64,000 nucleotides of DNA from Atriophallophorus winterbourni (Eukaryota > Platyhelminthes > Trematoda > Plagiorchiida > Microphallidae). This document shows positions 1 to 64,000 of the stretch, piece by piece. Made by a program: the position numbers and the translations under genes. Within the stretch, counting starts at the first letter, position 1. The number at the start of each line of letters is the position of its first letter. The stretch is from NCBI GenBank assembly GCA_013407085.1, contig JACCGJ010001774.1:51592-115591 (forward strand). Direction: 5' to 3'. The notes below the pieces were generated by a model. It saw only the letters and a program-made list of their open reading frames with translations, was not told where the DNA came from and made no database searches.

Positions 1-686
1 TTCACGGCCGTGCTCTGTTGTATAAAAAAGTCTTGCCAAAGCTTAGCATTGCTCAGAAGGATCTTCGGTAGTTTCACAAAGCAGATACGGACAATTAACA
101 CCAATATCCGGCCAACAATGGAGTACGCTGTTCAAGCATGGTCCCCTTGGTTACCAAAGGACATGACCTTGCTGCAACGCGTATACCACCGCGCTACAAA
201 ACTGATGACCGGACTATACAACAGGCATGCGCGGAGAGCATTGCAACTCTGAACCTGTTTGACTTTTCAAACCGTCATATCAAGGGTGACTTTATACTGC
301 TGTTCAATATTCTGCATACAGTAGATCACCCACTTGAAAACCTGTTTCAACGACAAGAAGCACGTGGTAGCAGGTCGCAGGGCTACAAGTTAATTATTCC
401 ACACTCTAGATCAAATTGTCGAAGGTTTTTCTTCGCTGTCCGAGTTTGTTTTATATAAAACTCTATGCCCCCACATATCATTTGTGCATCAAGCCTGAAC
501 ATGTTCAAGGCTGAACTTGACAAGTATATGTTGACCAAACCCAACCTCGCACCTCAATACATAAGCTAACTTTCCTTACTGACAAATCATCTTTGTTGTT
601 TTTATGCATTCTCTATATTTTTAACCTATGGTTACTGTAAAGTATTTGCTTTTTTGATCATTAAAACGTTGACTTACTTTGAATAA
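1..686 (+). mobile_element. CR1-like LINE, 3' end fragment (copy A)
   Basis: The translation is the region C-terminal to the reverse transcriptase of a CR1-type non-LTR retrotransposon: an IRPTMEYAVQAWSP stretch, then YHRATKLMTGL, then a LFDFSNRHIKGDFIL block. The reading frame shifts once near 200-240 and a stop interrupts it near 456, after which the same protein continues (MFKAELDKYML) to about 566. The last 100 bases are a short AT-rich 3' UTR. The element runs off the left edge of the window, so its 5' part is unseen. It is dead. Related copies in this window lie at 2040, 6610, 20430 (minus) and 23097 (minus). Confidence 0.85.
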
Positions 687-965
687 TTGAACTGGATAGA
701 ATCTGCTGTGTGGTCGCATTTTTTGCTTGTGTCACTTTTAATCATATCTTCACCCAATCTGCTCGGATTTCTCGCATTCCAAGAATTCTGTGTTACTTTC
801 GATCATAGCTATCTGAGTTTATTCGCTTTGTTCTTGTCAACCGATCCACGGCAAAGTTTCGACGTAAATATCTCAGTTTGCGCACGCGCGGAAACTTTTT
901 CCCAACGCGATCATTGCAAAGATTGCGGGATTCTGTGTTCTATCTTGTGTGGTTAACGAGGTATA

Positions 966-2030
966 GTGGATTATTTGATAAATGACGAAATCACGAGTTC
1001 CAAAGCAGCCAAATCGACCAGCCTACCATCACTCAGTCGAACAACCCACTTCAGGCTACTAACATATATCACAGAATCCAACATACAGAAAAAAATCGAT
1101 CAATCAAGCTGCGACATGCAACCAACAAGATCTCCGTACCAAGGGCCTGGATCCGCCGAATGCAACAATTGTCATGGCCTGCCCAGCTAATAGGATGCAT
1201 CTTGACACGCATAATTGTCCCGAGGTCACGTGCCAAGCGTGTGAACAACCGATGAGACCCCAGGCGAGTAAAATCATAACGTGTTTTCCGTGTATGGGTA
1301 AGATCCATGGTAAATGTGACCTTAATTTAGCCCCTGATTAGATAGCATTAATAAACAATGAAAAGGTTCCAGGCGCCTGCTATGACTGTGTTCGTTGCAG
1401 AGCTAAATCCTTTCACGGTGTCGATATTTTGAAGCCAAATTTGAAAATAGAATGGCCAGTTTCGAGTTGATAATTCGACGTGTGGAAGAAATATTGGTAA
1501 ATCATGTGAGTACGCAAGTGATCACTGATGTAAACCATCTTATCAATACAACGATTTCGGAACCACCACTGAAAGAATCTGAGACTAAGGCTATTGGTGT
1601 GACAGAAAAATAAAAAAGCATGGATAATCCCGTTTTGGAATAAAATAAAACGACCACGGCCGTAAGAGAGAGATGTGCTGTTACGGTCGACCTCAGCTGC
1701 GAAGTCTAAAGCTGCTGTACCCGACTCACAAAGTCAAGCCCAAAATGGTTTAAATTCTAAAATGTCTGACTTTCCGATACGCAATAAGAACTCCTCATAC
1801 GCACTGAGCGTGATATGTACGAACGTTAGCAGAGTCCCAAGAAAGCCTGTTTGATTGCAAACAGAAACACGACCTCGAGAAATGGTCTCAATTTTTCCAC
1901 CTAATGCACAATTGAATATGTAATCCCAGACAAAGTTACTCGTCTAACTTGCCTATCAACTTCAGCTTATATTGGTCAACATCGCTTGCTTAAGGTCACA
2001 CTGGAATGCAAGGCTGATTCGAGAACGTAC
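966..2030 (+). pseudogene. Probable LINE ORF1 relic with PHD-like zinc finger
   Basis: Between about 1190 and 1420 the + strand encodes a cysteine/histidine pattern of the PHD type: CQAC, then CFPC, then H-x2-C, and finally C-x2-C-x2-C, interrupted by one in-frame stop near 1341. CR1-clade elements are known to carry a PHD-like finger in ORF1, and this stretch lies directly upstream of a CR1-like 3' end at 2040. It is therefore probably the ORF1 of the same insertion, with most of ORF2 deleted. Downstream (1450-1610) a polar helical stretch reads MASFELIIRRVEEIL. There is no intact frame. A host PHD-finger pseudogene is the alternative. Confidence 0.4.
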
Positions 2031-2039
2031 TGCTGAATG

Positions 2040-2935
2040 CGTACCTACTCAAGACTTGGAAAATATGTGGATTTCCAATATTTTCTTGGTGTATACAGCC
2101 TCTCGTGGAGCATGGAACAAAAGGACTTAGGTATGTTGATGAGCAACACCCTAGGGATGTCGAGCCAGTGCAATCCTGTCTACCTCAAATCATCACAGAC
2201 ATTATCACTCCCAAAAAGAATTTTCGGTAGGTTCTAAAAACAGACAATTCCCCGAGTTATAAATACGCACATCAGACACACGATGAAATATGCCGTTCAC
2301 GCATCGTCGCCATGGCTTAAACAAGATGTTGCGAATTTGCAAAGAATATACCATCGAGCTACCAATTTTGTCGCCGGACTCAGCCGGAAACCATACAATG
2401 AGCGAATTAAAACCCTGAATTTATTCGATTATCCACGTCATCGTCTCCGAGAGGATTTCATTTTGGTTTGCAATATTTTGAATACCGCAAATCACCCTAT
2501 ACAATCCTTATTTTATATACGGGGATCGCATAAAACAAGAGCTCACGCATTTATTCTAACTGTCCCTCACTCGCGACTCAACTGTAAACTAAATTTTTTG
2601 CCGTGCGAGTTTGTTTTTCTTGGAACAATCTACCCGATTATGTTGTAAACTCACCAAATCAGCAGATTTTCAAGAGAAGTCTTGATACTTTTTGACCCTT
2701 AACCCGTTCATTCGAAGAAAACGATACATCTTGAACCCATGTATTTACATTTGTTATCCCACAAATCGAAAACAATTTCCGCCCTTTGGATTTTTACCAG
2801 ATTCTTGAACTGCTCAGTAAGCATCCAAATCCCGAATTTTGCTTGTCATATTATTCGTAGTTCCCATATTATTCTGTGATTTTTTGTAAAGATATATTCT
2901 TTTTAGACCATTACAATTGAATTGAATTGAAAAGA
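2040..2935 (+). mobile_element. CR1-like LINE, 3' end fragment with (TTGAA)n tail (copy B)
   Basis: One frame (2283-2648) encodes the same C-terminal ORF2 region as copy A: MKYAVHASSPWLKQDV, YHRATNFVAGL, LFDYPRHRLREDFIL. The preceding 240 bases read EQKDLGMLMSNT, which is the RT/thumb region. The 3' UTR from about 2765 ends in TTTAGACCATTACAATTGAATTGAATTGAA. The same UTR and (ATTGA)n-like ending recur at 55030-55226 and 55400-55560, so it defines one LINE family with a short-repeat terminus rather than poly(A). Frameshifts and stops make the copy inactive. Confidence 0.85.
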
Positions 2936-3134
2936 CAGATACCGACTCAAACTACCGCATGTATCCCGATGCACCATGGTGGGAAAGGAAGGGTAGCTTG
3001 AACGCCAGGGAGAAAACAGTATCACGAAGTATAGTTCTACTTAGTGTACCATAAATTACTTATCGGGCATCGATTCAGGAAACCGTAGAGTACGACGTCA
3101 AACAGTGGCGCTACATTGCTGTGTTCTCTTGATA

Positions 3135-3159
3135 CACTCAAATCTCCGTGCTATGCCAC
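3135..3159. repeat. Left terminal inverted repeat of the pogo/Tigger element
   Basis: Begins CACTCAAATCTCC and pairs with the inverted copy at 5051-5075, with about three mismatches. The TA target duplication is at 3133-3134. Confidence 0.85.
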
Positions 3160-4735
3160 CCGTTGGGACCGAGCAAGAGTGGCATAGTAACGAGGGTTTG
3201 TAAAAACGGCCTTATTTTCTCGAGTCCATCATTTATTTGCATCTTCTTTTGTCGGATCTCGTTCATCTCGTTGTCTAGCCGATCGCACGCTTGCATCACA
3301 CCGGGTTTCCCGCTTGTCTGCTCCATTAACTTTCGGACAGTGATCAAAGCACGCTGGGCTTTCTCGAATAGAACGATTTCCTCCTCAACAATCACTTCGT
3401 TTTCGTTTTTCACCGGCTCCGCATTGTACAACATCTCCTCCGCAATCTCCTCCAGCGTGAATGATCCGCCAGTCGCGAGGCGTTCGTCGGCTTCGAGAAA
3501 GTCAGGCAGCTCGATCTCCTCGTTCTCGTGCATGATTTCCTCGGCAAGCAGAGCTTTCCAGATCTTGAGCAGCTCCGCATCCTGAGGCTCAGTTCGGATT
3601 TTTCTTCGATAAACTTGGCTTTCGCGAAACAGTTCCTGATTGTCGACTTGCTGACCTGCTCCCAAGCATAACGGGCGACGTGTAGAGCGTCGAGCAACAT
3701 GAACTTGAACTCCTTTCCGCGATCGTCCATGGTCTCTAGCCGGCGGCATAGCAGCAGCTTCTTGTAGTGGCGCTTGAAGTTCTCTACGATTCTCTGATCC
3801 ATTGGTTGCTAATTGGCTGTCGTATTGAGTGGGAAGAAGACTCGTTGGATGTTGTTCAGCTGGAGCTCGGGAGGGTGGCCAGAGAAGTTATCGAGACAGA
3901 CCAGAACTCTGCGTCCCTGCTGACCGAGTCGTCCGTCCCACGCACGCAACATCTCCTCGAAAATCTCGGCCGTCATCCACGCCTTTGAGTTCGCCTTGTA
4001 CGTGACCGGGATCTCCTTCTTCTTGAAGAAACGGGGTCTCTTGGAATTGCCGATCACCAAAAGCGGAAACTTCTCGCTGCCGCTCATGTTTGCCCTAACC
4101 AGAAGAGTAATCCTTAGCTTGCTTTTCTTTCCTCCAGTACACCGCTCTCACCTAAAAGCCATGGTCTTGTTCGGGAGCAGTTGCCAGAAGATTCCAGTCT
4201 CGTCCAGGTTGAAGACATCATTTGCAGAGAACTGCGTGAGTAAGGGCCGGCGAACCTGCTGCTGCCAATCAATAATGGATTGGGAATCCACCGCTGCAGC
4301 TTCGCCCTGCACTGTCTTGAACGTGACGCCATTGCGCTGCTTCAAGCTGTCTAACCAACCGTCGCTCGCCATGAAGTCTGGGATGTGCATCAACTCGGCC
4401 AGTTTCATCGCCTTCTCCTTGATCAAATCGCCGCTGACAGGCAGATTCAGTCCTCTTGCTGGCTTCAGCCACATCAGCACTCCCTCCTCAAGCTTCGGGT
4501 CGTGAGGCTGCGTCAGCTTCATGCGCTTCGATGGAACTCCAGCTTTGATTGCAGCTTCAATTGCATCCTTCTTGCTGAGAATGCCCTTCACGGTGGTTCT
4601 CTTAACTTCGACGCCCCATTTCTTGCTAATCTCCCTCGCCAACTTGGACTGATTCGGCTCCTTCTTCGCAGCATCGATGATCTCGAGCTTCTCCTTCAGC
4701 GTAAAGTCGGTTCGCTTGCGTTTCTGAGCTGACAT
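3160..4735 (-). pseudogene. pogo/Tigger transposase (CENP-B/DDE_1 family), inactivated
   Basis: The N-terminus (MSAQKRKRTDFTLKEKLEII) is a psq/CENP-B-type helix-turn-helix, followed by a second HTH (CENPB-type, residues about 65-135 with WLKPARG and DGWLDSLKQR). The DDE_1 catalytic domain follows: NLDETG gives the first Asp, CLDNFSGHP the second, and QPMDQ the third position typical of pogo. An acidic C-terminal tail rich in EE follows. Three lesions are visible: an in-frame TGA at 4148-4150, an in-frame TAG at 3809-3811, and a frameshift near 3600. All other residues expected for the fold appear retained, so the decay looks fairly young. Start chosen at the ATG 4733-4735. Confidence 0.85.
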
Positions 4736-5050
4736 TATGGGCTGAATAGTTTGAAAAATAACGATGTCACTTTTGTGAGTGTCTGTTTGTGCGCGTGCTT
4801 TCGTGGGTCTATCTATCGATACTTAAAGCAAGAGTAGGAAAGAGGCTTGTCGTTGTGCGTGAGGTGATTGGCTTGTTGTAGCTGGCGTGTTTGACCTTGA
4901 AACCGGCTGACTATATGCGTAAAATGCGCTAAAATGCACGTTTTAATAGTCACAGAATAGTGGCATAGTAGCGAGAGTAGGGAGTGGCATAGTAAACTTA
5001 TTTTGTATTGAATTTTGTCGGGACCGAGCAAAAGTGGCACAATAGCGAGA

Positions 5051-5075
5051 GTGGCATAGTACGCAGGTTTGAGTG
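5051..5075. repeat. Right terminal inverted repeat of the pogo/Tigger element
   Basis: Ends in GCAGGTTTGAGTG, the inverse of the left end, and is followed by TA at 5076-5077. Confidence 0.85.
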
Positions 5076-5159
5076 TATTTCTAATGTCGTTGTTTTGGAC
5101 ACTTTTTGAGTTCCTTTTTCGCCAAAATATAAAGGGGATTTACGGAAACCCCTGAAGAT

Positions 5160-5510
5160 TACGTTCTTGACCAGTGCTATGGCCGAAATAGTAAGGTCGG
5201 AATGGAAAACATGGAAAGGAACACTACCCATGGATGCTAGACTTAGCCCACCCAAACTCAATGTCGTAGGTCAAACACTCGCTCGTCTGGAGACAGCGGA
5301 TAGCAGCGTTTCCATCCAAATGGAAGAAATCAATACATCGAAAAACGTCGTAGGTCTGGCTCAAATCGAGTCAGACCGAGCAATTCACACCGAGACCTAA
5401 TTGCCGATTCAATCGGTCGGCGACCAATAAAAGCTCACATGTTTTATCATCCCAGGCACTGACTATTCAGTGGGATCAGGCATCACACTGTTTAACGCCT
5501 TGTCACATAT
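5160..5510 (+). other. Short ORF upstream of LINE endonuclease, possibly ORF1 end
   Basis: A 77-codon frame at 5167-5400 encodes a polar peptide rich in Glu and Ser (QMEEIN, ESDRAIHTET). It sits immediately 5' of a CR1-like endonuclease, where the C-terminus of LINE ORF1 would be expected. No motif identifies it; assignment rests on position only. Confidence 0.25.
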
Positions 5511-5513
5511 CAC

Positions 5514-6330
5514 ATGATTCATCACTTCATAAAGCAGTATCGATCAAATGTTTTTACAAATGCTCAATGTTTATTCAACAAGTTGGCGGAACTGATTAAT
5601 ATCTGTGTATATAATTCCCCTGATCTTATTGCTGTGACTGAAACTTGGTATAAATCGAATATGACCGACGGTGAACTTTCTATTCCCAATATGACACTGC
5701 TACGCCGTGACCATGGTGGCGTTAGAGGTGGTTTTGCGTTGTATTGTCACAAGCGACTAAAGATAAACATAATCTCAGATACTGATATTTTATTCACTGA
5801 CACGCTGTGGTGCTCACTTGACCTGGAATTTGGTGATGGCTATACAATCGGGGTCATATACCGCTCAACAACATCGAACGCAGAACACAACGATATGCTT
5901 GTTGAAAGACTTCAGCGCCTCAACGCTCCAAAGCACGCTTATATGATAAGCATCGTGGACTTGAACCTTCCGCGTCTATAATCAAGAGGCCAGCATCCAA
6001 CGAACCAAGTTGAGCACAAACTTCGCAGGGTCTTCGACCTAGTACCCTTGTACAATCACGTCTTCAACCATACAACAATGAATGGAACAAATCGGTCATT
6101 TATTCTGGACCTAGTTTTGACTTCGAACGCATCGGCTATCGAATCAATCTCCTACGAAGCTTCATTGGGAGGAGTGACCATGTCGTGCTCGTGTTCAATT
6201 ATGGCTGTAGTGCTTTGAGACACAGCGACGAGACGAATGTTATCCGTAAAGTCAACTTTTTTAGACTCAGAGAAGCACTCTGTGAACTAAACGAGGTCCA
6301 TCTTGATTTCAGTGACTCAAATACACATTG
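5514..6330 (+). pseudogene. LINE ORF2 endonuclease domain (APE type), decayed
   Basis: The frame 5514-5981 begins with the N-terminal part of an apurinic-like endonuclease: NAQCLFNKLAELIN, then the catalytic Glu in AVTETWY, then GGFALYCHKRL and WCSLDLEFGDG. The domain continues with frameshifts to about 6240, including the FILDLVLTS block near 6100 that corresponds to the D-x-N/SDH end of the fold. It is the 5' part of the same CR1-like insertion whose RT lies at 6610-8178. Stops and frameshifts abolish function. Confidence 0.75.
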
Positions 6331-6399
6331 CAAATGATTGTTGAACTACTTTCGGATGCAAATCCATTCAAACTCTCGATTTATTCCCAGAAAAGATGT

Positions 6400-8310
6400 C
6401 CGCACTGTTAACAGTAGAACTAGAAAATGGATTTCAATGAAAAGGCGAGCCTGGGCCATTCATTCAGCCTGGGCCATATAATCGAAAAATACTGTATAAA
6501 ATTGTGAAAGAAAGAACAAAGTGAAACTGGGTGTTTTTAAGCTTATGACAGAACAAGGAAGGACTAGTACAGTTCAAGAGTAGATGCTCTTGCTAGATGT
6601 TACTCCCAAATGTTCGGCCCGAAACAGCAACTATTGCATCATCGTTTATCAAATTCATTAGAACCCTTAACTGAACCAATAATTGATCAAGTCGTTGTGG
6701 AACGACACTTGAAGCGACCAAATACGAGGAAATCCCTGGGTGGGAAAAACATAACCCCAGCTATTCTCCGTGCATGTTATAGACAGCTTTCATACAGTCT
6801 AGCGGAGGTTTTCATCCGGAGTCTTCGCGACGGTTGCGTACCGTCAGCATGGAGAGCTGGTGTGATGTCACCAATATACAAGGGTGGCTGTCGTTCCGAC
6901 GTAGCGAATTACAGACCTGTTACGCTACTCCCATGCATCTCGAAAATTATGGAGCGCATCCTGACTGAGTGTATTTTGGGTCACCTTGAAACTAAAGGAT
7001 TTTTATCAGCAGTGAACATGGCTTTCGCCGAAACAGATCTTGCTTCTAAAATTTACTCCTCACTCTGGAAGATTGGACAACATCTCTTGACCTCGGATAC
7101 TCCGTTCCTGCCTGCTATATTGTTGTATCAAAGGCATTCGATAAGGTCAACCACAGCCTGCTTCTGCAAAAGCTACGACAATATGGAATAACAGGAAACT
7201 TAATATCGTGGATAATGGATTATCCGACTGATCGGCATGTGAGAGTCCGCATTGACGGAGTTCTATAAAAACATCAATGTCACCAGTGGCTTCCGTCAAG
7301 GTTCAATGCGCCGGCCTATCCTATTCTTGTGATACATGAATGATATTACACAAGTAGTACGATGCAAAATGGTTCTTTTTGCTGATGACATAAAAATGGA
7401 AGAAAATCCGATCGATTGAAGATTGTTTGATGCTGCAAGAAGAGTTGGATGCCATGTATCACTGGCCTCAGCTAAATCAGATGAGTAAATGTAAAATGTT
7501 ACAACTTGGCCGGCAATACGAGCATACATATTATCTTGGTCATGAAAAAATCACTTGGACCAGCACTGAGAAAGATCTCGGTATCTGGATTACTAATAAT
7601 ATGAAACCTAATAGTCATTGCCAGAAAGTCTTCAATAAAATAAGCGGTATCTGGGCCATGCTGATGAGAATATCTGGGCGGTTCTCTCCTAAAACGCTCA
7701 CCTGCATTTTAAATACTTAAATCCATCCGAAGATAGAATATATGATCCCAGCTTGAGCACCGTGGCTGCGTAAAGACATTCAATTGCTGGGTAAAATTTA
7801 CCACAGAGCGACGAAGCTAGTTGATGGGATGCAGCACATCCCATACCAAGAGCGAACGGCCATACTGGGATTGACCGATTTTACACAAAGGAGAGTAATG
7901 AGCGACATGACCCTAACATCTAAAATAGTGCGGATGATAATGCACCTTTCCGAGATTTGAAAAAAGTTAGTTGCCCTAAGAATACACGGAGTCATTCAAG
8001 TTGTCTCGTTATACCGCAATCAAGACACGGTTGTAGACGTCATTTCTTCTCGGTGTGTATTTGCTTTCTATGGAATTCCCTATCACAGGATATTGTGGGC
8101 GCTCCTACGATCCGTGATTTCAAATCGAAACTGAATGCTTATATCAAACAGCACTCCACTATCGGCCATGTGTATTGACCCAATATGAACACACAAAAAC
8201 CAAACACCTCAATAGAATTTCCATTGCATCTTCCGTATTTTTCTAGCTTTCATCCAATGGTACATGTAAAGCGATTGCTTTTTTCACCATAAAATCTTGA
8301 TTCTACACCT
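6400..8310 (+). mobile_element. CR1-like LINE reverse transcriptase region to 3' end (copy C)
   Basis: Frame 6610-7191 encodes RT motifs: a RKSLGGKNITPAIL block, then FIRSLRDGCVPSAWRAG, then YRPVTLLPCISKIMERIL. After a frameshift the sequence continues to the catalytic F-A-D-D box (VLFADDIKM, near 7377-7395) and then to a STEKDLGIWITNN block. From 7790 to 8178 the C-terminal YHRATKLVDGM and FTQRRVMSD blocks are in broken frames. The 3' UTR ends near 8310. Together with the endonuclease at 5514 this is the most complete LINE in the window, about 2.8 kb, but it has numerous frameshifts. Confidence 0.85.
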
Positions 8311-8319
8311 CACGGATAT

Positions 8320-9150
8320 GATATTGAAGCTTTGAAAGTCTGAAGGTGTAGATTAAGCGATTATTTATGTTGGCGTGTTTTGTACGTTATACAGTGTAAC
8401 ATATTAATTATATCAACTCAGCACCAAGGAGCCCATGCAATCAAAATCAACTGTGGTTCCATTTCCGCTTCAAATGGGTGTGTGTGGATGTGTTCTTTAT
8501 TTCGGCACAAAGGTAGGCTTTGGATAACTAACCATCAAGTGCGCCAATTATCCAACAACAACTTTCAAGCTTCACGATTTATATATGGACGGTCCCAAGC
8601 CCGTCTGAGAAAGGAGGAGGGTTGGGCTTAGGGCTAGCAACCCTATCCCGTAAAACCTGAATTGCGACGGAAACGATGACAACAAATATTTTTCCAATTG
8701 GGTGCTTATAACGGAGGCGCTAATGATGTTCATTAAACCGATGTAAACACAGTATTATCAACACAGTATTCCGTATCCTTGCTTTAAAATTTATTTCATT
8801 TGGTGACGACAGTTTCTGATGATAAGATGTTCCGAATAATGACTGAATAAAAGTTACGGCGACATTTTAAGCGGGAATGTGGTATTTAAAAGGTGACATT
8901 ATGATTACGTGTCGTGAGACTAAAACCAATGTTTATTGGGTGCCTGAGTGGGTATGACGACGTACGGATAATGTGGGTTAGAATTAGGTCGAGTCAGATG
9001 TACATGAGCTGGAGCTTGCTCAATGCGAGTCGAGATTGGCGCTGCTCAAAGCGTAGGTTATACAATAAAGCGTCATAAACAGCATCTAAAAATCACATGT
9101 TAGGATTGTTATGATGTTTACATAGGGCAGCCTGCAGGGAACTTCATATA
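8320..9150. other. Intergenic/repeat-flank sequence without a recognised gene
   Basis: I see no coding frame longer than about 80 codons with recognisable similarity and no clear repeat boundaries in this stretch. Confidence 0.5.
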
Positions 9151-9154
9151 GGGA

Positions 9155-10060
9155 GTGAAGAACACCAAAATCGTGTCAAAAGACAGCTCCGAAATCCGAG
9201 AAAATGTCAATCCCTCTTTGTGATTCAGCCTTGGCAAAGCACGTATTAGATACAAGTCACAGCGTTGACCTAGATTAGGGTTCTCAACGAGGGGTGCCAG
9301 AAGCAGTCCATAGGGTTTGAGATTCTTTTTCAGTTTTTTTGTCTTGTATTAAGAGTTGTCATTCTCGCCTGATTCATTGTCCATTTTCAGCGTATTCTGT
9401 GTTCGTGCAGTGATCATTGCTCCTGTCTTTCTATAAGGGGTGCGTGACCATAATAAACTATTTTATGGACGCTGGGCATTAAAATTGTTGAGATCCACGT
9501 ATCTAGACAATGTGAAAGTGTTAAGAGGTGGTAATAGACCGTATTGCGAACGGTTATATGAGGAGGCGTTCGAAAGGTAGGTCGAATTGCGGTCAGAAAG
9601 GTGGATGGAGCGGAGATCTCTGCAATCTAACGCTCATCACTGACGTGAACGTAGGTAGCTAATATTCATATTATGTCTAATAGTTAATTAGATTTATTAA
9701 AAATTGTTTAACCTTAGCCTCTTTTTTCACATGCGAGCCATAGCGCCAACCGATCTTGATCGTGTTTACTGGTATCAGATTGATGTGAATACACACCGTA
9801 TTAAGCAAATCAACCACTTATCCTGATCACGCCTACGTGACTTGACATCCACTTAGACTTAATGTACACTGATTGGTGATGATGTCAAAACAGAAGTGTT
9901 GGGTGAACTGCTACTTGGCCATGTTCCCTATCCTGACTATCACCCCTGGTCTGACATACCTTCTTGGTCAGAAACGAGACGTTACCCGAAGCTACTCTAA
10001 CCAATTGTACCTAAATTTCTATACAATAATCAGACTAGCTTTAATTTTGAAGTTCTTCAT
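9155..10060 (+). mobile_element. Penelope-like element, decayed GIY-YIG end and 3' region
   Basis: Codons scattered over 9155-9260 and 9560-9650 match the end of the GIY-YIG endonuclease of the intact copy at 61072-61611 (an EHQNRV block, then a VDLD equivalent, then the final IxTIWRS equivalent). The following 400 bases are the shared 3' region that also occurs at 20560, 33700, 56900 (minus) and 57280. A hammerhead-like remnant lies at 9946-9989 (CTGACA in place of the CTGACGA core). The copy is old and has many stops. Confidence 0.65.
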
Positions 10061-12547
10061 TCCTCAGAGATAAGTCTTGAATAAATTAATTGCGTGTTTA
10101 AAAGCATAAGTATAAGAATATTCTTCACAGTTTAGGTCGGCGATCCACATAGAGACACTATCGGGGCTTTTGGGTTTTGTTGCTTTGTTCCGTACAAGCG
10201 TACTAATTTTAATTGATTTTATTTTCCTATCGTTAAGTTGAATCTCATTGAAGTTGCTAGTATGCTATAGTATATTTCTTTACTTGTCCAGCTTTTCGAT
10301 GTAATCTGCTTGGCTCATCATAACCGTAACTTTCCTACGCGTTCAGGTAGAAGGACTATGAATTGAAGCTTTTGTGATTGTTTAAAGTTTTTATTACTTG
10401 CATGTTATGTGTTCGGTTCACCAGTCCAGTGCGATGCGATGCGTCTGAGTATTCCTGCGATTATTTTTGTCAATCATTGCGTTTAATGATGGAATTCTTG
10501 ATGAGCTTAGAATATAGCGTAATGAAGGTATTGTTATTTTAAAAAACTCGGCTTTTAAATTAAACCTGCAATATTACACTTCAAAAGAAATCCAATTTTG
10601 ATTTGGTTCAGTTTATTAATTCCAAGCATTGACGTACTAATTTTGGAGCAACTAATATGCATATGCCTGACTTACTTTATGGTAAAGAATGAAAATTACT
10701 TCTTGATTGAGTATGAGCTACGTAGTCTCATTTTTCACTGAACGTTTGCATGCTCATTAAGGAAACAAAATTACATCCTTAGAGTATGCTTGAAAACGTT
10801 GTAAGAATCGTATCTCGATAGCTAGCGATACAGAGTGCTAGGTTGCAGGAATGCTATGAACTCGCGGCTTCATCATCTACAATTTATATGGTTATCGCTC
10901 CGATCGAACTGATCCCATCTTAGTTCATGTATGTGAGCAGTAGGGATTCGCAAACGTATCTCCGGATCATTTAGAGTTGATGCAGACCAGCAACTAATTT
11001 CTGGAAAAAGTATGTCCTTCTTAATGCATCTCATAATGTACGTGAACTCCGCAGGTGTTGTACTCATTATCTCTCTAATTCAATCCGACAAGTGTTTGCG
11101 GAGTGCCATTACAAATTTTCGTATATAGTTGGAAACCGCGAGCATCTAAATGGTGGTGACAACTCGTGTGTGACCACCGCGGATTCTGAGTTTCTCACAG
11201 ACAACGACCGCTGAGTTACTATTAGATTATGAACAACATTAAATTCTAAATAACATTGCTATTCGCTTATTACGAACACAACGTTCAGTGGGTGGTAATA
11301 ATGAGAACAAGATCTACCGAAGTTCCGTTCGACTCGTCGGCGAATTGATCACGGTCATCGTGATAGTTGAAAGCGTTGATTATTCGTGGAATTCAAAATT
11401 TAGTTGTTTTAAATTTTTGTTCAAAACCAAAGCATCTTCAATATAGCATATACACAGTTTCAGTTCAGGATTAACTATTTGTAAGTTACCAAATACAATT
11501 CGGCCAATAGTATAAAACCGCTGAACTAATGACTATTCTTGGAATTGCCCAAATCATTGTCCATCCAACTTAAACTAGGTATGAATACAGTGCTTCGGAT
11601 GTGTTACGTGTGCCATCATACGTTGTTAAGTTAGCATAATTTATCTGTCTCACCAGAGAAATGTCAGACAGCATATATAGGACATGACATCGACGAGGCC
11701 ATCAGTGGAACATGCGTATGAGCGAGACCAGGAGATACCTCATTGAGCACTTATAAGTCGGGTACTTCTCAATCAAAAGCGTGCTATTCCACACCAATGG
11801 CACAAACACGTTGGACCAATAGAATTCACCGCATTGCTTTAATCAAACCCCTAAATAACAGCTTAGCGGCCTTTAGTAAAACAATTGTATTGTAAATAAA
11901 CCCTTTATGTCTGTTAATTAAATTAAAAACTAAAATCGGGGAATAAAATGCACCAACTGTAAGAGTTTGTCTGTATTTCAATCTGTTGACTTTATCAGTA
12001 GGATACTAATTCGAGGCTGAAAGCCATTAGATTACTCTTCGACATCGTTGACGTTAAGCATAAATTTCCAACAAATTGTGAACGTTCCGTGCAGCATTGA
12101 GTACAGATATTATAGTATCTGCGATAACATTACACATAACCATCGTTTACACACAGTTGGACCATTTCGACATTGATCAAGTATGTTGAGCAACATTTGA
12201 ATAACTCTCATGGCTTCAGCTATGAACCCTCTTCTCTATTTCCATGCAGTTTAACTTTCTCGGATCGCGAAAGATGTTCAATTTGCCAACTCCATTTATC
12301 TCAACTAGATTTGGGTCACCATTTCACTCTACTGAGAACATATCAGGCACTATTTTTAATGAATCTGAACCTTTAATTTTAAACATTTTCGAATAAACCT
12401 TTGTCCTTCTAAAAAGCAAGACAATTTTCTGGTTGTATCTTAAAGTGGAATCTTGTATGAAATGTAATGCAAATTACCCAGTAAGCAAATACTTTAGCGA
12501 CTGTTTTCCAGAACTGATGAGAACGCACATTTTCATGGCAATTACAG
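10061..12547. other. AT-rich intronic or intergenic DNA, no gene seen
   Basis: Only short open frames without recognisable domains occur. It may be intron 5' of the SAXO-like exon at 12548, but no upstream exon could be identified. Confidence 0.45.
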
Positions 12548-12738
12548 GTCCGAATTACCCCGTCCGCCCATCGGAATCGCTAATGTGCGGCTCCGGACCA
12601 ATGAGCAAAGCGACCACAAACAGAACAGATTATAAAGATTGGGGTCCACTCCATCCACCGGTAGCAATCGTTCCAGAATATAAGGCTCCGGAGGGTGAAC
12701 AAAACTTTGACAGCACATACCGTAATGATTATAATGAG
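12548..12738 (+). CDS. Internal exon of a SAXO/MAP6-like microtubule-associated protein
   Basis: The exon lies between an acceptor (TTTTCATGGCAATTACAG, ending 12547) and a consensus donor (GAG|GTGAGT at 12739). It encodes about 63 residues containing a TTNRTDYKDWGPLHPP stretch and then STYRNDYNE. The paired T-x-Y-x-x-D-Y blocks, separated by a proline-rich P-x-Y-K-A-P linker, resemble the Mn-type microtubule-stabilising repeats of SAXO (stabiliser of axonemal microtubules) and MAP6-related proteins, which bind ciliary and flagellar microtubules. The exon enters in phase 2 and leaves in phase 0. Neighbouring exons were not found; transposons on both sides suggest long introns. The family call rests on this one repeat. 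Confidence 0.55.
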
Positions 12739-14065
12739 GTGAGTCATGTCACTAGTTCCAAAGTTTTATATGAAGTTAGTGACGTTTATATAGACATTGT
12801 GCTGACACTCATCGATTAATTTCAAACATAATACCGATAAATGATTTTGTTGTGTACCAATTGAGTATTATCCACAGATTCACCTGACGTACGAGTCCTG
12901 CCGTAATATTGTTGAGCACTTACATTCTAATGCCGGTTTCGTACGATTAATAAAGTGAAAATAGTCATTGATTTGACTGACATGTATAGAAGCAACATAT
13001 TTTTTTTAAATATCGTAATGTGAATCAACTGTCCAAACACACTCAATTTTGTTACAGCGAATGGTCCCTTAAAAATACTACACATGCAACATCAGAGAAT
13101 ATCACTCCACAAGGAGATCACGTATGAAGATCTAATTGTTTCAAGATTTAAAACCAAAGGCAAATAGCTAAACGTACCATAGGACATACGTACTAAATTC
13201 CAATAAACACGTTTCAAATTACGATCTGGGCGGCTCGGGGGATGAGTAGATTAATTTCGCCAAGATAAAATTATTGCCGAAAAATGTGTATAGGCAAATA
13301 GTTTTCCCGGAATGTGCGTATCCTGGAATTATTGCGACGTTTATCAGAATACAGGTGCCAACACGGTACTCTCGAAATAAAACCATCGAACATTTTTTAA
13401 AAGTCGGTTCACACCGTGATAAAAATTTCATATGGCAGTGAGTTCTGGAAAAAAACATGACGACAGTCAAGGTGAACGTGTGAGATTCCGAGAGTACACG
13501 TTCCTTGCCGGGAGAGTGAAACCAAGTTTCAATATGTGCATATGGGGAAGACGCCTATAAATGAAGATTAGCTCGCCTTCAACTCACTAAAGTAAGAGAG
13601 TGCTCAATCCACGGTTAGACAGTCATAGGGGAGGTATACAATATTTCACTACATGGCTTGATTGCTTTATAAAAATCTTGAGTACTGCGATTTCGGTTTA
13701 CAACCATGTTGCTCATGCTCGAAAGGTACAGTATAACAGTGAATGTGTGCCGGTCGTTAAGGTGACGGATGGAAACGTCTACAAATCGATCGCTAATATA
13801 ATTGACATTTCGCGTATTATATTCTATTGCTTTCCCCATGATCATGTACCGTTTTATTAAAAACAGATGAAATTTCGAAAATGTTCTGAAAAAGACTTTC
13901 ATTCTTCTGCTCGCACATATATACTATTGTTTAGATTTCCCTATACCCAGACACAAATATTTCCCTCTGATGTAGTCCACATCAGAATTTGGCTGTGAAA
14001 GTTGTAAGAGGATGGCAAGGGTTTGCTAACCTGTAGCATTTTGGACGCGAGAATTAAGGAATATC
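12739..14065. other. Probable intron or intergenic DNA
   Basis: Following the donor at 12739 no further exon with SAXO-type repeats is visible. Open frames at 13219-13470 (minus) and 13600-13902 (both strands) show no recognisable domain. Confidence 0.4.
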
Positions 14066-14292
14066 TTATATAGGGTTCGTACAACGAACCGCGATGTTCA
14101 GACACAGAATCACAAAGTGATTCTTGGTCAAAGCACTGGCAAACAGCCAGAAACCGGTAGTGGTGTTTAAGGGATGGGGATGTGAGCAACACATTACTTT
14201 GGTCCACCATAAGCGCCTTGAGTGCTTTGACCAAGAATCACTTTGTGATTCTGTGTCTGAACTTCGTGGTTCGTTGTACGAACCCTATATAA
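14066..14292. repeat. Large inverted repeat, 72-bp arms around an 83-bp spacer
   Basis: Arms 14066-14137 and 14221-14292 are complementary with only two or three mismatches, enough for a long stable hairpin. Each arm also contains two small nested hairpins: GTTCGT-ACA-ACGAAC and GAATCAC-AAA-GTGATTC. The spacer holds the distal half of a hammerhead repeat (GCCAGAAACCGGTAGTGG at about 14148), whose core CTGANGA has been removed at the arm junction. It is therefore formed from two inverted pieces of the repeat family described at 14295. Confidence 0.85.
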
Positions 14293-14294
14293 CA

Positions 14295-14450
14295 GTTGGC
14301 ATACAAGTATAACCTTGTTTACCTTTAATCCACTGTTTCAAGGCTCACTGAACCTGATCTTACTGGCTCCACCTGACGATGGCAAACAGCCTGAAACCGG
14401 TAGTGGTGTGTAAGGGATGGGGATGTGAGCAACACTTACTAAGGAATATC
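14295..14450 (+). mobile_element. Short hammerhead-bearing repeat (retrozyme / SM-alpha-like)
   Basis: A non-coding repeat unit whose parts recur at 14140-14200, 17860-17980 (+), 27780-27910 (minus) and 33505-33640 (minus). Shared landmarks are ACTGTTTCAAG, a GGCTCACTGAACCT block, the hammerhead core, and GGGATGGGGATGTGAGCAACAC at the end. The tandem dimer at 17.8-18.1 kb suggests a unit near 230 bp. No protein is encoded, so it would be a non-autonomous element. Schistosomes carry a comparable hammerhead repeat (SM-alpha), but I cannot show common descent from sequence alone. Confidence 0.6.
14369..14406 (+). ncRNA. Hammerhead ribozyme-like motif, type I with minimal helix III
   Basis: In order: helix I 5' strand CCAC (14369-14372), core CTGACGA (14373-14379), helix II GGC-AAACA-GCC, core GAAA (14393-14396), palindromic helix III (A)CCGGT, cleavage triplet GTA ending 14402, and helix I 3' strand GTGG (14403-14406). 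Pairing works throughout except that the first helix II pair is U-U here; the sister copy at 14140 has U-A at that position. Minimal palindromic helix III is the form known for metazoan retroelement hammerheads, which often act as dimers. Confidence 0.6.
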
Positions 14451-15045
14451 TTCTCAACGATCAATATGTAGCTTATTTAGGTCTGACTGCTTAAACTAAA
14501 ACGATCTTTCACAAAAATTTAAGGCATCTAAATTAACAAGAAATTGAACAAGGGTTTGGGTTGTTCGCTGACACAGTTATAGATAAAGTACGTACTTATT
14601 CACAATTATGTAAATGAATAGTTCTTGACAAATGAATGACTCTTTAGGTCGTAACATATACGGTTAGAATAATCGGGTTTTAACCCTTTAGCGACCAACT
14701 TTTGCTGATTAAGAAAAAAATATTTTTGTAAATTTTTTACACTGAAATTATAACTATAGGGCATAATTATACATATAAATACTTAAAAGTTTAATTCCGA
14801 AGGAAAATTTATAAGAGGACCGTACGGTCCACTTGGACCTGAGACAGCTTAAACAAAAGAAGACCATACGGTCCTATTGGACTTGAGGGAAAATTTCATG
14901 CAAATTAGTGATAAATATTTCCTTTCTTTGTGTATTATTTTTTAAAATAAAACATGATTGTACAATATAAAAATCAAATTTACAACTAGAATCAAATTTA
15001 CAACTACACAGTCCTTTAACAGGTCAGTTACAGTTTCAAAACAGT

Positions 15046-16150
15046 TTAGTTTTGATGAAAAGCTTCAAAGCAGTTCCTGTTTCGCTCACAACACAGATGT
15101 ACAACGCATTTCTTGCAAAACATGTGTATTTTGCCTTTGCAACCTGGGTTTTTACACATTCCTCTGTTCTCATGAAAAGTTGGTAAGTGATTTACACCAT
15201 CATTCCTGATACTTTCATCTGGAATTGGTACTGTTGCTTTTCCTGTTTTCCTTTTCTTTGAATACTTTTGCTGCACACTCTCATCTGATTGTCTCCCTCT
15301 CCTCTTAAGAGTGTGCTTTCCACTTTTGATCAAGGAATTTGCCAGCTGCAGTTTGAAGTCACATAAGGATGTCTTATTATAGTATGCAACTCCCTTAGAT
15401 TTTTCAGCTCTTCGCAATAGTAAGTAGCTGTTCACCACTGCCATGTCAAACAAGTGAAATATTAGTCTGAAATAATATTTCTTAGTGCGGAAATTCATGC
15501 GGTAGTATGCCATGTACTGGTCATGCAGATCAGTACCCCCCATATTATTGTTGTAGCATGACACAATATTAGGAACTACTACCTGTATCCTCTCCTTTGC
15601 TTTGCGGTCAAATTTCTCTCGCTGATGTAATGGAGCAGACATCAGGAAACTAGAAGCAAGGCAAACAGACCTGTTATCATGCCATTTCACAGCAGTGATT
15701 GAAACGCCATCAATTTCAGTCATATGTTCATCAAATGAACCTCTGCCCCGCTCACGTAACTGTTTATCAGACTTAAATTTCAGCCCTCTAAGTCTTCTTT
15801 CTTGGACGGTTCCACATGCCCATATTTGCCTTGTTGTCATTCTCGATAAAATGGCTGTCAAATACGTGAACATCCTCTTCCGTATGTGATGTTCTCATAG
15901 AATGCCAATAAATACGATCAGATTTATTCCTTATGCTTGTAACTGCAGTGTCAACACAACGTTGTTCAGTAAGTATGTTCTCTTGATCCTTCACATTGTG
16001 TTCATCTTCACTTAAATTTTGCATGAGGGCTTCAAAATCAGGATATAGAACATCATCATCAGAAAAATCTGACTCTACATCACTTGTACAATCTAGTGTG
16101 GCTACTTTACTGGCGATGCTGCTGGGCTTCATCCTCGTACCTAAAAACAA
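15046..16150 (-). pseudogene. piggyBac transposase, internally deleted and frameshifted
   Basis: The N-terminal part (16150-15850) is the acidic leader typical of the family (SDVESDFSDDD, then FEALMQNLSEDE). The C-terminal part (15873-15046) contains ACGTVQERRLRG, the diagnostic YNNNMGGTDLHDQY block with the last catalytic Asp, a YYFRLIFHLFDMAVVN helix, and a cysteine-rich end (CKNPGC, then FCKKC, then CC) that binds DNA at the ends in known members. The two parts are in different frames, and about 200 residues carrying the first two catalytic aspartates are absent. A possible acceptor (TTTCTTGTTTTTAG) precedes the first ATG, hinting at a 5' exon. It cannot be active alone. Confidence 0.85.
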
Positions 16151-16619
16151 GAAACTTGTAGGTATATATTTTGCTCAATTCAAAAATCACTTGTTACGTC
16201 ACATCGCCTTACTACAGCACAATTATAAAAGAATAAATTGCTGATAATAATTGACAAATGATTATGAACAAAAGATGGAATACATTTGGGAAATATTTAA
16301 ATCCCAAAATATGTCGTGTATTCTGTGACAAAATATATATCAAGATTATAAATTAAACTATAACATTCGAATCATATCTTTTGTAGCTATATGATCTTTA
16401 TTTATTTGAGGTTTTATATTCAAATGATCATGTCATACTACTTGGCTATGCAACAATCAAAGACTCTAAATAATGTGTTTGAAATACAAATAATTCCATT
16501 GTTATGTTGTTTTGAAATAATGAATATCATTGGAAATATTAATATCTGCCTAAATATCTGGTTAGACAATTAATTTGGTGATAATAAATAGTAATATTCG
16601 GAAAACGAATCATCAAGAC

Positions 16620-16687
16620 CAACTAGACCATACAGTCCTCTTTTACTTGTGCCTTTCCCAAGACCAAGAGGACCGTATGGTCCTCTT
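16620..16687. repeat. Subterminal palindromes of the piggyBac-like element
   Basis: GACCATACAGTCC near 16624 and GGACCGTATGGTCC near 16672 match the palindromes near the left end (14819, 14863) and the right end (17018). They flank the transposase gene and are likely protein-binding sites for transposition. Confidence 0.6.
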
Positions 16688-17047
16688 TACAAAATATAAT
16701 GTAAATATCTTGATAAAAACAAAAACGTCATTCTAAAGACTTTAAGTTTCAACTCAAATACTCATCTTTCACCAATAAATTATTTAGAGTCAAATCTCAC
16801 CTGGTGTATGTGCCATTTTAGTTACAAAAATGAACTTTTAAGGAGAACAGAACAGTACGTCTATAGCTCGCAAAGACCTTCTGCATACTGATGGAATGAC
16901 GCACACTGAGAGCCAGACAGTATAAGAACGATGCTTCGACATGTCTGGACTCGTTCAAACCTCGCAGCAACCGAATATTGTTCACTGTTTAATTATTAGA
17001 ACAGTTATCCAAAAGAGGACCGTATGGTCCTTTGGGTCGCTAAAGGG

Positions 17048-17790
17048 AAAGGAGATAATTTAACCCCAGAAATCCAATACCGTCCTTATATATGGAAATA
17101 TAACTTGAAGCGACAAGCTAAACTTAACTTTTGTAAAGAGATACTTGAGATGACATTAAAGTTTGGTCTACAAAATTAGATTAGCGTTTGCTAACTTCTG
17201 CCGCTCTAAATGGGAATTCATTTGAACGAGAATGAAGGAAGTACGAGAAAAGGTTAATTAAAAGTTTAGTTTAAGCCTAGTACTTACGGAACTCGGATGT
17301 AAGACGTAAATGAAAGTCGGTGTACGCAAACATGTACAATACAAAGATGAGGAAAGCAAATTATGAGATAAATATATTGTGATGTTCAGATCTTCATCAA
17401 TTAGGACACGACAAGTTGCGCAATAATAAAATGCCAACGCGGAACATGTCTTCCAATTCTTCAAATACCACATGAGTTAAAGAAATATCTTGTGAAGCAT
17501 ATAATGAATCATTACCGATATAGTGACGTTCGTAATGGCAACAATATACGTTGTGATGGAGTAGTAGAAAAGGTTCAGATTTGGTTAGTTCGTTGTGTAG
17601 ATGGCGGAAAATTATCAGCGAGATTATTATCAATCAATGGATCACAAGATGGAAAGTTTTTTCATAATAATTGCCGAAATGCTTTCGTAGAAGATAGAAG
17701 TTGCACGAGTTCAATAAATTTGTTGAATTTAAATTCGAGTATGCTTATTTGTATGAATTTCCATCACACACACAACGCATTTTTGTTCAT
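17048..17790. other. No gene recognised
   Basis: Open frames of 60-110 codons on both strands (for example 17492-17833 +) lack recognisable domains; the stretch borders the hammerhead-related tandem repeat. Confidence 0.4.
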
Positions 17791-18115
17791 GATTTTGGGT
17801 TTCCCTCATCCACATTTGTTTGGGCACACGTGATTGAACAGGTTGGTCCTGCCAACATTATCCAACAGTGGCTTACAAGCGCAACTTTTCACCATTTTTC
17901 ACTGTTTCAAGCGGTTGCTGATTCTGATAGTACTGCTCCTACCTGATGAGTCAAAACAACACGAATCCGTTCGTGGTGTGTGTGGTGGAACTGCGTGCTG
18001 ATGGGCATTTGTGTTCATGTTTGTGGACTTTACCCCATCTATATGGGCATGGGCACATGTGATTGAACAGTTTGGCCGGGTCAAGCTTATACTACAGTGG
18101 CTTACATGCGAGACA
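17790..18115 (+). repeat. Tandem dimer of a hammerhead-related repeat, period about 230 bp
   Basis: GGGCACACGTGATTGAACAG at 17822 is repeated as GGGCACATGTGATTGAACAG at 18051, and CAGTGGCTTACAAGCG at 17866 as CAGTGGCTTACATGCG at 18095. Between them (17939-17977) is a hammerhead-like relic: CTGATGA core, short helix II opening G-U-C, then GAAT in place of GAAA. The sequence aligns with the better copy at 14340-14406. Tandem multimers are the expected product of rolling-circle or template-switch copying in hammerhead elements. Confidence 0.55.
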
Positions 18116-18604
18116 TGTATCTTTTACTTACTGACAATAAATCTGATTAAATCCACAAAAGTTTATGTTAGAAAAGCCTTTTATTTATAACAGAGGGTTG
18201 ATTTTACCACCTATGTACACGTAAAAAAATGTTGATGGTAGTTTGAGCGCGTTCCTTAATTGACGACTGTTTTCTGTTGTCATAATTTAAATCGTGTACA
18301 ACTTCCTAAGACGTTGGTTTTCAAGCTTCATAAACACAGCACTTTGTTGTTGTTCGTTTGTCTCAAATGCTCTGCATTGACGTAGTCCTGCCGTTGACAT
18401 GATAGTTATTCCGATGAACGGTTTTCATTTAACGGTGGATCGCCTTTCCGAAACCACTGGCAAGTGCAAAGTGCACGTTTAAATTGCGCCTCCGTGTTTG
18501 CAGCAAAGACTGTTCCCGGAAGGGCTTTCCCGATGTTCACTATACTGGCCGATAAGGTGCATTTCGCTTATGAAGCTTCAGATGATGACTTCTGGTTTTT
18601 GCAT

Positions 18605-18919
18605 TCATTGTGAGCGTGAAATACTTCGACAAATAGGATTTTTTTTAAATTTTATCTCTCTTATCTTAATTTCGATTTCTTCCAAAGCAATCTCCCTCTC
18701 CCATTTTATCCGCTCCCTTGATTTTCTTTTCATTTCCAATTCGTTGAGTTTTGCCTCTGATGGTTCAGCGAAACAGTGCACGAATGGTTGCAGAGATTAA
18801 GAAAAGGAACTGTGGGGAGAGTCATTAGTGGGAGTGTCATTAGGAAACGTATCAAAAAATGTATCCAGCTCATCAGAGCTGGAATTTTCTTTGAGCACTT
18901 CACCCGCTATTACTTGTAG
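18605..18919 (-). pseudogene. Relic charged coiled-coil ORF
   Basis: The minus-strand frame reads through about 105 codons with one internal TAA (near 18797). It encodes an acidic part (SSSDELDTFFDTF) followed by a strongly helical, alternating Lys/Arg-Glu part (KLNELEMKRKSRER, then WEREIALEEIEIKIREI) ending in a stop at 18605. This profile is typical of accessory DNA-binding proteins of DNA transposons (Myb/SANT-type) and of some nuclear proteins. No HTH is visible in the part present. It may be a terminal exon or a transposon remnant. Confidence 0.35.
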
Positions 18920-18932
18920 TTTGTTAGTAGGC

Positions 18933-18957
18933 ATTTATTTTATTTATTTATTTATTT
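18933..18957. repeat. (TTTA)n microsatellite
   Basis: Six near-perfect TTTA units. Confidence 0.8.
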
Positions 18958-19110
18958 TCATTAACAATTATCAGCCAGTGGTTTGTTTGAACTTCTGTCG
19001 CTTTGGACAAAATTGAAATTGAGATAAGGGATATAGAAGTTAGACAACGCTATTAGGAAGAAATGATGTGTCTTCAATCCGATGACGAATTATTTACAGA
19101 AAATAATTTT

Positions 19111-19182
19111 GCCACCAGGACTCGAACCTGCGATTTCAGGACTGCAAGGGTGATGGTTTTAACTTCTACCATTCCTTACAGA
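19111..19182 (-). pseudogene. tRNA-like fragment
   Basis: The minus strand contains a convincing T-arm (CAGG-TTCGAGT-CCTG) followed by a 3' acceptor-like GGTGGC, and a possible D-arm upstream. The 5' acceptor strand does not pair with the 3' strand and no clear anticodon stem forms. It is probably a decayed tRNA or the head of a tRNA-derived repeat, 150 bp from the real tRNA-Arg. Confidence 0.35.
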
Positions 19183-19333
19183 TATTATATACACTTATTT
19201 CTCACGTTCAATTACATTGTATCAGAAGTAAAACGAGCATGCAAATTATACACCTTGTCTAACCGGCTGATGAGACCACGAAAGAAAGAATGACGAATAA
19301 TGAAGACGGAATCTGTAAAAATAAAAAAATCAA

Positions 19334-19406
19334 CGACCCAGGCAGGACTCGAACCTGCAATCTTCTGATCCGAAGTCAGACGCCTTATCCATTAGGCCAC
19401 TGGGCC
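19334..19406 (-). tRNA. tRNA-Arg (anticodon TCG)
   Basis: The minus strand folds into a full cloverleaf of 73 nt without intron. The acceptor stem GGCCCAG pairs with CTGGGTC (one G-U), the D-arm contains GGCCTAATGGATAAGGC, the anticodon stem TCTGA/TCAGA encloses CTTCGGA, and the T-arm is GCAGG-TTCGAGT-CCTGC. Discriminator base is G and CCA is not encoded, as usual in eukaryotes. The A and B boxes for RNA polymerase III are intact. It reads CGA and, by wobble, CGG codons. Confidence 0.95.
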
Positions 19407-19409
19407 GAT

Positions 19410-19955
19410 GCCAAAGGTCGTTCACACTAAATTCTCAATATTTGTGAATTCAAGATTGCCTTTTACTTACCTGCCAATCGTAAATGGTGTAGAAGTTGGT
19501 TTCGTATAACTTAGATGACTGATCATTTCCACCGTGTGGAGCTACTTCTAAATCCGATTTAGTTGCCTACGCGCTTGCAATCTTATTGCTCCCAAGCGGT
19601 TTAAGAGATTCATGAAGTTTTGGAAAACACAATTCGATATTGCAGCTTCACATCATGGTGCATATTTGTGACAGTCTCACTAGGCGGTTTACCTTGACAT
19701 GCACCACAGACGTTTCAATCGCTTGCTGCAACTTGATTGGGTCCCGCTCCGGAGGATGTGGTGGGTAGCCGTGTCCCAGATTGATGCTCTACCTATCTAA
19801 ATTCTACAAAAATCCATGTGATGGTGCAAGCTGAAACGAATGTGACCCGCTATAAGGCCATGGAACCCAAAATTTCACGAAACCTTTACATTTATGATCT
19901 ACTGTACATGTCAACCTGAGGTTTGTGAAAGATTTTTGTTTCTTACATAGAAATA
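19410..19955. other. Spacer without recognised features
   Basis: No coding frame or repeat could be identified between tRNA-Arg and the LINE remnant. Confidence 0.4.
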
Positions 19956-19959
19956 TACT

Positions 19960-20430
19960 ATTGAACTTTTGAACTGAATACATAGCCATTGCCTGGGAAC
20001 TCAACATTGTTTATAATCGAAATCACTTCTTGAGTTAAGGCTTTATCACAGTTTGTATACAAACTGTACGGCTCGCGATTGATGTATTTTGGTATATGTA
20101 AATCCAAGTTTGCACGAAGTGTCAATTCTATGCTGAGGTAGAAAATCCCAAACAAAGCAGCGCACACAGAAAAAATCGCGCTGGCAATCAATACGGAAAT
20201 TCGGTACGCAAAGTGGTTGGGAATATCCATAAGTCACTTTCTCGAAACACTGCTTTAACGAGTAACTTAGTGTGTATCCATCGGTTGTGTAAATTTTATA
20301 ACCGACAATAATGTCGCGGAGTACCTTGCATTTGTGCAGTCTCATAAAACTAAAAGTCTCAATCGTTCTCTTGCCGAACATTAGCAAGGTTTATCAACAA
20401 CTTTGTCATCGGGTGGTAAATACTACCAAA
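19960..20430 (-). mobile_element. CR1-like LINE, 3' ORF2 remnant
   Basis: The minus frame 20387-20046 and its overlapping frame encode RLHKCKVLRDIIVGYKIY, a VTYGYSQPLCVPNFRIDC block and FLPQHRIDTSC. These line up with the C-terminal region of the copies at 22555-23097 and 7790-8180 (RRIRRNIILAYRIVY, RIDCRRHFF, LPQHMVDSTC). One frame change is present near 20200. The 5' part is missing. Confidence 0.7.
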
Positions 20431-20489
20431 TAAGGTTATATCATTCCACACTCGCGTATTCCATCCCCGAACGATATTTGACTTTCGAT

Positions 20490-21010
20490 TCGAATACGTT
20501 TGAGACCGATCGTTTGTTCATAATGCAAAGAAATTTGAGTTCAATCGGCAATCAATAAGGTTGATGGGGCAGAAATCTCCACAATCTTGCGTTCAGCACT
20601 GATGCGAACGTAAATAATTCATATACATCTTATGCTTAATAGCTAATTACATTTTTTCTTTTCCTTCTACAATTGTCTGACCTTAACCGCATTTATGATG
20701 TACTTTACGCATGTGGGCCACATAGTTAAGCGAACATGACCATGTTCACTTGCATTAGATTGATATGCATGCACACCGTAGTAGCCAAATCGATCACTGA
20801 TCATTGCCATGCCTACGTGACGCGATACCCCCTACTACTACTATACTATAGGCTGTTTCGCCGTAAGGTCAAAACAGTGGTGGTGGGTTGACTGCTACTT
20901 AGTCATGTTTCCCGTCTTGACGTAGCTTCTGTGCAAGAAGTGAGGGTTGACCTACATTATTCTCGATTATTTTCTTGACGAGAACAGTTTGAATATTTTT
21001 CTAAAGATTC
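20490..21010 (+). mobile_element. Penelope-like remnant in inverted junction form
   Basis: The left 60 bases (20497-20550) are the inverse of the sequence that follows the hammerhead in intact copies (compare 34080-34140). Immediately after, from 20560, the same family continues in + orientation: the end of the GIY-YIG ORF (GATGGGGCAGAAATCTCC), then its 3' region up to a decayed hammerhead (TTGACGTAGCTTCTG near 20917). The junction thus joins two partial copies in opposite orientation, as also seen at 56.4-57.7 kb and 58.3-62.0 kb. Confidence 0.6.
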
Positions 21011-22550
21011 CTGTTAATCTGTTAACGTGTATCTAAACATTCTGGTAGTGAACTGTGCGCTTCAATTTTCTACTGTTCCAAATTCCAAGGTCTTCTTCCC
21101 CGAAGCTTCATACCAAGCTTTCAGTTCCCATTTGGAACTGAGAAAGATTGCGACTTTTGGGTTCATAATGTAGTGGGTGGTGTAGGGAGAAACCGTGGAT
21201 AGTCGCATCAGGTCATTTCATGTCAACAAGTGACTGGTGAATATCTGGCCAATTATCACATTTCTGTTTCACAGGTCCAACGATAACCACGTCACCCCCG
21301 CGTTGAACTCAGGCACATCGATTGTGTCGCGCTTGATCCCTGAGGTCAACCCGTTCTCTCACAAATCACACAACACAAAGGGAAAACCCATTGGCCAACG
21401 GCGTTTATTACGCACAAAACAAATAGCGAAACACACGCCTATCCTATATAGGCAAATAATCAACCACAGCACTGATCCTCAAGCATGTCTGTCATTTCGA
21501 TCAGATTTGTCAGTCGATTTCGTGCCAAACGGCACACTTCAAGCCATCGCCTCGTAAGGCTCGTTTGACGGACGTTGACGAATTGCATATCGTTCGATTG
21601 CAGTTGACGTTTTTAATCTTCTAATACTTCCGAGGATGTTGTCGCTCTAACCGTTCTAATGAAATCCTTCCGAAACCCGAGATATTACGAATTTGCAGTT
21701 GTCCTCGTCGATCGTTTCGGCACTTCTTGCTCTCGTGTTGTGGTGGAGGGTCGGGTCATGCGTATCACTCGAAGACTCGTGATTATCACTTTTCGCACCT
21801 CCACAATAAGACTGCGTGAAGGCTGACACTCCGCGATGTTTCATGGGCGAAACATTCCTGTCAACGTGGAGCATCTTTATTTTTCTTGTCTTGAATGGCA
21901 TATAATTCGCAGTCGCTCAAGCTGACACGGTGTTCAAATCACTTTGTAATTTCGTACAAGCTGCAGCTAATTCGATCCACTTTTGCTATTTCAGTGTATG
22001 TTACTGACGCGATATCGGATTGTCGGGGCTTCAATCTGGATGAGGAACACCACCAACACTGGAAAGGCTACTAGTTATGACCTTGCGCTCTCTATGCCAC
22101 GTGGCGAACTGATCCAATAATCTGCGGGCTAATCGGGATGTTACGCCACTAAATGTATCCGTTTCGGAAATCGGTGGTCCGGTATTCGTATAAAGTGACC
22201 TACGCAGTGCAGGCTACACTGTTTGATCTGCTTTCGCGTATCAATATTATTACGAAAAACTTTAGTACACATACGCGACGTTAACAGCTGGCACCAATAA
22301 TGCTACAGATACAGCAGTTGTTGAATACTTCGAGAAGTCGAATGTGCTCTTTGAGTAAGATTCCCTTTTGCATTCATACAGCAATACTTAACTGTCGCTT
22401 TTGTAGCACTAAATGAGGTCTGATAGCGACGTGATTGCGCAATTCAGCGCCCAGGTGTTTCTGAAGCGCAACTGAGTGATACATTTTGCCTTTATGTAAC
22501 TTGGCATTCACCTAATGATGCTAAACCATGGGGACAAATTGACATAAGTC
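21011..22550. other. No gene confidently recognised
   Basis: A + strand frame of 106 codons (21237-21557) and a minus frame of 81 codons (21901-21656, Ser/His-rich) are open but show no domain, splice context or similarity I can name. Confidence 0.35.
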
Positions 22551-22554
22551 AAAG

Positions 22555-23097
22555 TCTAGGATTCGAGGATTCAAGGATTAAAGGATTTATGGTTGAAAAA
22601 AGTTAATACTTTACAACACCACAGGATGACGGCATGAATGAAAGTGTGAAAAATATAATAGTATAAAAGAAATAGAGAATAACAAATGTAAGGCTCACGA
22701 ATGATATTATTTTGCATATGTAAGTCCAATTTCGCTTTAAACACCACCAGGCAAGTAGAATCCACCATATGTTGGGGTAGGGAGTTCCAAAGTAATATAG
22801 CACGTATGGTGAAAAAATGGCGCCGACAATCAATACGGGAACTTGGGACGTAAATGGATAAAGTATGTCCGCGTGTCACTTTCCCATCAAACACATCAAG
22901 CAAGTGTTTTAGTGGATGTCCTTCGGTATACACAATTCTATATGCCAGAATAATATTGCGTCGTATCCTCCTTTGGTTAAAGTCACATAGACCCAGACGT
23001 CGCATTCTTTTGGTGTACGGAACATTGCGAAGACCCATCACTAACTTTGTTGCTCTGTGATAGATTTTATCAAAGAGAGCAATATCTACGAATTAGT
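22555..23097 (-). mobile_element. CR1-like LINE, 3' end with short-repeat tail
   Basis: On the minus strand the frame starting near 23097 reads DIALFDKIYHRATKLVMG and then RLGLCDFNQRRIRRNI, RGHTLSIYVPSSRIDC and LLWNSLPQHMVDSTC, followed by a KAKLDLHMQNNII block and an AT-rich 3' end. The extreme 3' end, 22560-22585, is a tandem of a 7-bp unit (inverse of AGGATTC/AAGGATT), the short-repeat terminus characteristic of CR1. The frame is open over 150 codons, so this copy is younger than its neighbours, but the 5' part is missing. Confidence 0.82.
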
Positions 23098-23607
23098 AGT
23101 GTATGATCCTGATCGTAATGTACCTGCCCGATGAGTTCCAAGAGAGAGCTTAGTCAACATCATGCAAAATTTAACGTTGCAAAAGAGAATTCATCTTTTA
23201 GTTTCGAAACACATTGACCGTCTCATCAAAAGGGCTGGATGGAGAGGATCAATTGGGAGATGCCACTATGTTTAAGAGGCGAGTAAAAAAATTATTCTTT
23301 CTACCGCGGTGCCCAAAGTTTTTGTTAAAACGTGGAATGTGATTGTTACTGTTGGGCACGATGTCGCGGAGAAGGCATATAAGTGCCGTATCTAGCAGAA
23401 TTTCTTACCGCATCTGGAAATGCACAGCTGGATTACCGTAGCATTTCCCTTGGCTCGTGATATAATGCAGAATTTAGACGGAGCCAAAATGAACTCAAGA
23501 GCCTCATATTATGAAACAGGAGAGTATGTATACAACTGAATTTTTGCGACAACAGCAGTGTTGTAAGCCCACCTTATCTATGCAGGATTTAATGTATCGT
23601 GGTTATA

Positions 23608-23653
<46 letters not shown>
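23608..23653. repeat. (TAG)n microsatellite
   Basis: About 15 uninterrupted TAG units, a likely length-polymorphic locus. Confidence 0.95.
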
Positions 23654-23654
<1 letters not shown>

Positions 23655-24029
23655 ATTGCAGTCATTTTAATAGAGAGTAATATTCTCGACAATGATCTTA
23701 CAAATTGGAAAGAAGTTGTGCTTTATGGCTTAATTTGGTGGCATAATGCGGCACACAATTTTCAATGTGTGAAAAGAACGGTTTTGCCTTCGGCTGCTGA
23801 GGTCACACCAACCCCATGCAAACACCATCGATCAACCGAGTGCTGCGCAACACTATCAACGCAGTGAGAGATATCGTAGCACCCGAATCGGAATATATAG
23901 TCGTGCAAAAAGCTGCAGAATGAAAGATCGCCGTGCATTGGCATCATCCATGGTTAATATCATCCGAAGAATGCCAATAATAAGAAAAAATTGCTACTGA
24001 TGTGCTGAAGTTCTTGTTGATGTTGGTAT

Positions 24030-24115
24030 TGATAATAGTATAGAAGAAGAAGAAGAAGATAAAGAAGAATGACTTTATTCTTGTTCACGAATTTTCAATT
24101 ATTTGGACGAAAAAA
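24030..24115 (-). repeat. (GAA)n tract and LINE-like 3' terminus
   Basis: A GAAGAAGAAGAAGATAAAGAAGAA tract is followed by TTTATTCTTGTTCACGAATTTTCA. Read on the minus strand this is ...AATTCGT...AATAAAG...(TTC)n. The same ending occurs at 34205-34245, so both are probably 3' ends of one LINE family with a TTC-repeat tail, inserted on the minus strand. Confidence 0.45.
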
Positions 24116-24996
24116 AATCGAATTTGCTTGCTACTCATTTACCGTACCTTCGAAAACGCATCGGAGAATGTAAGGAAACTTGAGTCGATATAGCCTACCC
24201 AGATTGTTGTGTGGTGGAGTTTAACTAAGTTGGAATTTTTCGTAGTTTAACTGGTGGTTAATATAACTTATGAAGCCTCTTTCTCATGACAGAGAACAAC
24301 TAATCAGTTTTGTGTCACGAAATATTGTGAAAGACGTACACATTATTGGCTTCCATCGAACTGATAGCAGTTCACTTTTTCACAGGGTAGTCAAATAAAT
24401 TGAGAAACACGGGAATAGCCTAACAATTTTGATTGATTTCGTAACCTTTACGCGCTAAACCGGTTACAAATAAAAGGAACACGGACACTTGCTTAGAAAG
24501 GAAGCCATCGAAACTCGTATGCTTTGCTGCTCACGTGTACGTCTTACCAACAACTACCCGCAAAATTCTGGAATTAATGAAGAATTCATGCGAGAATGTT
24601 GTCGCGGAGTGCCACCGATAAAGCTATTAGCAATGATTAGTCTTTACGCATCACGTGATGGCAATGTTTTGGTGATTCTCGTCTAGATCAACAGGGCGCA
24701 GTATTAAAACGTTACAATATAATATGCGGTCGACGGAGCATCAGGTGCAAAGCATGGTGGTCATGGCTCTAACCAAACCCTGCCCGCTGTTGTTCCAAAT
24801 GTAACGTTCGGGTTGGATGTGATGCGGTTGGATGTTTGCAGTTTCAAATGATCGTCGTCGCGTGCTGTCCTCATGCGGTCAAGGTCAAGTGTATGTGGAG
24901 GCGACAGACAAATGGATCAACTGACAAAAACGTTCGCGGTGGGCGATGCCTATCGTAAGGTCACTGACTGGCAGTCGTGAATTTACTCGCTGCTAG

Positions 24997-25107
24997 GTGA
25001 GTCTTTAAGATGATGAATTCTATTTATAAATCGTTTAAATATATTGCATTTTGTACGAATGCGTAATTTTACCGTTGTTAGTGGCACCGGTTTATTTCTC
25101 ATTACAG
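24997..25107 (+). other. Probable 111-bp intron in the 5' UTR
   Basis: Donor TAG|GTGAGT at 24997 and acceptor TTTATTTCTCATTACAG ending 25107 are both consensus. The intron ends 13 bases before the ATG of the small membrane-protein ORF and supports transcription in the + direction. Confidence 0.45.
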
Positions 25108-25120
25108 AACAGTACTAAAC

Positions 25121-25495
25121 ATGTATAGCTTATCAACATCACCCGCGTTCAAATTTCAATCTACCAGGGCTGCATCACAGCGTTCTTCTTCGAAATCGTC
25201 GTCCCACCATCCATCCAGCTCCTCCTCCTCCTCATCATCATCATCGTCTTCCAGTTCTTCATCAACAACATCATCTTCGTCAACCTCTTCGTCTTCGAGT
25301 TCATGTCCACCATTTCGTTCATCAAACAATGCGCTGACGTTCGTTATCATGTTAACTATTTCGCTGCTTATCATCTTCATCCTTTCAATCAACGCGTTTC
25401 TTGTTTTCGCCATCTTCAGCATGCTCTCAGCCATAGTCGTGTATCAAGCAATGATCTTCTTATCATCAAATCCATCCTCATTGCATTTCGCATAA
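25121..25495 (+). CDS. Small Ser-rich membrane protein, unrecognised
   Basis: The ORF encodes 124 residues. Residues 1-70 are dominated by Ser (runs of 17 and more, with Thr and His), then a CPPFRSSNN linker, then two adjoining hydrophobic segments (about residues 73-94 and 95-115; TFVIMLTISLLIIFIL and AFLVFAIFSMLSAIVV) probably forming a helical hairpin in a membrane. It ends LHFA without a further tail. An upstream spliced 5' UTR (see 24997-25107) favours this strand. The opposite strand is also open (25434-25156, an acidic 92-residue frame), and Ser/Asp runs can arise from TCC/TCA repeats, so the call is provisional. Confidence 0.42.
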   Translation: MYSLSTSPAFKFQSTRAASQRSSSKSSSHHPSSSSSSSSSSSSSSSSSTTSSSSTSSSSSSCPPFRSSNNALTFVIMLTISLLIIFILSINAFLVFAIFSMLSAIVVYQAMIFLSSNPSSLHFA

Positions 25496-26475
25496 AGTGA
25501 AACGCGGACAACAACGACAGCAGCATTCTTCTCGTTTCTTAGCGTTACTCAGCTGATTGCAACTACGATTTTAGTCCTTGCGCAGAGCACAAAGTGGTGT
25601 TTTCGAGATTCGCAGTGTGTAACTATCGAGCACATAACCCGTGTGTAAAATTTTGACTTACTTTTACTTGTTGCTTGAATCTGTGTGAGATTTATGTCGG
25701 AAACTGCTGTTATCACGCTTCACATGGATACAAAATACTGCCCGTTGATCAACAAATTGTTCCTCTTTACTCCTCCTTCTCTCTTTACTCTAGAGCTTGA
25801 ACTTCTTGTTATACGCGACTGTAAATTAACGTGCCCTGGCACATACAATCCACGCATTGAATAAAAATCGTAATCATTGGTGCCTTCTCGTGGATTACGA
25901 TATAAAAAATCAAAGTAAATTTCCATTCAATTTTCGTTTTTACGTTTTTATTACTACCTTAAAACCTTCGACCATCTCTCGTGGAAATGCTATCTGGATA
26001 GTTGAGCAATCGGTCAATTCGTTCATCTCGATTCTAGAATCGCGAATAACCACTAGCTAGACTCGTAAACCAATAATCGGATTTGTGGGAACTCTTGTTT
26101 GGTCAACTGCAAAGTGACGGCGAAAATGTTGGTGAACAGCGAGTGAATACACCAAATGCTTTATTGGATTACATCAAACACTCGGGTAGTTATACAACAA
26201 CGATTATGTGGGCTTGGGCTGCCCAAGTACGCTTCCAGATTGATACTCCAATTTTTTCTCGAGTTCTAAAACTGGATAAGATTCTCTGAACCATTTTGTA
26301 AACCGTTGTAATGCGCACTCTTTATCGCATCTTAGTTTACAACTCATTTGAGAAAATCAGCATTAAAATCATAATAGTTGAGTAACAATAGTTCACCGCC
26401 GGCAGGTTGAAGCTTTTCATGGTGTGATGGTTTATATAGCTTCATGAACCGCTGAGTCAAACTGGTTGGTGTTTT
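25496..26475. other. No gene recognised
   Basis: Only frames under 70 codons without identifiable domains. It may include the 3' UTR of the gene ending at 25495. Confidence 0.4.
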
Positions 26476-26479
26476 ACAC

Positions 26480-26815
26480 ACAATTGGAACCTCACTCATA
26501 GCGAAGGGAACAGAGACGGTAATAGTAGGGGCACATAATCAGCTCATCATGGTCAGTCGAGCTCCCATGGTGCGACAAGAGCAAGAAGTGAACTGAATGG
26601 CCAAAAATCACATGATGACCCGAAAAATGGTGACAAAAGGCCGGATGTTGGACACCTGCCACTCATGGACTGATGACCTGAGATGTTTGCATAATTAACG
26701 AATAATGAACCAGAAATCAGCCATTGATCCGCAGCAGGTTTGAGCGTCACGTGATGTGGATAAACGGTTCTTATATAAATAACTAGTTGTGTGATTAAAA
26801 ACAATCTTAATAGAC
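26480..26815 (-). repeat. Dispersed repeat, probably a truncated Gypsy LTR
   Basis: About 330 bp are homologous to 57970-58290 (for example GAAGGGAAC-GAGACGGTAAT at the start, GATGACCTGAGATGTTTGCA in the middle and GTTCTTATATAAATAAC near the end). The 57.9-kb copy abuts the 5' end of a minus-strand Gypsy element, which suggests an LTR. Read on the minus strand TATATAAGAACCG would be its TATA box. No coding sequence accompanies this copy. Confidence 0.5.
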
Positions 26816-27775
26816 AGTATGTCCGAAAAGCGTTGACTTCTCATTGCTACAATATAAGACAGGCTAGTGAATAGAGATAAGAGATCTCGATCTCAACCAA
26901 GACACTTGCGTCGAAGGCTTAAGCTGATATTTTGTATTACTCGAATTTCAAATTGCTTGTTTTTTTAGCGAAAAATAGTTCCTAGACCACTAGCTTTCTC
27001 CCAAACCAAGGCATTGCCTGTTGCTTCTATGTTTACTTTACTTTTACTTTTGTGCGACTATCTCCTCCTGGAGGATGAGTCGGCTTCAATGAAGATCCTT
27101 GGGAATTTGAGTACAAAGCGGCGTCCCCAGCACCACTCGGCGTTTGTTCGAGTCAGCTTCTCTAGCCTTTGCACGACCAAGTGCGATCTGCAAGGCAGCA
27201 GCGAGTTGCCAGAAAGAAGTGGTGTGCACCAAATAACCATCTGCCAGACTCTGTTTCAGATTATTCCTCGGGGTTTTCTCCCGAAGCCGTTCCCGCGACC
27301 GGGTATCCCGCAAGGCAGCGGGATGATGAAATGCCCTCCAGGCTAACGAGCTACATCTGCCCGAAGCAAACTCGTTTTCAGGCGCCAGTCACTCGCCCTC
27401 GCCCATTCTCCTGTTGGTAGAAGCAGTTCCGCCGGGCTTGGGGAGCCACTCGTGCAGGCAAGAAGCTAGGCTTGGATGCCAGAGGCTATTTGAGACGCAT
27501 GCCATATGGGAGCATTTTATAAACAGTGGGAGCTTATCCCCACTGCCACCCCCGGCTATGACAACCTGTTGACGTACTTCAAGTACCAACTCCATTTTTC
27601 GTTCAAGCATAATTGTTGCACGATGTTTTGTAATTCAGCTTCGGCTTCAGACGTTAACGTCGCGTTTGATAATGATGATCAGAGAAATGATGCTGAAGCT
27701 GATTCTTCCCTTTTAGTTCAGTTGATATTTTGTTGAAAATTACTCAATGGTCAGCAAAGTTATGCTACAATGTTT
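26816..27775. other. Unclassified GC-richer segment
   Basis: The stretch 27060-27430 is richer in G+C than its surroundings and is open on both strands (27014-27346 +; 27313-27086 and 27240-27058 minus). Codon patterns do not favour one frame and no domain is recognisable. It may be a fragment of an unidentified retroelement. Confidence 0.3.
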
Positions 27776-27779
27776 AAAT

Positions 27780-27910
27780 ACTGAATCACAGAGCGATTCC
27801 TATACAAACACTCAAGGTACTAAGCCATATGTTGCGTTGCCTACTTTCTTTTCACCTACACACTACAACCGGTTCCGGGCAGGTTGGAGACAGCAAGCTT
27901 AGCTTCAGTG
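27780..27910 (-). repeat. Decayed copy of the hammerhead-bearing repeat
   Basis: On the minus strand it contains the GTGACTCACTGAAGCTAAGC, CTCCAACCTG and GGAACCGGTTGTAGTGTG landmarks in the same order as 14340-14420. The ribozyme core between them is lost. The GAATCAC-hairpin of the 14.1-kb arms is also recognisable at 27781 (GAATCACAGAGCGATTC). Confidence 0.55.
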
Positions 27911-27929
27911 AGTCACGAATGCCTACTCA

Positions 27930-28165
27930 TCGTTTACCGTACAGCGCCTTATTCGCAGAGCCTGACAGAAGCTGGGAGAAAAGATCGGGTGGCCAGTCCA
28001 TGACGTGGCGCGTCGGGATGAAGAAACTCACCGTAGCGCTGGGCTCAGTTGGGCGTATTTGTTTGCCTAGGTGGGGTCCAAAAGCTCCACCTAATAGTTG
28101 GCTGGAAACCTTACGCGATATGGCTACAAACCGAAGTCAGTGGCGCCAGTGTATTTTATTATGTG
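27930..28165 (+). mobile_element. RTE-like LINE, extreme C-terminal fragment
   Basis: The frame 27829-28173 contains GGQSMTWRVGMKKLT, then WGPKAPPNSWLETLRDMA, then NRSQWRQC. The G-G-Q-x-x-T-W and W-L-E-T-L-x-D-M-A-x-N-R-x-x-W-R pattern is the typical end of RTE-clade endonuclease/reverse-transcriptase polyproteins that are abundant in flukes. Only about 80 codons remain. Confidence 0.6.
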
Positions 28166-28823
28166 TGTCATAATTTTTTACCCGGTATTATTTTACATAA
28201 AAACAAAAAACACAAAAACAAAAAATCGCATGCAGTGAAACTACAAAAACAAGCTGCTTTTTTGCATTTGCTTTTGCGTATTCCGCTTGCCTGCTTTCCC
28301 TTTTCCATGCGCTTGCTTACCTGCTTTTCCTGCTTCATATTGCTTGGCACTTTGTCTGGCTCCAGACTTGTGCTTCATGATGATGATAAAGAGTCATGAA
28401 TGAACGGAAAAGTGGTAAACAAACTCGCGAAACTGTTTTTTTGGAGCGTAAGTGAGGGGATGTGAACAACACCATACCATTTCTGTTCCATCCGAAAGGA
28501 ATATATGACAATTATGATCTTGCCTGAACAGATGGTTTTCAGGAACTTTCAAAAAATTCTTATTCAATGCTAAACTGAAGTAAACAATGAAATCTTTTAA
28601 ATCGGCAATGATTTTCCCAACCATCTTTGTTCTTGGTCCGAACGAACAGACTGTAACTGTCTTACATTCTTCTTCTTCTTCCTTAAACCTATTTCTTCTA
28701 TTTATTTATTTTCAATAAATATAGTCAACACGAAACCGATCATGTGGTGTATGTGTGATAGAAAAATTCATGCAAATATAAACCCTTGTTTTTATTTTGA
28801 AAAAGAGCGAATGATAATCGTAT
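28166..28823. other. Spacer between LINE fragment and 3' end of the giant gene
   Basis: Contains an A-rich stretch (28198-28250), a fragment resembling the tail of the hammerhead repeat (GAGGGGATGTGAACAACACC near 28455), and, at 28660-28735, TTC repeats followed by TTATTTATTTTCAATAAATA. It must also contain the 3' UTR and poly(A) site of the minus-strand gene that stops at 28824; the site itself was not pinned down. Confidence 0.4.
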
Positions 28824-29051
28824 TCAATTAACAACATACAAATTTCCATTTGTCGCTGCTGGTACGCTAGTCGCATTAAGATGAACTAGCAAAATTTGCA
28901 TCTCTGCGCGCTCTCGGCGAGCATTCCGGTATCGCAGAACCTGCTTGATGATCACCGAGATAACAAGCAGGCCTAGCACAAGCCAAGCGATTCGGGTCCC
29001 AATTCGGATAGGCGGATTCGGAGCCTCTCGTCCAACCTCCAAAATGGAACT
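28824..29051 (-). CDS. Giant Ig-like membrane protein, exon 4 (transmembrane and tail)
   Basis: The last exon of the minus-strand gene. The acceptor TTTCTAACAG precedes 29051 and the stop TAA is at 28826-28824. It encodes residues 6015-6089: a short juxtamembrane part (SSILEVGREAPNPPIRIG), a clear transmembrane helix (IAWLVLGLLVISVIIKQVL, residues about 6034-6052), a basic stop-transfer sequence (RYRNARRERAEM) and a tail of about 37 residues ending LYVVN. The reading phase (0) matches exon 3 exactly, which supports the join. The topology is therefore type I: an enormous extracellular part and a short cytoplasmic tail with no enzymatic domain. Confidence 0.8.
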   Translation of the reverse strand, partial: SSILEVGREAPNPPIRIGTRIAWLVLGLLVISVIIKQVLRYRNARRERAEMQILLVHLNATSVPAATNGNLYVVN

Positions 29052-29763
29052 CTGTTAGAAACAAAACCAATTACAAGGGATCAAGTCAGCTATACGAGAC
29101 ATTGAAAGCTGTATATTCCCAGGACTGAAAATAGCTTTGAGTGCACTAGTTAAGAATGCAAGGCAAAGGCTCGCTGAGTAACTTGTCTTTATTGTATGGT
29201 CGTCTTTTTATGAACAGAAATTAAGCAGTTTTGGGTATTGTCTCTCTTCTGAAACAGAGACTTCGTCAGGCGATAGCCTGCACTGAGAACAAGCGTAAGT
29301 AGCACAATGCTTGACCTAATCAGTAAGCCAAGATGCATACGCTCACGTAGTTCCGATTTTCCTTAGATTAACGTGAATACCAACTGGGCCAGGCCAAAAC
29401 TGCCAATCGATACTGGCTTCACCCACGTGACTTTTCACCCCGTAGGGTTATGATAGGCTGCTTGAAGTGCTGGATTTACCCTTAGGCCATGCGAATTGTG
29501 TACCACATTCGTCCTTACATCAGTTATGTGCCCGTGTTAATAGTAACCAACTTCTCGATTGATCACATATCCGCTTCAACTCAACCTATTCAATGGTAGC
29601 ACGTAACATATTAAAATTATTTAAAACTCCAGATGTATGCTAGCCCATAGCGCGCTAACGAATAGTCGCTCGTATGTCTTTTTAAATATCGTTCCATGTT
29701 AGTTATACCACTGGTTCCTTTCAACCACAAGTTTGTTTTTATCCACAACACTTAATGACTTAC
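29052..29763 (-). other. Intron 3 of the giant gene
   Basis: 712 bp with donor AAA|GTAAGT and acceptor TTTCTAACAG. Positions 29360-29520 resemble, weakly, the 3' region of the Penelope-like family (GATAGGCTGCTTGAAGTGCTGG against ...ATAGGCTGTTTAGCGGTAAGG in other copies). Confidence 0.7.
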
Positions 29764-32700
29764 TTTCATTATTGAGGTGTTTACCACTTGACACACGATT
29801 AAATAGTATCCGAAGACATCGAGGTTTGCAGGAATGTAGACAGTCAAACGATTTGGTTGATGCACAATCTGCCAATCAGTGATGCGTCGAGCACCAGTCA
29901 GTTCGGATGAGGGTAATCCAGACGTGTGAAACGCACTTCGTTCTCCTTGATACTTGTCGAGACGATAGATTGTCGCGTTGAGCGACGCAGAAGGAGCTCC
30001 ACGTGACAGAAAACATTCAATGACAGAGTTTGGAAAAGCAATGCGCAACGGTACTTTTAGTGGCCCGGAAGAAATAGCCGTCATGTGGATCTCAGGCGCT
30101 GACAAGTTCAAAGCGATGGCCACGGGCCTCGTTTGACGATGCAAGCGATTAAATACTGACGGATAGAAGGTATTCTTCAACCATTCGTAATAAATTGGGG
30201 TGCCATTGGCAGGAGAGATTAAAACCGCTTTGGTTTTACAAATGATCTTACTCCCATTCATCTCGACGGACACATTGAGGAACCAAAAGGCACGCAACGT
30301 GTCGATATCCAAAACATTTTCCATGGGCGTTATTCTGATAAAAGAATTCAAATCCCGCAAATCAATTGCTCGATCTTGGAATAGTAAAAGGGCTTGTAGC
30401 ACTGTCCGAATTAACCGCATTCCTTTAGCTAGTTGATCTGCTTTTTCACAGAACAATCTATACGCCGGTAGTTCACATTTAACCAGTAAAACATCACCTG
30501 GATGTAATTGTTCGGTACTGTTCAGCGGTACTATTTTGTTTATTTCTCCAAGTAAACCCCGTTCATTCAATGATGTGAAATTCACCGACGCCATTTTCCA
30601 CAGAGTTAACTTTGGCTTACGCGGGGCAGACACAACACATAAGGGATGTTGGCTGATAAATGTTCGCTGAAGTTCAACATCATTGTCGTCGATTTTGCGA
30701 TGATAGCGTCTGCAAACGTAATATCCGTAATCGTTCATTTGAACGTAACCCAAATCCAAAGTAAAACTGCCCGAATATAATTCTGATTGATAAATGAACA
30801 AAGGGCTCTTTGTGAAGAATTCAACCGCTTGATGTTCTTCAAATAGTACGGACAAGACAGGAGACTCTTCTTCCGTTCGGGATTGTAAACGATACCAAGA
30901 TAATTTGCTAAAACGATAGTACAGCCCTTTGCTCGGAGCTGGACAAAACATTGTCGCTCTGTCGGAGACAGCTACCAATCCAGGTAATATGACGACAGTA
31001 TTTGTGCTGGGCTCGGAAACCTTTCTACCCAGGAGTTTTTTTGAACGACTTCTAGAACCTGGTTTTGGGGAATTTTTCAAGTACTCGGATTTACTTTTAT
31101 TTGAATGTTGGTCGGCTGGTATACACAACTGGGTGGTGTACGGTAATCTTGTCTTATAATTGTGGATCCATTTGTATTCATCGGAGCTTTTGGCATTCTT
31201 TCTGTTAGAACCTTCATTTTGAGTTTGTTTCACATCGGATAACACAAAATCATCTCTGGGCGTGCTGACATTCCTGGCGGTTGGTACGATATTTCGAAGC
31301 GCTACAGCAGGATGGTCACCTAAAAATGTGAGGTATCTTCTTCTTATTCTTTCCCGCTGCGGTTGTAATTCCACAAGTTTGTCAACACCCCCAGAACCAT
31401 AAGAGGATAGTTGAATTCCAAGTCTGGCGTATACCACGAACCTCGAATTTGACCGATCGTGTATTGTTGTACAATGCCTTAACCACCTATTTTTTGTTTT
31501 CAATGCATATGATTGATTTTCAATCCATTCCCTACATAGGTTCTCATCGGATGTTTCAACAAAATTTTTACTGCTAGAGAACCAATTGACTTCGCTGTTA
31601 TAATTCTTTATCACACTTGATCTGAACCTTTCTGAGGGATTGTAAGTTGGGATATGAACTGAACTTTTTGACAATGTTCTTACTTGATTTTTAAATCCCG
31701 TCTTTAACTGTGGGCGATGTTGAATGCCCTTATTAATGTGCCAGATCCTATATGGCTCTAGAAATTCATCGTCAACGACTGGGATTCCACTCAAATGAAA
31801 CCTTTCCGTGAACTCCGTCGGGATTGTCGCGACTGTTTGGTGGTTCGACAAACGACGCAACGCGTATTCCGAAAAGTAATCTTCCGTTTTGGTGGTAGAC
31901 GGCGGTGCGGGTTTTGAAGAACTAAATGTTGAGTGTACTTGTTGTTCATTATGAAAGAGAAAAGATTTCATCGACTGTTTATCGATCCAGTAATTTTTAA
32001 GAGTTTCACCCGAATCAGCTGTCAAATTCGTGCAAACGGGCAATGTAGATAATTGACTATTTTCGAATTCTGCTAGTTCTCTATCGATCCGATTCTTGAA
32101 TTCATCGGTGTAAGATTCATATTCTTCTACGATATCGGGTTCGTAATCCTCTTCGGTGTCATAGATGGTAATGCTGTGTTGAGTCAGTGAACTAAGCCTC
32201 TCTGTTCCGCAAACGCATATGACTTTGCACGCGAACAAATACGTCCCGACCCTCGAGAGTGTATCTAAGTTAAGTAAGCTGGTTTTACTGAATAACCCTC
32301 TACTTGCTGGCTGATCGTTTGAAATACTCAGCTGTGGCACCGGTCCGGCAATCCAATGCCACGTAAAATTGATGAAATCACAGATCGAGTCAATTTCACA
32401 AATTATTCTATCCTTTCGTGAGTAGAACAATTTGTCAGGCTGTTTTCTCCCGGAACTAAACAAACCACATTTAGGTTTCGGTCCAGCAACTTTCAAGTTT
32501 TGTATACGATGCCCCATGCTGTTTCGCAGCACACAATCGACCGACCGCAGGTCAGTTTCGTTTGAAACTAGCTCCATGTAATTGGTCATCGCCAAGATCA
32601 AATTCGATCGTGCTTTCGATTCGATCACCTTCGGTTGACGTGTTTTCCTCATTGAATTTTCACTCGTTTCAATTGATAGTTTCGCTTGGATCCTATCGCT

Positions 32701-32916
32701 TATTGATGTGGTCCAATAGATGCAACGTATTTCTACAAGATTATTAAAGTGGACAGTAGGAAGAGTGTTCAGCCATTGCATGGAAACGTTTGCTACGCGA
32801 AATCCCAACGTGAGCATGGAAGCGTTTCCGAAATGTAAATTTGTCTGAGGTTTTGTTGACATGTGTTTTCCATCACGAGTACGCGCCGAACAATAATAAT
32901 CATCCGTATCGAATTC
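29764..32916 (-). CDS. Giant Ig-like membrane protein, exon 3
   Basis: A single 3,153-bp open exon encoding residues 4964-6014, in phase 0 at both ends. Acceptor TTTGGTAAATATTTTCAG; donor AAA|GTAAGT. It begins with TDDYYCSAR, the closing strand of a disulfide domain. The middle (about 5230-5590) is a less structured region rich in acidic residues (TEEDYEPDIVEEYESYTDEF) and Ser/Lys. A V-type Ig-like domain follows, with ATMFC, then LSWYRL, then MNDYGYYVC (near residue 5692). The end carries two more Cys-containing beta-type domains reaching to YLIVCQVV just before the donor. No stop interrupts it. Confidence 0.78.
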
Positions 32917-33489
32917 CTGAAAATATTTACCAAAAGTATTCAACATTTGGTTTGTTTTCGAAATGATAATAATCAGTAATAATAAATATACAACACGAGA
33001 AAATTTTACAATTTATTTTAGTGTAACTATTTACTGTCGACACATTCGTGAACCAATCGAATGGCTTTTGGGTGTGGACGGTTACATGCAACATAATATT
33101 ATTATAAAGCCTCTCAATACAGGACAATAAACATTATATTACCTCTCTGTTTATATGGAAAAAGATCAGCATCACTGGAATAAAGACCATTCCTCGGAGT
33201 GCACGATTCACATCGGTAGGAAGTGTTGTTCAATTTGTGTTCAGAAACCAGTTTTAATCAGTTATCGAAATTACTATTGCTACTTTTATTGTAACAATAG
33301 TCAGCTATGGGTGTCAACTACCCGGAATACTAGCACGCTTAGAATTGCTTTCGGCAGTGGTGTTATAACGGATATTTTTATATTCAATGAAAAGACCAGA
33401 ATCAATTCCCATTCCAGTTTCACCTTTATGGGAAATATGTTTAAGCAAGACCCCTACCATACCCAGATGTAAAACGATTACCGACAATT

Positions 33490-33645
33490 AGGCTTTTTAG
33501 CCACTGGCAAATAGAGTTCGCACAATGAACAATGAACAATGTACTGTTTTGTTCACATCCCCAGCATTTAAACTCAACAACCAGCTGGCTGTTTGTGGTG
33601 GAGACAGCAAGGTTAGGTTCAATGAGCCTCGAGGTAGTAGATGAG
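33490..33645 (-). repeat. Decayed copy of the hammerhead-bearing repeat
   Basis: The minus strand contains AGGCTCATTGAACCTAACC, GTCTCCACCA, ACAAACAGCCAGCTGG and TGGGGATGTGAACAAAAC in the same order as 14345-14435. The CTGANGA core is missing. The hairpin-arm segment GTTCGCACAATGAAC at 33509 corresponds to the 14.07-kb arm. Confidence 0.55.
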
Positions 33646-33700
33646 TAGTAAACAAAGTAAGACTTTAAACCTACTGTTGAATAAATGGGTACCAACAGTA

Positions 33701-34150
33701 CTGCACAATCTGGCGCTCGGCACTGATGCAAAAGTAAATAGCTTTTATTCACCATATACATACTAGTTAATTAGATTTTTGTTTTTCTTCAAAAATAGCC
33801 TTAGCCCGGTTAGTTATGTACTTTTACGTATATGGGCAGCTGTGTCAACTGACCTTGACCGTGTTCACTTGTATCAGATTGATTTGGATACACACTGTGA
33901 GGAAAATGGACCACTGATCCTGGTCATTCCCAGGAGGCGTACTATAGGCTGTTTAGCGGTAAGGTCAAATAAGTGGTGGTGGGTTGACTACTACTTAATC
34001 ATGTTCCATGTCCTGACTATCACCCTTGGTCTGACGAAGCTTCTGTGTCAGAAGTGAAACGTTACCCAAAAACTACTCTAACCGATTGCACTCAAATTTC
34101 TTTGCATTATGAATACACAATCGGTCCCAAACATATTCCAATCGATTGCT
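33701..34150 (+). mobile_element. 5'-truncated Penelope-like element with 13-bp target duplication
   Basis: The element runs from the last codons of the GIY-YIG ORF through the family 3' region, a hammerhead motif (34026-34069) and the sequence equivalent to the start of the ORF (CCGATTGCACTCAAATTTC to TCCAATCGATTGCT). It is flanked by a 13-bp direct repeat GGTACCAACAGTA at 33688-33700 and 34151-34163, which defines both ends of the insertion. The end lying downstream of the ribozyme, inside what is normally the 5' coding part, agrees with the permuted (pLTR) arrangement of Penelope-like elements. Confidence 0.75.
34026..34069 (+). ncRNA. Hammerhead-like motif in Penelope-like element
   Basis: TTGGT (helix I), CTGACGA (34031-34037), one extra A, helix II GCTTCT-GTGTC-AGAAGT, GAAA (34056-34059), minimal helix III ACGT, cleavage triplet GTT ending 34063, then ACCCAA (helix I with one bulge). 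It is close to the better-preserved versions at 58380 and 61808. Confidence 0.6.
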
Positions 34151-34204
34151 GGTACCAACAGTAGTTGAGAAAATAATTGTGACATAGAAGCACCCTATTT
34201 AATC

Positions 34205-34640
34205 AATAGCAGAAGAAGAAATTAGCTTTATTCATATAAACGAATTTTCAGCAGTTACAATAATTTCACCAAACATTTAAAAAAATTGACGAAAAGGTCC
34301 CGACATCAAGGTACAATTTGTCGACTAAACGATGTTTCTTGTTCGTCTTCACTGATAATTGCCACAAATGATCCAGTTTACTACAAAATGCTTTAACCAA
34401 AAGTTTTTGGGGAAAAGTTTCCCAACAATTTCCGGCATCTCGTAATTTGTTCAAAATTAGCTTCAGTTGATACGAAAAAATGATGCAATTGGCCCAACAG
34501 ATAGCGTTAACGAAAAAAGAGGAAAACATATGTGGATAAATTAAATTTATGTACGGCCGATTTAAAAGCAGATAGCGCTTCGTGTTGAAAAAGCCGGAAA
34601 CTATTACCTGCCTTATGGTCTCATGGTCCAAATTTCAACT
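34205..34640 (-). mobile_element. Probable LINE 3' end (TTC-repeat tail)
   Basis: The minus frame 34631-34266 encodes 121 residues (IRQVIVSGFFNTKRYLLL, then KLRDAGNCWETFP, then HRLVDKLYLDVG), followed on the minus strand by ...GAAAATTCGTTTATATGAATAAAGC and TTC repeats. The tail is shared with 24030-24115. The peptide looks like a degraded RT C-terminus but I cannot name the clade. Confidence 0.4.
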
Positions 34641-36595
34641 CTGGGTACTACACTCGAAACGCGTCCAAACTCCTCAACTTCGAGCTTGAAAAAATACATG
34701 GAATCTCTAATCTAGGGTAGGATCCTGTTGCGCACTACTCTCACTATACCCCGTAGGAATAATGAGAAGCGGATCCCTGAAGGTGTAGGTGTGTGTTTCC
34801 TAAATACGGTAGGTTACATCGGCTGAGTATTAATTTCGGATAGGTTTTCAAATGTGAATGCTGACATACATAAGCGAATAACGACGCAGACGAATAGATG
34901 TTGTAAAAAATTGAGCTCACCAGTCAGTATCATCGCGACAAAACTAAAATTAGTATCGTTTGCGCCGAATGAGTATTAACATTAGGGTCACTAGTCAATG
35001 ACGGTAGTTTTCATCAGTTTTGGGTAACGACACTCCTAATAGATTTTTGGCCACAAACTTTATTGACCAGCTTATTCTAATTTCACTTCCTTCACGAGTT
35101 TTTCGGGTCGGTTTAACATTTTGCAAAATGTTTTGTCGGTTTTCAACCTTGGTTCAATCTTGGCCAGGGACGCGTATTTACAATATTAAATTTTCTTCAT
35201 GAATGCCGCAAAGTATGGCTTTAAATGCCTCGGCATAAAGCAACACGCCTTTAAATATTCACAGCGACATGTATAATCTAGCCAAACAGCACTGATTGTC
35301 TACGCTGGTGTAGTTTTGATTCTGAAGCACACAGACCTCACTAATGCAAACATCCCTCTTGCGAATGTATTGTAGATCTAAGTCATACAGCAACTCGGAG
35401 TTTGCTATCATGTCGATTTACCTAATGATTGACGTGTTCAAGTGCTCCGTTGAAAATTCTACGACTATCTTTTGCAGCGAGTGTGGATGGCTGAAATTTC
35501 ATAGCATTACAGTAAAGCATTTCGTAAGCACGCATTGTATAGCATATGTTTCGCCATCAGAGTTAGCTTGTGATTGTTCCTGAAAATATTACCCAATTTG
35601 ATCATAAAATTTCATTTAGAAAAATAAATTACCCGGGCCATGCTAACGCGTAATGCACTAAACGAATCCCCTTTTAGATGTGTCTATGGAATTATGAAAA
35701 GTGTCTTATTTTTTCAACTATTTTCACTTCGTCTTGTTTTATTATGGGCGGATTTAATAAGACTCGCCTCATTTTTTAGAAAATAGTTATCTTGATCGAT
35801 ATCAGTGATGTACCATTAAACCGACTCAATCTTCACAACATCACTTTTATATGAAAATCGAGGATGAATCTTCATTTGCAACTTGAAATTTATTATCATG
35901 CTAGGCCGCACAGCAGCGGTGACTGTTTACAAAACCGTGTTGAAATCTTCCTTGGTGAAAAATTGGGTCCAACACAATGCGAGAACGGCGTTCGAATGTC
36001 AGGTCACGGATACGTATACATGATCAATGACAACAACCACGAGATCGATCGTGTGCTGCCGTCCTGCTTTTCGAACGTCATACGCTATTCATTATTAGAT
36101 CATGGCTCCAAACAAAAGCATATTTTATGCTAAACTGTCATGGTCACAGTCTTTCAACAACCAACCACTGTCCGACAAATCGACAATAAACTAACACAGC
36201 AGCCTCATTCTCGTAAACGCCTGCTGGAACTTGTAGAGCGCCCCTTAACCTCGATAATTCAACCGACGAACACTCACATCACTAAAGGGTACGTTAAGAT
36301 TGAGGTCGAACGAACAGGCATTCGATACCGATAGCGAACTTACCCAAATCGATCAAGGAATGATTTAGAAATAAGCTCATTTTAAGGAATCGAATTATTT
36401 CACAACCTCAACAGTTTGTGTTTAGTGTAATGACTAAGCGAGACGTTTATTACAAGTTTCGCGGTTGATCGATTGGCAATGAACGAATAATCAATGTCTT
36501 GATTTATCGGAGATGGATCAGCATAGCGTAACGTTCATTTATTTCACTTAAACTGCTTTTACATCTTCATATACGGCCTACAATCTTTAAAATAC

Positions 36596-38335
36596 CTCAC
36601 TGAAAAGCATTAGGTCAATGCATTCGAATAAAGTTTTTCTTGGTTGTGAATAATTATTTAGATCTTGTTGTGCACTGACATAAAACAGGGCTACTTTACA
36701 GTAGAACAGTTCCAACATTTTAGTTAAGTTTAACTTTGAACTTGAAACATACAACCTGATGAATTCAACGTCGACAAATTGGTAATCTTTACTTACGTTT
36801 ACTGTCAACAAGCTAATGTCTGCTGTCTGACTGTTGTGACTCTTGTCCATTAATACACGCACTGGAGGCAGTCGACCAATTGCCCACCATCCATGCAACA
36901 GATAGTGGGTCTTCAACGTTGCCATGCGTTTGTTTTCTATAAAAGTTACGGTAACCACGGTAATATCGTAATGCAGCCAAAATTCTTTTCTCAATCGGTG
37001 CAGGCTGATATGCTTGATTGGGTTATTTCGTTTGCTTGGAAAAGTGCACACCATATTTAAAATGAATTCCGCTTCAGTGATAGGCCGAGGAGGAAGTATC
37101 GGCTCACTTGGCTCAACAGTATGCTTAAGTCTGGTGACCAGAGTTCGACGTATATCTTCTAAACTGCAGACGAGTTCTACCTTTCCTGTTATTAGTCCAC
37201 CAGGTAATTTGCTCAGTGGTTCGTAGCTAGCGGTAATCAAATAATCCTCCATTTCCGCCAGAGGTGTATCGTTTACGTGAAGTGGGGGCTGCCAAGCATT
37301 TGCAACGTTACTAACTGAACGATAGAGAGTTAACTGCTTTTGAAGCCACTCCGGTTCAGCGTGAATTACTTTTATTTGTGGATATTTGTCTTGAATCGGA
37401 TAACTAGCCATTTGGCAACGCCAGGATTGTTCTTGGGGGTCGAAATCGAAACGAATGATCGTTGGCTTGATTTTGAAAGTGATTAACTGTAGTGGACTTG
37501 TAAGTTTCTTGTGCACACCCAATTCCGCTTCGTCCATGTATTGATCGATTGTTCTACAAAAGAGACGTCCGTTAAAATCTCTCAATTGTACTTTTTTAAT
37601 TGTCAACTTGATAATGTCGTATCCCTTGTGAGTGTAACAGTTATGAATATAGTCATTCGCTTCAGCTTGTTGTTGCTCTTTGACCACGGTGCAGTGTGAA
37701 TCCGTTGCATCAGTAACAAAGCATTGAGGGTGGTTTGATCGAGACTGATCACTGGGACGGAAACAAATAATGACAGAGTAATTCATAGTAATGTAAAATA
37801 GTTTCTTGACATGTGTACGATCGATCATTTTGCTCTGGCAATAAACGTTCACCGGATTATCGATCTCAATTTCCAATGGTCTAATTATAAGTTCTGGTGC
37901 TACTGGGCATTGCCGATAGAACGTCGGCAGCTTCATACTTTTACTATATCGAATCATTTTGCTTTCTTCTGGTAAACTGTCTAAATGTCGTTGTTCCAGA
38001 GGAGTCAATCCGACCTGTTGTACGAGACAGCGAACCATGCCAGACCCTTGATGAACTCCCATATCATACCAAGCAATTTCACCTGTGCTATGTCCAGTGC
38101 TGGATGACATGGTCATATTTTTCCTTCCAATTATTCTAACCCAGTTGAAGTGTCTTGAATTTGGTAGATACAGCAATAAAGCCTCGAAATATCCAAAGAA
38201 TCCGGCGAAGGAACATTGATATAGCGCGGCGCGTAGCTCTGATTCCGGGGCTATGAGCAAACGAATTTCAGGCGTCGGCAGTTCTACTTCGGGGGTCGCG
38301 ATTCCGGCAGCAGTGAAATTCACGGGATCGAAAAG
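36596..38335 (-). CDS. Giant Ig-like membrane protein, exon 2
   Basis: A 1,740-bp exon, residues 4384-4963, phase 0 at both ends. Acceptor CCCTTTCATTTCAG; donor GAG|GTATTT, chosen over the overlapping GTGAGG because only it keeps the frame into exon 3. It begins LFDPVNFTAAG and contains ALYQCSFAGFFGY, MVRCLVQQ, NPVNVYCQSKM and RDFNGRLFC (residue about 4640), that is paired cysteines of beta-sandwich type, weakly matching the modules of exon 1. A second Cys pair follows (WRCQMASY, VELVCSLED). It adds more of the same kind of extracellular domain in more diverged form. Confidence 0.8.
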
Positions 38336-38415
38336 CTGAAATGAAAGGGATAAAATATTATTTGTATCCAGTTACCAATTAGCTATGTTCATAATCCAAA
38401 CGCGCATCTACTTAC
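38336..38415 (-). other. Intron 1 of the giant gene (80 bp)
   Basis: Donor CGA|GTAAGT, acceptor CCCTTTCATTTCAG. Phase 0. Confidence 0.85.
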
Positions 38416-41400
38416 TCGAGATTCTGGATATCCGTGCCTCTGATAGCAAATTATGATGGTGTTGACTTTGTCAGCACCAATCACTGTCATTCCGGTAAGA
38501 GTGAATTCCATGTTCCCTGAGGATGCGGCCAGGTGTGTAGCACGGTTTAATAGTCGATGACACGACTTCGTCAAATCTTGTGTTGTCAAATAGGATTGGT
38601 TACTGAGTCGCCATAATTCGTCCGGACTTGTTAAACATATGGTCATTTCAACCACCATGCGTGCAGACGTATGATTCAGTTCACCTTCAATGCATGTCAT
38701 CAATAGAGAAGTACCCAAATGCCAAGCATCTTGTGGCAACGAGAAAAGCAAACGTGGCCTTCCGATTGGATCGGGTAAACGATTGTTTGTTACGTGACAA
38801 ATTTCATCAAACAACGCGCCACGTTCTATTCGTGCACGATCATCTTCGAAACCCAGTAGACAAGAGGAACAATCGCTAACACCAGCAAAGTTGGGTAAAA
38901 TTGAAAGGTAGGAGGCTGGCTTGATGAGATTGGTTAGTCGATGATTGTATGCATAGAATCGTCCATCTAGTTTATGCATAAATGTAAGAATTACTTTGAT
39001 TCCACTTCGGTTTAATTTTCCCAGTTCATCAATCAACAAGGTGCTCAGTCTTATTTGAAGAAAGTTATCCACTGGGAATAAAAACACGGTGGTTCGATTA
39101 AAACCTCTCCGGTACAATAGGTTCAGTGTGATTAGAATTTCAGTCAAGTCTACCGGACGTGCCTTGCATGCATCCCTTCTTGTTGTAGGTTTCACCCATT
39201 TGGAATACAAAGATTTCAATATGGGTTCCACCGGGGCAGTTAATGGTGGCCAGCTGAATGATTTACTGCTGTCGCCTTCGCTCTTGTTTGCATATACCCA
39301 ACTGAATCTCGTTTGCATTTCACCACGAGGTAGACTGAGAATAAGTTGACGCAGCAATGTAACATAAAAATAGCCAAAATGCTGCATATCTGGGTAGGGT
39401 GATTGAGACATGCGACAGGCACTCATTAGTTGAGGATTATAAAGAAGAGCCAAATCGAATCCCGCACGATCCGTGGCGCAAATGAGTATTGAGAACTCAA
39501 CGGTTTTACTAATGCGGTATTCTTTGTTCAATACGGTATTACCACCTGTGCATTTGTATCTGAAGCTCATACCACGGTATGTTTTGTCGTACGGTACAAT
39601 AAGTACTGCTCCCTGTATGTCTAATCCTTTCGAGGGCATATCAATGAAAGGTTTTGCAGGCCCACCCCAACCCCCACCATCAGCTGGTAAGGTCATTGCT
39701 AAATCAGGAAATTCTGGAGCTTGGTTTGAGTAAAGTTCTGATTTAATGCGCGTCCACTTGTATGTTAATTCTGGTATTCCATAACCACCTCCACATAATA
39801 TCTGAGAGCCCAATGGTATCGGCTGTGCTTCGAAGTTTCCAGCGTTTGAAGTGATAGATAATTGACCATTAGCTCCTTCATTTATTGTGAACAACTGTTT
39901 ACAATCAATTGTCAGTGTGCCTTCTGGTAACTGACGCCAACCATACTCTGAATTTAGCTGTTTGAATCTACTTACACATCTAGCTTGAAGCAGACCGGTG
40001 TAAACTCGTGCACTTGGGGCCCGAACAGCATATGTCTGGTGGAGAAATATACCAGAAACTTTTTCTGCGATCGCCACACCGTTGTTCACAATGGTCATCG
40101 GATGCCATTTCCAATAAGTCGGTTCTTGCATCGAATATTCCATGAAGTAATCGGTTTTGAACAGCTTACCGAGGCGTTCCTCAAAACTGCAATGCACGAA
40201 TCCAATTGTGTTGGAAAGTAGGAAGGTCAATCCGTCGACTTGAGTTTGTTTATTTGCTGCGCGTATATGTCCTTCTTGGTCTAGTGTCAGCAAACATTTT
40301 ACTTGTGTATTTGTAGGCAGGACGATCAACTTCCTTTCTTTCATACCGGAATAACGCACTGTCCTCACACTATACTTAACTTCGCACCCATAGAATCCAC
40401 TATCAGATGGATCACTTTTCTCTTTAATCAAATAAAATGTACCCAGGTGCGGGCTGGAAATAATTCTGAATTCCTCGGGCAATTTGACAGAAACATTTCG
40501 ATGCAACTCTTTCTTGAAACAAACAAATTTATCGACAGAGAACGCACCTAGAACTCCTTGCATTTGAATTTTCTGACCGGTATCTATCATGGCATTCCAA
40601 AATAGCCGTGTTTTAAGTATTATATAATCGAATCGAGCGCATAGATCGACAATATTTCCCAAGCCCCTAAGGGAACTGGAGTCCGAGCCTAAATTAAATG
40701 TGCTCCAAAGCTTGTGAACAACATAATTCTGAACTTGCGATTTATGCAAAACCACCTCAAAGGAGTTCACCACGATGAGCATTACAATGACGTGTTCTGG
40801 CTGAATAGGACAATAACTCTCGTGAAATGCTTGTCCAATTTTTGTTGCAGATTTAGTTTCGAGTGACGTGTGACATTCATCTATCGAATATCCATACACT
40901 GGGTCTTTGTATATCAAACGAACGAAACTCCAACCCGTTGGTATACCCAGTTCAATGTTGTACGACACGTGTATAATATTTTCCATTAACTTGACGTTTG
41001 CGTTCGTTGATTTCCATTTGAGATTAAATATGTTCGCAGAATCCCCAGTTCGTTCACTGTACAAAATACTGCCATTGATCAAGCTGATTTGATGAGAAAG
41101 TATTTCGGGTGACTGCTTGTTCAAAATTTCAAATCGTCTCTCCGTTTTGAGCGCCCTTTGTGGTAAACTTTGGTGGATCAAATGACATCGGATACGCCAT
41201 TGAGCAGCTTGCCTTATTCGAGGCAGCTTCACCGTACCATTGGAAATGATAAGTTGATGCTCAGGAGAATCGCCCTCCATCGCCTGCGTGTCAACGGGAA
41301 CTTTCATCCCTGTCGCGTGACCAGTCAGGTCGTGCGTAACGACGTGGTACGCGCCATCCAAATACCCTCTCGTGATTTTATGTGAGCAAAATATCTCAAC

Positions 41401-44400
41401 AGTGTCTCCTGGATCGAAGCTAGTGTTGTTTCTGTAGCGGCAAGAGTCATTGAAATCCGAAAATGTAAGAACCCGTGCAACCTCGATTTTCAACATCGAT
41501 TCGTGTGGTTTGACATGCACTTTTCGTGACTTGAAACTGTTTGTGATTGGGCAGGTTGAACATTCACTCGTTTCACAGGAATAGAACCCGGAATCAGTCA
41601 CTTGAGCGTGCTGCTTGTGGAGAACAAAATATTTATAATCTCGCATCAGATCAATTTTGAAATCCATAGATAGGGGCAAGGAAATGTTGGGCTCGGATGC
41701 ACCGAAATAACACTTAATTACATCGTTTTCCAAAATGCCATACATATGTATGGCTTCGTTAACAGTGAACTCCTCTTGCCATGTCACATTAACGTGAATG
41801 AAGCGCATGTCTCCTGCGCTCGATTCAGGTAGTTGTAAAGAGTGCACTTTTCCATTGTACCACAGTTCGATTGCCTTGGTAAGTATACGAAAAAGTTCCG
41901 TTTCAAACTCAGATAGCGTTTTTCGAGTTTCTGGATAATTGAATGTATAAATACCGATACCAATGAGATTTTTTATCAAGAGGCATGTGTACAAATTGTA
42001 CTCGTTTCTGTCAAGAATTAACATACCATCACCATCGAAGAAATTGTTTTTTTCGTAGTGGTCTTGATCACGAGTGCACCTGACAAATTTCAGCCCAGTG
42101 GTCGTGTTGTAGATAACAAACGCAGCTGACCACCCGGGTGGATCTGCATCCGTTCGTGAATAGTGTATCTGCAACGGAGTTTCTAACACATGTGCGTCTT
42201 TGGAATGTGTAATTTTACCGTTGGAGCTGGTGAGCACATTGGTGCTTCGGAATAATTCATCGATTATTTTGTCGCCAGTGCTGATGGACGTTGTGACAAT
42301 CGTTGGAGTTTTCCATATGCGAATATTTATGTACAACCAGTCTGCATTCAGGCTCCTTCTCGATAGTTTCCAGTTGATATCACTGGACTCGTTGTTTGGC
42401 GTGTTGAGCAATAGACGACAATCCAATGCGAGATACGCACCACGTCCAATATTAGCGGGAGTTTTCATGGAATGTATCACATTATGATGCCAAATATTTG
42501 CCTCTCGTAAACTGATGTTACTAACCGATTTCGTTGGAACGATTTCCAGTGGACCGGTTTCGGTTCGAACGATAACAACTTTCAGTACTAGACTCGTAAT
42601 GTTTCTCATATCCGATTCGCTGGCATATCTACAGATAGTATTGATTGTTTGGGTTTCATAAATAAAAGGTTTACCGTTGCGAGTGTACTGATCATAAGCC
42701 CACGTAATTCCACTTCCATTTATATGCGGTTTGCTCGTTCGACTCAGATGGGGTCGGATTTGAATCCTTCTCCCTACCACTGTTAGCCGACGAGGAAAAA
42801 GAACTTGCAGTGACGTGCAAGTGATACAAGTGGATAAGGTGCATGAATACAGACCAGAATCATTTACAAACGCTTCGCGTTTCAACAGCTCAAAGCTCTG
42901 TAGATTTAAATCTGGTTTTATAATAAACGAGCTTGTTCCGCGTCTTAATTCAACCAACGGTGAGTTTGAACTCATGCGGTAGAAGCAGCGAATGACAGTG
43001 GGTTCTATCGGAAGCAGATGACCAAACATTACAATTGGGGAACCAGTCACAATAGTCGATCGCCAACGAACCTTAAATGGGAATAGGCTGTATTGAACTG
43101 CTGAATTTGGTGAAGTTTCTATGGAATGACTTTCATTATTCGAATGTGGATTGTCAAACCAATGGATGACGGTCCGTTGAACAGATTCATAGAAAATTCT
43201 TTGTTGTTCTCCAGATGATATGAGATGATATAACCCGTTCATTACAACCACAAGCATGGCTATGGCATCATCAGTCAAAGCGCACGTAAACACATTACGT
43301 GTTATTCCCTCACCTTTCGATACGCGGTAGTATTCATTGTTCATGATACCGATATTCATTTCACTTTCATTCAACCGTACTCCAACGCTTTGAAAGCATC
43401 TTTTTCTTAGAATCTTGTTATTACTTTCATGAAATAAATCAATAATGGTCCAACCATCTGGAACACCTAAACCTGCTATGAATTCGATGTTCACTTTACC
43501 CTCTAAGAAGGGTAATTCTGGTTGTCTGTTATGAAATTCCACGGCACTTTTTGGTGTTCGACCCAAACTACTCTGTATTAGCTTGGTTAGTACCGGCCTC
43601 GAAGTAGTGATAGATTCATTGAAAATGATGGGTTTTATCCATGCTATCAAGTGGATGGTTCTGAACAGTGACAAGTGATCTTTGGTAGCCGGATGCGAAA
43701 ACAAACAAGACACAGTTATTGATCCCTGAATAACGGGGTTGAGCGGTGCGGATAACTGATAGGTTTCTGTGTGCAAGGCATATTTACTCTCATATTTCAC
43801 ATGTTGTTTTGAATGAATTACCTCCAATTTTGTTGTAACTCCACTCGCTGTGTCCTCTAAATTTGCTATAAATTCAGAACGTAACTGACTGAGCGCGTCA
43901 CGACGTCTGTGGTGAGTACAGTGTATGTAGACAGTCTGCCCGTGTAGCAAGTATGGTTTGAAATCCAGTGCACATTGTGTGTAATTTCCTCGAGGCGAAT
44001 CTGATAAAGTGTGGCTCAGTGTCAAATTCATAAGTGACTGATCCGTTTCTATCATCACTGTCCGGACAGGGAAGCCAACTGTAGGTTCACATGACGGGCA
44101 ATCCGCGTTTGACACGTTGCACGTATATAGACCTTTATCGGAAAAATCTGCGTGTGATTTGTAAAATAAGAACGCAAACTCATTCAGTATTTCCCATCGG
44201 AAATTGGCACTGAGTGGAATAGATTTTAACGGTTGTTCAGTGCCGTAAAAACAGTCAAACTTGTATCGATTGGTATTTAGAGGAAGACTTCCCAAAATTT
44301 CAATCTTCTCACCCAAAGCAATCAGGTTGTTCCAACTCACGTTCAACTTTACTGCACGGTAGTCCACATCTAATCCACCTGGTAGGTTTAAATTACATTC

Positions 44401-47400
44401 TTTTAAAGGGCTAAAACTCCAGATGGCAACACAATCGGATATTACGTTACGTATGGATTGCGCTGTTTTATCTACATCCAATCTGGCAGTGTATAAATGG
44501 TGGGTCGCAACCACGAGAGCCACATGCTCTTGAGCAAAGCGGCATCCCACTGTTGCGTTTATGTGCAGCAGATTATTTGTATCGTTACGACCCGGTGTTG
44601 CAGGCCAGTCCAACATTAGTCTGGCCTTACTGATACAGATTTCCTGGTATACATTACCCAGGTGTTTGTACAACGTCCACGCCTGAATTCGTCCATCGGG
44701 TATCGGTGTTTTGACTATCACATGAAACACCATTGGTTGTTCCTTTAGCGAGATTGTCCAATTTTCGTGATTAAATATGGCTGATTGTTTCGTTTGAAAA
44801 TCCAAACTTCGAAACACTACTTGGAAGTGTTTGTTTTGTGCCGAGGTCAATCGATTTTCAATTTTCGGAGGAACGCTAATACGCAAAGAAATGATTTTTG
44901 ATCGTTTAAAAATCGTCGGAATTTTGATTGTTCTAACGTACACAGAAACGTGTTCAACCAAAGTATATTCCCACTTACACTCGGCCATTAACTTCGACCC
45001 ATAAATTCTGTTATCTGGCAAATGTAATTTATATGAATTCAAAATGATACCATTTCTCATAACCGTTATGCGCTCCGTTGTTGCAGCCAAGTTTACCCAG
45101 TTACCACTCTTTAATTCGTATAAATTCAGCCAGTCCTTCACACGCCACCATTTAGCCGGGTCCTCTGGGTGAACACAATGGATGTAAATTGTCTTTCCAC
45201 TATACAAAAACGGTATGTTATACTCGTCGCAATCCACGTAGTCACCTTTCCAGCGATCAGCAATACCTATAGCTTTGTCTGTCAAAAAAACCTTGATATG
45301 CCTTTCGTCCGGAAGAATTAGAATGGGCCGATTGACGATCGAACGCAGTTTCGGGCAACTTGTACAATCACTACGCTTATTTTCACACGAATAAATTCCT
45401 GTGTCGTTGGGATTTAGCGCACGTTTGTGGAGAAAGTAGACCGGGAATTCCTGATCGCGGTTTATACGAAATTCTGATTGTTCCACTTTGAAAGCAGGTG
45501 CTGTTACGGCGATTTGACGAAAGCAGGATATTTTTTCACGAGCGGTGTAGATATATCCGATCATTTGAATATCTTGGCCAACGGAAGCAGTGGATTTCCA
45601 TGTTATGTGAAGCTTGGATGTCACCCAATCCAGTACCAAGTCGGGGGAATTATGAAACACGTCTTTGACTGTTTTATCGTTCGGATTTGCTATTGCATAT
45701 GTTAGCCAATTCGAATATATGTTTAACAGTTCACGCAGAATTTCTCCTTTAGAAGTGTTTAATGTGCTATAGCTAACTATTAGTAAGGCTATGTTCTCTC
45801 TTCGCATTGCGCATCTGAAGCGGACTAACCTATCTGGCGGGTGATCTCCTAATTCGAATTTGCCGTCACTCCAAAGGTGAGTCATACCTAAGTTTACACA
45901 AGGTTCTTGTAACAAATTACTTGAATTCGCAAAAATGGTGGCGTATACGTTTGCCTCAGGCTTACCAAGATAGAACGGAATGGAAAATCGGAGTACACTT
46001 TCACTGAGTTGAGTTGCGGTGTTGACAAAACTAAAATCCGCTGGGCTCCTCGCTCTGATCAAATTGTTTCTGAGAAACGTCTCGTAACGTGTATTCCCGC
46101 AATTGAGCAACGATTCGTAAATATGTGGGCTTTGCCACCCTTTCATGTGAATCGTCTTATTAACTAAAAATGGACCGAAGGACATTCCCGCTTCTGGTGT
46201 GAAATGTGTTGCACCAAAGTTGTACGTTATGTGACATTTGGCCACTAATTTCGCGTTGTTTACCTTCGGTGTGGGTACGGTTATTTTAATCGGTATGATT
46301 ACCATAGTGCCGTGGGTAATCTCATATTCGCGGGATGGCAAACGTTGATGCTCAATTTGCTCCGTTGACCAAGTCATTTCCACTTGCATCCGTATATCCT
46401 CCTCCACTTTTATATAATACAACGTGGGTTTCGGGTACATGCAATACACATAAACTTCTTCGCCACCTTCCAATACGTCATTGGAACTATCATCGTTCGG
46501 CACTTCAGCACCTGTAAATAACTTTCGGCTAACGACAATGCTCGGCTTCGCTGATTTCGGTAACACAATAAGCTTTCGGTAATGAAAACCCCCTATATGT
46601 TCACAAAAATCACATTTCTTTTGGAGAGATCCTCCATAAATACCGGCATCTTTGAGTTGTACATTGGAAATTTGGTAATAGTTTCCTCTTGGTTTCGCCA
46701 CGGTTTCAATGAATGCATCAATAAGTTTAAAATTTAAATCATATATTGTAACGAATGCTTTGATGTTTCGTGTTGAAGTGTGGCGGATCAACATTTTTGC
46801 TGTATCTCCTTCGAACACTACTGAGCGCCAAGAAATGTTCACACGGACTATTGCATACGAGGTATAAAGGGGATAATCCATGGTGATCGCCTCGCGACTT
46901 TCTGGATCTCTATAAAACTCTGAGATAGCTTTGCCGAACATCTCGGTTACGCCGGTACACCACTTATAACGACTGGGTGGAAGAGTACTCGCGAACAAAA
47001 TGAGCGCCAGATGACGAGGCTGTAGCGTGCAAGTGAACGTAAAATTTACAACGTTGTGACCGCTACTTTTAGTTGAATATAATTGTTTGCGGAGTTCTTC
47101 TGGAAGTTGCGTTTTAGACAAAGGTGTTTTATTTTCAACTGAGCAACTGCTAGCCGTAAATTTCGTTGGGCCGATATGGTATATATCGATTGTCCACATG
47201 CACACGATTCCATCTGGGTCGCCATGTTCAATCGGAATGTGAAACGTGGCCACGGTTTCTTCAACTTGTCGATTTGGAATGTTACGAAAATAATCGTAAG
47301 CAGACATACTATGACGGCTTTTATCAGTAGATTGTTCAATAATGTCCTTTGTATCGGATACGATATAATCAAACAGGATCCTTGTTGGGGCACGCGTCCA

Positions 47401-50400
47401 AGCTACAATATCCAACGGTGCTTGAAGTGCCACCTTAGTCAAAACGCTCTTCCGAATTTCTTCCGGTGCATTATCGTATATAAGTTGACATGTTAGCCTA
47501 ATCGGACCTGTATCTGTTACAGTAGACGATAATTGAATAAAGTATGTTTTGGCGTGTCGCCGTTCGCCACTGTTTGCGTCGTACAATCTATCCTCTAATT
47601 CACTTATTGGTAATAACGAGGTTTGATTCGCTGTGATGTTGAGCATCTCCGAAGCTAACCTTATTGCCCCAGTAAGTTTCGATTCGAGCACAATTGTTTG
47701 TTCACATGTTACTGTGAAGTTGTAGTTCGGGTTGACGTAAATTTGTCTCACTCCATCGGCACCGAGTCGCTCATAATGCTCATTCAGCGTTACTTCATCA
47801 CGTGGAATTTGTTTGAGATGGATGGACAGATGAGCTCGATCTGGCCGAACGACAACCAATCTTGGCTTGATCACCGGTTGATAACTGCACGTAGAGCATG
47901 TCCGGTTTAAACCGCATGTATAAAAGCCTGTTCGTGATGGTGCGACACTATTTAACACGAGGCAAACGCCATATGCTGGAACCGAAATTGCGAAATTCCA
48001 GCTTTCATCCAATTCAACGAAAGATTCCATTCTACTGGATTGGTAAAAGCAACTTAGATTTGATTTGTATTGCCAAGACAGGCTGCATAATCGAACAGTT
48101 TGTCCTGCTTCAACAAAAACATCCCACATGATTTCAAGTTTAACCCTGTGAAGGTTCCCGTGTCGACCATGTGCTTGCCTATTTGCCATGGTCTGAGCAT
48201 GCGTGATCAAAGTTTTATTCACTGACTCTTGGCTCTTTGGTTCCGCGCCCGGTGAATAACTTGCCAGAACAAGTAGGGTAGTATTAATATCAAAAATACA
48301 AGTGTAGTGAAACCTGTAGAGATTATATGCTCGCTTTTGAATGTAAATAAAATGTGTTGGCAAGCTGTGATACGTATCGTTGGTAGTTATTGCCGTAGTT
48401 TCATTTAGTAAGCATTCAAATGTTTCATTGTTCGTCTCCATCACCCATACCTGAGTCCTACCAGGTGGATCACCGAGAAAATAAACTACTTCCAAATCAT
48501 ATACACCCTCAATTAATCTCACAGCATTTCCAGGTGTCGGCTGCCTTAAAGCCTCAGTCAGAACATCATCACTAGAATTTATGTATTCATATAGTAGGAT
48601 GGGTTTCGTAACTTGGTCGATGGTGAAATTAATGAAATTTTCTAGGTATAAAACTACTGGTGGGAACAAGCTCGTTTTCGGATCGACTGTGATGTTCGTG
48701 AATTCAATTTTGCAGCTGCAACTAGACAGTACGATATCATGATGCTCAAGGCGATGTTTCAGTGAATAAAATCTGTAACGATGGTTTGAGTTCACATCTG
48801 GTGAAATATTCTCCATTCCCAATGATTCGATCTGCGTCGTTCCGGAATAGCAATTAAGTGTGATTTGCACAGAGGACTGAAATCCGTTGTACAAAAAACT
48901 AAAGCACTCTAGCGTCAAATTTTCATGCCATTCGTACAAGGAGTTCTCGTTTTTGTGGTCAATAGATTGTTCACTGTCGTTGTAATAAACTTTGAGTAAC
49001 AAATTTTCTGTATGTGGTAGTACTGTAATACGACGAAAATCAACATCCGGTGAATCATTGTTAGAAGCTCGTGAGCAGCAGTATATACCAGAATCTTCCT
49101 CCTTCACTGAGCCTTTCGTCAAATAGATCACACTGTAGTCCGGATATTCGCGAACTGTGAATAGGGAGCTCACTGGAATTTTCGAAGCCGATTCATTCAC
49201 GCTATACATGCATTTAATGGGCACTCCGGCACTAGATTTAGAGATCCAACTAATCCCGAGTGTTTGGTTGACTTTCAGAACTGCTCTCCAAAGGACCTGG
49301 ATTTTAGTCATGTGAACAGGCAAGTTTGATGGGAATAAATCCTGATTGGTGTTGGCCTTTTTTCTGTTGACGATTTTGTTGAGTAAAACGACCAATTGGT
49401 TTGAAACATGTTTCCGGTCACCCGGTGTCACCGTAGAGTCGATTGGAATCAGAACTAATAGGCGACATTGACTCGTAAGAAAACAAGTAAATTTGTAGTG
49501 ACGAACAATAAACTCCATTGTTTCGTTTACTTTGAATCTGGTGTAATCCGACCAGTTGTCTGGACATGGTAACCATCCCAAGTTATTGTTTCCGTCTATA
49601 TTGTACATCATTCCTATCATTGTCCAATCATTTTTGTGCTGAAAATGAGCAATAAATGAACCCTTGATTATGGTTCCCTCATGGAATGTAACAGTTTGTA
49701 GTTGTTTTATCGAGGTAAAATGCGCGACGTTCAAATGGTACACTGATTTATTTAATGCCAACGTCATTTCATCATGATTAGTGATAATTGATGTTTGAAC
49801 GATTCCCGCTTTTTGCTCTAGAACGGAATGCAATAACACTGATTTATTAATGTACCTCCGCTCCTCTGGAACTTGTTCAGAATATTTGAGCAGTTCAGAG
49901 GAAGCTTTGTATTTGTATGAGCAAGTAGCGCGATATCCCGAATAGTTTGGTATTCGTGATCGTTCAAGCGTAAAGCTGTTCAAAACGAAAATGAAGTCGT
50001 CTGTTTGTTTGACATAATTTGATTTCGATTTCAATTCAAAACCTCCAATACCATCATCCACATAAAAGTGTTGGCCGTCGTGATTGTCCAAACCTCTGGA
50101 CAATTTGTATATGCAATTAACATAGACGCGATTCTGGGTTAGATTTATGTGAAATGTCGTATTTATGTGTTTGTAGAACTTGGAGTTTTCTGAAATTTCA
50201 CTCACATCTATTGGATATGTAGTTACATAATTAATTATGTCTTGATGGTCTGGCAAAACGATTATGTAATAATCATGAATGAAATGATAATTTGGTTGAA
50301 CATTTTCTGGATTGTGACAGCTATACATTCCACTATCAGTTGTTTGTAAATCTCGTATTTCATAATAAGGTTTTCCAGCGTCCGAATACATTCTGGTTGA

Positions 50401-51564
50401 CTTTTTGTATTTTTCTTCAACTGTGTATCTTTTTTCACAATATCGCTTACTTTTTGAATAGATTTCGCTTTGTTCTAACCAAATGCGTCTTGATTGACCT
50501 CGGATGAATACGGCTTCATGTGAGACCTTGAATCCAATGATACGCATGTCGGGTAGTTTGTTCAAATCGGGCCATTTGAAAGTGAAAGTTTGATCCGCTT
50601 TCTCAACCCATGCATGAAGTAACTTTTCAATGTGATCCTTTGCTTCAATTTGTTTCGGCCGTATTAAAAACAACGCCGCTTTTAGATCGCGCCCGACAAT
50701 TATGCTATGATTCCAACGTAAGATATTCTTTCGGTAATTCGGATGCCACTGGATGATTGGAGAGAAATATTCCTCCACGTTTTGCGTTGATTCCCAGGGT
50801 GTTTCAGCAGGTTGTGTGCTTAACATACGACAAGCGCCTGGTTCGTTCTCGCAATACACAGTCCAAAATGTGTAGCAGTAATTAGCTGGAGCAAATGCCA
50901 ACATGCTTAATTCTGCCAGAGAATTCTCTTCAATAATCAATTCTGGAACGAGATCCTGATACGAGATTTGATGTAATTTATTTCGTTTTCCAAAGATCAT
51001 CCCAAGCTCTCGTGGTTTAGAGGGCAGTGCCACCTGGGCTATTTCTGGTCGAATAATATCCTCTCTTCTGCCGGCATGCAAGGATAAATAAGGATAAGTG
51101 GCCTCGTTACATTGTAGCAAAATTACAATCATTTGGTCAGCAAATTGAATGGAACCAGTAATCCGTTTCAAAACGAACAAATATTCAATCTCGTTGATTT
51201 CAAATTTCGAAGTTGAATAATACTCAAGACATTCAGTCCCCAACCCAAATTTACTACTTCCCTCATCTTCTTTGCAGCAGGATGAGTTGAGTTGTTTTTT
51301 TCCGCAGGTGAATAATAATTTCCCGTTGAAAATATAGTAACCCATTACCATTTCTATTTGTATCCATTTTTTAACTTTATAGTGTAGTTCATTTTGTGTG
51401 TCACTTTTGACATAGGTGATGTTCATCTTGTTGTAGTCATCAAATACAAATTGACCTTTCAATTTCGGTAAAATTGATGAATATATAGTCTCATGTTCAT
51501 GCAAACTATTCGCAATAAAAACACTGCAACAGGTTATTAGGAACATTTCGATCCAATGTGCCAT
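38416..51564 (-). CDS. Giant Ig-like membrane protein, exon 1 (signal peptide and nine modules)
   Basis: A 13,149-bp exon of 4,383 codons without a stop, which by itself shows strong selection. It starts at ATG 51564-51562 with a probable signal peptide (MAHWIEMFLITCCSVFIANS). From about residue 50 to 3780 there are nine tandem modules of 385-430 residues. In each, a first domain has a G-x-P-x-G-x-x-x-x-W block and an F-x-C-x-L strand. A second, Ig-like domain has an N-x-x-W strand, C-F-Y, then D-S-G-x-Y-x-C (at residues about 415, 826, 1213, 1641, 2057, 2479, 2904, 3326 and 3725). A third carries Y-I-H-C and a late Cys. Residues 3780-4383 are unique (GGWGGPAKP; then TVFLFPVDNFLQIRLS, faintly like a Rossmann or VWA fold). 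Many N-x-S/T sites suggest heavy glycosylation. Likely a cell-surface recognition or adhesion protein; no named family fits. Confidence 0.85.
40300..51000 (-). repeat. Ninefold module array inside exon 1 (about 1.25 kb per unit)
   Basis: The D-x-G-x-Y motif recurs at nucleotides about 50320, 49085, 47925, 46640, 45395, 44125, 42850, 41585 and 40390, a spacing of 1.16-1.29 kb. The units are strongly diverged at DNA level, so the duplications are old. Modules 3-8 carry an extra C-x2-C just after the Ig motif (CSTC, CDFC, CTSC, CPSC, CITC, CSTC); modules 1, 2 and 9 do not. Confidence 0.8.
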
Positions 51565-51600
51565 TTTAAGTACCGAGTACTAAAAATTGATCTGGAGTAA
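51565..51600 (-). promoter_or_regulatory. Possible splice acceptor directly 5' of the giant ORF
   Basis: CCAGATCAATTTTTAG lies 15 bases upstream of the ATG (AG at 51581-51580). It could receive a 5' UTR exon or, as is common in flatworms, a trans-spliced leader. No TATA box or upstream exon was identified. Confidence 0.3.
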
Positions 51601-52229
51601 CACGTGGTGGAAATTTGAATGTATCGATCCGAGACTTATGATGCGTCCTTGATATACTGGCGTGATCTAAAATCAACATTTAACTCCTGGTGATACATTG
51701 ACCATCAAAAATGTTCCTCGAGCTTTAGGTGGTCGTTATATCGTCGGGCTCATATTCAGAATAATTTTCTCGACATCGCTGTGTCTCTCAGGCATCCTTT
51801 CTTTCGTTTACTTCAAAATAAGTTGCACTTGACAACCATATAAGCAATACTTTTGTTGAGGTTTTAGACTATATGGCCAATCCGACGCATGTACCGGTGA
51901 GCGAGTAAGTTCTTGATAGATTCTTATCCGATGGGCCACAACAACTCTTCGAATTTTCTGTTCACAGGCAAACGAACCATTAGCATCAGGTTAGAAACCT
52001 ATATAAAAATGCCTGAAGTTTTTGAAGATCGCCATTGTAGTGCTTGCAAATATGTTTCCTATTCGCATAATAGCGCACGCTTGACAATACCGTAGAATAC
52101 CTATATTCTAATTGCCAGGCTGAGGTTACTGGGTTTATAAACCTTCTTCAGCTGTGCGAATAGAACCCCGAGCAGTCCGCTTCAAGTTCTCGAATCCGTA
52201 TCAATTACCTATTCGATATGAAACTTCAA
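51600..52229. other. Upstream region of the giant gene, nothing recognised
   Basis: Open frames are at most 60 codons. The region should contain the promoter or outron of the minus-strand gene but shows no clear core element. Confidence 0.35.
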
Positions 52230-52345
52230 TGTTATATCCAGGAACTCGGGTTAATGGAAAGTCCATTGGGTAAAAGCTACCTTCTCGGTCAGCCCGACTC
52301 GTAGTCAGTAGCACTGCAGACCCAACCGTGGGTGAGACAGAACAC
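52230..52345 (-). repeat. Partial LTR, downstream flank of the Gypsy element
   Basis: Shares about 100 bp with 57880-57980 (GTAAAAGCTACCTTCTCGGTCAG, then ACTCGTAGTCAGTAG, then CCCAACCGTGGGTGAG). The two copies flank the minus-strand Gypsy body on either side, as expected of 3' and 5' LTRs. The remaining part of this LTR is not recognisable between 52346 and 52540. Confidence 0.5.
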
Positions 52346-52539
52346 AGCCGTTACAGAATCGGTTTATTCATTGAATGAATGTCCTCAACTGTGTAGAAAA
52401 CGAAACTCATGTTATGCGTCAGCTGTCAATATTGATTGGAGATTGATCGATAGTGCGGACATAACAACTCTTCAACGCGTGTAAAAGTTTGCTCTGGTTG
52501 ATAACGCTGAACCAGTTTGATGATTCATTTAGAACGACG

Positions 52540-53230
52540 TGGTTAGAGTGATGAGCTATCTTCGCACTCTTGTGCTGCCATATCTTTGTCGTTTATGTCT
52601 TGGCCAATCGAATATGTTGTGGGAAAACGTCTAAACGAAGGTGATCTGGGTGGCGCTGCGTCGTCTTTCCATCCTCCAAAAGTATCGTCAAATGATGTCC
52701 GTTGTTTTCTATTGCTGCGTGATTTCCCCATTCTTTCACCGTTGGATCTCGTGGTACAAAACTGAATTTCCTCGATTCAGATCATCTGTCTTGATGTTTC
52801 ATTATGTCGTTGTTTTCAACAAAATTTGGGCGCTTGAATCGGGCCGCATCTTAGTTCCCAACCCAGTAACAACCCTGGTGGAGATAATCCAGTTGTAGAT
52901 TGAGGTGTTTTTCGGTAACCGGTCTGAAGATCACCACTCAACTTCCGAATCCATTGTTTTAGTGTTTGGATTGCCTATAAGGTTAAACCACTTGATTATG
53001 TGTGATAGGCTGGGGTGTAGATTAGTTGAACCCGTTGGCTTTGACGAATTCCTTAAATTACACGCTAGCTAAAGCGGTCCATCATCACAAACCACAGAGA
53101 TGGTTAGTCAGAACTTTGCGCTCTTGTTCAAATCTATATGGAATGGGCATCCACCTTAACCAATATTATCGACCCAGTGATCCAGCAAAATCGATGTGGA
53201 GCCTTCTGCATGGTTAGGGTGGCCACAGCC
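52540..53230 (-). pseudogene. Gypsy integrase remnants
   Basis: On the minus strand RLHIDFAGSLGR (near 53205) matches the first catalytic-Asp block of the intact integrase at 62029-63096, with a VDAHS block after a frameshift. Near 52680 a LLEDGKTTQRHPDHLR stretch is the C-terminal domain. Most of the catalytic core between them is deleted. Confidence 0.65.
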
Positions 53231-53330
53231 GTGGTCTCATAGGTGTCCGAGGACCTAAAGGTCCGGTTCGCTAACGTGGATCACATGTCTGAAACAGTTT
53301 TGTAAAGTTGTCATCAATACCAGGCCACGC

Positions 53331-53823
53331 TTAACTCCTGCTGCCTTTAAAAAATGGAGATTCAGCATCTGATGACTCAGTCTGCCAACCGTCTTGTAGA
53401 TACCATTTTGCATTTGAGAATATGGTGTCTGTTTCGTTTCGTTTTCTTGTTTTGGCTGACGTCACTTGCAGCGACTCTAAACGATCGACTAGGTGAACCA
53501 GTTCTATTAGAATTTCGTGGTTTCCTGGACAATCTGGTAGATGTAGCCGACTCTGTGAGTCCACCGCGTAGTTATTTGTATATGCGCTGCGGACATCACG
53601 GGGGTGGCTCATTTTCTACAAGCAATCCCATCAAGGGTTTGTGGTCGGTGCATAACTCCGAAGGTTGTCGTAATAAATGATGATGGAAACTTTTAATGCC
53701 GAAAATGATTGCAATTGCATCTTTGTTCAATTGAGAATTGTTCCGTTTTGTGGAGTTTAGCGTACGGGAAGTGAAAGCCACCGGCCTCTCTAATCCAGAT
53801 TCGTGGGGTTCGATTTGCACTGC
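53331..53823 (-). pseudogene. Gypsy RNase H and linker, decayed
   Basis: Frame 53820-53596 reads GLERPVAFTSRTLNSTKRNN, AIIFGIKSFHHHL and TDHKPLMGLL, the classic RNase H blocks after a Ty3/Gypsy RT. Frame 53612-53331 is the post-RNase H linker (QSRLHLP, then DRLESLQVTSAKTRKR). The two are separated by a frameshift. Confidence 0.8.
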
Positions 53824-54735
53824 TCATACACCATAAGGTGAGGTGTCACAGAACATCGTGACAGGAGCTGATCGTCGGAAATGCATCAATACACAAGGAG
53901 AGGTTAACAGCAGCTTGATTCGTCGGAAGAATGCATTTTCAATTTTTACTCCACGTCCATCGAGGAGTAGACTATTTAAGGGTGACAGAATTGTTGCGGT
54001 GTGTCGTGTGAACCTTGAATAATGATTTATCATTCCTAGAAAAGCCCAAAGCTGGTGCGCATCTGTCCAAACGGGAGCAACGGTAATTGAGCCAGTTTTC
54101 TCTGCAATTGGTCTTATGCCGTCAGCATCAATTCGGGAAACTACATTTCACTTGCTTTAATCTCAGACGGAGTTCGTGTAGCTTGGCAAACAGCTTCTGG
54201 AGTGTTGAGAAATGTTCGTGTAGCTTGGCAAACAGCTTCTGGAGTGTTGAGAAATGTTCGTCAATTGTAAGCTCGGTGATTAGAATGTTGCCCGGGTACG
54301 CCACCGTGTGGTATGTTATTGATGCATATTTATATGGTCCGTTGAAAAATGGTCGGAGCGAAATTAATCCCGAATGGCAATCTCGTAAACCGAAATAAAC
54401 CCTTGTGCACTGAAAGTGTCGTTACAGATTTTGAGCCTTTCTCCAATTTCAGTTGTTGATACGCATTGGCTAAGTCAATCTTGCAGAAATATTTACCACC
54501 TCCCAGGTTGGCTTAGATATCTTTAATTTTCGGGATAGGATATGTTTCATCGAACAAACTTGAGTTAACCTCATTTTGCAACATCACCATCGCTCTTGAG
54601 CACCGACACGATCGGGGTGGCTCAATTGGAGAATTTTACCGGCTAAATTATCCATGTATTCAACAAGCGTTGCAATTCTGACTCTTAACGGTAACGCAGT
54701 CTGTATGGAAGTTATATGGCTCTGAAGAAATTTGG
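53824..54735 (-). pseudogene. Gypsy reverse transcriptase, decayed
   Basis: Minus-strand blocks in order: LPLRVRIATLVEYMDNL (54.68 kb), YPIPKIKDI, FCKIDLANAYQQLKLE (54.47 kb), FRFTRLPFGINFAPTIFQR (54.36 kb), AYPGNILITE in place of the Y-x-D-D box (54.28 kb), and NHYSRFTRHTATILSPLNSL with FCDTSPYGV (53.95 kb). The catalytic Asp pair is lost and several frameshifts and stops are present. It is the same family (Mag-like) as the integrase at 62 kb. Confidence 0.82.
54172..54255. repeat. Exact 42-bp tandem duplication in the Gypsy RT relic
   Basis: Units 54172-54213 and 54214-54255 are identical (each beginning GTTCGTGTAGCTTGGC), followed by the first bases of a third. It keeps the frame (14 codons) but lies in a dead gene, so it is probably replication slippage. 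Confidence 0.9.
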
Positions 54736-54759
54736 ATCAACCGTCGAGGTATGGGTAAA

Positions 54760-55226
54760 ACCGGCTACCACCCCGAACCAGCCGGAGTCATGACTACGCA
54801 GTACTTATTCCCGACTCGAGACAGAACTGTCGAAGGTATTTTTATTCTGTGCGTGTATGTTTTACCAGGAACTCCCTACCCTATAATGTTACACATTCAC
54901 CCAACTTGGATATATTCAGATCGAACTTGGACAACTTCATGTCGACCAATCCAAACATTGAACCTTTATATTCTACACCATAAAAACTTTGAACTTTGAA
55001 CCCATTGATCGAAGTAAACTATACATCTTTACCACATGGATTTGCATGTGCCATCCAACCGATTGAAAACAATTTCTGCCCTATGGATTTTTACCTGATT
55101 CCTGAACTGCTCAGTAAGCAAACAAATCCCGTTTTTTCTACCTATGTTATTCGTAATTCCCATATTATTCTATGCTTTTTGTAAAGCTATATGCTTTTTA
55201 GACCATTAAATTGAATTGAATTGAAT
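54760..55226 (+). mobile_element. CR1-like LINE 3' end (copy D) inserted in the Gypsy element
   Basis: The first part encodes the last ORF2 residues (TVEGIFILCVYVLPGTPYPI). The 3' UTR matches that at 2765-2935, including AACTGCTCAGTAAGCA, TTTTTGTAAAGCTATATGC and a terminal TTGAATTGAATTGAAT. It separates the Gypsy RT from its protease. Confidence 0.8.
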
Positions 55227-55369
55227 CCCTCTCATTATTCCTGCGTCCAGATCGGACAATAGAGTTTCAAATAGTTCAACTAAAGTCGAACGACCGCATC
55301 GCGTCGGTTGTGGTAGACCCGTAAGACTGGTACTTCTTGCCATCAACCAGTACATAAAAAAAACTATCC

Positions 55370-55560
55370 ATCATGACCCTATGGATCTGCAGGTGTCACC
55401 CCACTGTGCAAACAAAAAACAATTTTTTGCCCCTTAGATATTTACCAGTAAACAACAAAATCTCGTTTTTGATTGTTATATTATCCGTAGTTCCTATATT
55501 CGTATGTGGTTTTTGTAAAGCTATATGCTTTTTAGACCACTAAGATTGAATTGAAATAAA
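55370..55560 (+). mobile_element. CR1-like LINE 3' UTR (copy E)
   Basis: AACAATTTTTTGCCCCTTAG, TTTTTGTAAAGCTATATGC and TTTTTAGACCACTAAGATTG correspond to the family 3' UTR of copies B and D. No coding part remains, consistent with severe 5' truncation. Confidence 0.75.
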
Positions 55561-55990
55561 TGGAATGCTTCTGGCCTCCGTGCTCTAAATTCACGATGAC
55601 TGACCCCAATAGTTTTAAGTCATCACCCGTATACATCTTAAGCCGAATTTGCGGTAAAGTCAGGCGATTTACAGCTTGGCATCCAAAAGTCTTCGTTTAG
55701 TTAGACTTACGGCACAACGCCACTGCCGAACCCGTATCCAGTTGGAACGAAATGCTTTGGCCATTTACATTTAGATTCACCTATATCGGAGGTACCGGAT
55801 GTTCTATTTGGCACTGCATAATTAAACTATTGGGTTGAGTTTCAGTACACTGCGTCTCGTGTAGCTCCCTTTTCGCCGTGGGGGATCGACATACTATAGA
55901 GACACATTTGTGGCATGTTGACATTCAGCACGATTTTTGTTATTCAGTTCGCCCATTAACATCGAAAACTTGAATTCATCGGTAGATCCT
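55561..55990 (-). pseudogene. Gypsy aspartic protease, decayed
   Basis: The minus strand near 55750 encodes VNGQSISFQLDTGSAVALC, with the protease active site D-T-G, and near 55640 a KMYTGDDLKLLGSV block. A C-x-x-C-like zinc-knuckle remnant precedes it near 55900. An in-frame stop follows the active site. Confidence 0.72.
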
Positions 55991-56014
55991 TCTTGCGGAT
56001 TTTGTCAACTTCCG

Positions 56015-56480
56015 CTATAGACGAGGAAAAAATGATGGTTTGAACAATAAAGCGATTACTTGCACTCGCTGCAATAGTTCAACATTCTTGTCGGATTCCT
56101 GCATTCCTATCGTACTCGTAAATGCTGTTTCTAAGCTCAGGTCGCTTTCTGCCAGTAAACACCGTTGAATTCTGGCGTCCTTAATGCCAACAACCAGACG
56201 ATGACGAATTATATCTCTGCAAGTTGTTCCCAATTCACAAAACTTGGTAAGTCGTCTGAGTTCGGCAACAGAATCGGCAAAGGATTTCCCTCACTTTGAA
56301 TGCGGGTGTTAAGATTGAACCGTTGGGAAATTACCGAAGGTTTGGGGTTATAGTGTGCCCGAACGATCCTGACAATTCTATTGTAAGCTTTGAAACATGG
56401 CAAGGCTTGCAAACTAAAGTTCTTAATAAATCCAAAGTCAGCAATCGATTGGATTAGGTTTGGGACCGATCGTGTATCCA
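56015..56480 (-). pseudogene. Gypsy gag, main part, interrupted upstream by a Penelope-like insertion
   Basis: Frames 56481-56209 and 56233-56015 together read YNRIVRIVRAHYNPKPSVIS, RFNLNTRIQSEG, and then DIIRHRLVVGIKDARIQRCL and LAESDLSLETAF, the capsid-type core of a Mag-like Gypsy gag. The first residues of the upper frame (MDTRSVPNLIQSIADFG) belong to the inserted Penelope-like ORF start, so the host-virus-like gag begins after them. A frameshift separates the two halves. Confidence 0.75.
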
Positions 56481-56707
56481 CAATGCAACGAAATTTGAGT
56501 GCAATCGGTTAGAACAGAATCTTTTTCAGACCAAGGTTGATAGTCAGGAGTGGGAACATGACTAAGTAGCAGTCAACCCGCCACCGCTTATTTGACCTTA
56601 CCGTTAAACAGCCAATAGTACGCCTACGGTGTGTCACGTCTCGTAGGCATGGCCATGATCACTGGTCGATTTTCCTACTAGTGTGTATCCCTTAATGACT
56701 ATCATCC

Positions 56708-56751
56708 TTGGTCTGGCGGAGCTTCTGTGTCAGAAGTGAAACTTTACCCAG
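56708..56751 (+). ncRNA. Degenerate hammerhead-like motif
   Basis: TTGGT-CTGGCGG-AGCTTCTGTGTCAGAAGT-GAAAC; the core has CTGGCGG instead of CTGACGA, so it should be inactive. It lies in an inverted fragment within the Penelope-like insertion. Confidence 0.45.
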
Positions 56752-57594
56752 TAGTCGATTTGCCTACTGTCGTGTATCCACATCAATCTAATACAAGTGA
56801 ACACGGTCAACGTCGTTTTGACACTGTGGGCCATATCCGTAAAAGTACATAACTAATGGGGCTAAGGTTAAGCTATTTTTGCAGAAAAACAAAAATCTAA
56901 TTAACTAGTAGGCATATGGAGAATAACAACTATTTGCGTTCGCATCACTGCCGAACGCCAGATTGTGGAGATTTCTACCCCATCCATCTTATTGACCGCA
57001 AGTCGACCTGCCCTGGCAATTTCGACCGCCTTCACATGTAGGTGTTCGCTACACGGTTTAATTCCGCATCTCAATATTTCCGCATTGTCTAGATCGACGC
57101 TGTGGCCCGTATCTAAAACGTGCTCCACCAAAGCGGAATCACGAATAAGGGATTGATATTTCCTCGCATCCTGGGGATGTCTCTAGACACGCTTTCGGTG
57201 TTCTTCGATTCTAGTATGAAGATCGTGGAAGGCTGCCCTATGTAAACACCCGAACAGTCCTTACAGTTGATTCGGTACTAATGCGAAGGTAAATAGTTGT
57301 TATTCACCTCATACATACTAGTTAATTAAATTTTTGTTTTTCTTCAAAAATATCTTAACCTGAGCCCCGTTAGTTATGTACTTTTACGCATGTGGATCGC
57401 TGTGTCAACTGACCATGACCGTGTTCACTTGTATTAGATTGATGTGGATACACACTAGCAGGCAAGTCGACCACTGATCCCGGCAATGCTCACGAGACGT
57501 GACACATGTAGGCGTATTATATGCTGTTTAGCGGTAATGTCAAATCAGTGGTGCTGGGTTGACGTAGTCATGTTCACTGTCCTGACTATCACCC

Positions 57595-57636
57595 TTGGTC
57601 TGACGAAGCTTCTGTCAGAAGTGAAACGTTGCCGAA
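57595..57636 (+). ncRNA. Hammerhead-like motif, shortened helix II
   Basis: TTGGT, CTGACGA (57600-57606), helix II with a short loop (CTTCTGTCAGAAG), GAAAC-GTT and then GCCGAA where ACCAA is expected, so helix I is weakened. Confidence 0.5.
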
Positions 57637-57686
57637 AGACTGCTCTAGTCGATTGTAATCAAATTTCTTTGCATGACAAATCCTTA

Positions 57687-57839
57687 GTCATTTGCTCCAC
57701 CTACAATCAGCAACATGTTTGCCTTCTTTTTGTCTTCCGTTTTGTCATTGGCTGCGAAGAAGCAATTCAATCGCTCCACATATGCTTCCCAAGCGAACAC
57801 ATATTCAGAATAATCCTCGATTTTTGCGACGAGATTCAT
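57687..57839 (-). pseudogene. Gypsy gag, N-terminal part
   Basis: ATG at 57839-57837; the frame reads MNLVAKIEDYSEYVFAWEAY, then a VERLNCFFAAND block and KKANMLLIVGGAND. This is the typical start of Mag-like gag. It is cut at 57687 by the Penelope-like insertion, on whose other side gag resumes near 56430. Confidence 0.75.
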
Positions 57840-57849
57840 GTTGTCCCGA

Positions 57850-58290
57850 ATGAGAAAATATTAAGTACTTAACCAATTGTTATATCCAGACACTCAAGTT
57901 ACGAAAAGTTCATTGGTTATAAGCTACCGTCTCGGTCAGTACGAGTCGTAGTCAGTAGACCCAACCGTGGGTGAGTGATAATGAAGGGAACGGAGACGGT
58001 AATGTTAGTGGTACATTATCCGCTAGTCAAGGTGAGTCGAGCCCCCTCTGGTGCGACAAGAACACGAAGTGAACCGAATGGCCAAAAGTCACATGATGAC
58101 ACGAAAAGAGGTGGTAAAAGGCCGGATGTTTGACACCAGCCGCTCATGGAGTGATGACCTGAGATGTTTGCATAATTAATGAATAATGAATCAGAAGTCG
58201 GCCGATAATCCGCAGCAGGTGAGATCGTCACGTGATGTGAGCAAACGGTTCTTATATAAATAACAAATTGTGTGATTCAAAATTAACGTA
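57850..58290 (-). repeat. Probable 5' LTR of the minus-strand Gypsy element
   Basis: Lies just upstream of the gag start. Its gag-proximal 100 bp recur at 52230-52345 on the other side of the element, and its distal 320 bp recur alone at 26480-26815. Read on the minus strand it contains TATATAAGAACCG as a candidate TATA box. Exact TG...CA borders and the primer-binding site could not be fixed. Confidence 0.5.
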
Positions 58291-58379
58291 ATAAACAAAG
58301 TATTTGAATATATTCGAGACCGATCGGAAGTTCATAATCATGAAAATAGAGTTTGCAATGAATCGGTTATAGTAAGTTT

Positions 58380-58423
58380 TTGGTAACGTTTCGCTTCTGA
58401 ACACAGAAGCTTCGTCAGACCAA
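58380..58423 (-). ncRNA. Hammerhead-like ribozyme motif of the Penelope-like element
   Basis: Read on the minus strand: TTGGT, CTGACGA, A, a 7-bp helix II (GCTTCTG/CAGAAGC) with a 4-nt loop, GAAA, minimal helix III ACGT, cleavage triplet GTT, then ACCAA pairing with TTGGT. All core residues agree with the hammerhead consensus; the single extra A before helix II is the one oddity. Confidence 0.65.
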
Positions 58424-58812
58424 GGGTGTTGGTACGAACAGTGTTCAGGTATAAATGGCATTCTCTTGACCAATCCTGAGTTCACTAAGCTACACTGGGG
58501 AGATCAAGATAATTGATCAAGATAATTGATCACACCTAATTGCTGTGTTCATCCCTAATTGTTTATTAATTGTTCAGGTCAGCGTATGCCGACACACTGC
58601 TTACGTAATCATGTGCGCATTAGGTGTGATGTTCGTTAATCCTAATACGCTGCAAAACCGAACGCCAGATTGTTGAGATATCCGCCCCATCCACCTTGTT
58701 CACCGCATTCGCCCCAGCCTTTGTTATTTCAACAGCCTCGGCGTGAAGTCTTTCCCTATAAGATTTCACACCCCGTCTTATCACTTTCACGTTATCAAGA
58801 TCTACACTGTGT

Positions 58813-60361
58813 CTACACGTGTTCAGCTACGGCAGAATCCCGAATCAGTGATTGATATTCACTGGGATTGCGGGGTCGCTTTCCCACTCGTATCCTGTGT
58901 TCGTTTACCCTAGTGCAGAGTTCTCTAGACGTTTGTCCAATGTAAACACCCGCGCAACCCTTGCAGTTGATTTTGTAGATGCAGTTCGTCGCACAACCTA
59001 AAGGAGTCTTATCTTTGAGATGCATTAATACGGAGCGGAGAGTTCTACCTGCCTTATATGTTACTCTAATACCTGCGCTATTCAAGAGTCGACTTATTCC
59101 TTCGGAGGCGCTTTTGACATACGGTAGAGATACCGTAGCTCGCCAAACCTTTTCCGTCTTCGGTTGCGGATAGTTAACTCGGTTTAATTGGCGTTTAATT
59201 AAGCTCTTGGGGTACCCATGATTTGCAAGTCGGCGACTGACTTCTTCATGAGCTCGTCTCTTATCTGCATCATCGCTGCAGAGGCGGTCCACCTTGTAGA
59301 ATAGCGATTTTGCTATGGACTGAAATACCCTTTTGGGGTGCGCAGATGTGAATCTCAAAATGGCATCCGTGTCGATAGGCTTACGATATACCGTTGTTCT
59401 AATCTTGCCGTTGTCATTTTGCGCGAGACAGTCCAAGAACGGAAGTGTCCCTTCCGTAGACTCGGTTTCCTTTGTGACCTGGATTTTTGGATTCAAACTA
59501 TTGAGATAACTATGAAATGCTTCTAGTCTGTTTCGCTTTATGATGACGAATGTATCGTCGACATAGCGCCACCATATTTTTGGTTTCAACGCTTCGTTTT
59601 TCAAAGCTATCTCTTCAAAGTGCTCCATGTACATATTCGCTAGCACGGGAGAAATGGGTGAGCCCATCGCTAAACCATCGTTTTGCTTGTATAGCTGTCC
59701 ATTAAATAAGAAGTGGTTCATATTTAGACAAATTGCTACACCGTTGATGATTTGTTGTACACTCAAGTTGTTACGATCCTTCAGGGTCATATCGGAGTTG
59801 AGTGATTTCCTCACTAATTCTAAAGCGCTTGTAGTGTCAACATTCGTGAACAAGGAGCCTACGTCAAAACTAACCATCATCTCATCCTCACCAATTGTTA
59901 CGGTACTCAAGCGACGAACAAAATCAAACGAGTTCTTAATAAAAGAATCCGTGTTACCAACTAATGGTTTCAAAAGCTAAGCAAGGTGCTTAGCCAATTC
60001 GTGTGTTGGGGATCCAATGCCGTCTACAATGGGCCTTAAGGGGATGCCTGCCTTATGTATCTTCGGAAGTCCATAGAACATGGGTGTCTGAGCAGATTTT
60101 GGGTAGAGCATGAACCATAATCCCTGACCAAGGTTTTCCTTAATTCCTCGCAGGTATCTTGAAACAACCCTCTTACGGTTATTCATAATGGTCGTAGCTC
60201 TAAGGTTGTCAATAACCTGATACGGACCTTCAGCAAGGTGTGACTCTGCCTTATCTCTATGATCACTTTTAGAAAGAATCACAGTTGCCTTGCCTTTATC
60301 TGCCTTAGTGATCACTATTTCCTCTTCTTTTCGCAATTTAAGAAGTGCTTGTTGTTCATCC
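58813..60361 (-). pseudogene. Penelope-like polyprotein: RT and GIY-YIG part
   Basis: The frame reads from ITKADKGKATVIL through GLPKIHKAGIPLRPIV, SFDVGSLFTNVD (RT motif A), GLAMGSPISPVLANMYME (motif B) and WWRYVDDTFVI (catalytic YVDD, near 59560) to FLDC and YRKPIDTDAIL. The GIY-YIG domain then begins (CIYKINCKGC, GVYIGQTSRELC). A single in-frame TAG at 59977-59975 splits the RT upstream of motif A. A small deletion near 58825 ends the frame at AEHV, about 55 residues short; the missing part is still recognisable at 58640-58812 in another frame. RT and endonuclease residues are otherwise intact, so inactivation is recent. Confidence 0.88.
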
Positions 60362-61069
60362 TTTCTGGTTGTTGTTTTTTGATAATACTAGATATACCGT
60401 TTCGTAGCGCATCTGCCTGATTTTCAGGTAGCTGGTTGAGGGCGGATTCTACGCAAGGAATAACATCCTCAGCTTTAAGGAATTTTGTACTTAACGAGAA
60501 GTTTAAACCCTTTTCCAACAATCTTTGTTCGGTTTGCGATAGCGGCCTATCTGATAAATTGAATACTTTAGAATATTGTCGAGCCCTGTCATCAAAAGAA
60601 CTAGCAGAGGTACATTTATCTTTTGAAGTTAATAAAGTGCTGAACTTACGTACTTGCCTTTCTTTAATGTGCTCGGTCTGTGCAGCCAAAACCTCGGCGT
60701 GTTTTTCACAAATTTTGCAGAAATCCACTTCAGATAACACATTTCGCAATTCGGACTTCAAACTGGAGGCTTTCGATCGCGCGTTTGTCAGGTTTTCATT
60801 GGTCCTGTGGATCCTTTGTTTTAAGAACACTTTGGATGCGTTTTCGGCAGCCTTCCGAGAATTGCGAGAATTATCCGGAGGTTTGACCACCAAGTCCCTT
60901 GGTATGATTCTATTCTGCTGGCATCTCAAGTTGTAGATGCGATGATTATCCCATTTCGCTTCCGTCTCGGCTGTTCGTACCAACTCGCTGGCCAGTTTGC
61001 GAACGCGAGGCTCGTAGGAGTCAGCAAAGTATTTGAATATATTCGAGACCGATCGGGAGTCCATAATCA
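60362..61069 (-). pseudogene. Penelope-like polyprotein: N-terminal part
   Basis: Starts at the ATG near 61069 (MIMDSRSVSNIFKYFADS) and encodes a Lys/Glu-rich helical region of about 235 residues, with VDFCKICEKHAEVLAAQ and a RPLSQTEQRLLEKGLNFS block typical of the region preceding Penelope-like RTs. A frameshift near 60362 separates it from the RT part. The frame is spuriously extended to the right by the abutting inverted copy, so residues upstream of the ATG are not part of it. Confidence 0.8.
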
Positions 61070-61071
61070 TG

Positions 61072-61611
61072 AAGGTTTGGCGAGCTACGGTATCTCTACC
61101 GTATGTCAAAAGCGCCTCCGAAGGAATAAGTCGACTCTTGAATAGCGCAGGTATTAGAGTAACATATAAGGCAGGTAGAACTCTCCGCTCCGTATTAATG
61201 CATCTCAAAGATAAGACTCCTTTAGGTTGTGCGACGAACTGCATCTACCAAATCAACTGCAAGGGTTGCCCGGGTGTTTACATTGGGCAAACGTCTAGAG
61301 AACTCTGCACTAGGTTAAACGAACACAGGAAACGAGTGGGAAAGCGACCCCGCAATCCCAGTGAATATCAATCACTGATTCGGGATTCGGCCCTAGCTGA
61401 ACACGTGCTAGACACTGGACACAGCGTAGATCTTGATAACGTGAAAGTGATAAGACGGGGTGTGAAATCTTATAGGGAAAGACTTTACGCCGAGGCTGTT
61501 GAAATAACAAAAGCTGGGGCGAATGCGGTGAACAAGGTGGATGGGGCGGATATCTCAACAATCTGGCGTTCGGTTTTGCAGCGGATTAGGATTAACGAAC
61601 ATCACACTTAA
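61072..61611 (+). CDS. Partial Penelope-like GIY-YIG endonuclease (inverted partner copy)
   Basis: About 178 codons, open to the natural stop, covering the linker (KVWRATVSLPYVKSASEG) and the complete GIY-YIG domain: CIYQINCKGC, GVYIGQTSRELCTRLNEHR, DSALAEHVLDTGHSVD and the final DISTIWRSVLQRIRINEHHT. The Cys pattern before GVYIG is the zinc-binding insertion of the Penelope type. It begins abruptly at 61071 at the junction with the minus-strand copy, so there is no RT. It is inverted and over 95 percent identical by eye to 58640-59150. Not an independent gene. Confidence 0.8.
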   Translation, partial: KVWRATVSLPYVKSASEGISRLLNSAGIRVTYKAGRTLRSVLMHLKDKTPLGCATNCIYQINCKGCPGVYIGQTSRELCTRLNEHRKRVGKRPRNPSEYQSLIRDSALAEHVLDTGHSVDLDNVKVIRRGVKSYRERLYAEAVEITKAGANAVNKVDGADISTIWRSVLQRIRINEHHT

Positions 61612-61807
61612 TACGCACATGATTACGTAAGCAGTGTGTCGGCATACGCTGACCTGAACAATTATTAAACAATTAGGGATGAACCCAGCAATTGGGTGTG
61701 ATCAATTATCTTGATCAATTATCTTGATCTCCCCGGTGTAGCTTAGTGAACTCAGGATTGGTCAAGAGAATGCCATTTATACCTGAACACTGTTCGTACC
61801 AACACCC

Positions 61808-61851
61808 TTGGTCTGACGAAGCTTCTGTGTTCAGAAGCGAAACGTTACCAA
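61808..61851 (+). ncRNA. Hammerhead-like ribozyme motif (inverted partner copy)
   Basis: Helix I TTGGT (61808-61812) and ACCAA (61847-61851), CTGACGA 61813-61819, helix II GCTTCTG-TGTT-CAGAAGC, GAAA 61839-61842, helix III ACGT, predicted cleavage after 61846 (GTT). Identical in all paired positions to the minus-strand copy at 58380-58423. Confidence 0.65.
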
Positions 61852-62028
61852 AAACTTACTATAACCGATTCATTGCAAACTCTATTTTCATGATTATGGA
61901 CTCCCGATCGGTCTCGAATATATTCAAATACTTTGCTGACTCCTACGAGCCTCGCGTTCGCAAACTGGCCAGCGAGTTGGTACGAACAGCCGAGACGGAA
62001 GCGAAATGGTATAATCATCGCATCTACA
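61852..62028 (+). mobile_element. Penelope-like ORF start, truncated at a Gypsy junction
   Basis: After the hammerhead the sequence encodes MIMDSRSVSNIFKYFADS and continues to NHRIY, identical to the start of the minus-strand ORF, and then ends at about 62028. Gypsy integrase coding begins in the next bases. This defines the right border of the Penelope-like insertion. Confidence 0.75.
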
Positions 62029-63096
62029 GGTATTAATCGCATGAAGGCACTAGCACGAAGTTATGTTTATTGGCCTGGATTGGATCAGCAGATTTCAGAT
62101 TTAGTACGCAATTGTTCTAAGTGTCAATTGTCAGCAAAATCTCCACCCAAATCAGTTTTGTTTTCTTGGCCTCCACCTCAATCTCCCTGGTCACGTTTGC
62201 ATATCGACTTTGCAGGACCAATAGATGGTCAACAGTACTTAATCCTTGTCGATGCCTACAGCAAATGGCCCGAAATATTTCCCATGGACCGTATAACATC
62301 TGAAGCCACCATCATGAAACTTCGTCATATTTTCAGTCGTTTCGGCGTTCCAGACATTTTGGTGTCAGATAACGGTACTGCTTTTACCTCCGCAATTTTT
62401 GCCGAGTTCTGTCAACTCAACAACATACAACACATCCGTTCACCGCCTTATCACCCGCAATCCAACGGGCAGGCAGAACGTTTTGTTGACACATTCAAGC
62501 GAGCCATCTCTAAACTCAGGGGAGAGGAGACCATACCAGAAATCATAGAAACATTCCTGATTAACTATAGAGCAACTCCAAACCCAAACGTTCCGAATAA
62601 CTGTTCTCCAGCGGAAGCTTTAATGAACAGAAAGTTACGTTTGCCAATTGATGCAATATACCCGGTTGCACCAAAAACTATCACTAGGAACACTGCGATG
62701 CAAGAACGATTCAATCGTCGTCACAATGCAAAAAAGCGAGTGTTTACACCTGGTCAGGTCGTACTTGCGAAGGATTATCGTGGAGGTGTTGAGAAATGGA
62801 CACAAGGTCGTATTCTACGCCGTTCCGGTAATGTAACTTACGACGTCGACGTTCAGTCTTCAGTCTGGGTTCGGCATGCCAATCAATTATTACCCTCAAA
62901 TGTGCATACGATGAACAGTCCTAGAGACAATGTTCCACTTGACATTCTCCTCGACACATTCGAACTACGTCCGTCTACAAATGTTGCCGCCTCGCCGGAA
63001 ACTCCTGATTTACGAAATCTTTGTACTCCACGAAGATGGACTGATCGTGTCCGGCATCCCGTTGCTCACATGCAAATCACTCGTGCTTCCGTCTGA
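62029..63096 (+). CDS. Ty3/Gypsy (Mag-like) integrase, C-terminal part of pol
   Basis: About 355 open codons to a natural stop. The end of the zinc-binding domain (ALARSYVYWPG, CSKCQ) is followed by the catalytic core: RLHIDFAGPIDG (first Asp), FGVPDILVSDNGTAF (second Asp) and PQSNGQAERFVDTFKRA (Glu), giving the D-D-35-E triad. A C-terminal domain (GQVVLAKDYRGG, then WTQGRILRRSGNVTYDV) binds DNA in the family. Upstream RT and RNase H are absent because the Penelope-like copy joins at 62028, and no LTR follows before the LINE at 63128. The integrase itself has no visible lesion, unlike the dead minus-strand element, so it is a second, younger Gypsy copy. Confidence 0.9.
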   Translation, partial: GINRMKALARSYVYWPGLDQQISDLVRNCSKCQLSAKSPPKSVLFSWPPPQSPWSRLHIDFAGPIDGQQYLILVDAYSKWPEIFPMDRITSEATIMKLRHIFSRFGVPDILVSDNGTAFTSAIFAEFCQLNNIQHIRSPPYHPQSNGQAERFVDTFKRAISKLRGEETIPEIIETFLINYRATPNPNVPNNCSPAEALMNRKLRLPIDAIYPVAPKTITRNTAMQERFNRRHNAKKRVFTPGQVVLAKDYRGGVEKWTQGRILRRSGNVTYDVDVQSSVWVRHANQLLPSNVHTMNSPRDNVPLDILLDTFELRPSTNVAASPETPDLRNLCTPRRWTDRVRHPVAHMQITRASV

Positions 63097-63127
63097 ACCA
63101 GTCTGTTTGCGAATCTAGAGTTTTCCC

Positions 63128-63765
63128 GTGACTGTGAAACATAACAAGTTTCAAGACCGGTTCCCCCAAAAAAATGCCGACACACTCATCCGGAGTAGAA
63201 CCCGTAAATGGATGTGCCGAAGAAATGCCGCCTGGACTGCGTTTAAGTTGTCACAACTGCCGAAGGATTGGGAGCATTATAGAAAATTACGCAACCATTG
63301 CACTGATCTAGTGCGCCAGGATAAATTAGATCACCAAAGTAAAATTACGGCTCGATTCCTGGAAAATAACAAAATGCTCTACAGATTTGTCAACAAAAGA
63401 CAGAAGGTGCAGACTGGTATCCCCTCCCTTAGTAGTAGTGCAGGCTCCACGTCTACATCAAAGGAAGCAGCAGCAGTCTTGAGATCTCATTACATGCCCA
63501 TTTTCCAAAATCCCTCCCTAATCTTTCCTTTGTTTTTGTCCCCATTGCCTCTAAATTCTTACACCATGTTTTCTGCTCACAGAGTCCGAGAAAAAATCAT
63601 GCGACTTCGACTCAACTCCTCACCGGGTATCGATTGCATAACGCCAAAAGCATTGCGTGCAGTTGCTGATCAACTTAGCGAACCGCTTGCGGTGTCTTTT
63701 CAACGACTCATGGATAATTCTGAAGTCCCTGCTGGTTGGAAGGAAGGTATCATCACGGATGTGCA
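63128..63765 (+). mobile_element. CR1-like LINE, endonuclease-RT linker and start of RT (copy F)
   Basis: One open frame of about 210 codons: RTRKWMCRRNAAWTAFKLSQ and DKLDHQSKITARFLENNKML (linker), then RLRLNSSPGIDCITPKALR and RLMDNSEVPAGWKEGIITDV (first RT blocks). At about 63755 the LINE ends abruptly and a tandem repeat begins. It starts 30 bp after the Gypsy stop codon, so it may have inserted there or been joined by rearrangement. Confidence 0.82.
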
Positions 63766-63817
63766 ATCGTGCTTGCACGGATGTGCAATCGTGTTGCACG
63801 GATGTGCAATCGTGCAG
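63754..63817. repeat. Tandem repeat, three units of 21-22 bp with dyad symmetry
   Basis: Three copies of CACGGATGTGCAATCGTG plus a 3-4-base spacer (63754, 63776, 63797). The unit is itself an imperfect palindrome (CACG...CGTG with a central TGTGCA), so each could form a small hairpin or bind a dimeric protein. It starts exactly where the LINE frame is truncated. Confidence 0.85.
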
Positions 63818-64000
63818 CATTTCTGTGATGTACGGCTAACATCGTGCTAAATTGATTGGCCAACGGTCGTGAGCTGCATGCTGAAATACGCTGTAGTCTC
63901 ACTACCATTTCTATTTCTATTCCCCCCCTCATATCTGTCTAGGCCTGGGCAACCTGACGGTATCTTAGCCCACGTACAGTCTCTGACTGTGCGGCACTTT

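Follow-up and report, generated by a model that had tools for sequence, protein, structure and literature searches.

In the 64,000-nucleotide stretch of Atriophallophorus winterbourni DNA analyzed here (the window), we identified a giant minus-strand gene that is probably an intact representative of a small and old digenean family of giant single-pass membrane proteins of the immunoglobulin superfamily, with an adhesive or coat-forming ectodomain. Open frames, common intron positions, the unit array, a transmembrane exon in three genes, cross-species conservation and one modelled V-type Ig fold are supported by sequence or by a model; the adhesive role we infer from the architecture only.

Gene structure

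The gene model comprises four exons, named below alongside public models from Dicrocoelium dendriticum (P0001), Clonorchis sinensis (P0002) and Opisthorchis viverrini (P0003):

38416..51564 (-): exon 1, 13,149 bp (4,383 codons), running from the start codon and a signal-like N-terminus through nine C2-X-V units to the conserved central region
38336..38415 (-): intron 1, 80 bp, phase 0; the P0001 and P0002 gene models are joined here too
36797..38335 (-): exon 2, corrected by paralogue comparison, 513 codons
32917..36796 (-): intron 2, corrected to 3,880 bp, in phase 0; seems to interrupt a V-type Ig domain
29764..32916 (-): exon 3, 1,051 codons, encoding the remainder of the interrupted V domain, a charged linker poor in Cys, and Ig-like sequence next to the membrane
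29052..29763 (-): intron 3, 712 bp, phase 0
28824..29051 (-): exon 4, 75 codons and the stop, for the transmembrane helix and the cytoplasmic tail; equivalents in paralogues C3494 and C13011
28791..28796 (-): candidate polyadenylation signal (AATAAA), located 27 nt past the stop

The giant frame reported in the first-pass annotation is open over 4,396 codons (38389-51579), 4,383 of which form exon 1. Given the nucleotide frequencies in 4.4 kb of flanking sequence, a stop-free run of this length has a chance of ~10^-120, and each of the remaining five frames of exon 1 contains 213–299 stops. The proposed layout was also borne out, with four exons, GT-AG introns that are all in phase 0, and a chain whose N-terminus is hydrophobic and which ends with a single strong transmembrane helix and its 36-residue tail. 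Two of the three proposed splice junctions stand (38416/38335 and 29764/29051), while the exon-2 donor at 36595/6 was wrong, the conserved donor being 36796. In the four paralogues the exon-2 donor is the equivalent of 36796, being GTGAGT in C13011 and GTAAGT in the other three, and each frame reaches a stop 4–6 codons past it. The window gene also has GTAAGT at 36796, in phase 0, and its intron 2 stays open for 67 codons more, as far as the donor first proposed. With the conserved donor, intron 2 measures 3,880 bp instead of 3,679 bp and the product 6,022 instead of 6,089 residues. The corrected junction reads SLLTVN followed by EFDTDDYYCSAR, and a V-set match spans it, though a weak one that at 14.2 bits (E 0.053) stays under the cut-off of 26; no Ig match spans the exon 2/3 junction as first drawn. 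Since all three public models end with exon 2, short of the membrane exon, and thus lack exons 3 and 4, the evidence for the joined full length comes from the window gene and its paralogues.

Of the surroundings, earlier described as dead transposons, a part gave transposon-type matches: among ten flanking frames scanned, four score above cut-off for families of transposase, reverse transcriptase or integrase, one has an endonuclease family match just below it, and five match nothing. Such transposon remains around the gene, together with an exon 1 that is broken in one of five genes and a stop in exon 3 of one second copy, would suit a relic, i.e., a gene out of use whose open frame is left over. 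We consider this very unlikely, however, as the window copy is stop-free, with consensus splice sites and a candidate polyadenylation signal, and shows protein-level constraint against its relatives across more than 4,000 codons. As judged from its sequence, the gene is real and intact; its structure is a prediction.

Protein architecture and fold

The predicted product has 6,022 residues (~690 kDa before glycans) and 86 N-glycosylation sequons. Exon 1 encodes nine units of ~420 residues, located by motif spacing, each made of an Ig-like domain, an unnamed alpha/beta domain (X) and a V-type Ig domain:

51505..51564 (-): N-terminal hydrophobic stretch (hydropathy), presumed signal peptide, residues 1-20
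50251..51492 (-): unit 1, Ig(C2-like) - X - Ig(V), residues 25-438, boundaries by eye
40315..50250 (-): units 2-9, together residues 439-3750; each is about 390-430 residues long
42775..44052 (-): unit 7, the modelled unit, with its domain X at about residues 2640-2810
38416..39987 (-): conserved segment following the units (residues 3860-4383), sharing 38-42% identity with its Dicrocoelium, Clonorchis and Opisthorchis counterparts
30805..32166 (-), approximate: Cys-poor hydrophilic linker, residues about 5147-5600, from composition, boundaries by eye
28935..28991 (-): transmembrane helix IAWLVLGLLVISVIIKQVL, residues 5968-5986, followed by the 36-residue tail

Structure prediction for one module had been suggested, and unit 7 folded well in AlphaFold2 (pLDDT 84.8). 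Its modelled V domain matches antibody variable domains, and the two-sheet Ig fold with its Cys pair is present in the modelled unit. In agreement with this, the Pfam V-set family (PF07686) scored 62.3 bits in exon 1 against a cut-off of 26, and 59.6 and 70.6 bits in P0001 and P0003. At E ≤ 1, exon 1 matched Ig families only, exon 2 gave one chance-level match and exon 3 a weak V-set match. Foldseek returned IgLON5 and NEGR1 as first matches for unit 7, with a TM-score of just 0.23 for the whole unit; the whole-unit matches shown are Ig matches. Between the units and exon 2, the conserved region (residues 3860-4383) had no Pfam match, and AlphaFold2 gave no usable model of it (pLDDT 33). A VWA-like domain at residues about 4010-4290, drawn by eye from helix-strand order, is not claimed: no Pfam match appeared at E ≤ 10, the best PDB profile match (E 0.61) was an unrelated enzyme, and the fold prediction was the same low-scoring one.

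Comparison with known Ig families

The long Ig array and large size could also mark the protein as a divergent offshoot of one of the giant Ig families already known (hemicentin, titin/twitchin/obscurin or Dscam), and the central helix-strand order recalls the VWA domain of hemicentin, although searches did not confirm it. Hemicentin is a giant extracellular Ig-repeat protein with EGF, thrombospondin and nidogen-like G2F domains and an N-terminal VWA; titin, twitchin and obscurin are cytoplasmic, with fn3 domains and a kinase domain; and Dscam-like receptors carry an Ig array followed by fn3 domains, with alternatively spliced Ig exons. Yet no fn3, EGF, thrombospondin, VWA, nidogen-like or kinase domain was found in exons 1-3 (Pfam sequence profiles, E ≤ 1), nor were these partner domains found in P0001 and P0003, and in the central region, which lacks a usable fold model, a hemicentin-type VWA had no match even at E ≤ 10. 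A G2F search of the whole genome gave 0 matches, with the controls likewise unmatched. In contrast to hemicentin, the window protein has no EGF or nidogen-like domain, a predicted membrane anchor and an exon 1 that alone spans 13 kb; it differs from titin-type proteins in its N-terminal hydrophobic stretch and transmembrane helix and in the missing fn3 and kinase matches, and from Dscam-like receptors in having no fn3 and all nine units within one exon. With non-Ig domain X in every unit and a membrane-anchored chain, membership in any of these families seems extremely improbable.

Unit 7 shares Ig folds with the IgLON-type adhesion molecules IgLON5 and NEGR1. IgLONs, however, are short, three-Ig, GPI-anchored proteins, whereas the window protein has domain X between two Ig domains, nine units and a helix anchor. 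The domain matches and absent partner domains support the first-pass view of an Ig-like, probably surface-anchored giant that bears no described family name. As to signaling, the ITIM-type motif [ILVS]xYxx[ILV] is absent from the 36-residue tail, whose two Tyr (RYRN, NLYVVN) do not fit it.

Paralogues and relatives in other flukes

Across the 537 Mb genome, at least five such genes are predicted, the window gene among them. In four of the five, exon 1 is a single open frame of 4,396-4,466 codons, while in the fifth (C743) the exon-1 stretch is split into three overlapping frames by two frame breaks. The exon-1 frames of the four intact paralogues are 20-28% identical. Places homologous to exon 3 occur on five other contigs, one of them (C3617) being a second copy of the 3' part of C13011 with an in-frame stop in exon 3. 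The transmembrane exon was recovered in three of the five genes (window, C3494 and C13011), and was not found in C9774 (7.5 kb searched) or C743 (6.2 kb searched).

Database matches came from three flukes only. P0001 (unnamed protein, 4,989 aa) is 28% identical over 99% of exon 1 and has its exon 1/exon 2 boundary at the same residue as the window protein, but its model lacks exons 3 and 4. P0002 (CSKR_106235, 5,009 aa; 'hypothetical protein' / 'Ig-like domain-containing protein') is colinear through exons 1 and 2, with 26% identity in exon 1 and 38-39% in the central region, and has nine units in the same order; window residue 1 aligns with its residue 3. It differs in that the public model has no membrane anchor and is closer to C9774 than to the window gene. 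P0003 (4,978 aa), colinear like P0002 and 83.7% identical to it, is entered as 'phage tail component protein, partial', a name that does not fit its predicted domains given the 70.6-bit V-set match. The search required shared 5-residue words, used one query protein and covered database proteins of about 761-7,670 aa; no shorter relative (761-2,422 aa) appeared at E ≤ 0.1 among 3,887 candidates, and no schistosome, Fasciola or tapeworm relative appeared in these word-based searches, which may miss them. The suggestion of a separate, possibly flatworm-specific family thus holds up as to lineage restriction and is consistent with the data, but a word-based single-query search leaves it unproven. 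Keyword searching, mainly of abstract openings, found nothing on a giant fluke Ig family.

Overall, the nine window units were matched colinearly in five of six proteins tested (the broken C743 was left out); in C13011, five of nine were matched in place, units 1 and 3 were unmatched, and units 5 and 9 matched best elsewhere. The average for same-numbered units was 24.3% without the close Clonorchis/O. viverrini pair and 26.8% with it. In the exon-1 tree, the window gene and C3494 separated from the other six rows with support of 100, the remaining rows having support of 63-83 and long branches; we claim no one-to-one orthologue from these sequences.

Sequence diversity and possible function

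The Clonorchis and O. viverrini copies are 83.7% identical to each other yet only 21-34% identical to other fluke copies, which points to a loosely constrained sequence. This would suit a host-facing tegument coat, a thick glycoprotein layer or decoy meeting host fluids or immune molecules, as would the very large size, many sequons, predicted type I topology and matches only in flukes. We nonetheless regard such a role as doubtful: the keyword search found no tegument placement, and the unit array looks fixed and the paralogues few, which sets them apart from variable surface families.

Nine V-type domains per chain with an antibody-variable-like fold, in at least five paralogues, might alternatively form a diversified recognition receptor whose V loops differ among individuals and tell self from non-self. 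In the one species pair compared (Clonorchis vs O. viverrini), however, loops equivalent to antibody CDR3 do not appear hypervariable, with 16 of 140 aligned sites differing (11%) where units average about 16%, a result that speaks against diversification of the antibody type. Variability is higher in the stretch that follows the first V-domain Cys (57/235, 24%), such that some surface variation is still possible. Two copies of one paralogue differ at 9 synonymous and 5 non-synonymous sites across 2,332 bp of exon 3, giving no sign of diversifying selection there, the nine units lying outside this exon. A receptor of this kind is quite unlikely.

For the adhesive or coat-forming membrane protein that we favor, the product would be exported and anchored by one helix near the C-terminus, with a short cytoplasmic tail. 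From the N-terminus, the ectodomain would comprise nine Ig (C2-like) - X - Ig (V-type) units, the conserved central region, the V domain split by intron 2, the hydrophilic linker and membrane-proximal Ig-like sequence. We infer a long adhesive or coat-forming ectodomain as the most likely mechanism, in which repeated V faces far from the membrane would bind, weakly but at many points, to like molecules on an adjoining surface or to a fixed partner, and the tail would merely anchor the chain or bind a co-receptor.

More speculatively, and only as a tentative possibility, flukes may have evolved their own giant receptor class, with an Ig - X - V unit fixed at nine copies in single 13-kb exons and ancient paralogues binding different partners as a surface recognition code (worm-worm, gamete or tissue) found nowhere outside the group. 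Domain X would then be a new fold, a guess that we use within this reading only.

In the liver fluke Opisthorchis felineus, genes average 9 exons, with about 1.7 kb coding per gene (PMC6530080). It is unusual for 13-kb coding exons to stay open in four paralogues that are 20-28% identical. The three public entries would be missed in surface-protein or antigen lists because they show no membrane anchor and one is named after a phage component. Should the model hold, some flukes have several ~6,000-residue membrane proteins for which keyword searching found no paper, and their unit architecture permits clear tests of protein location and V-domain partners.

Open frame and exon structure

On its minus strand, the window has an open frame of 4,396 codons (38389-51579), and three further exons continue this reading frame through GT-AG introns, all in phase 0. 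The product runs, by hydropathy, from a hydrophobic N-terminus to its strongest hydrophobic helix near the C-terminus, and the only stop is the terminal one, as the first-pass annotation had read it. Its very long stop-free exon 1 also stood: with the base composition of a 4.4-kb flank, so long a run without a stop has a chance probability of ~10^-120, and the five alternative frames across exon 1 contain 213-299 stops each.

The end of exon 2 had to be moved from the originally proposed donor at 36595/6 to the conserved donor at window position 36796. All four paralogues in the same genome have a donor at the equivalent position (GTAAGT in three, GTGAGT in that of contig C13011), and their frames meet a stop within 4-6 codons past it. 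The window gene has GTAAGT in phase 0 at this site, and its intron stays open for 67 more codons, up to the donor first proposed. The predicted product is thus 6,022 residues rather than 6,089.

Corrected features:
38335-36797, minus strand: exon 2, 513 codons, ending at the conserved donor
Intron 2: 3,880 bp from the conserved donor

The sequence at the corrected exon 2/3 junction, SLLTVN/EFDTDDYYCSAR, resembles the end of a V-type Ig domain; the Pfam V-set match across it is weak and below threshold (14.2 bits against a 26-bit cut-off), while the earlier version of the junction gave no Pfam Ig match. Intron 1 is supported from outside the genome, since the Dicrocoelium dendriticum model continues directly from residue 4383 of exon 1 into residue 1 of exon 2, and that of Clonorchis sinensis crosses the site almost without a gap; the Opisthorchis viverrini match resumes at exon 2 residue 16. 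All three models are gene predictions rather than cDNA.

Paralogues and constraint

Four further genes, on contigs C3494, C9774, C13011 and C743, were identified by searching the 537-Mb genome with exon 3 and with the final 1,384 residues encoded by exon 1. The most diverged paralogue, used as a query against this genome, yielded no additional gene, and the resulting count is a lower bound of at least five. Three paralogues are intact, with exon 1 open frames of 4,435, 4,466 and 4,431 codons, while the corresponding stretch of C743 is divided among three overlapping frames (434, 1,584 and 2,488 codons); either the gene is broken or decaying, or the assembly is in error. A second copy of the C13011 3' part is 99.0% identical to it across 3.8 kb: 25 of 1,500 intron bases differ, and the 2,332 bp of exon 3 show nine synonymous and five non-synonymous differences. 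The latter include an in-frame stop, which may represent a null allele or a sequencing error.

Incomplete loci:
C743, 20986-34306, minus strand: fifth paralogue, exon 1 in three frames (L012, L019, L027, L037)
C3617, 3316-5718: second copy of the C13011 3' part, in-frame stop in exon 3 (L005)

The four intact exon 1 sequences share 20-28% identity with one another; comparison with the partial C743 gives values of up to 30.5%. In all six pairs of intact sequences, differences were lowest at codon position 2 and highest at position 3 (for the window gene and C3494, 55.6% at position 1, 46.4% at position 2 and 68.4% at position 3), a pattern that fits protein-coding sequence under constraint.

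The gene lies among transposon remains (window 4151-4822, 5496-5978, 15049-15894, 58816-59976 and 61894-63093), with fragments of Tc5-type and DDE_Tnp_1_7 transposase, endonuclease-like, reverse transcriptase and integrase sequences. ARAGORN also predicted a tRNA, which could be genuine or a tRNA-derived repeat:
19333-19407, minus strand: tRNA-Arg (tcg)

Relatives in other flukes and age of the array

Protein searches matched three proteins in all, from D. dendriticum (P0001), C. sinensis (CSKR_106235, P0002) and O. viverrini (P0003), and none among proteins of 761-2,422 aa. All three are colinear with exon 1 and extend to residue 510 of the 513 in corrected exon 2; exons 3 and 4 are absent from all three models. 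The database name of the O. viverrini protein (4,978 aa), 'phage tail component protein, partial', is a misnomer; by Pfam the protein is Ig-like (V-set, 70.6 bits). A glycine-rich motif, LPADGGGWGGP..PF.DMP (residues 3959-3977, window 39634-39690), is almost invariant in all four proteins aligned across the central region that follows the nine units.

Same-numbered units of different proteins share a mean identity of 24.3% (208 pairs, excluding the close Clonorchis/O. viverrini pair), and different-numbered units 15.6% (1,994 pairs). Since the alignment used to cut out the units presupposes colinearity, each window unit was also compared with whole proteins by BLAST: best matches were colinear in 45 of 45 cases for the three fluke proteins, C3494 and C9774, and for only five of nine units in C13011. 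Because same-numbered units are more alike and BLAST matches mostly colinear, the nine-unit array most likely predates the split of these paralogues and fluke families.

Most occurrences of an additional CxxC in the CDR3-like loop are in units 3-8, and every copy of units 1 and 9 lacks it. When Clonorchis and O. viverrini are compared, variability lies not in this loop (16 of 140 sites differ) but in the stretch after the first V-type Cys (57 of 235 sites). Variability outside the CDR3-like loop counts against an antibody-like recognition role, as judged from this species pair.

Relation to known Ig proteins and proposed role

By profile and fold, the window protein belongs to the immunoglobulin superfamily. 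Pfam detected none of the partner domains of hemicentin, titin-type or Dscam-type proteins in exons 1-3, and the central region may contain an unrecognised VWA domain. What is distinctive is the composite Ig-X-V unit, its nine-fold array within one exon and its occurrence so far only in flukes.

The gene family is under constraint and encodes an array of Ig domains; the unit that was modelled has a V-type fold, and three of the five genes have a predicted membrane anchor. The tail is short and lacks an ITIM-type motif, suggesting that it anchors the protein instead of signalling directly. The chain would probably be displayed on a cell or body surface and make multivalent contacts there, adhesion or coat formation being the simplest form, and partners or tissues may be divided among the paralogues.
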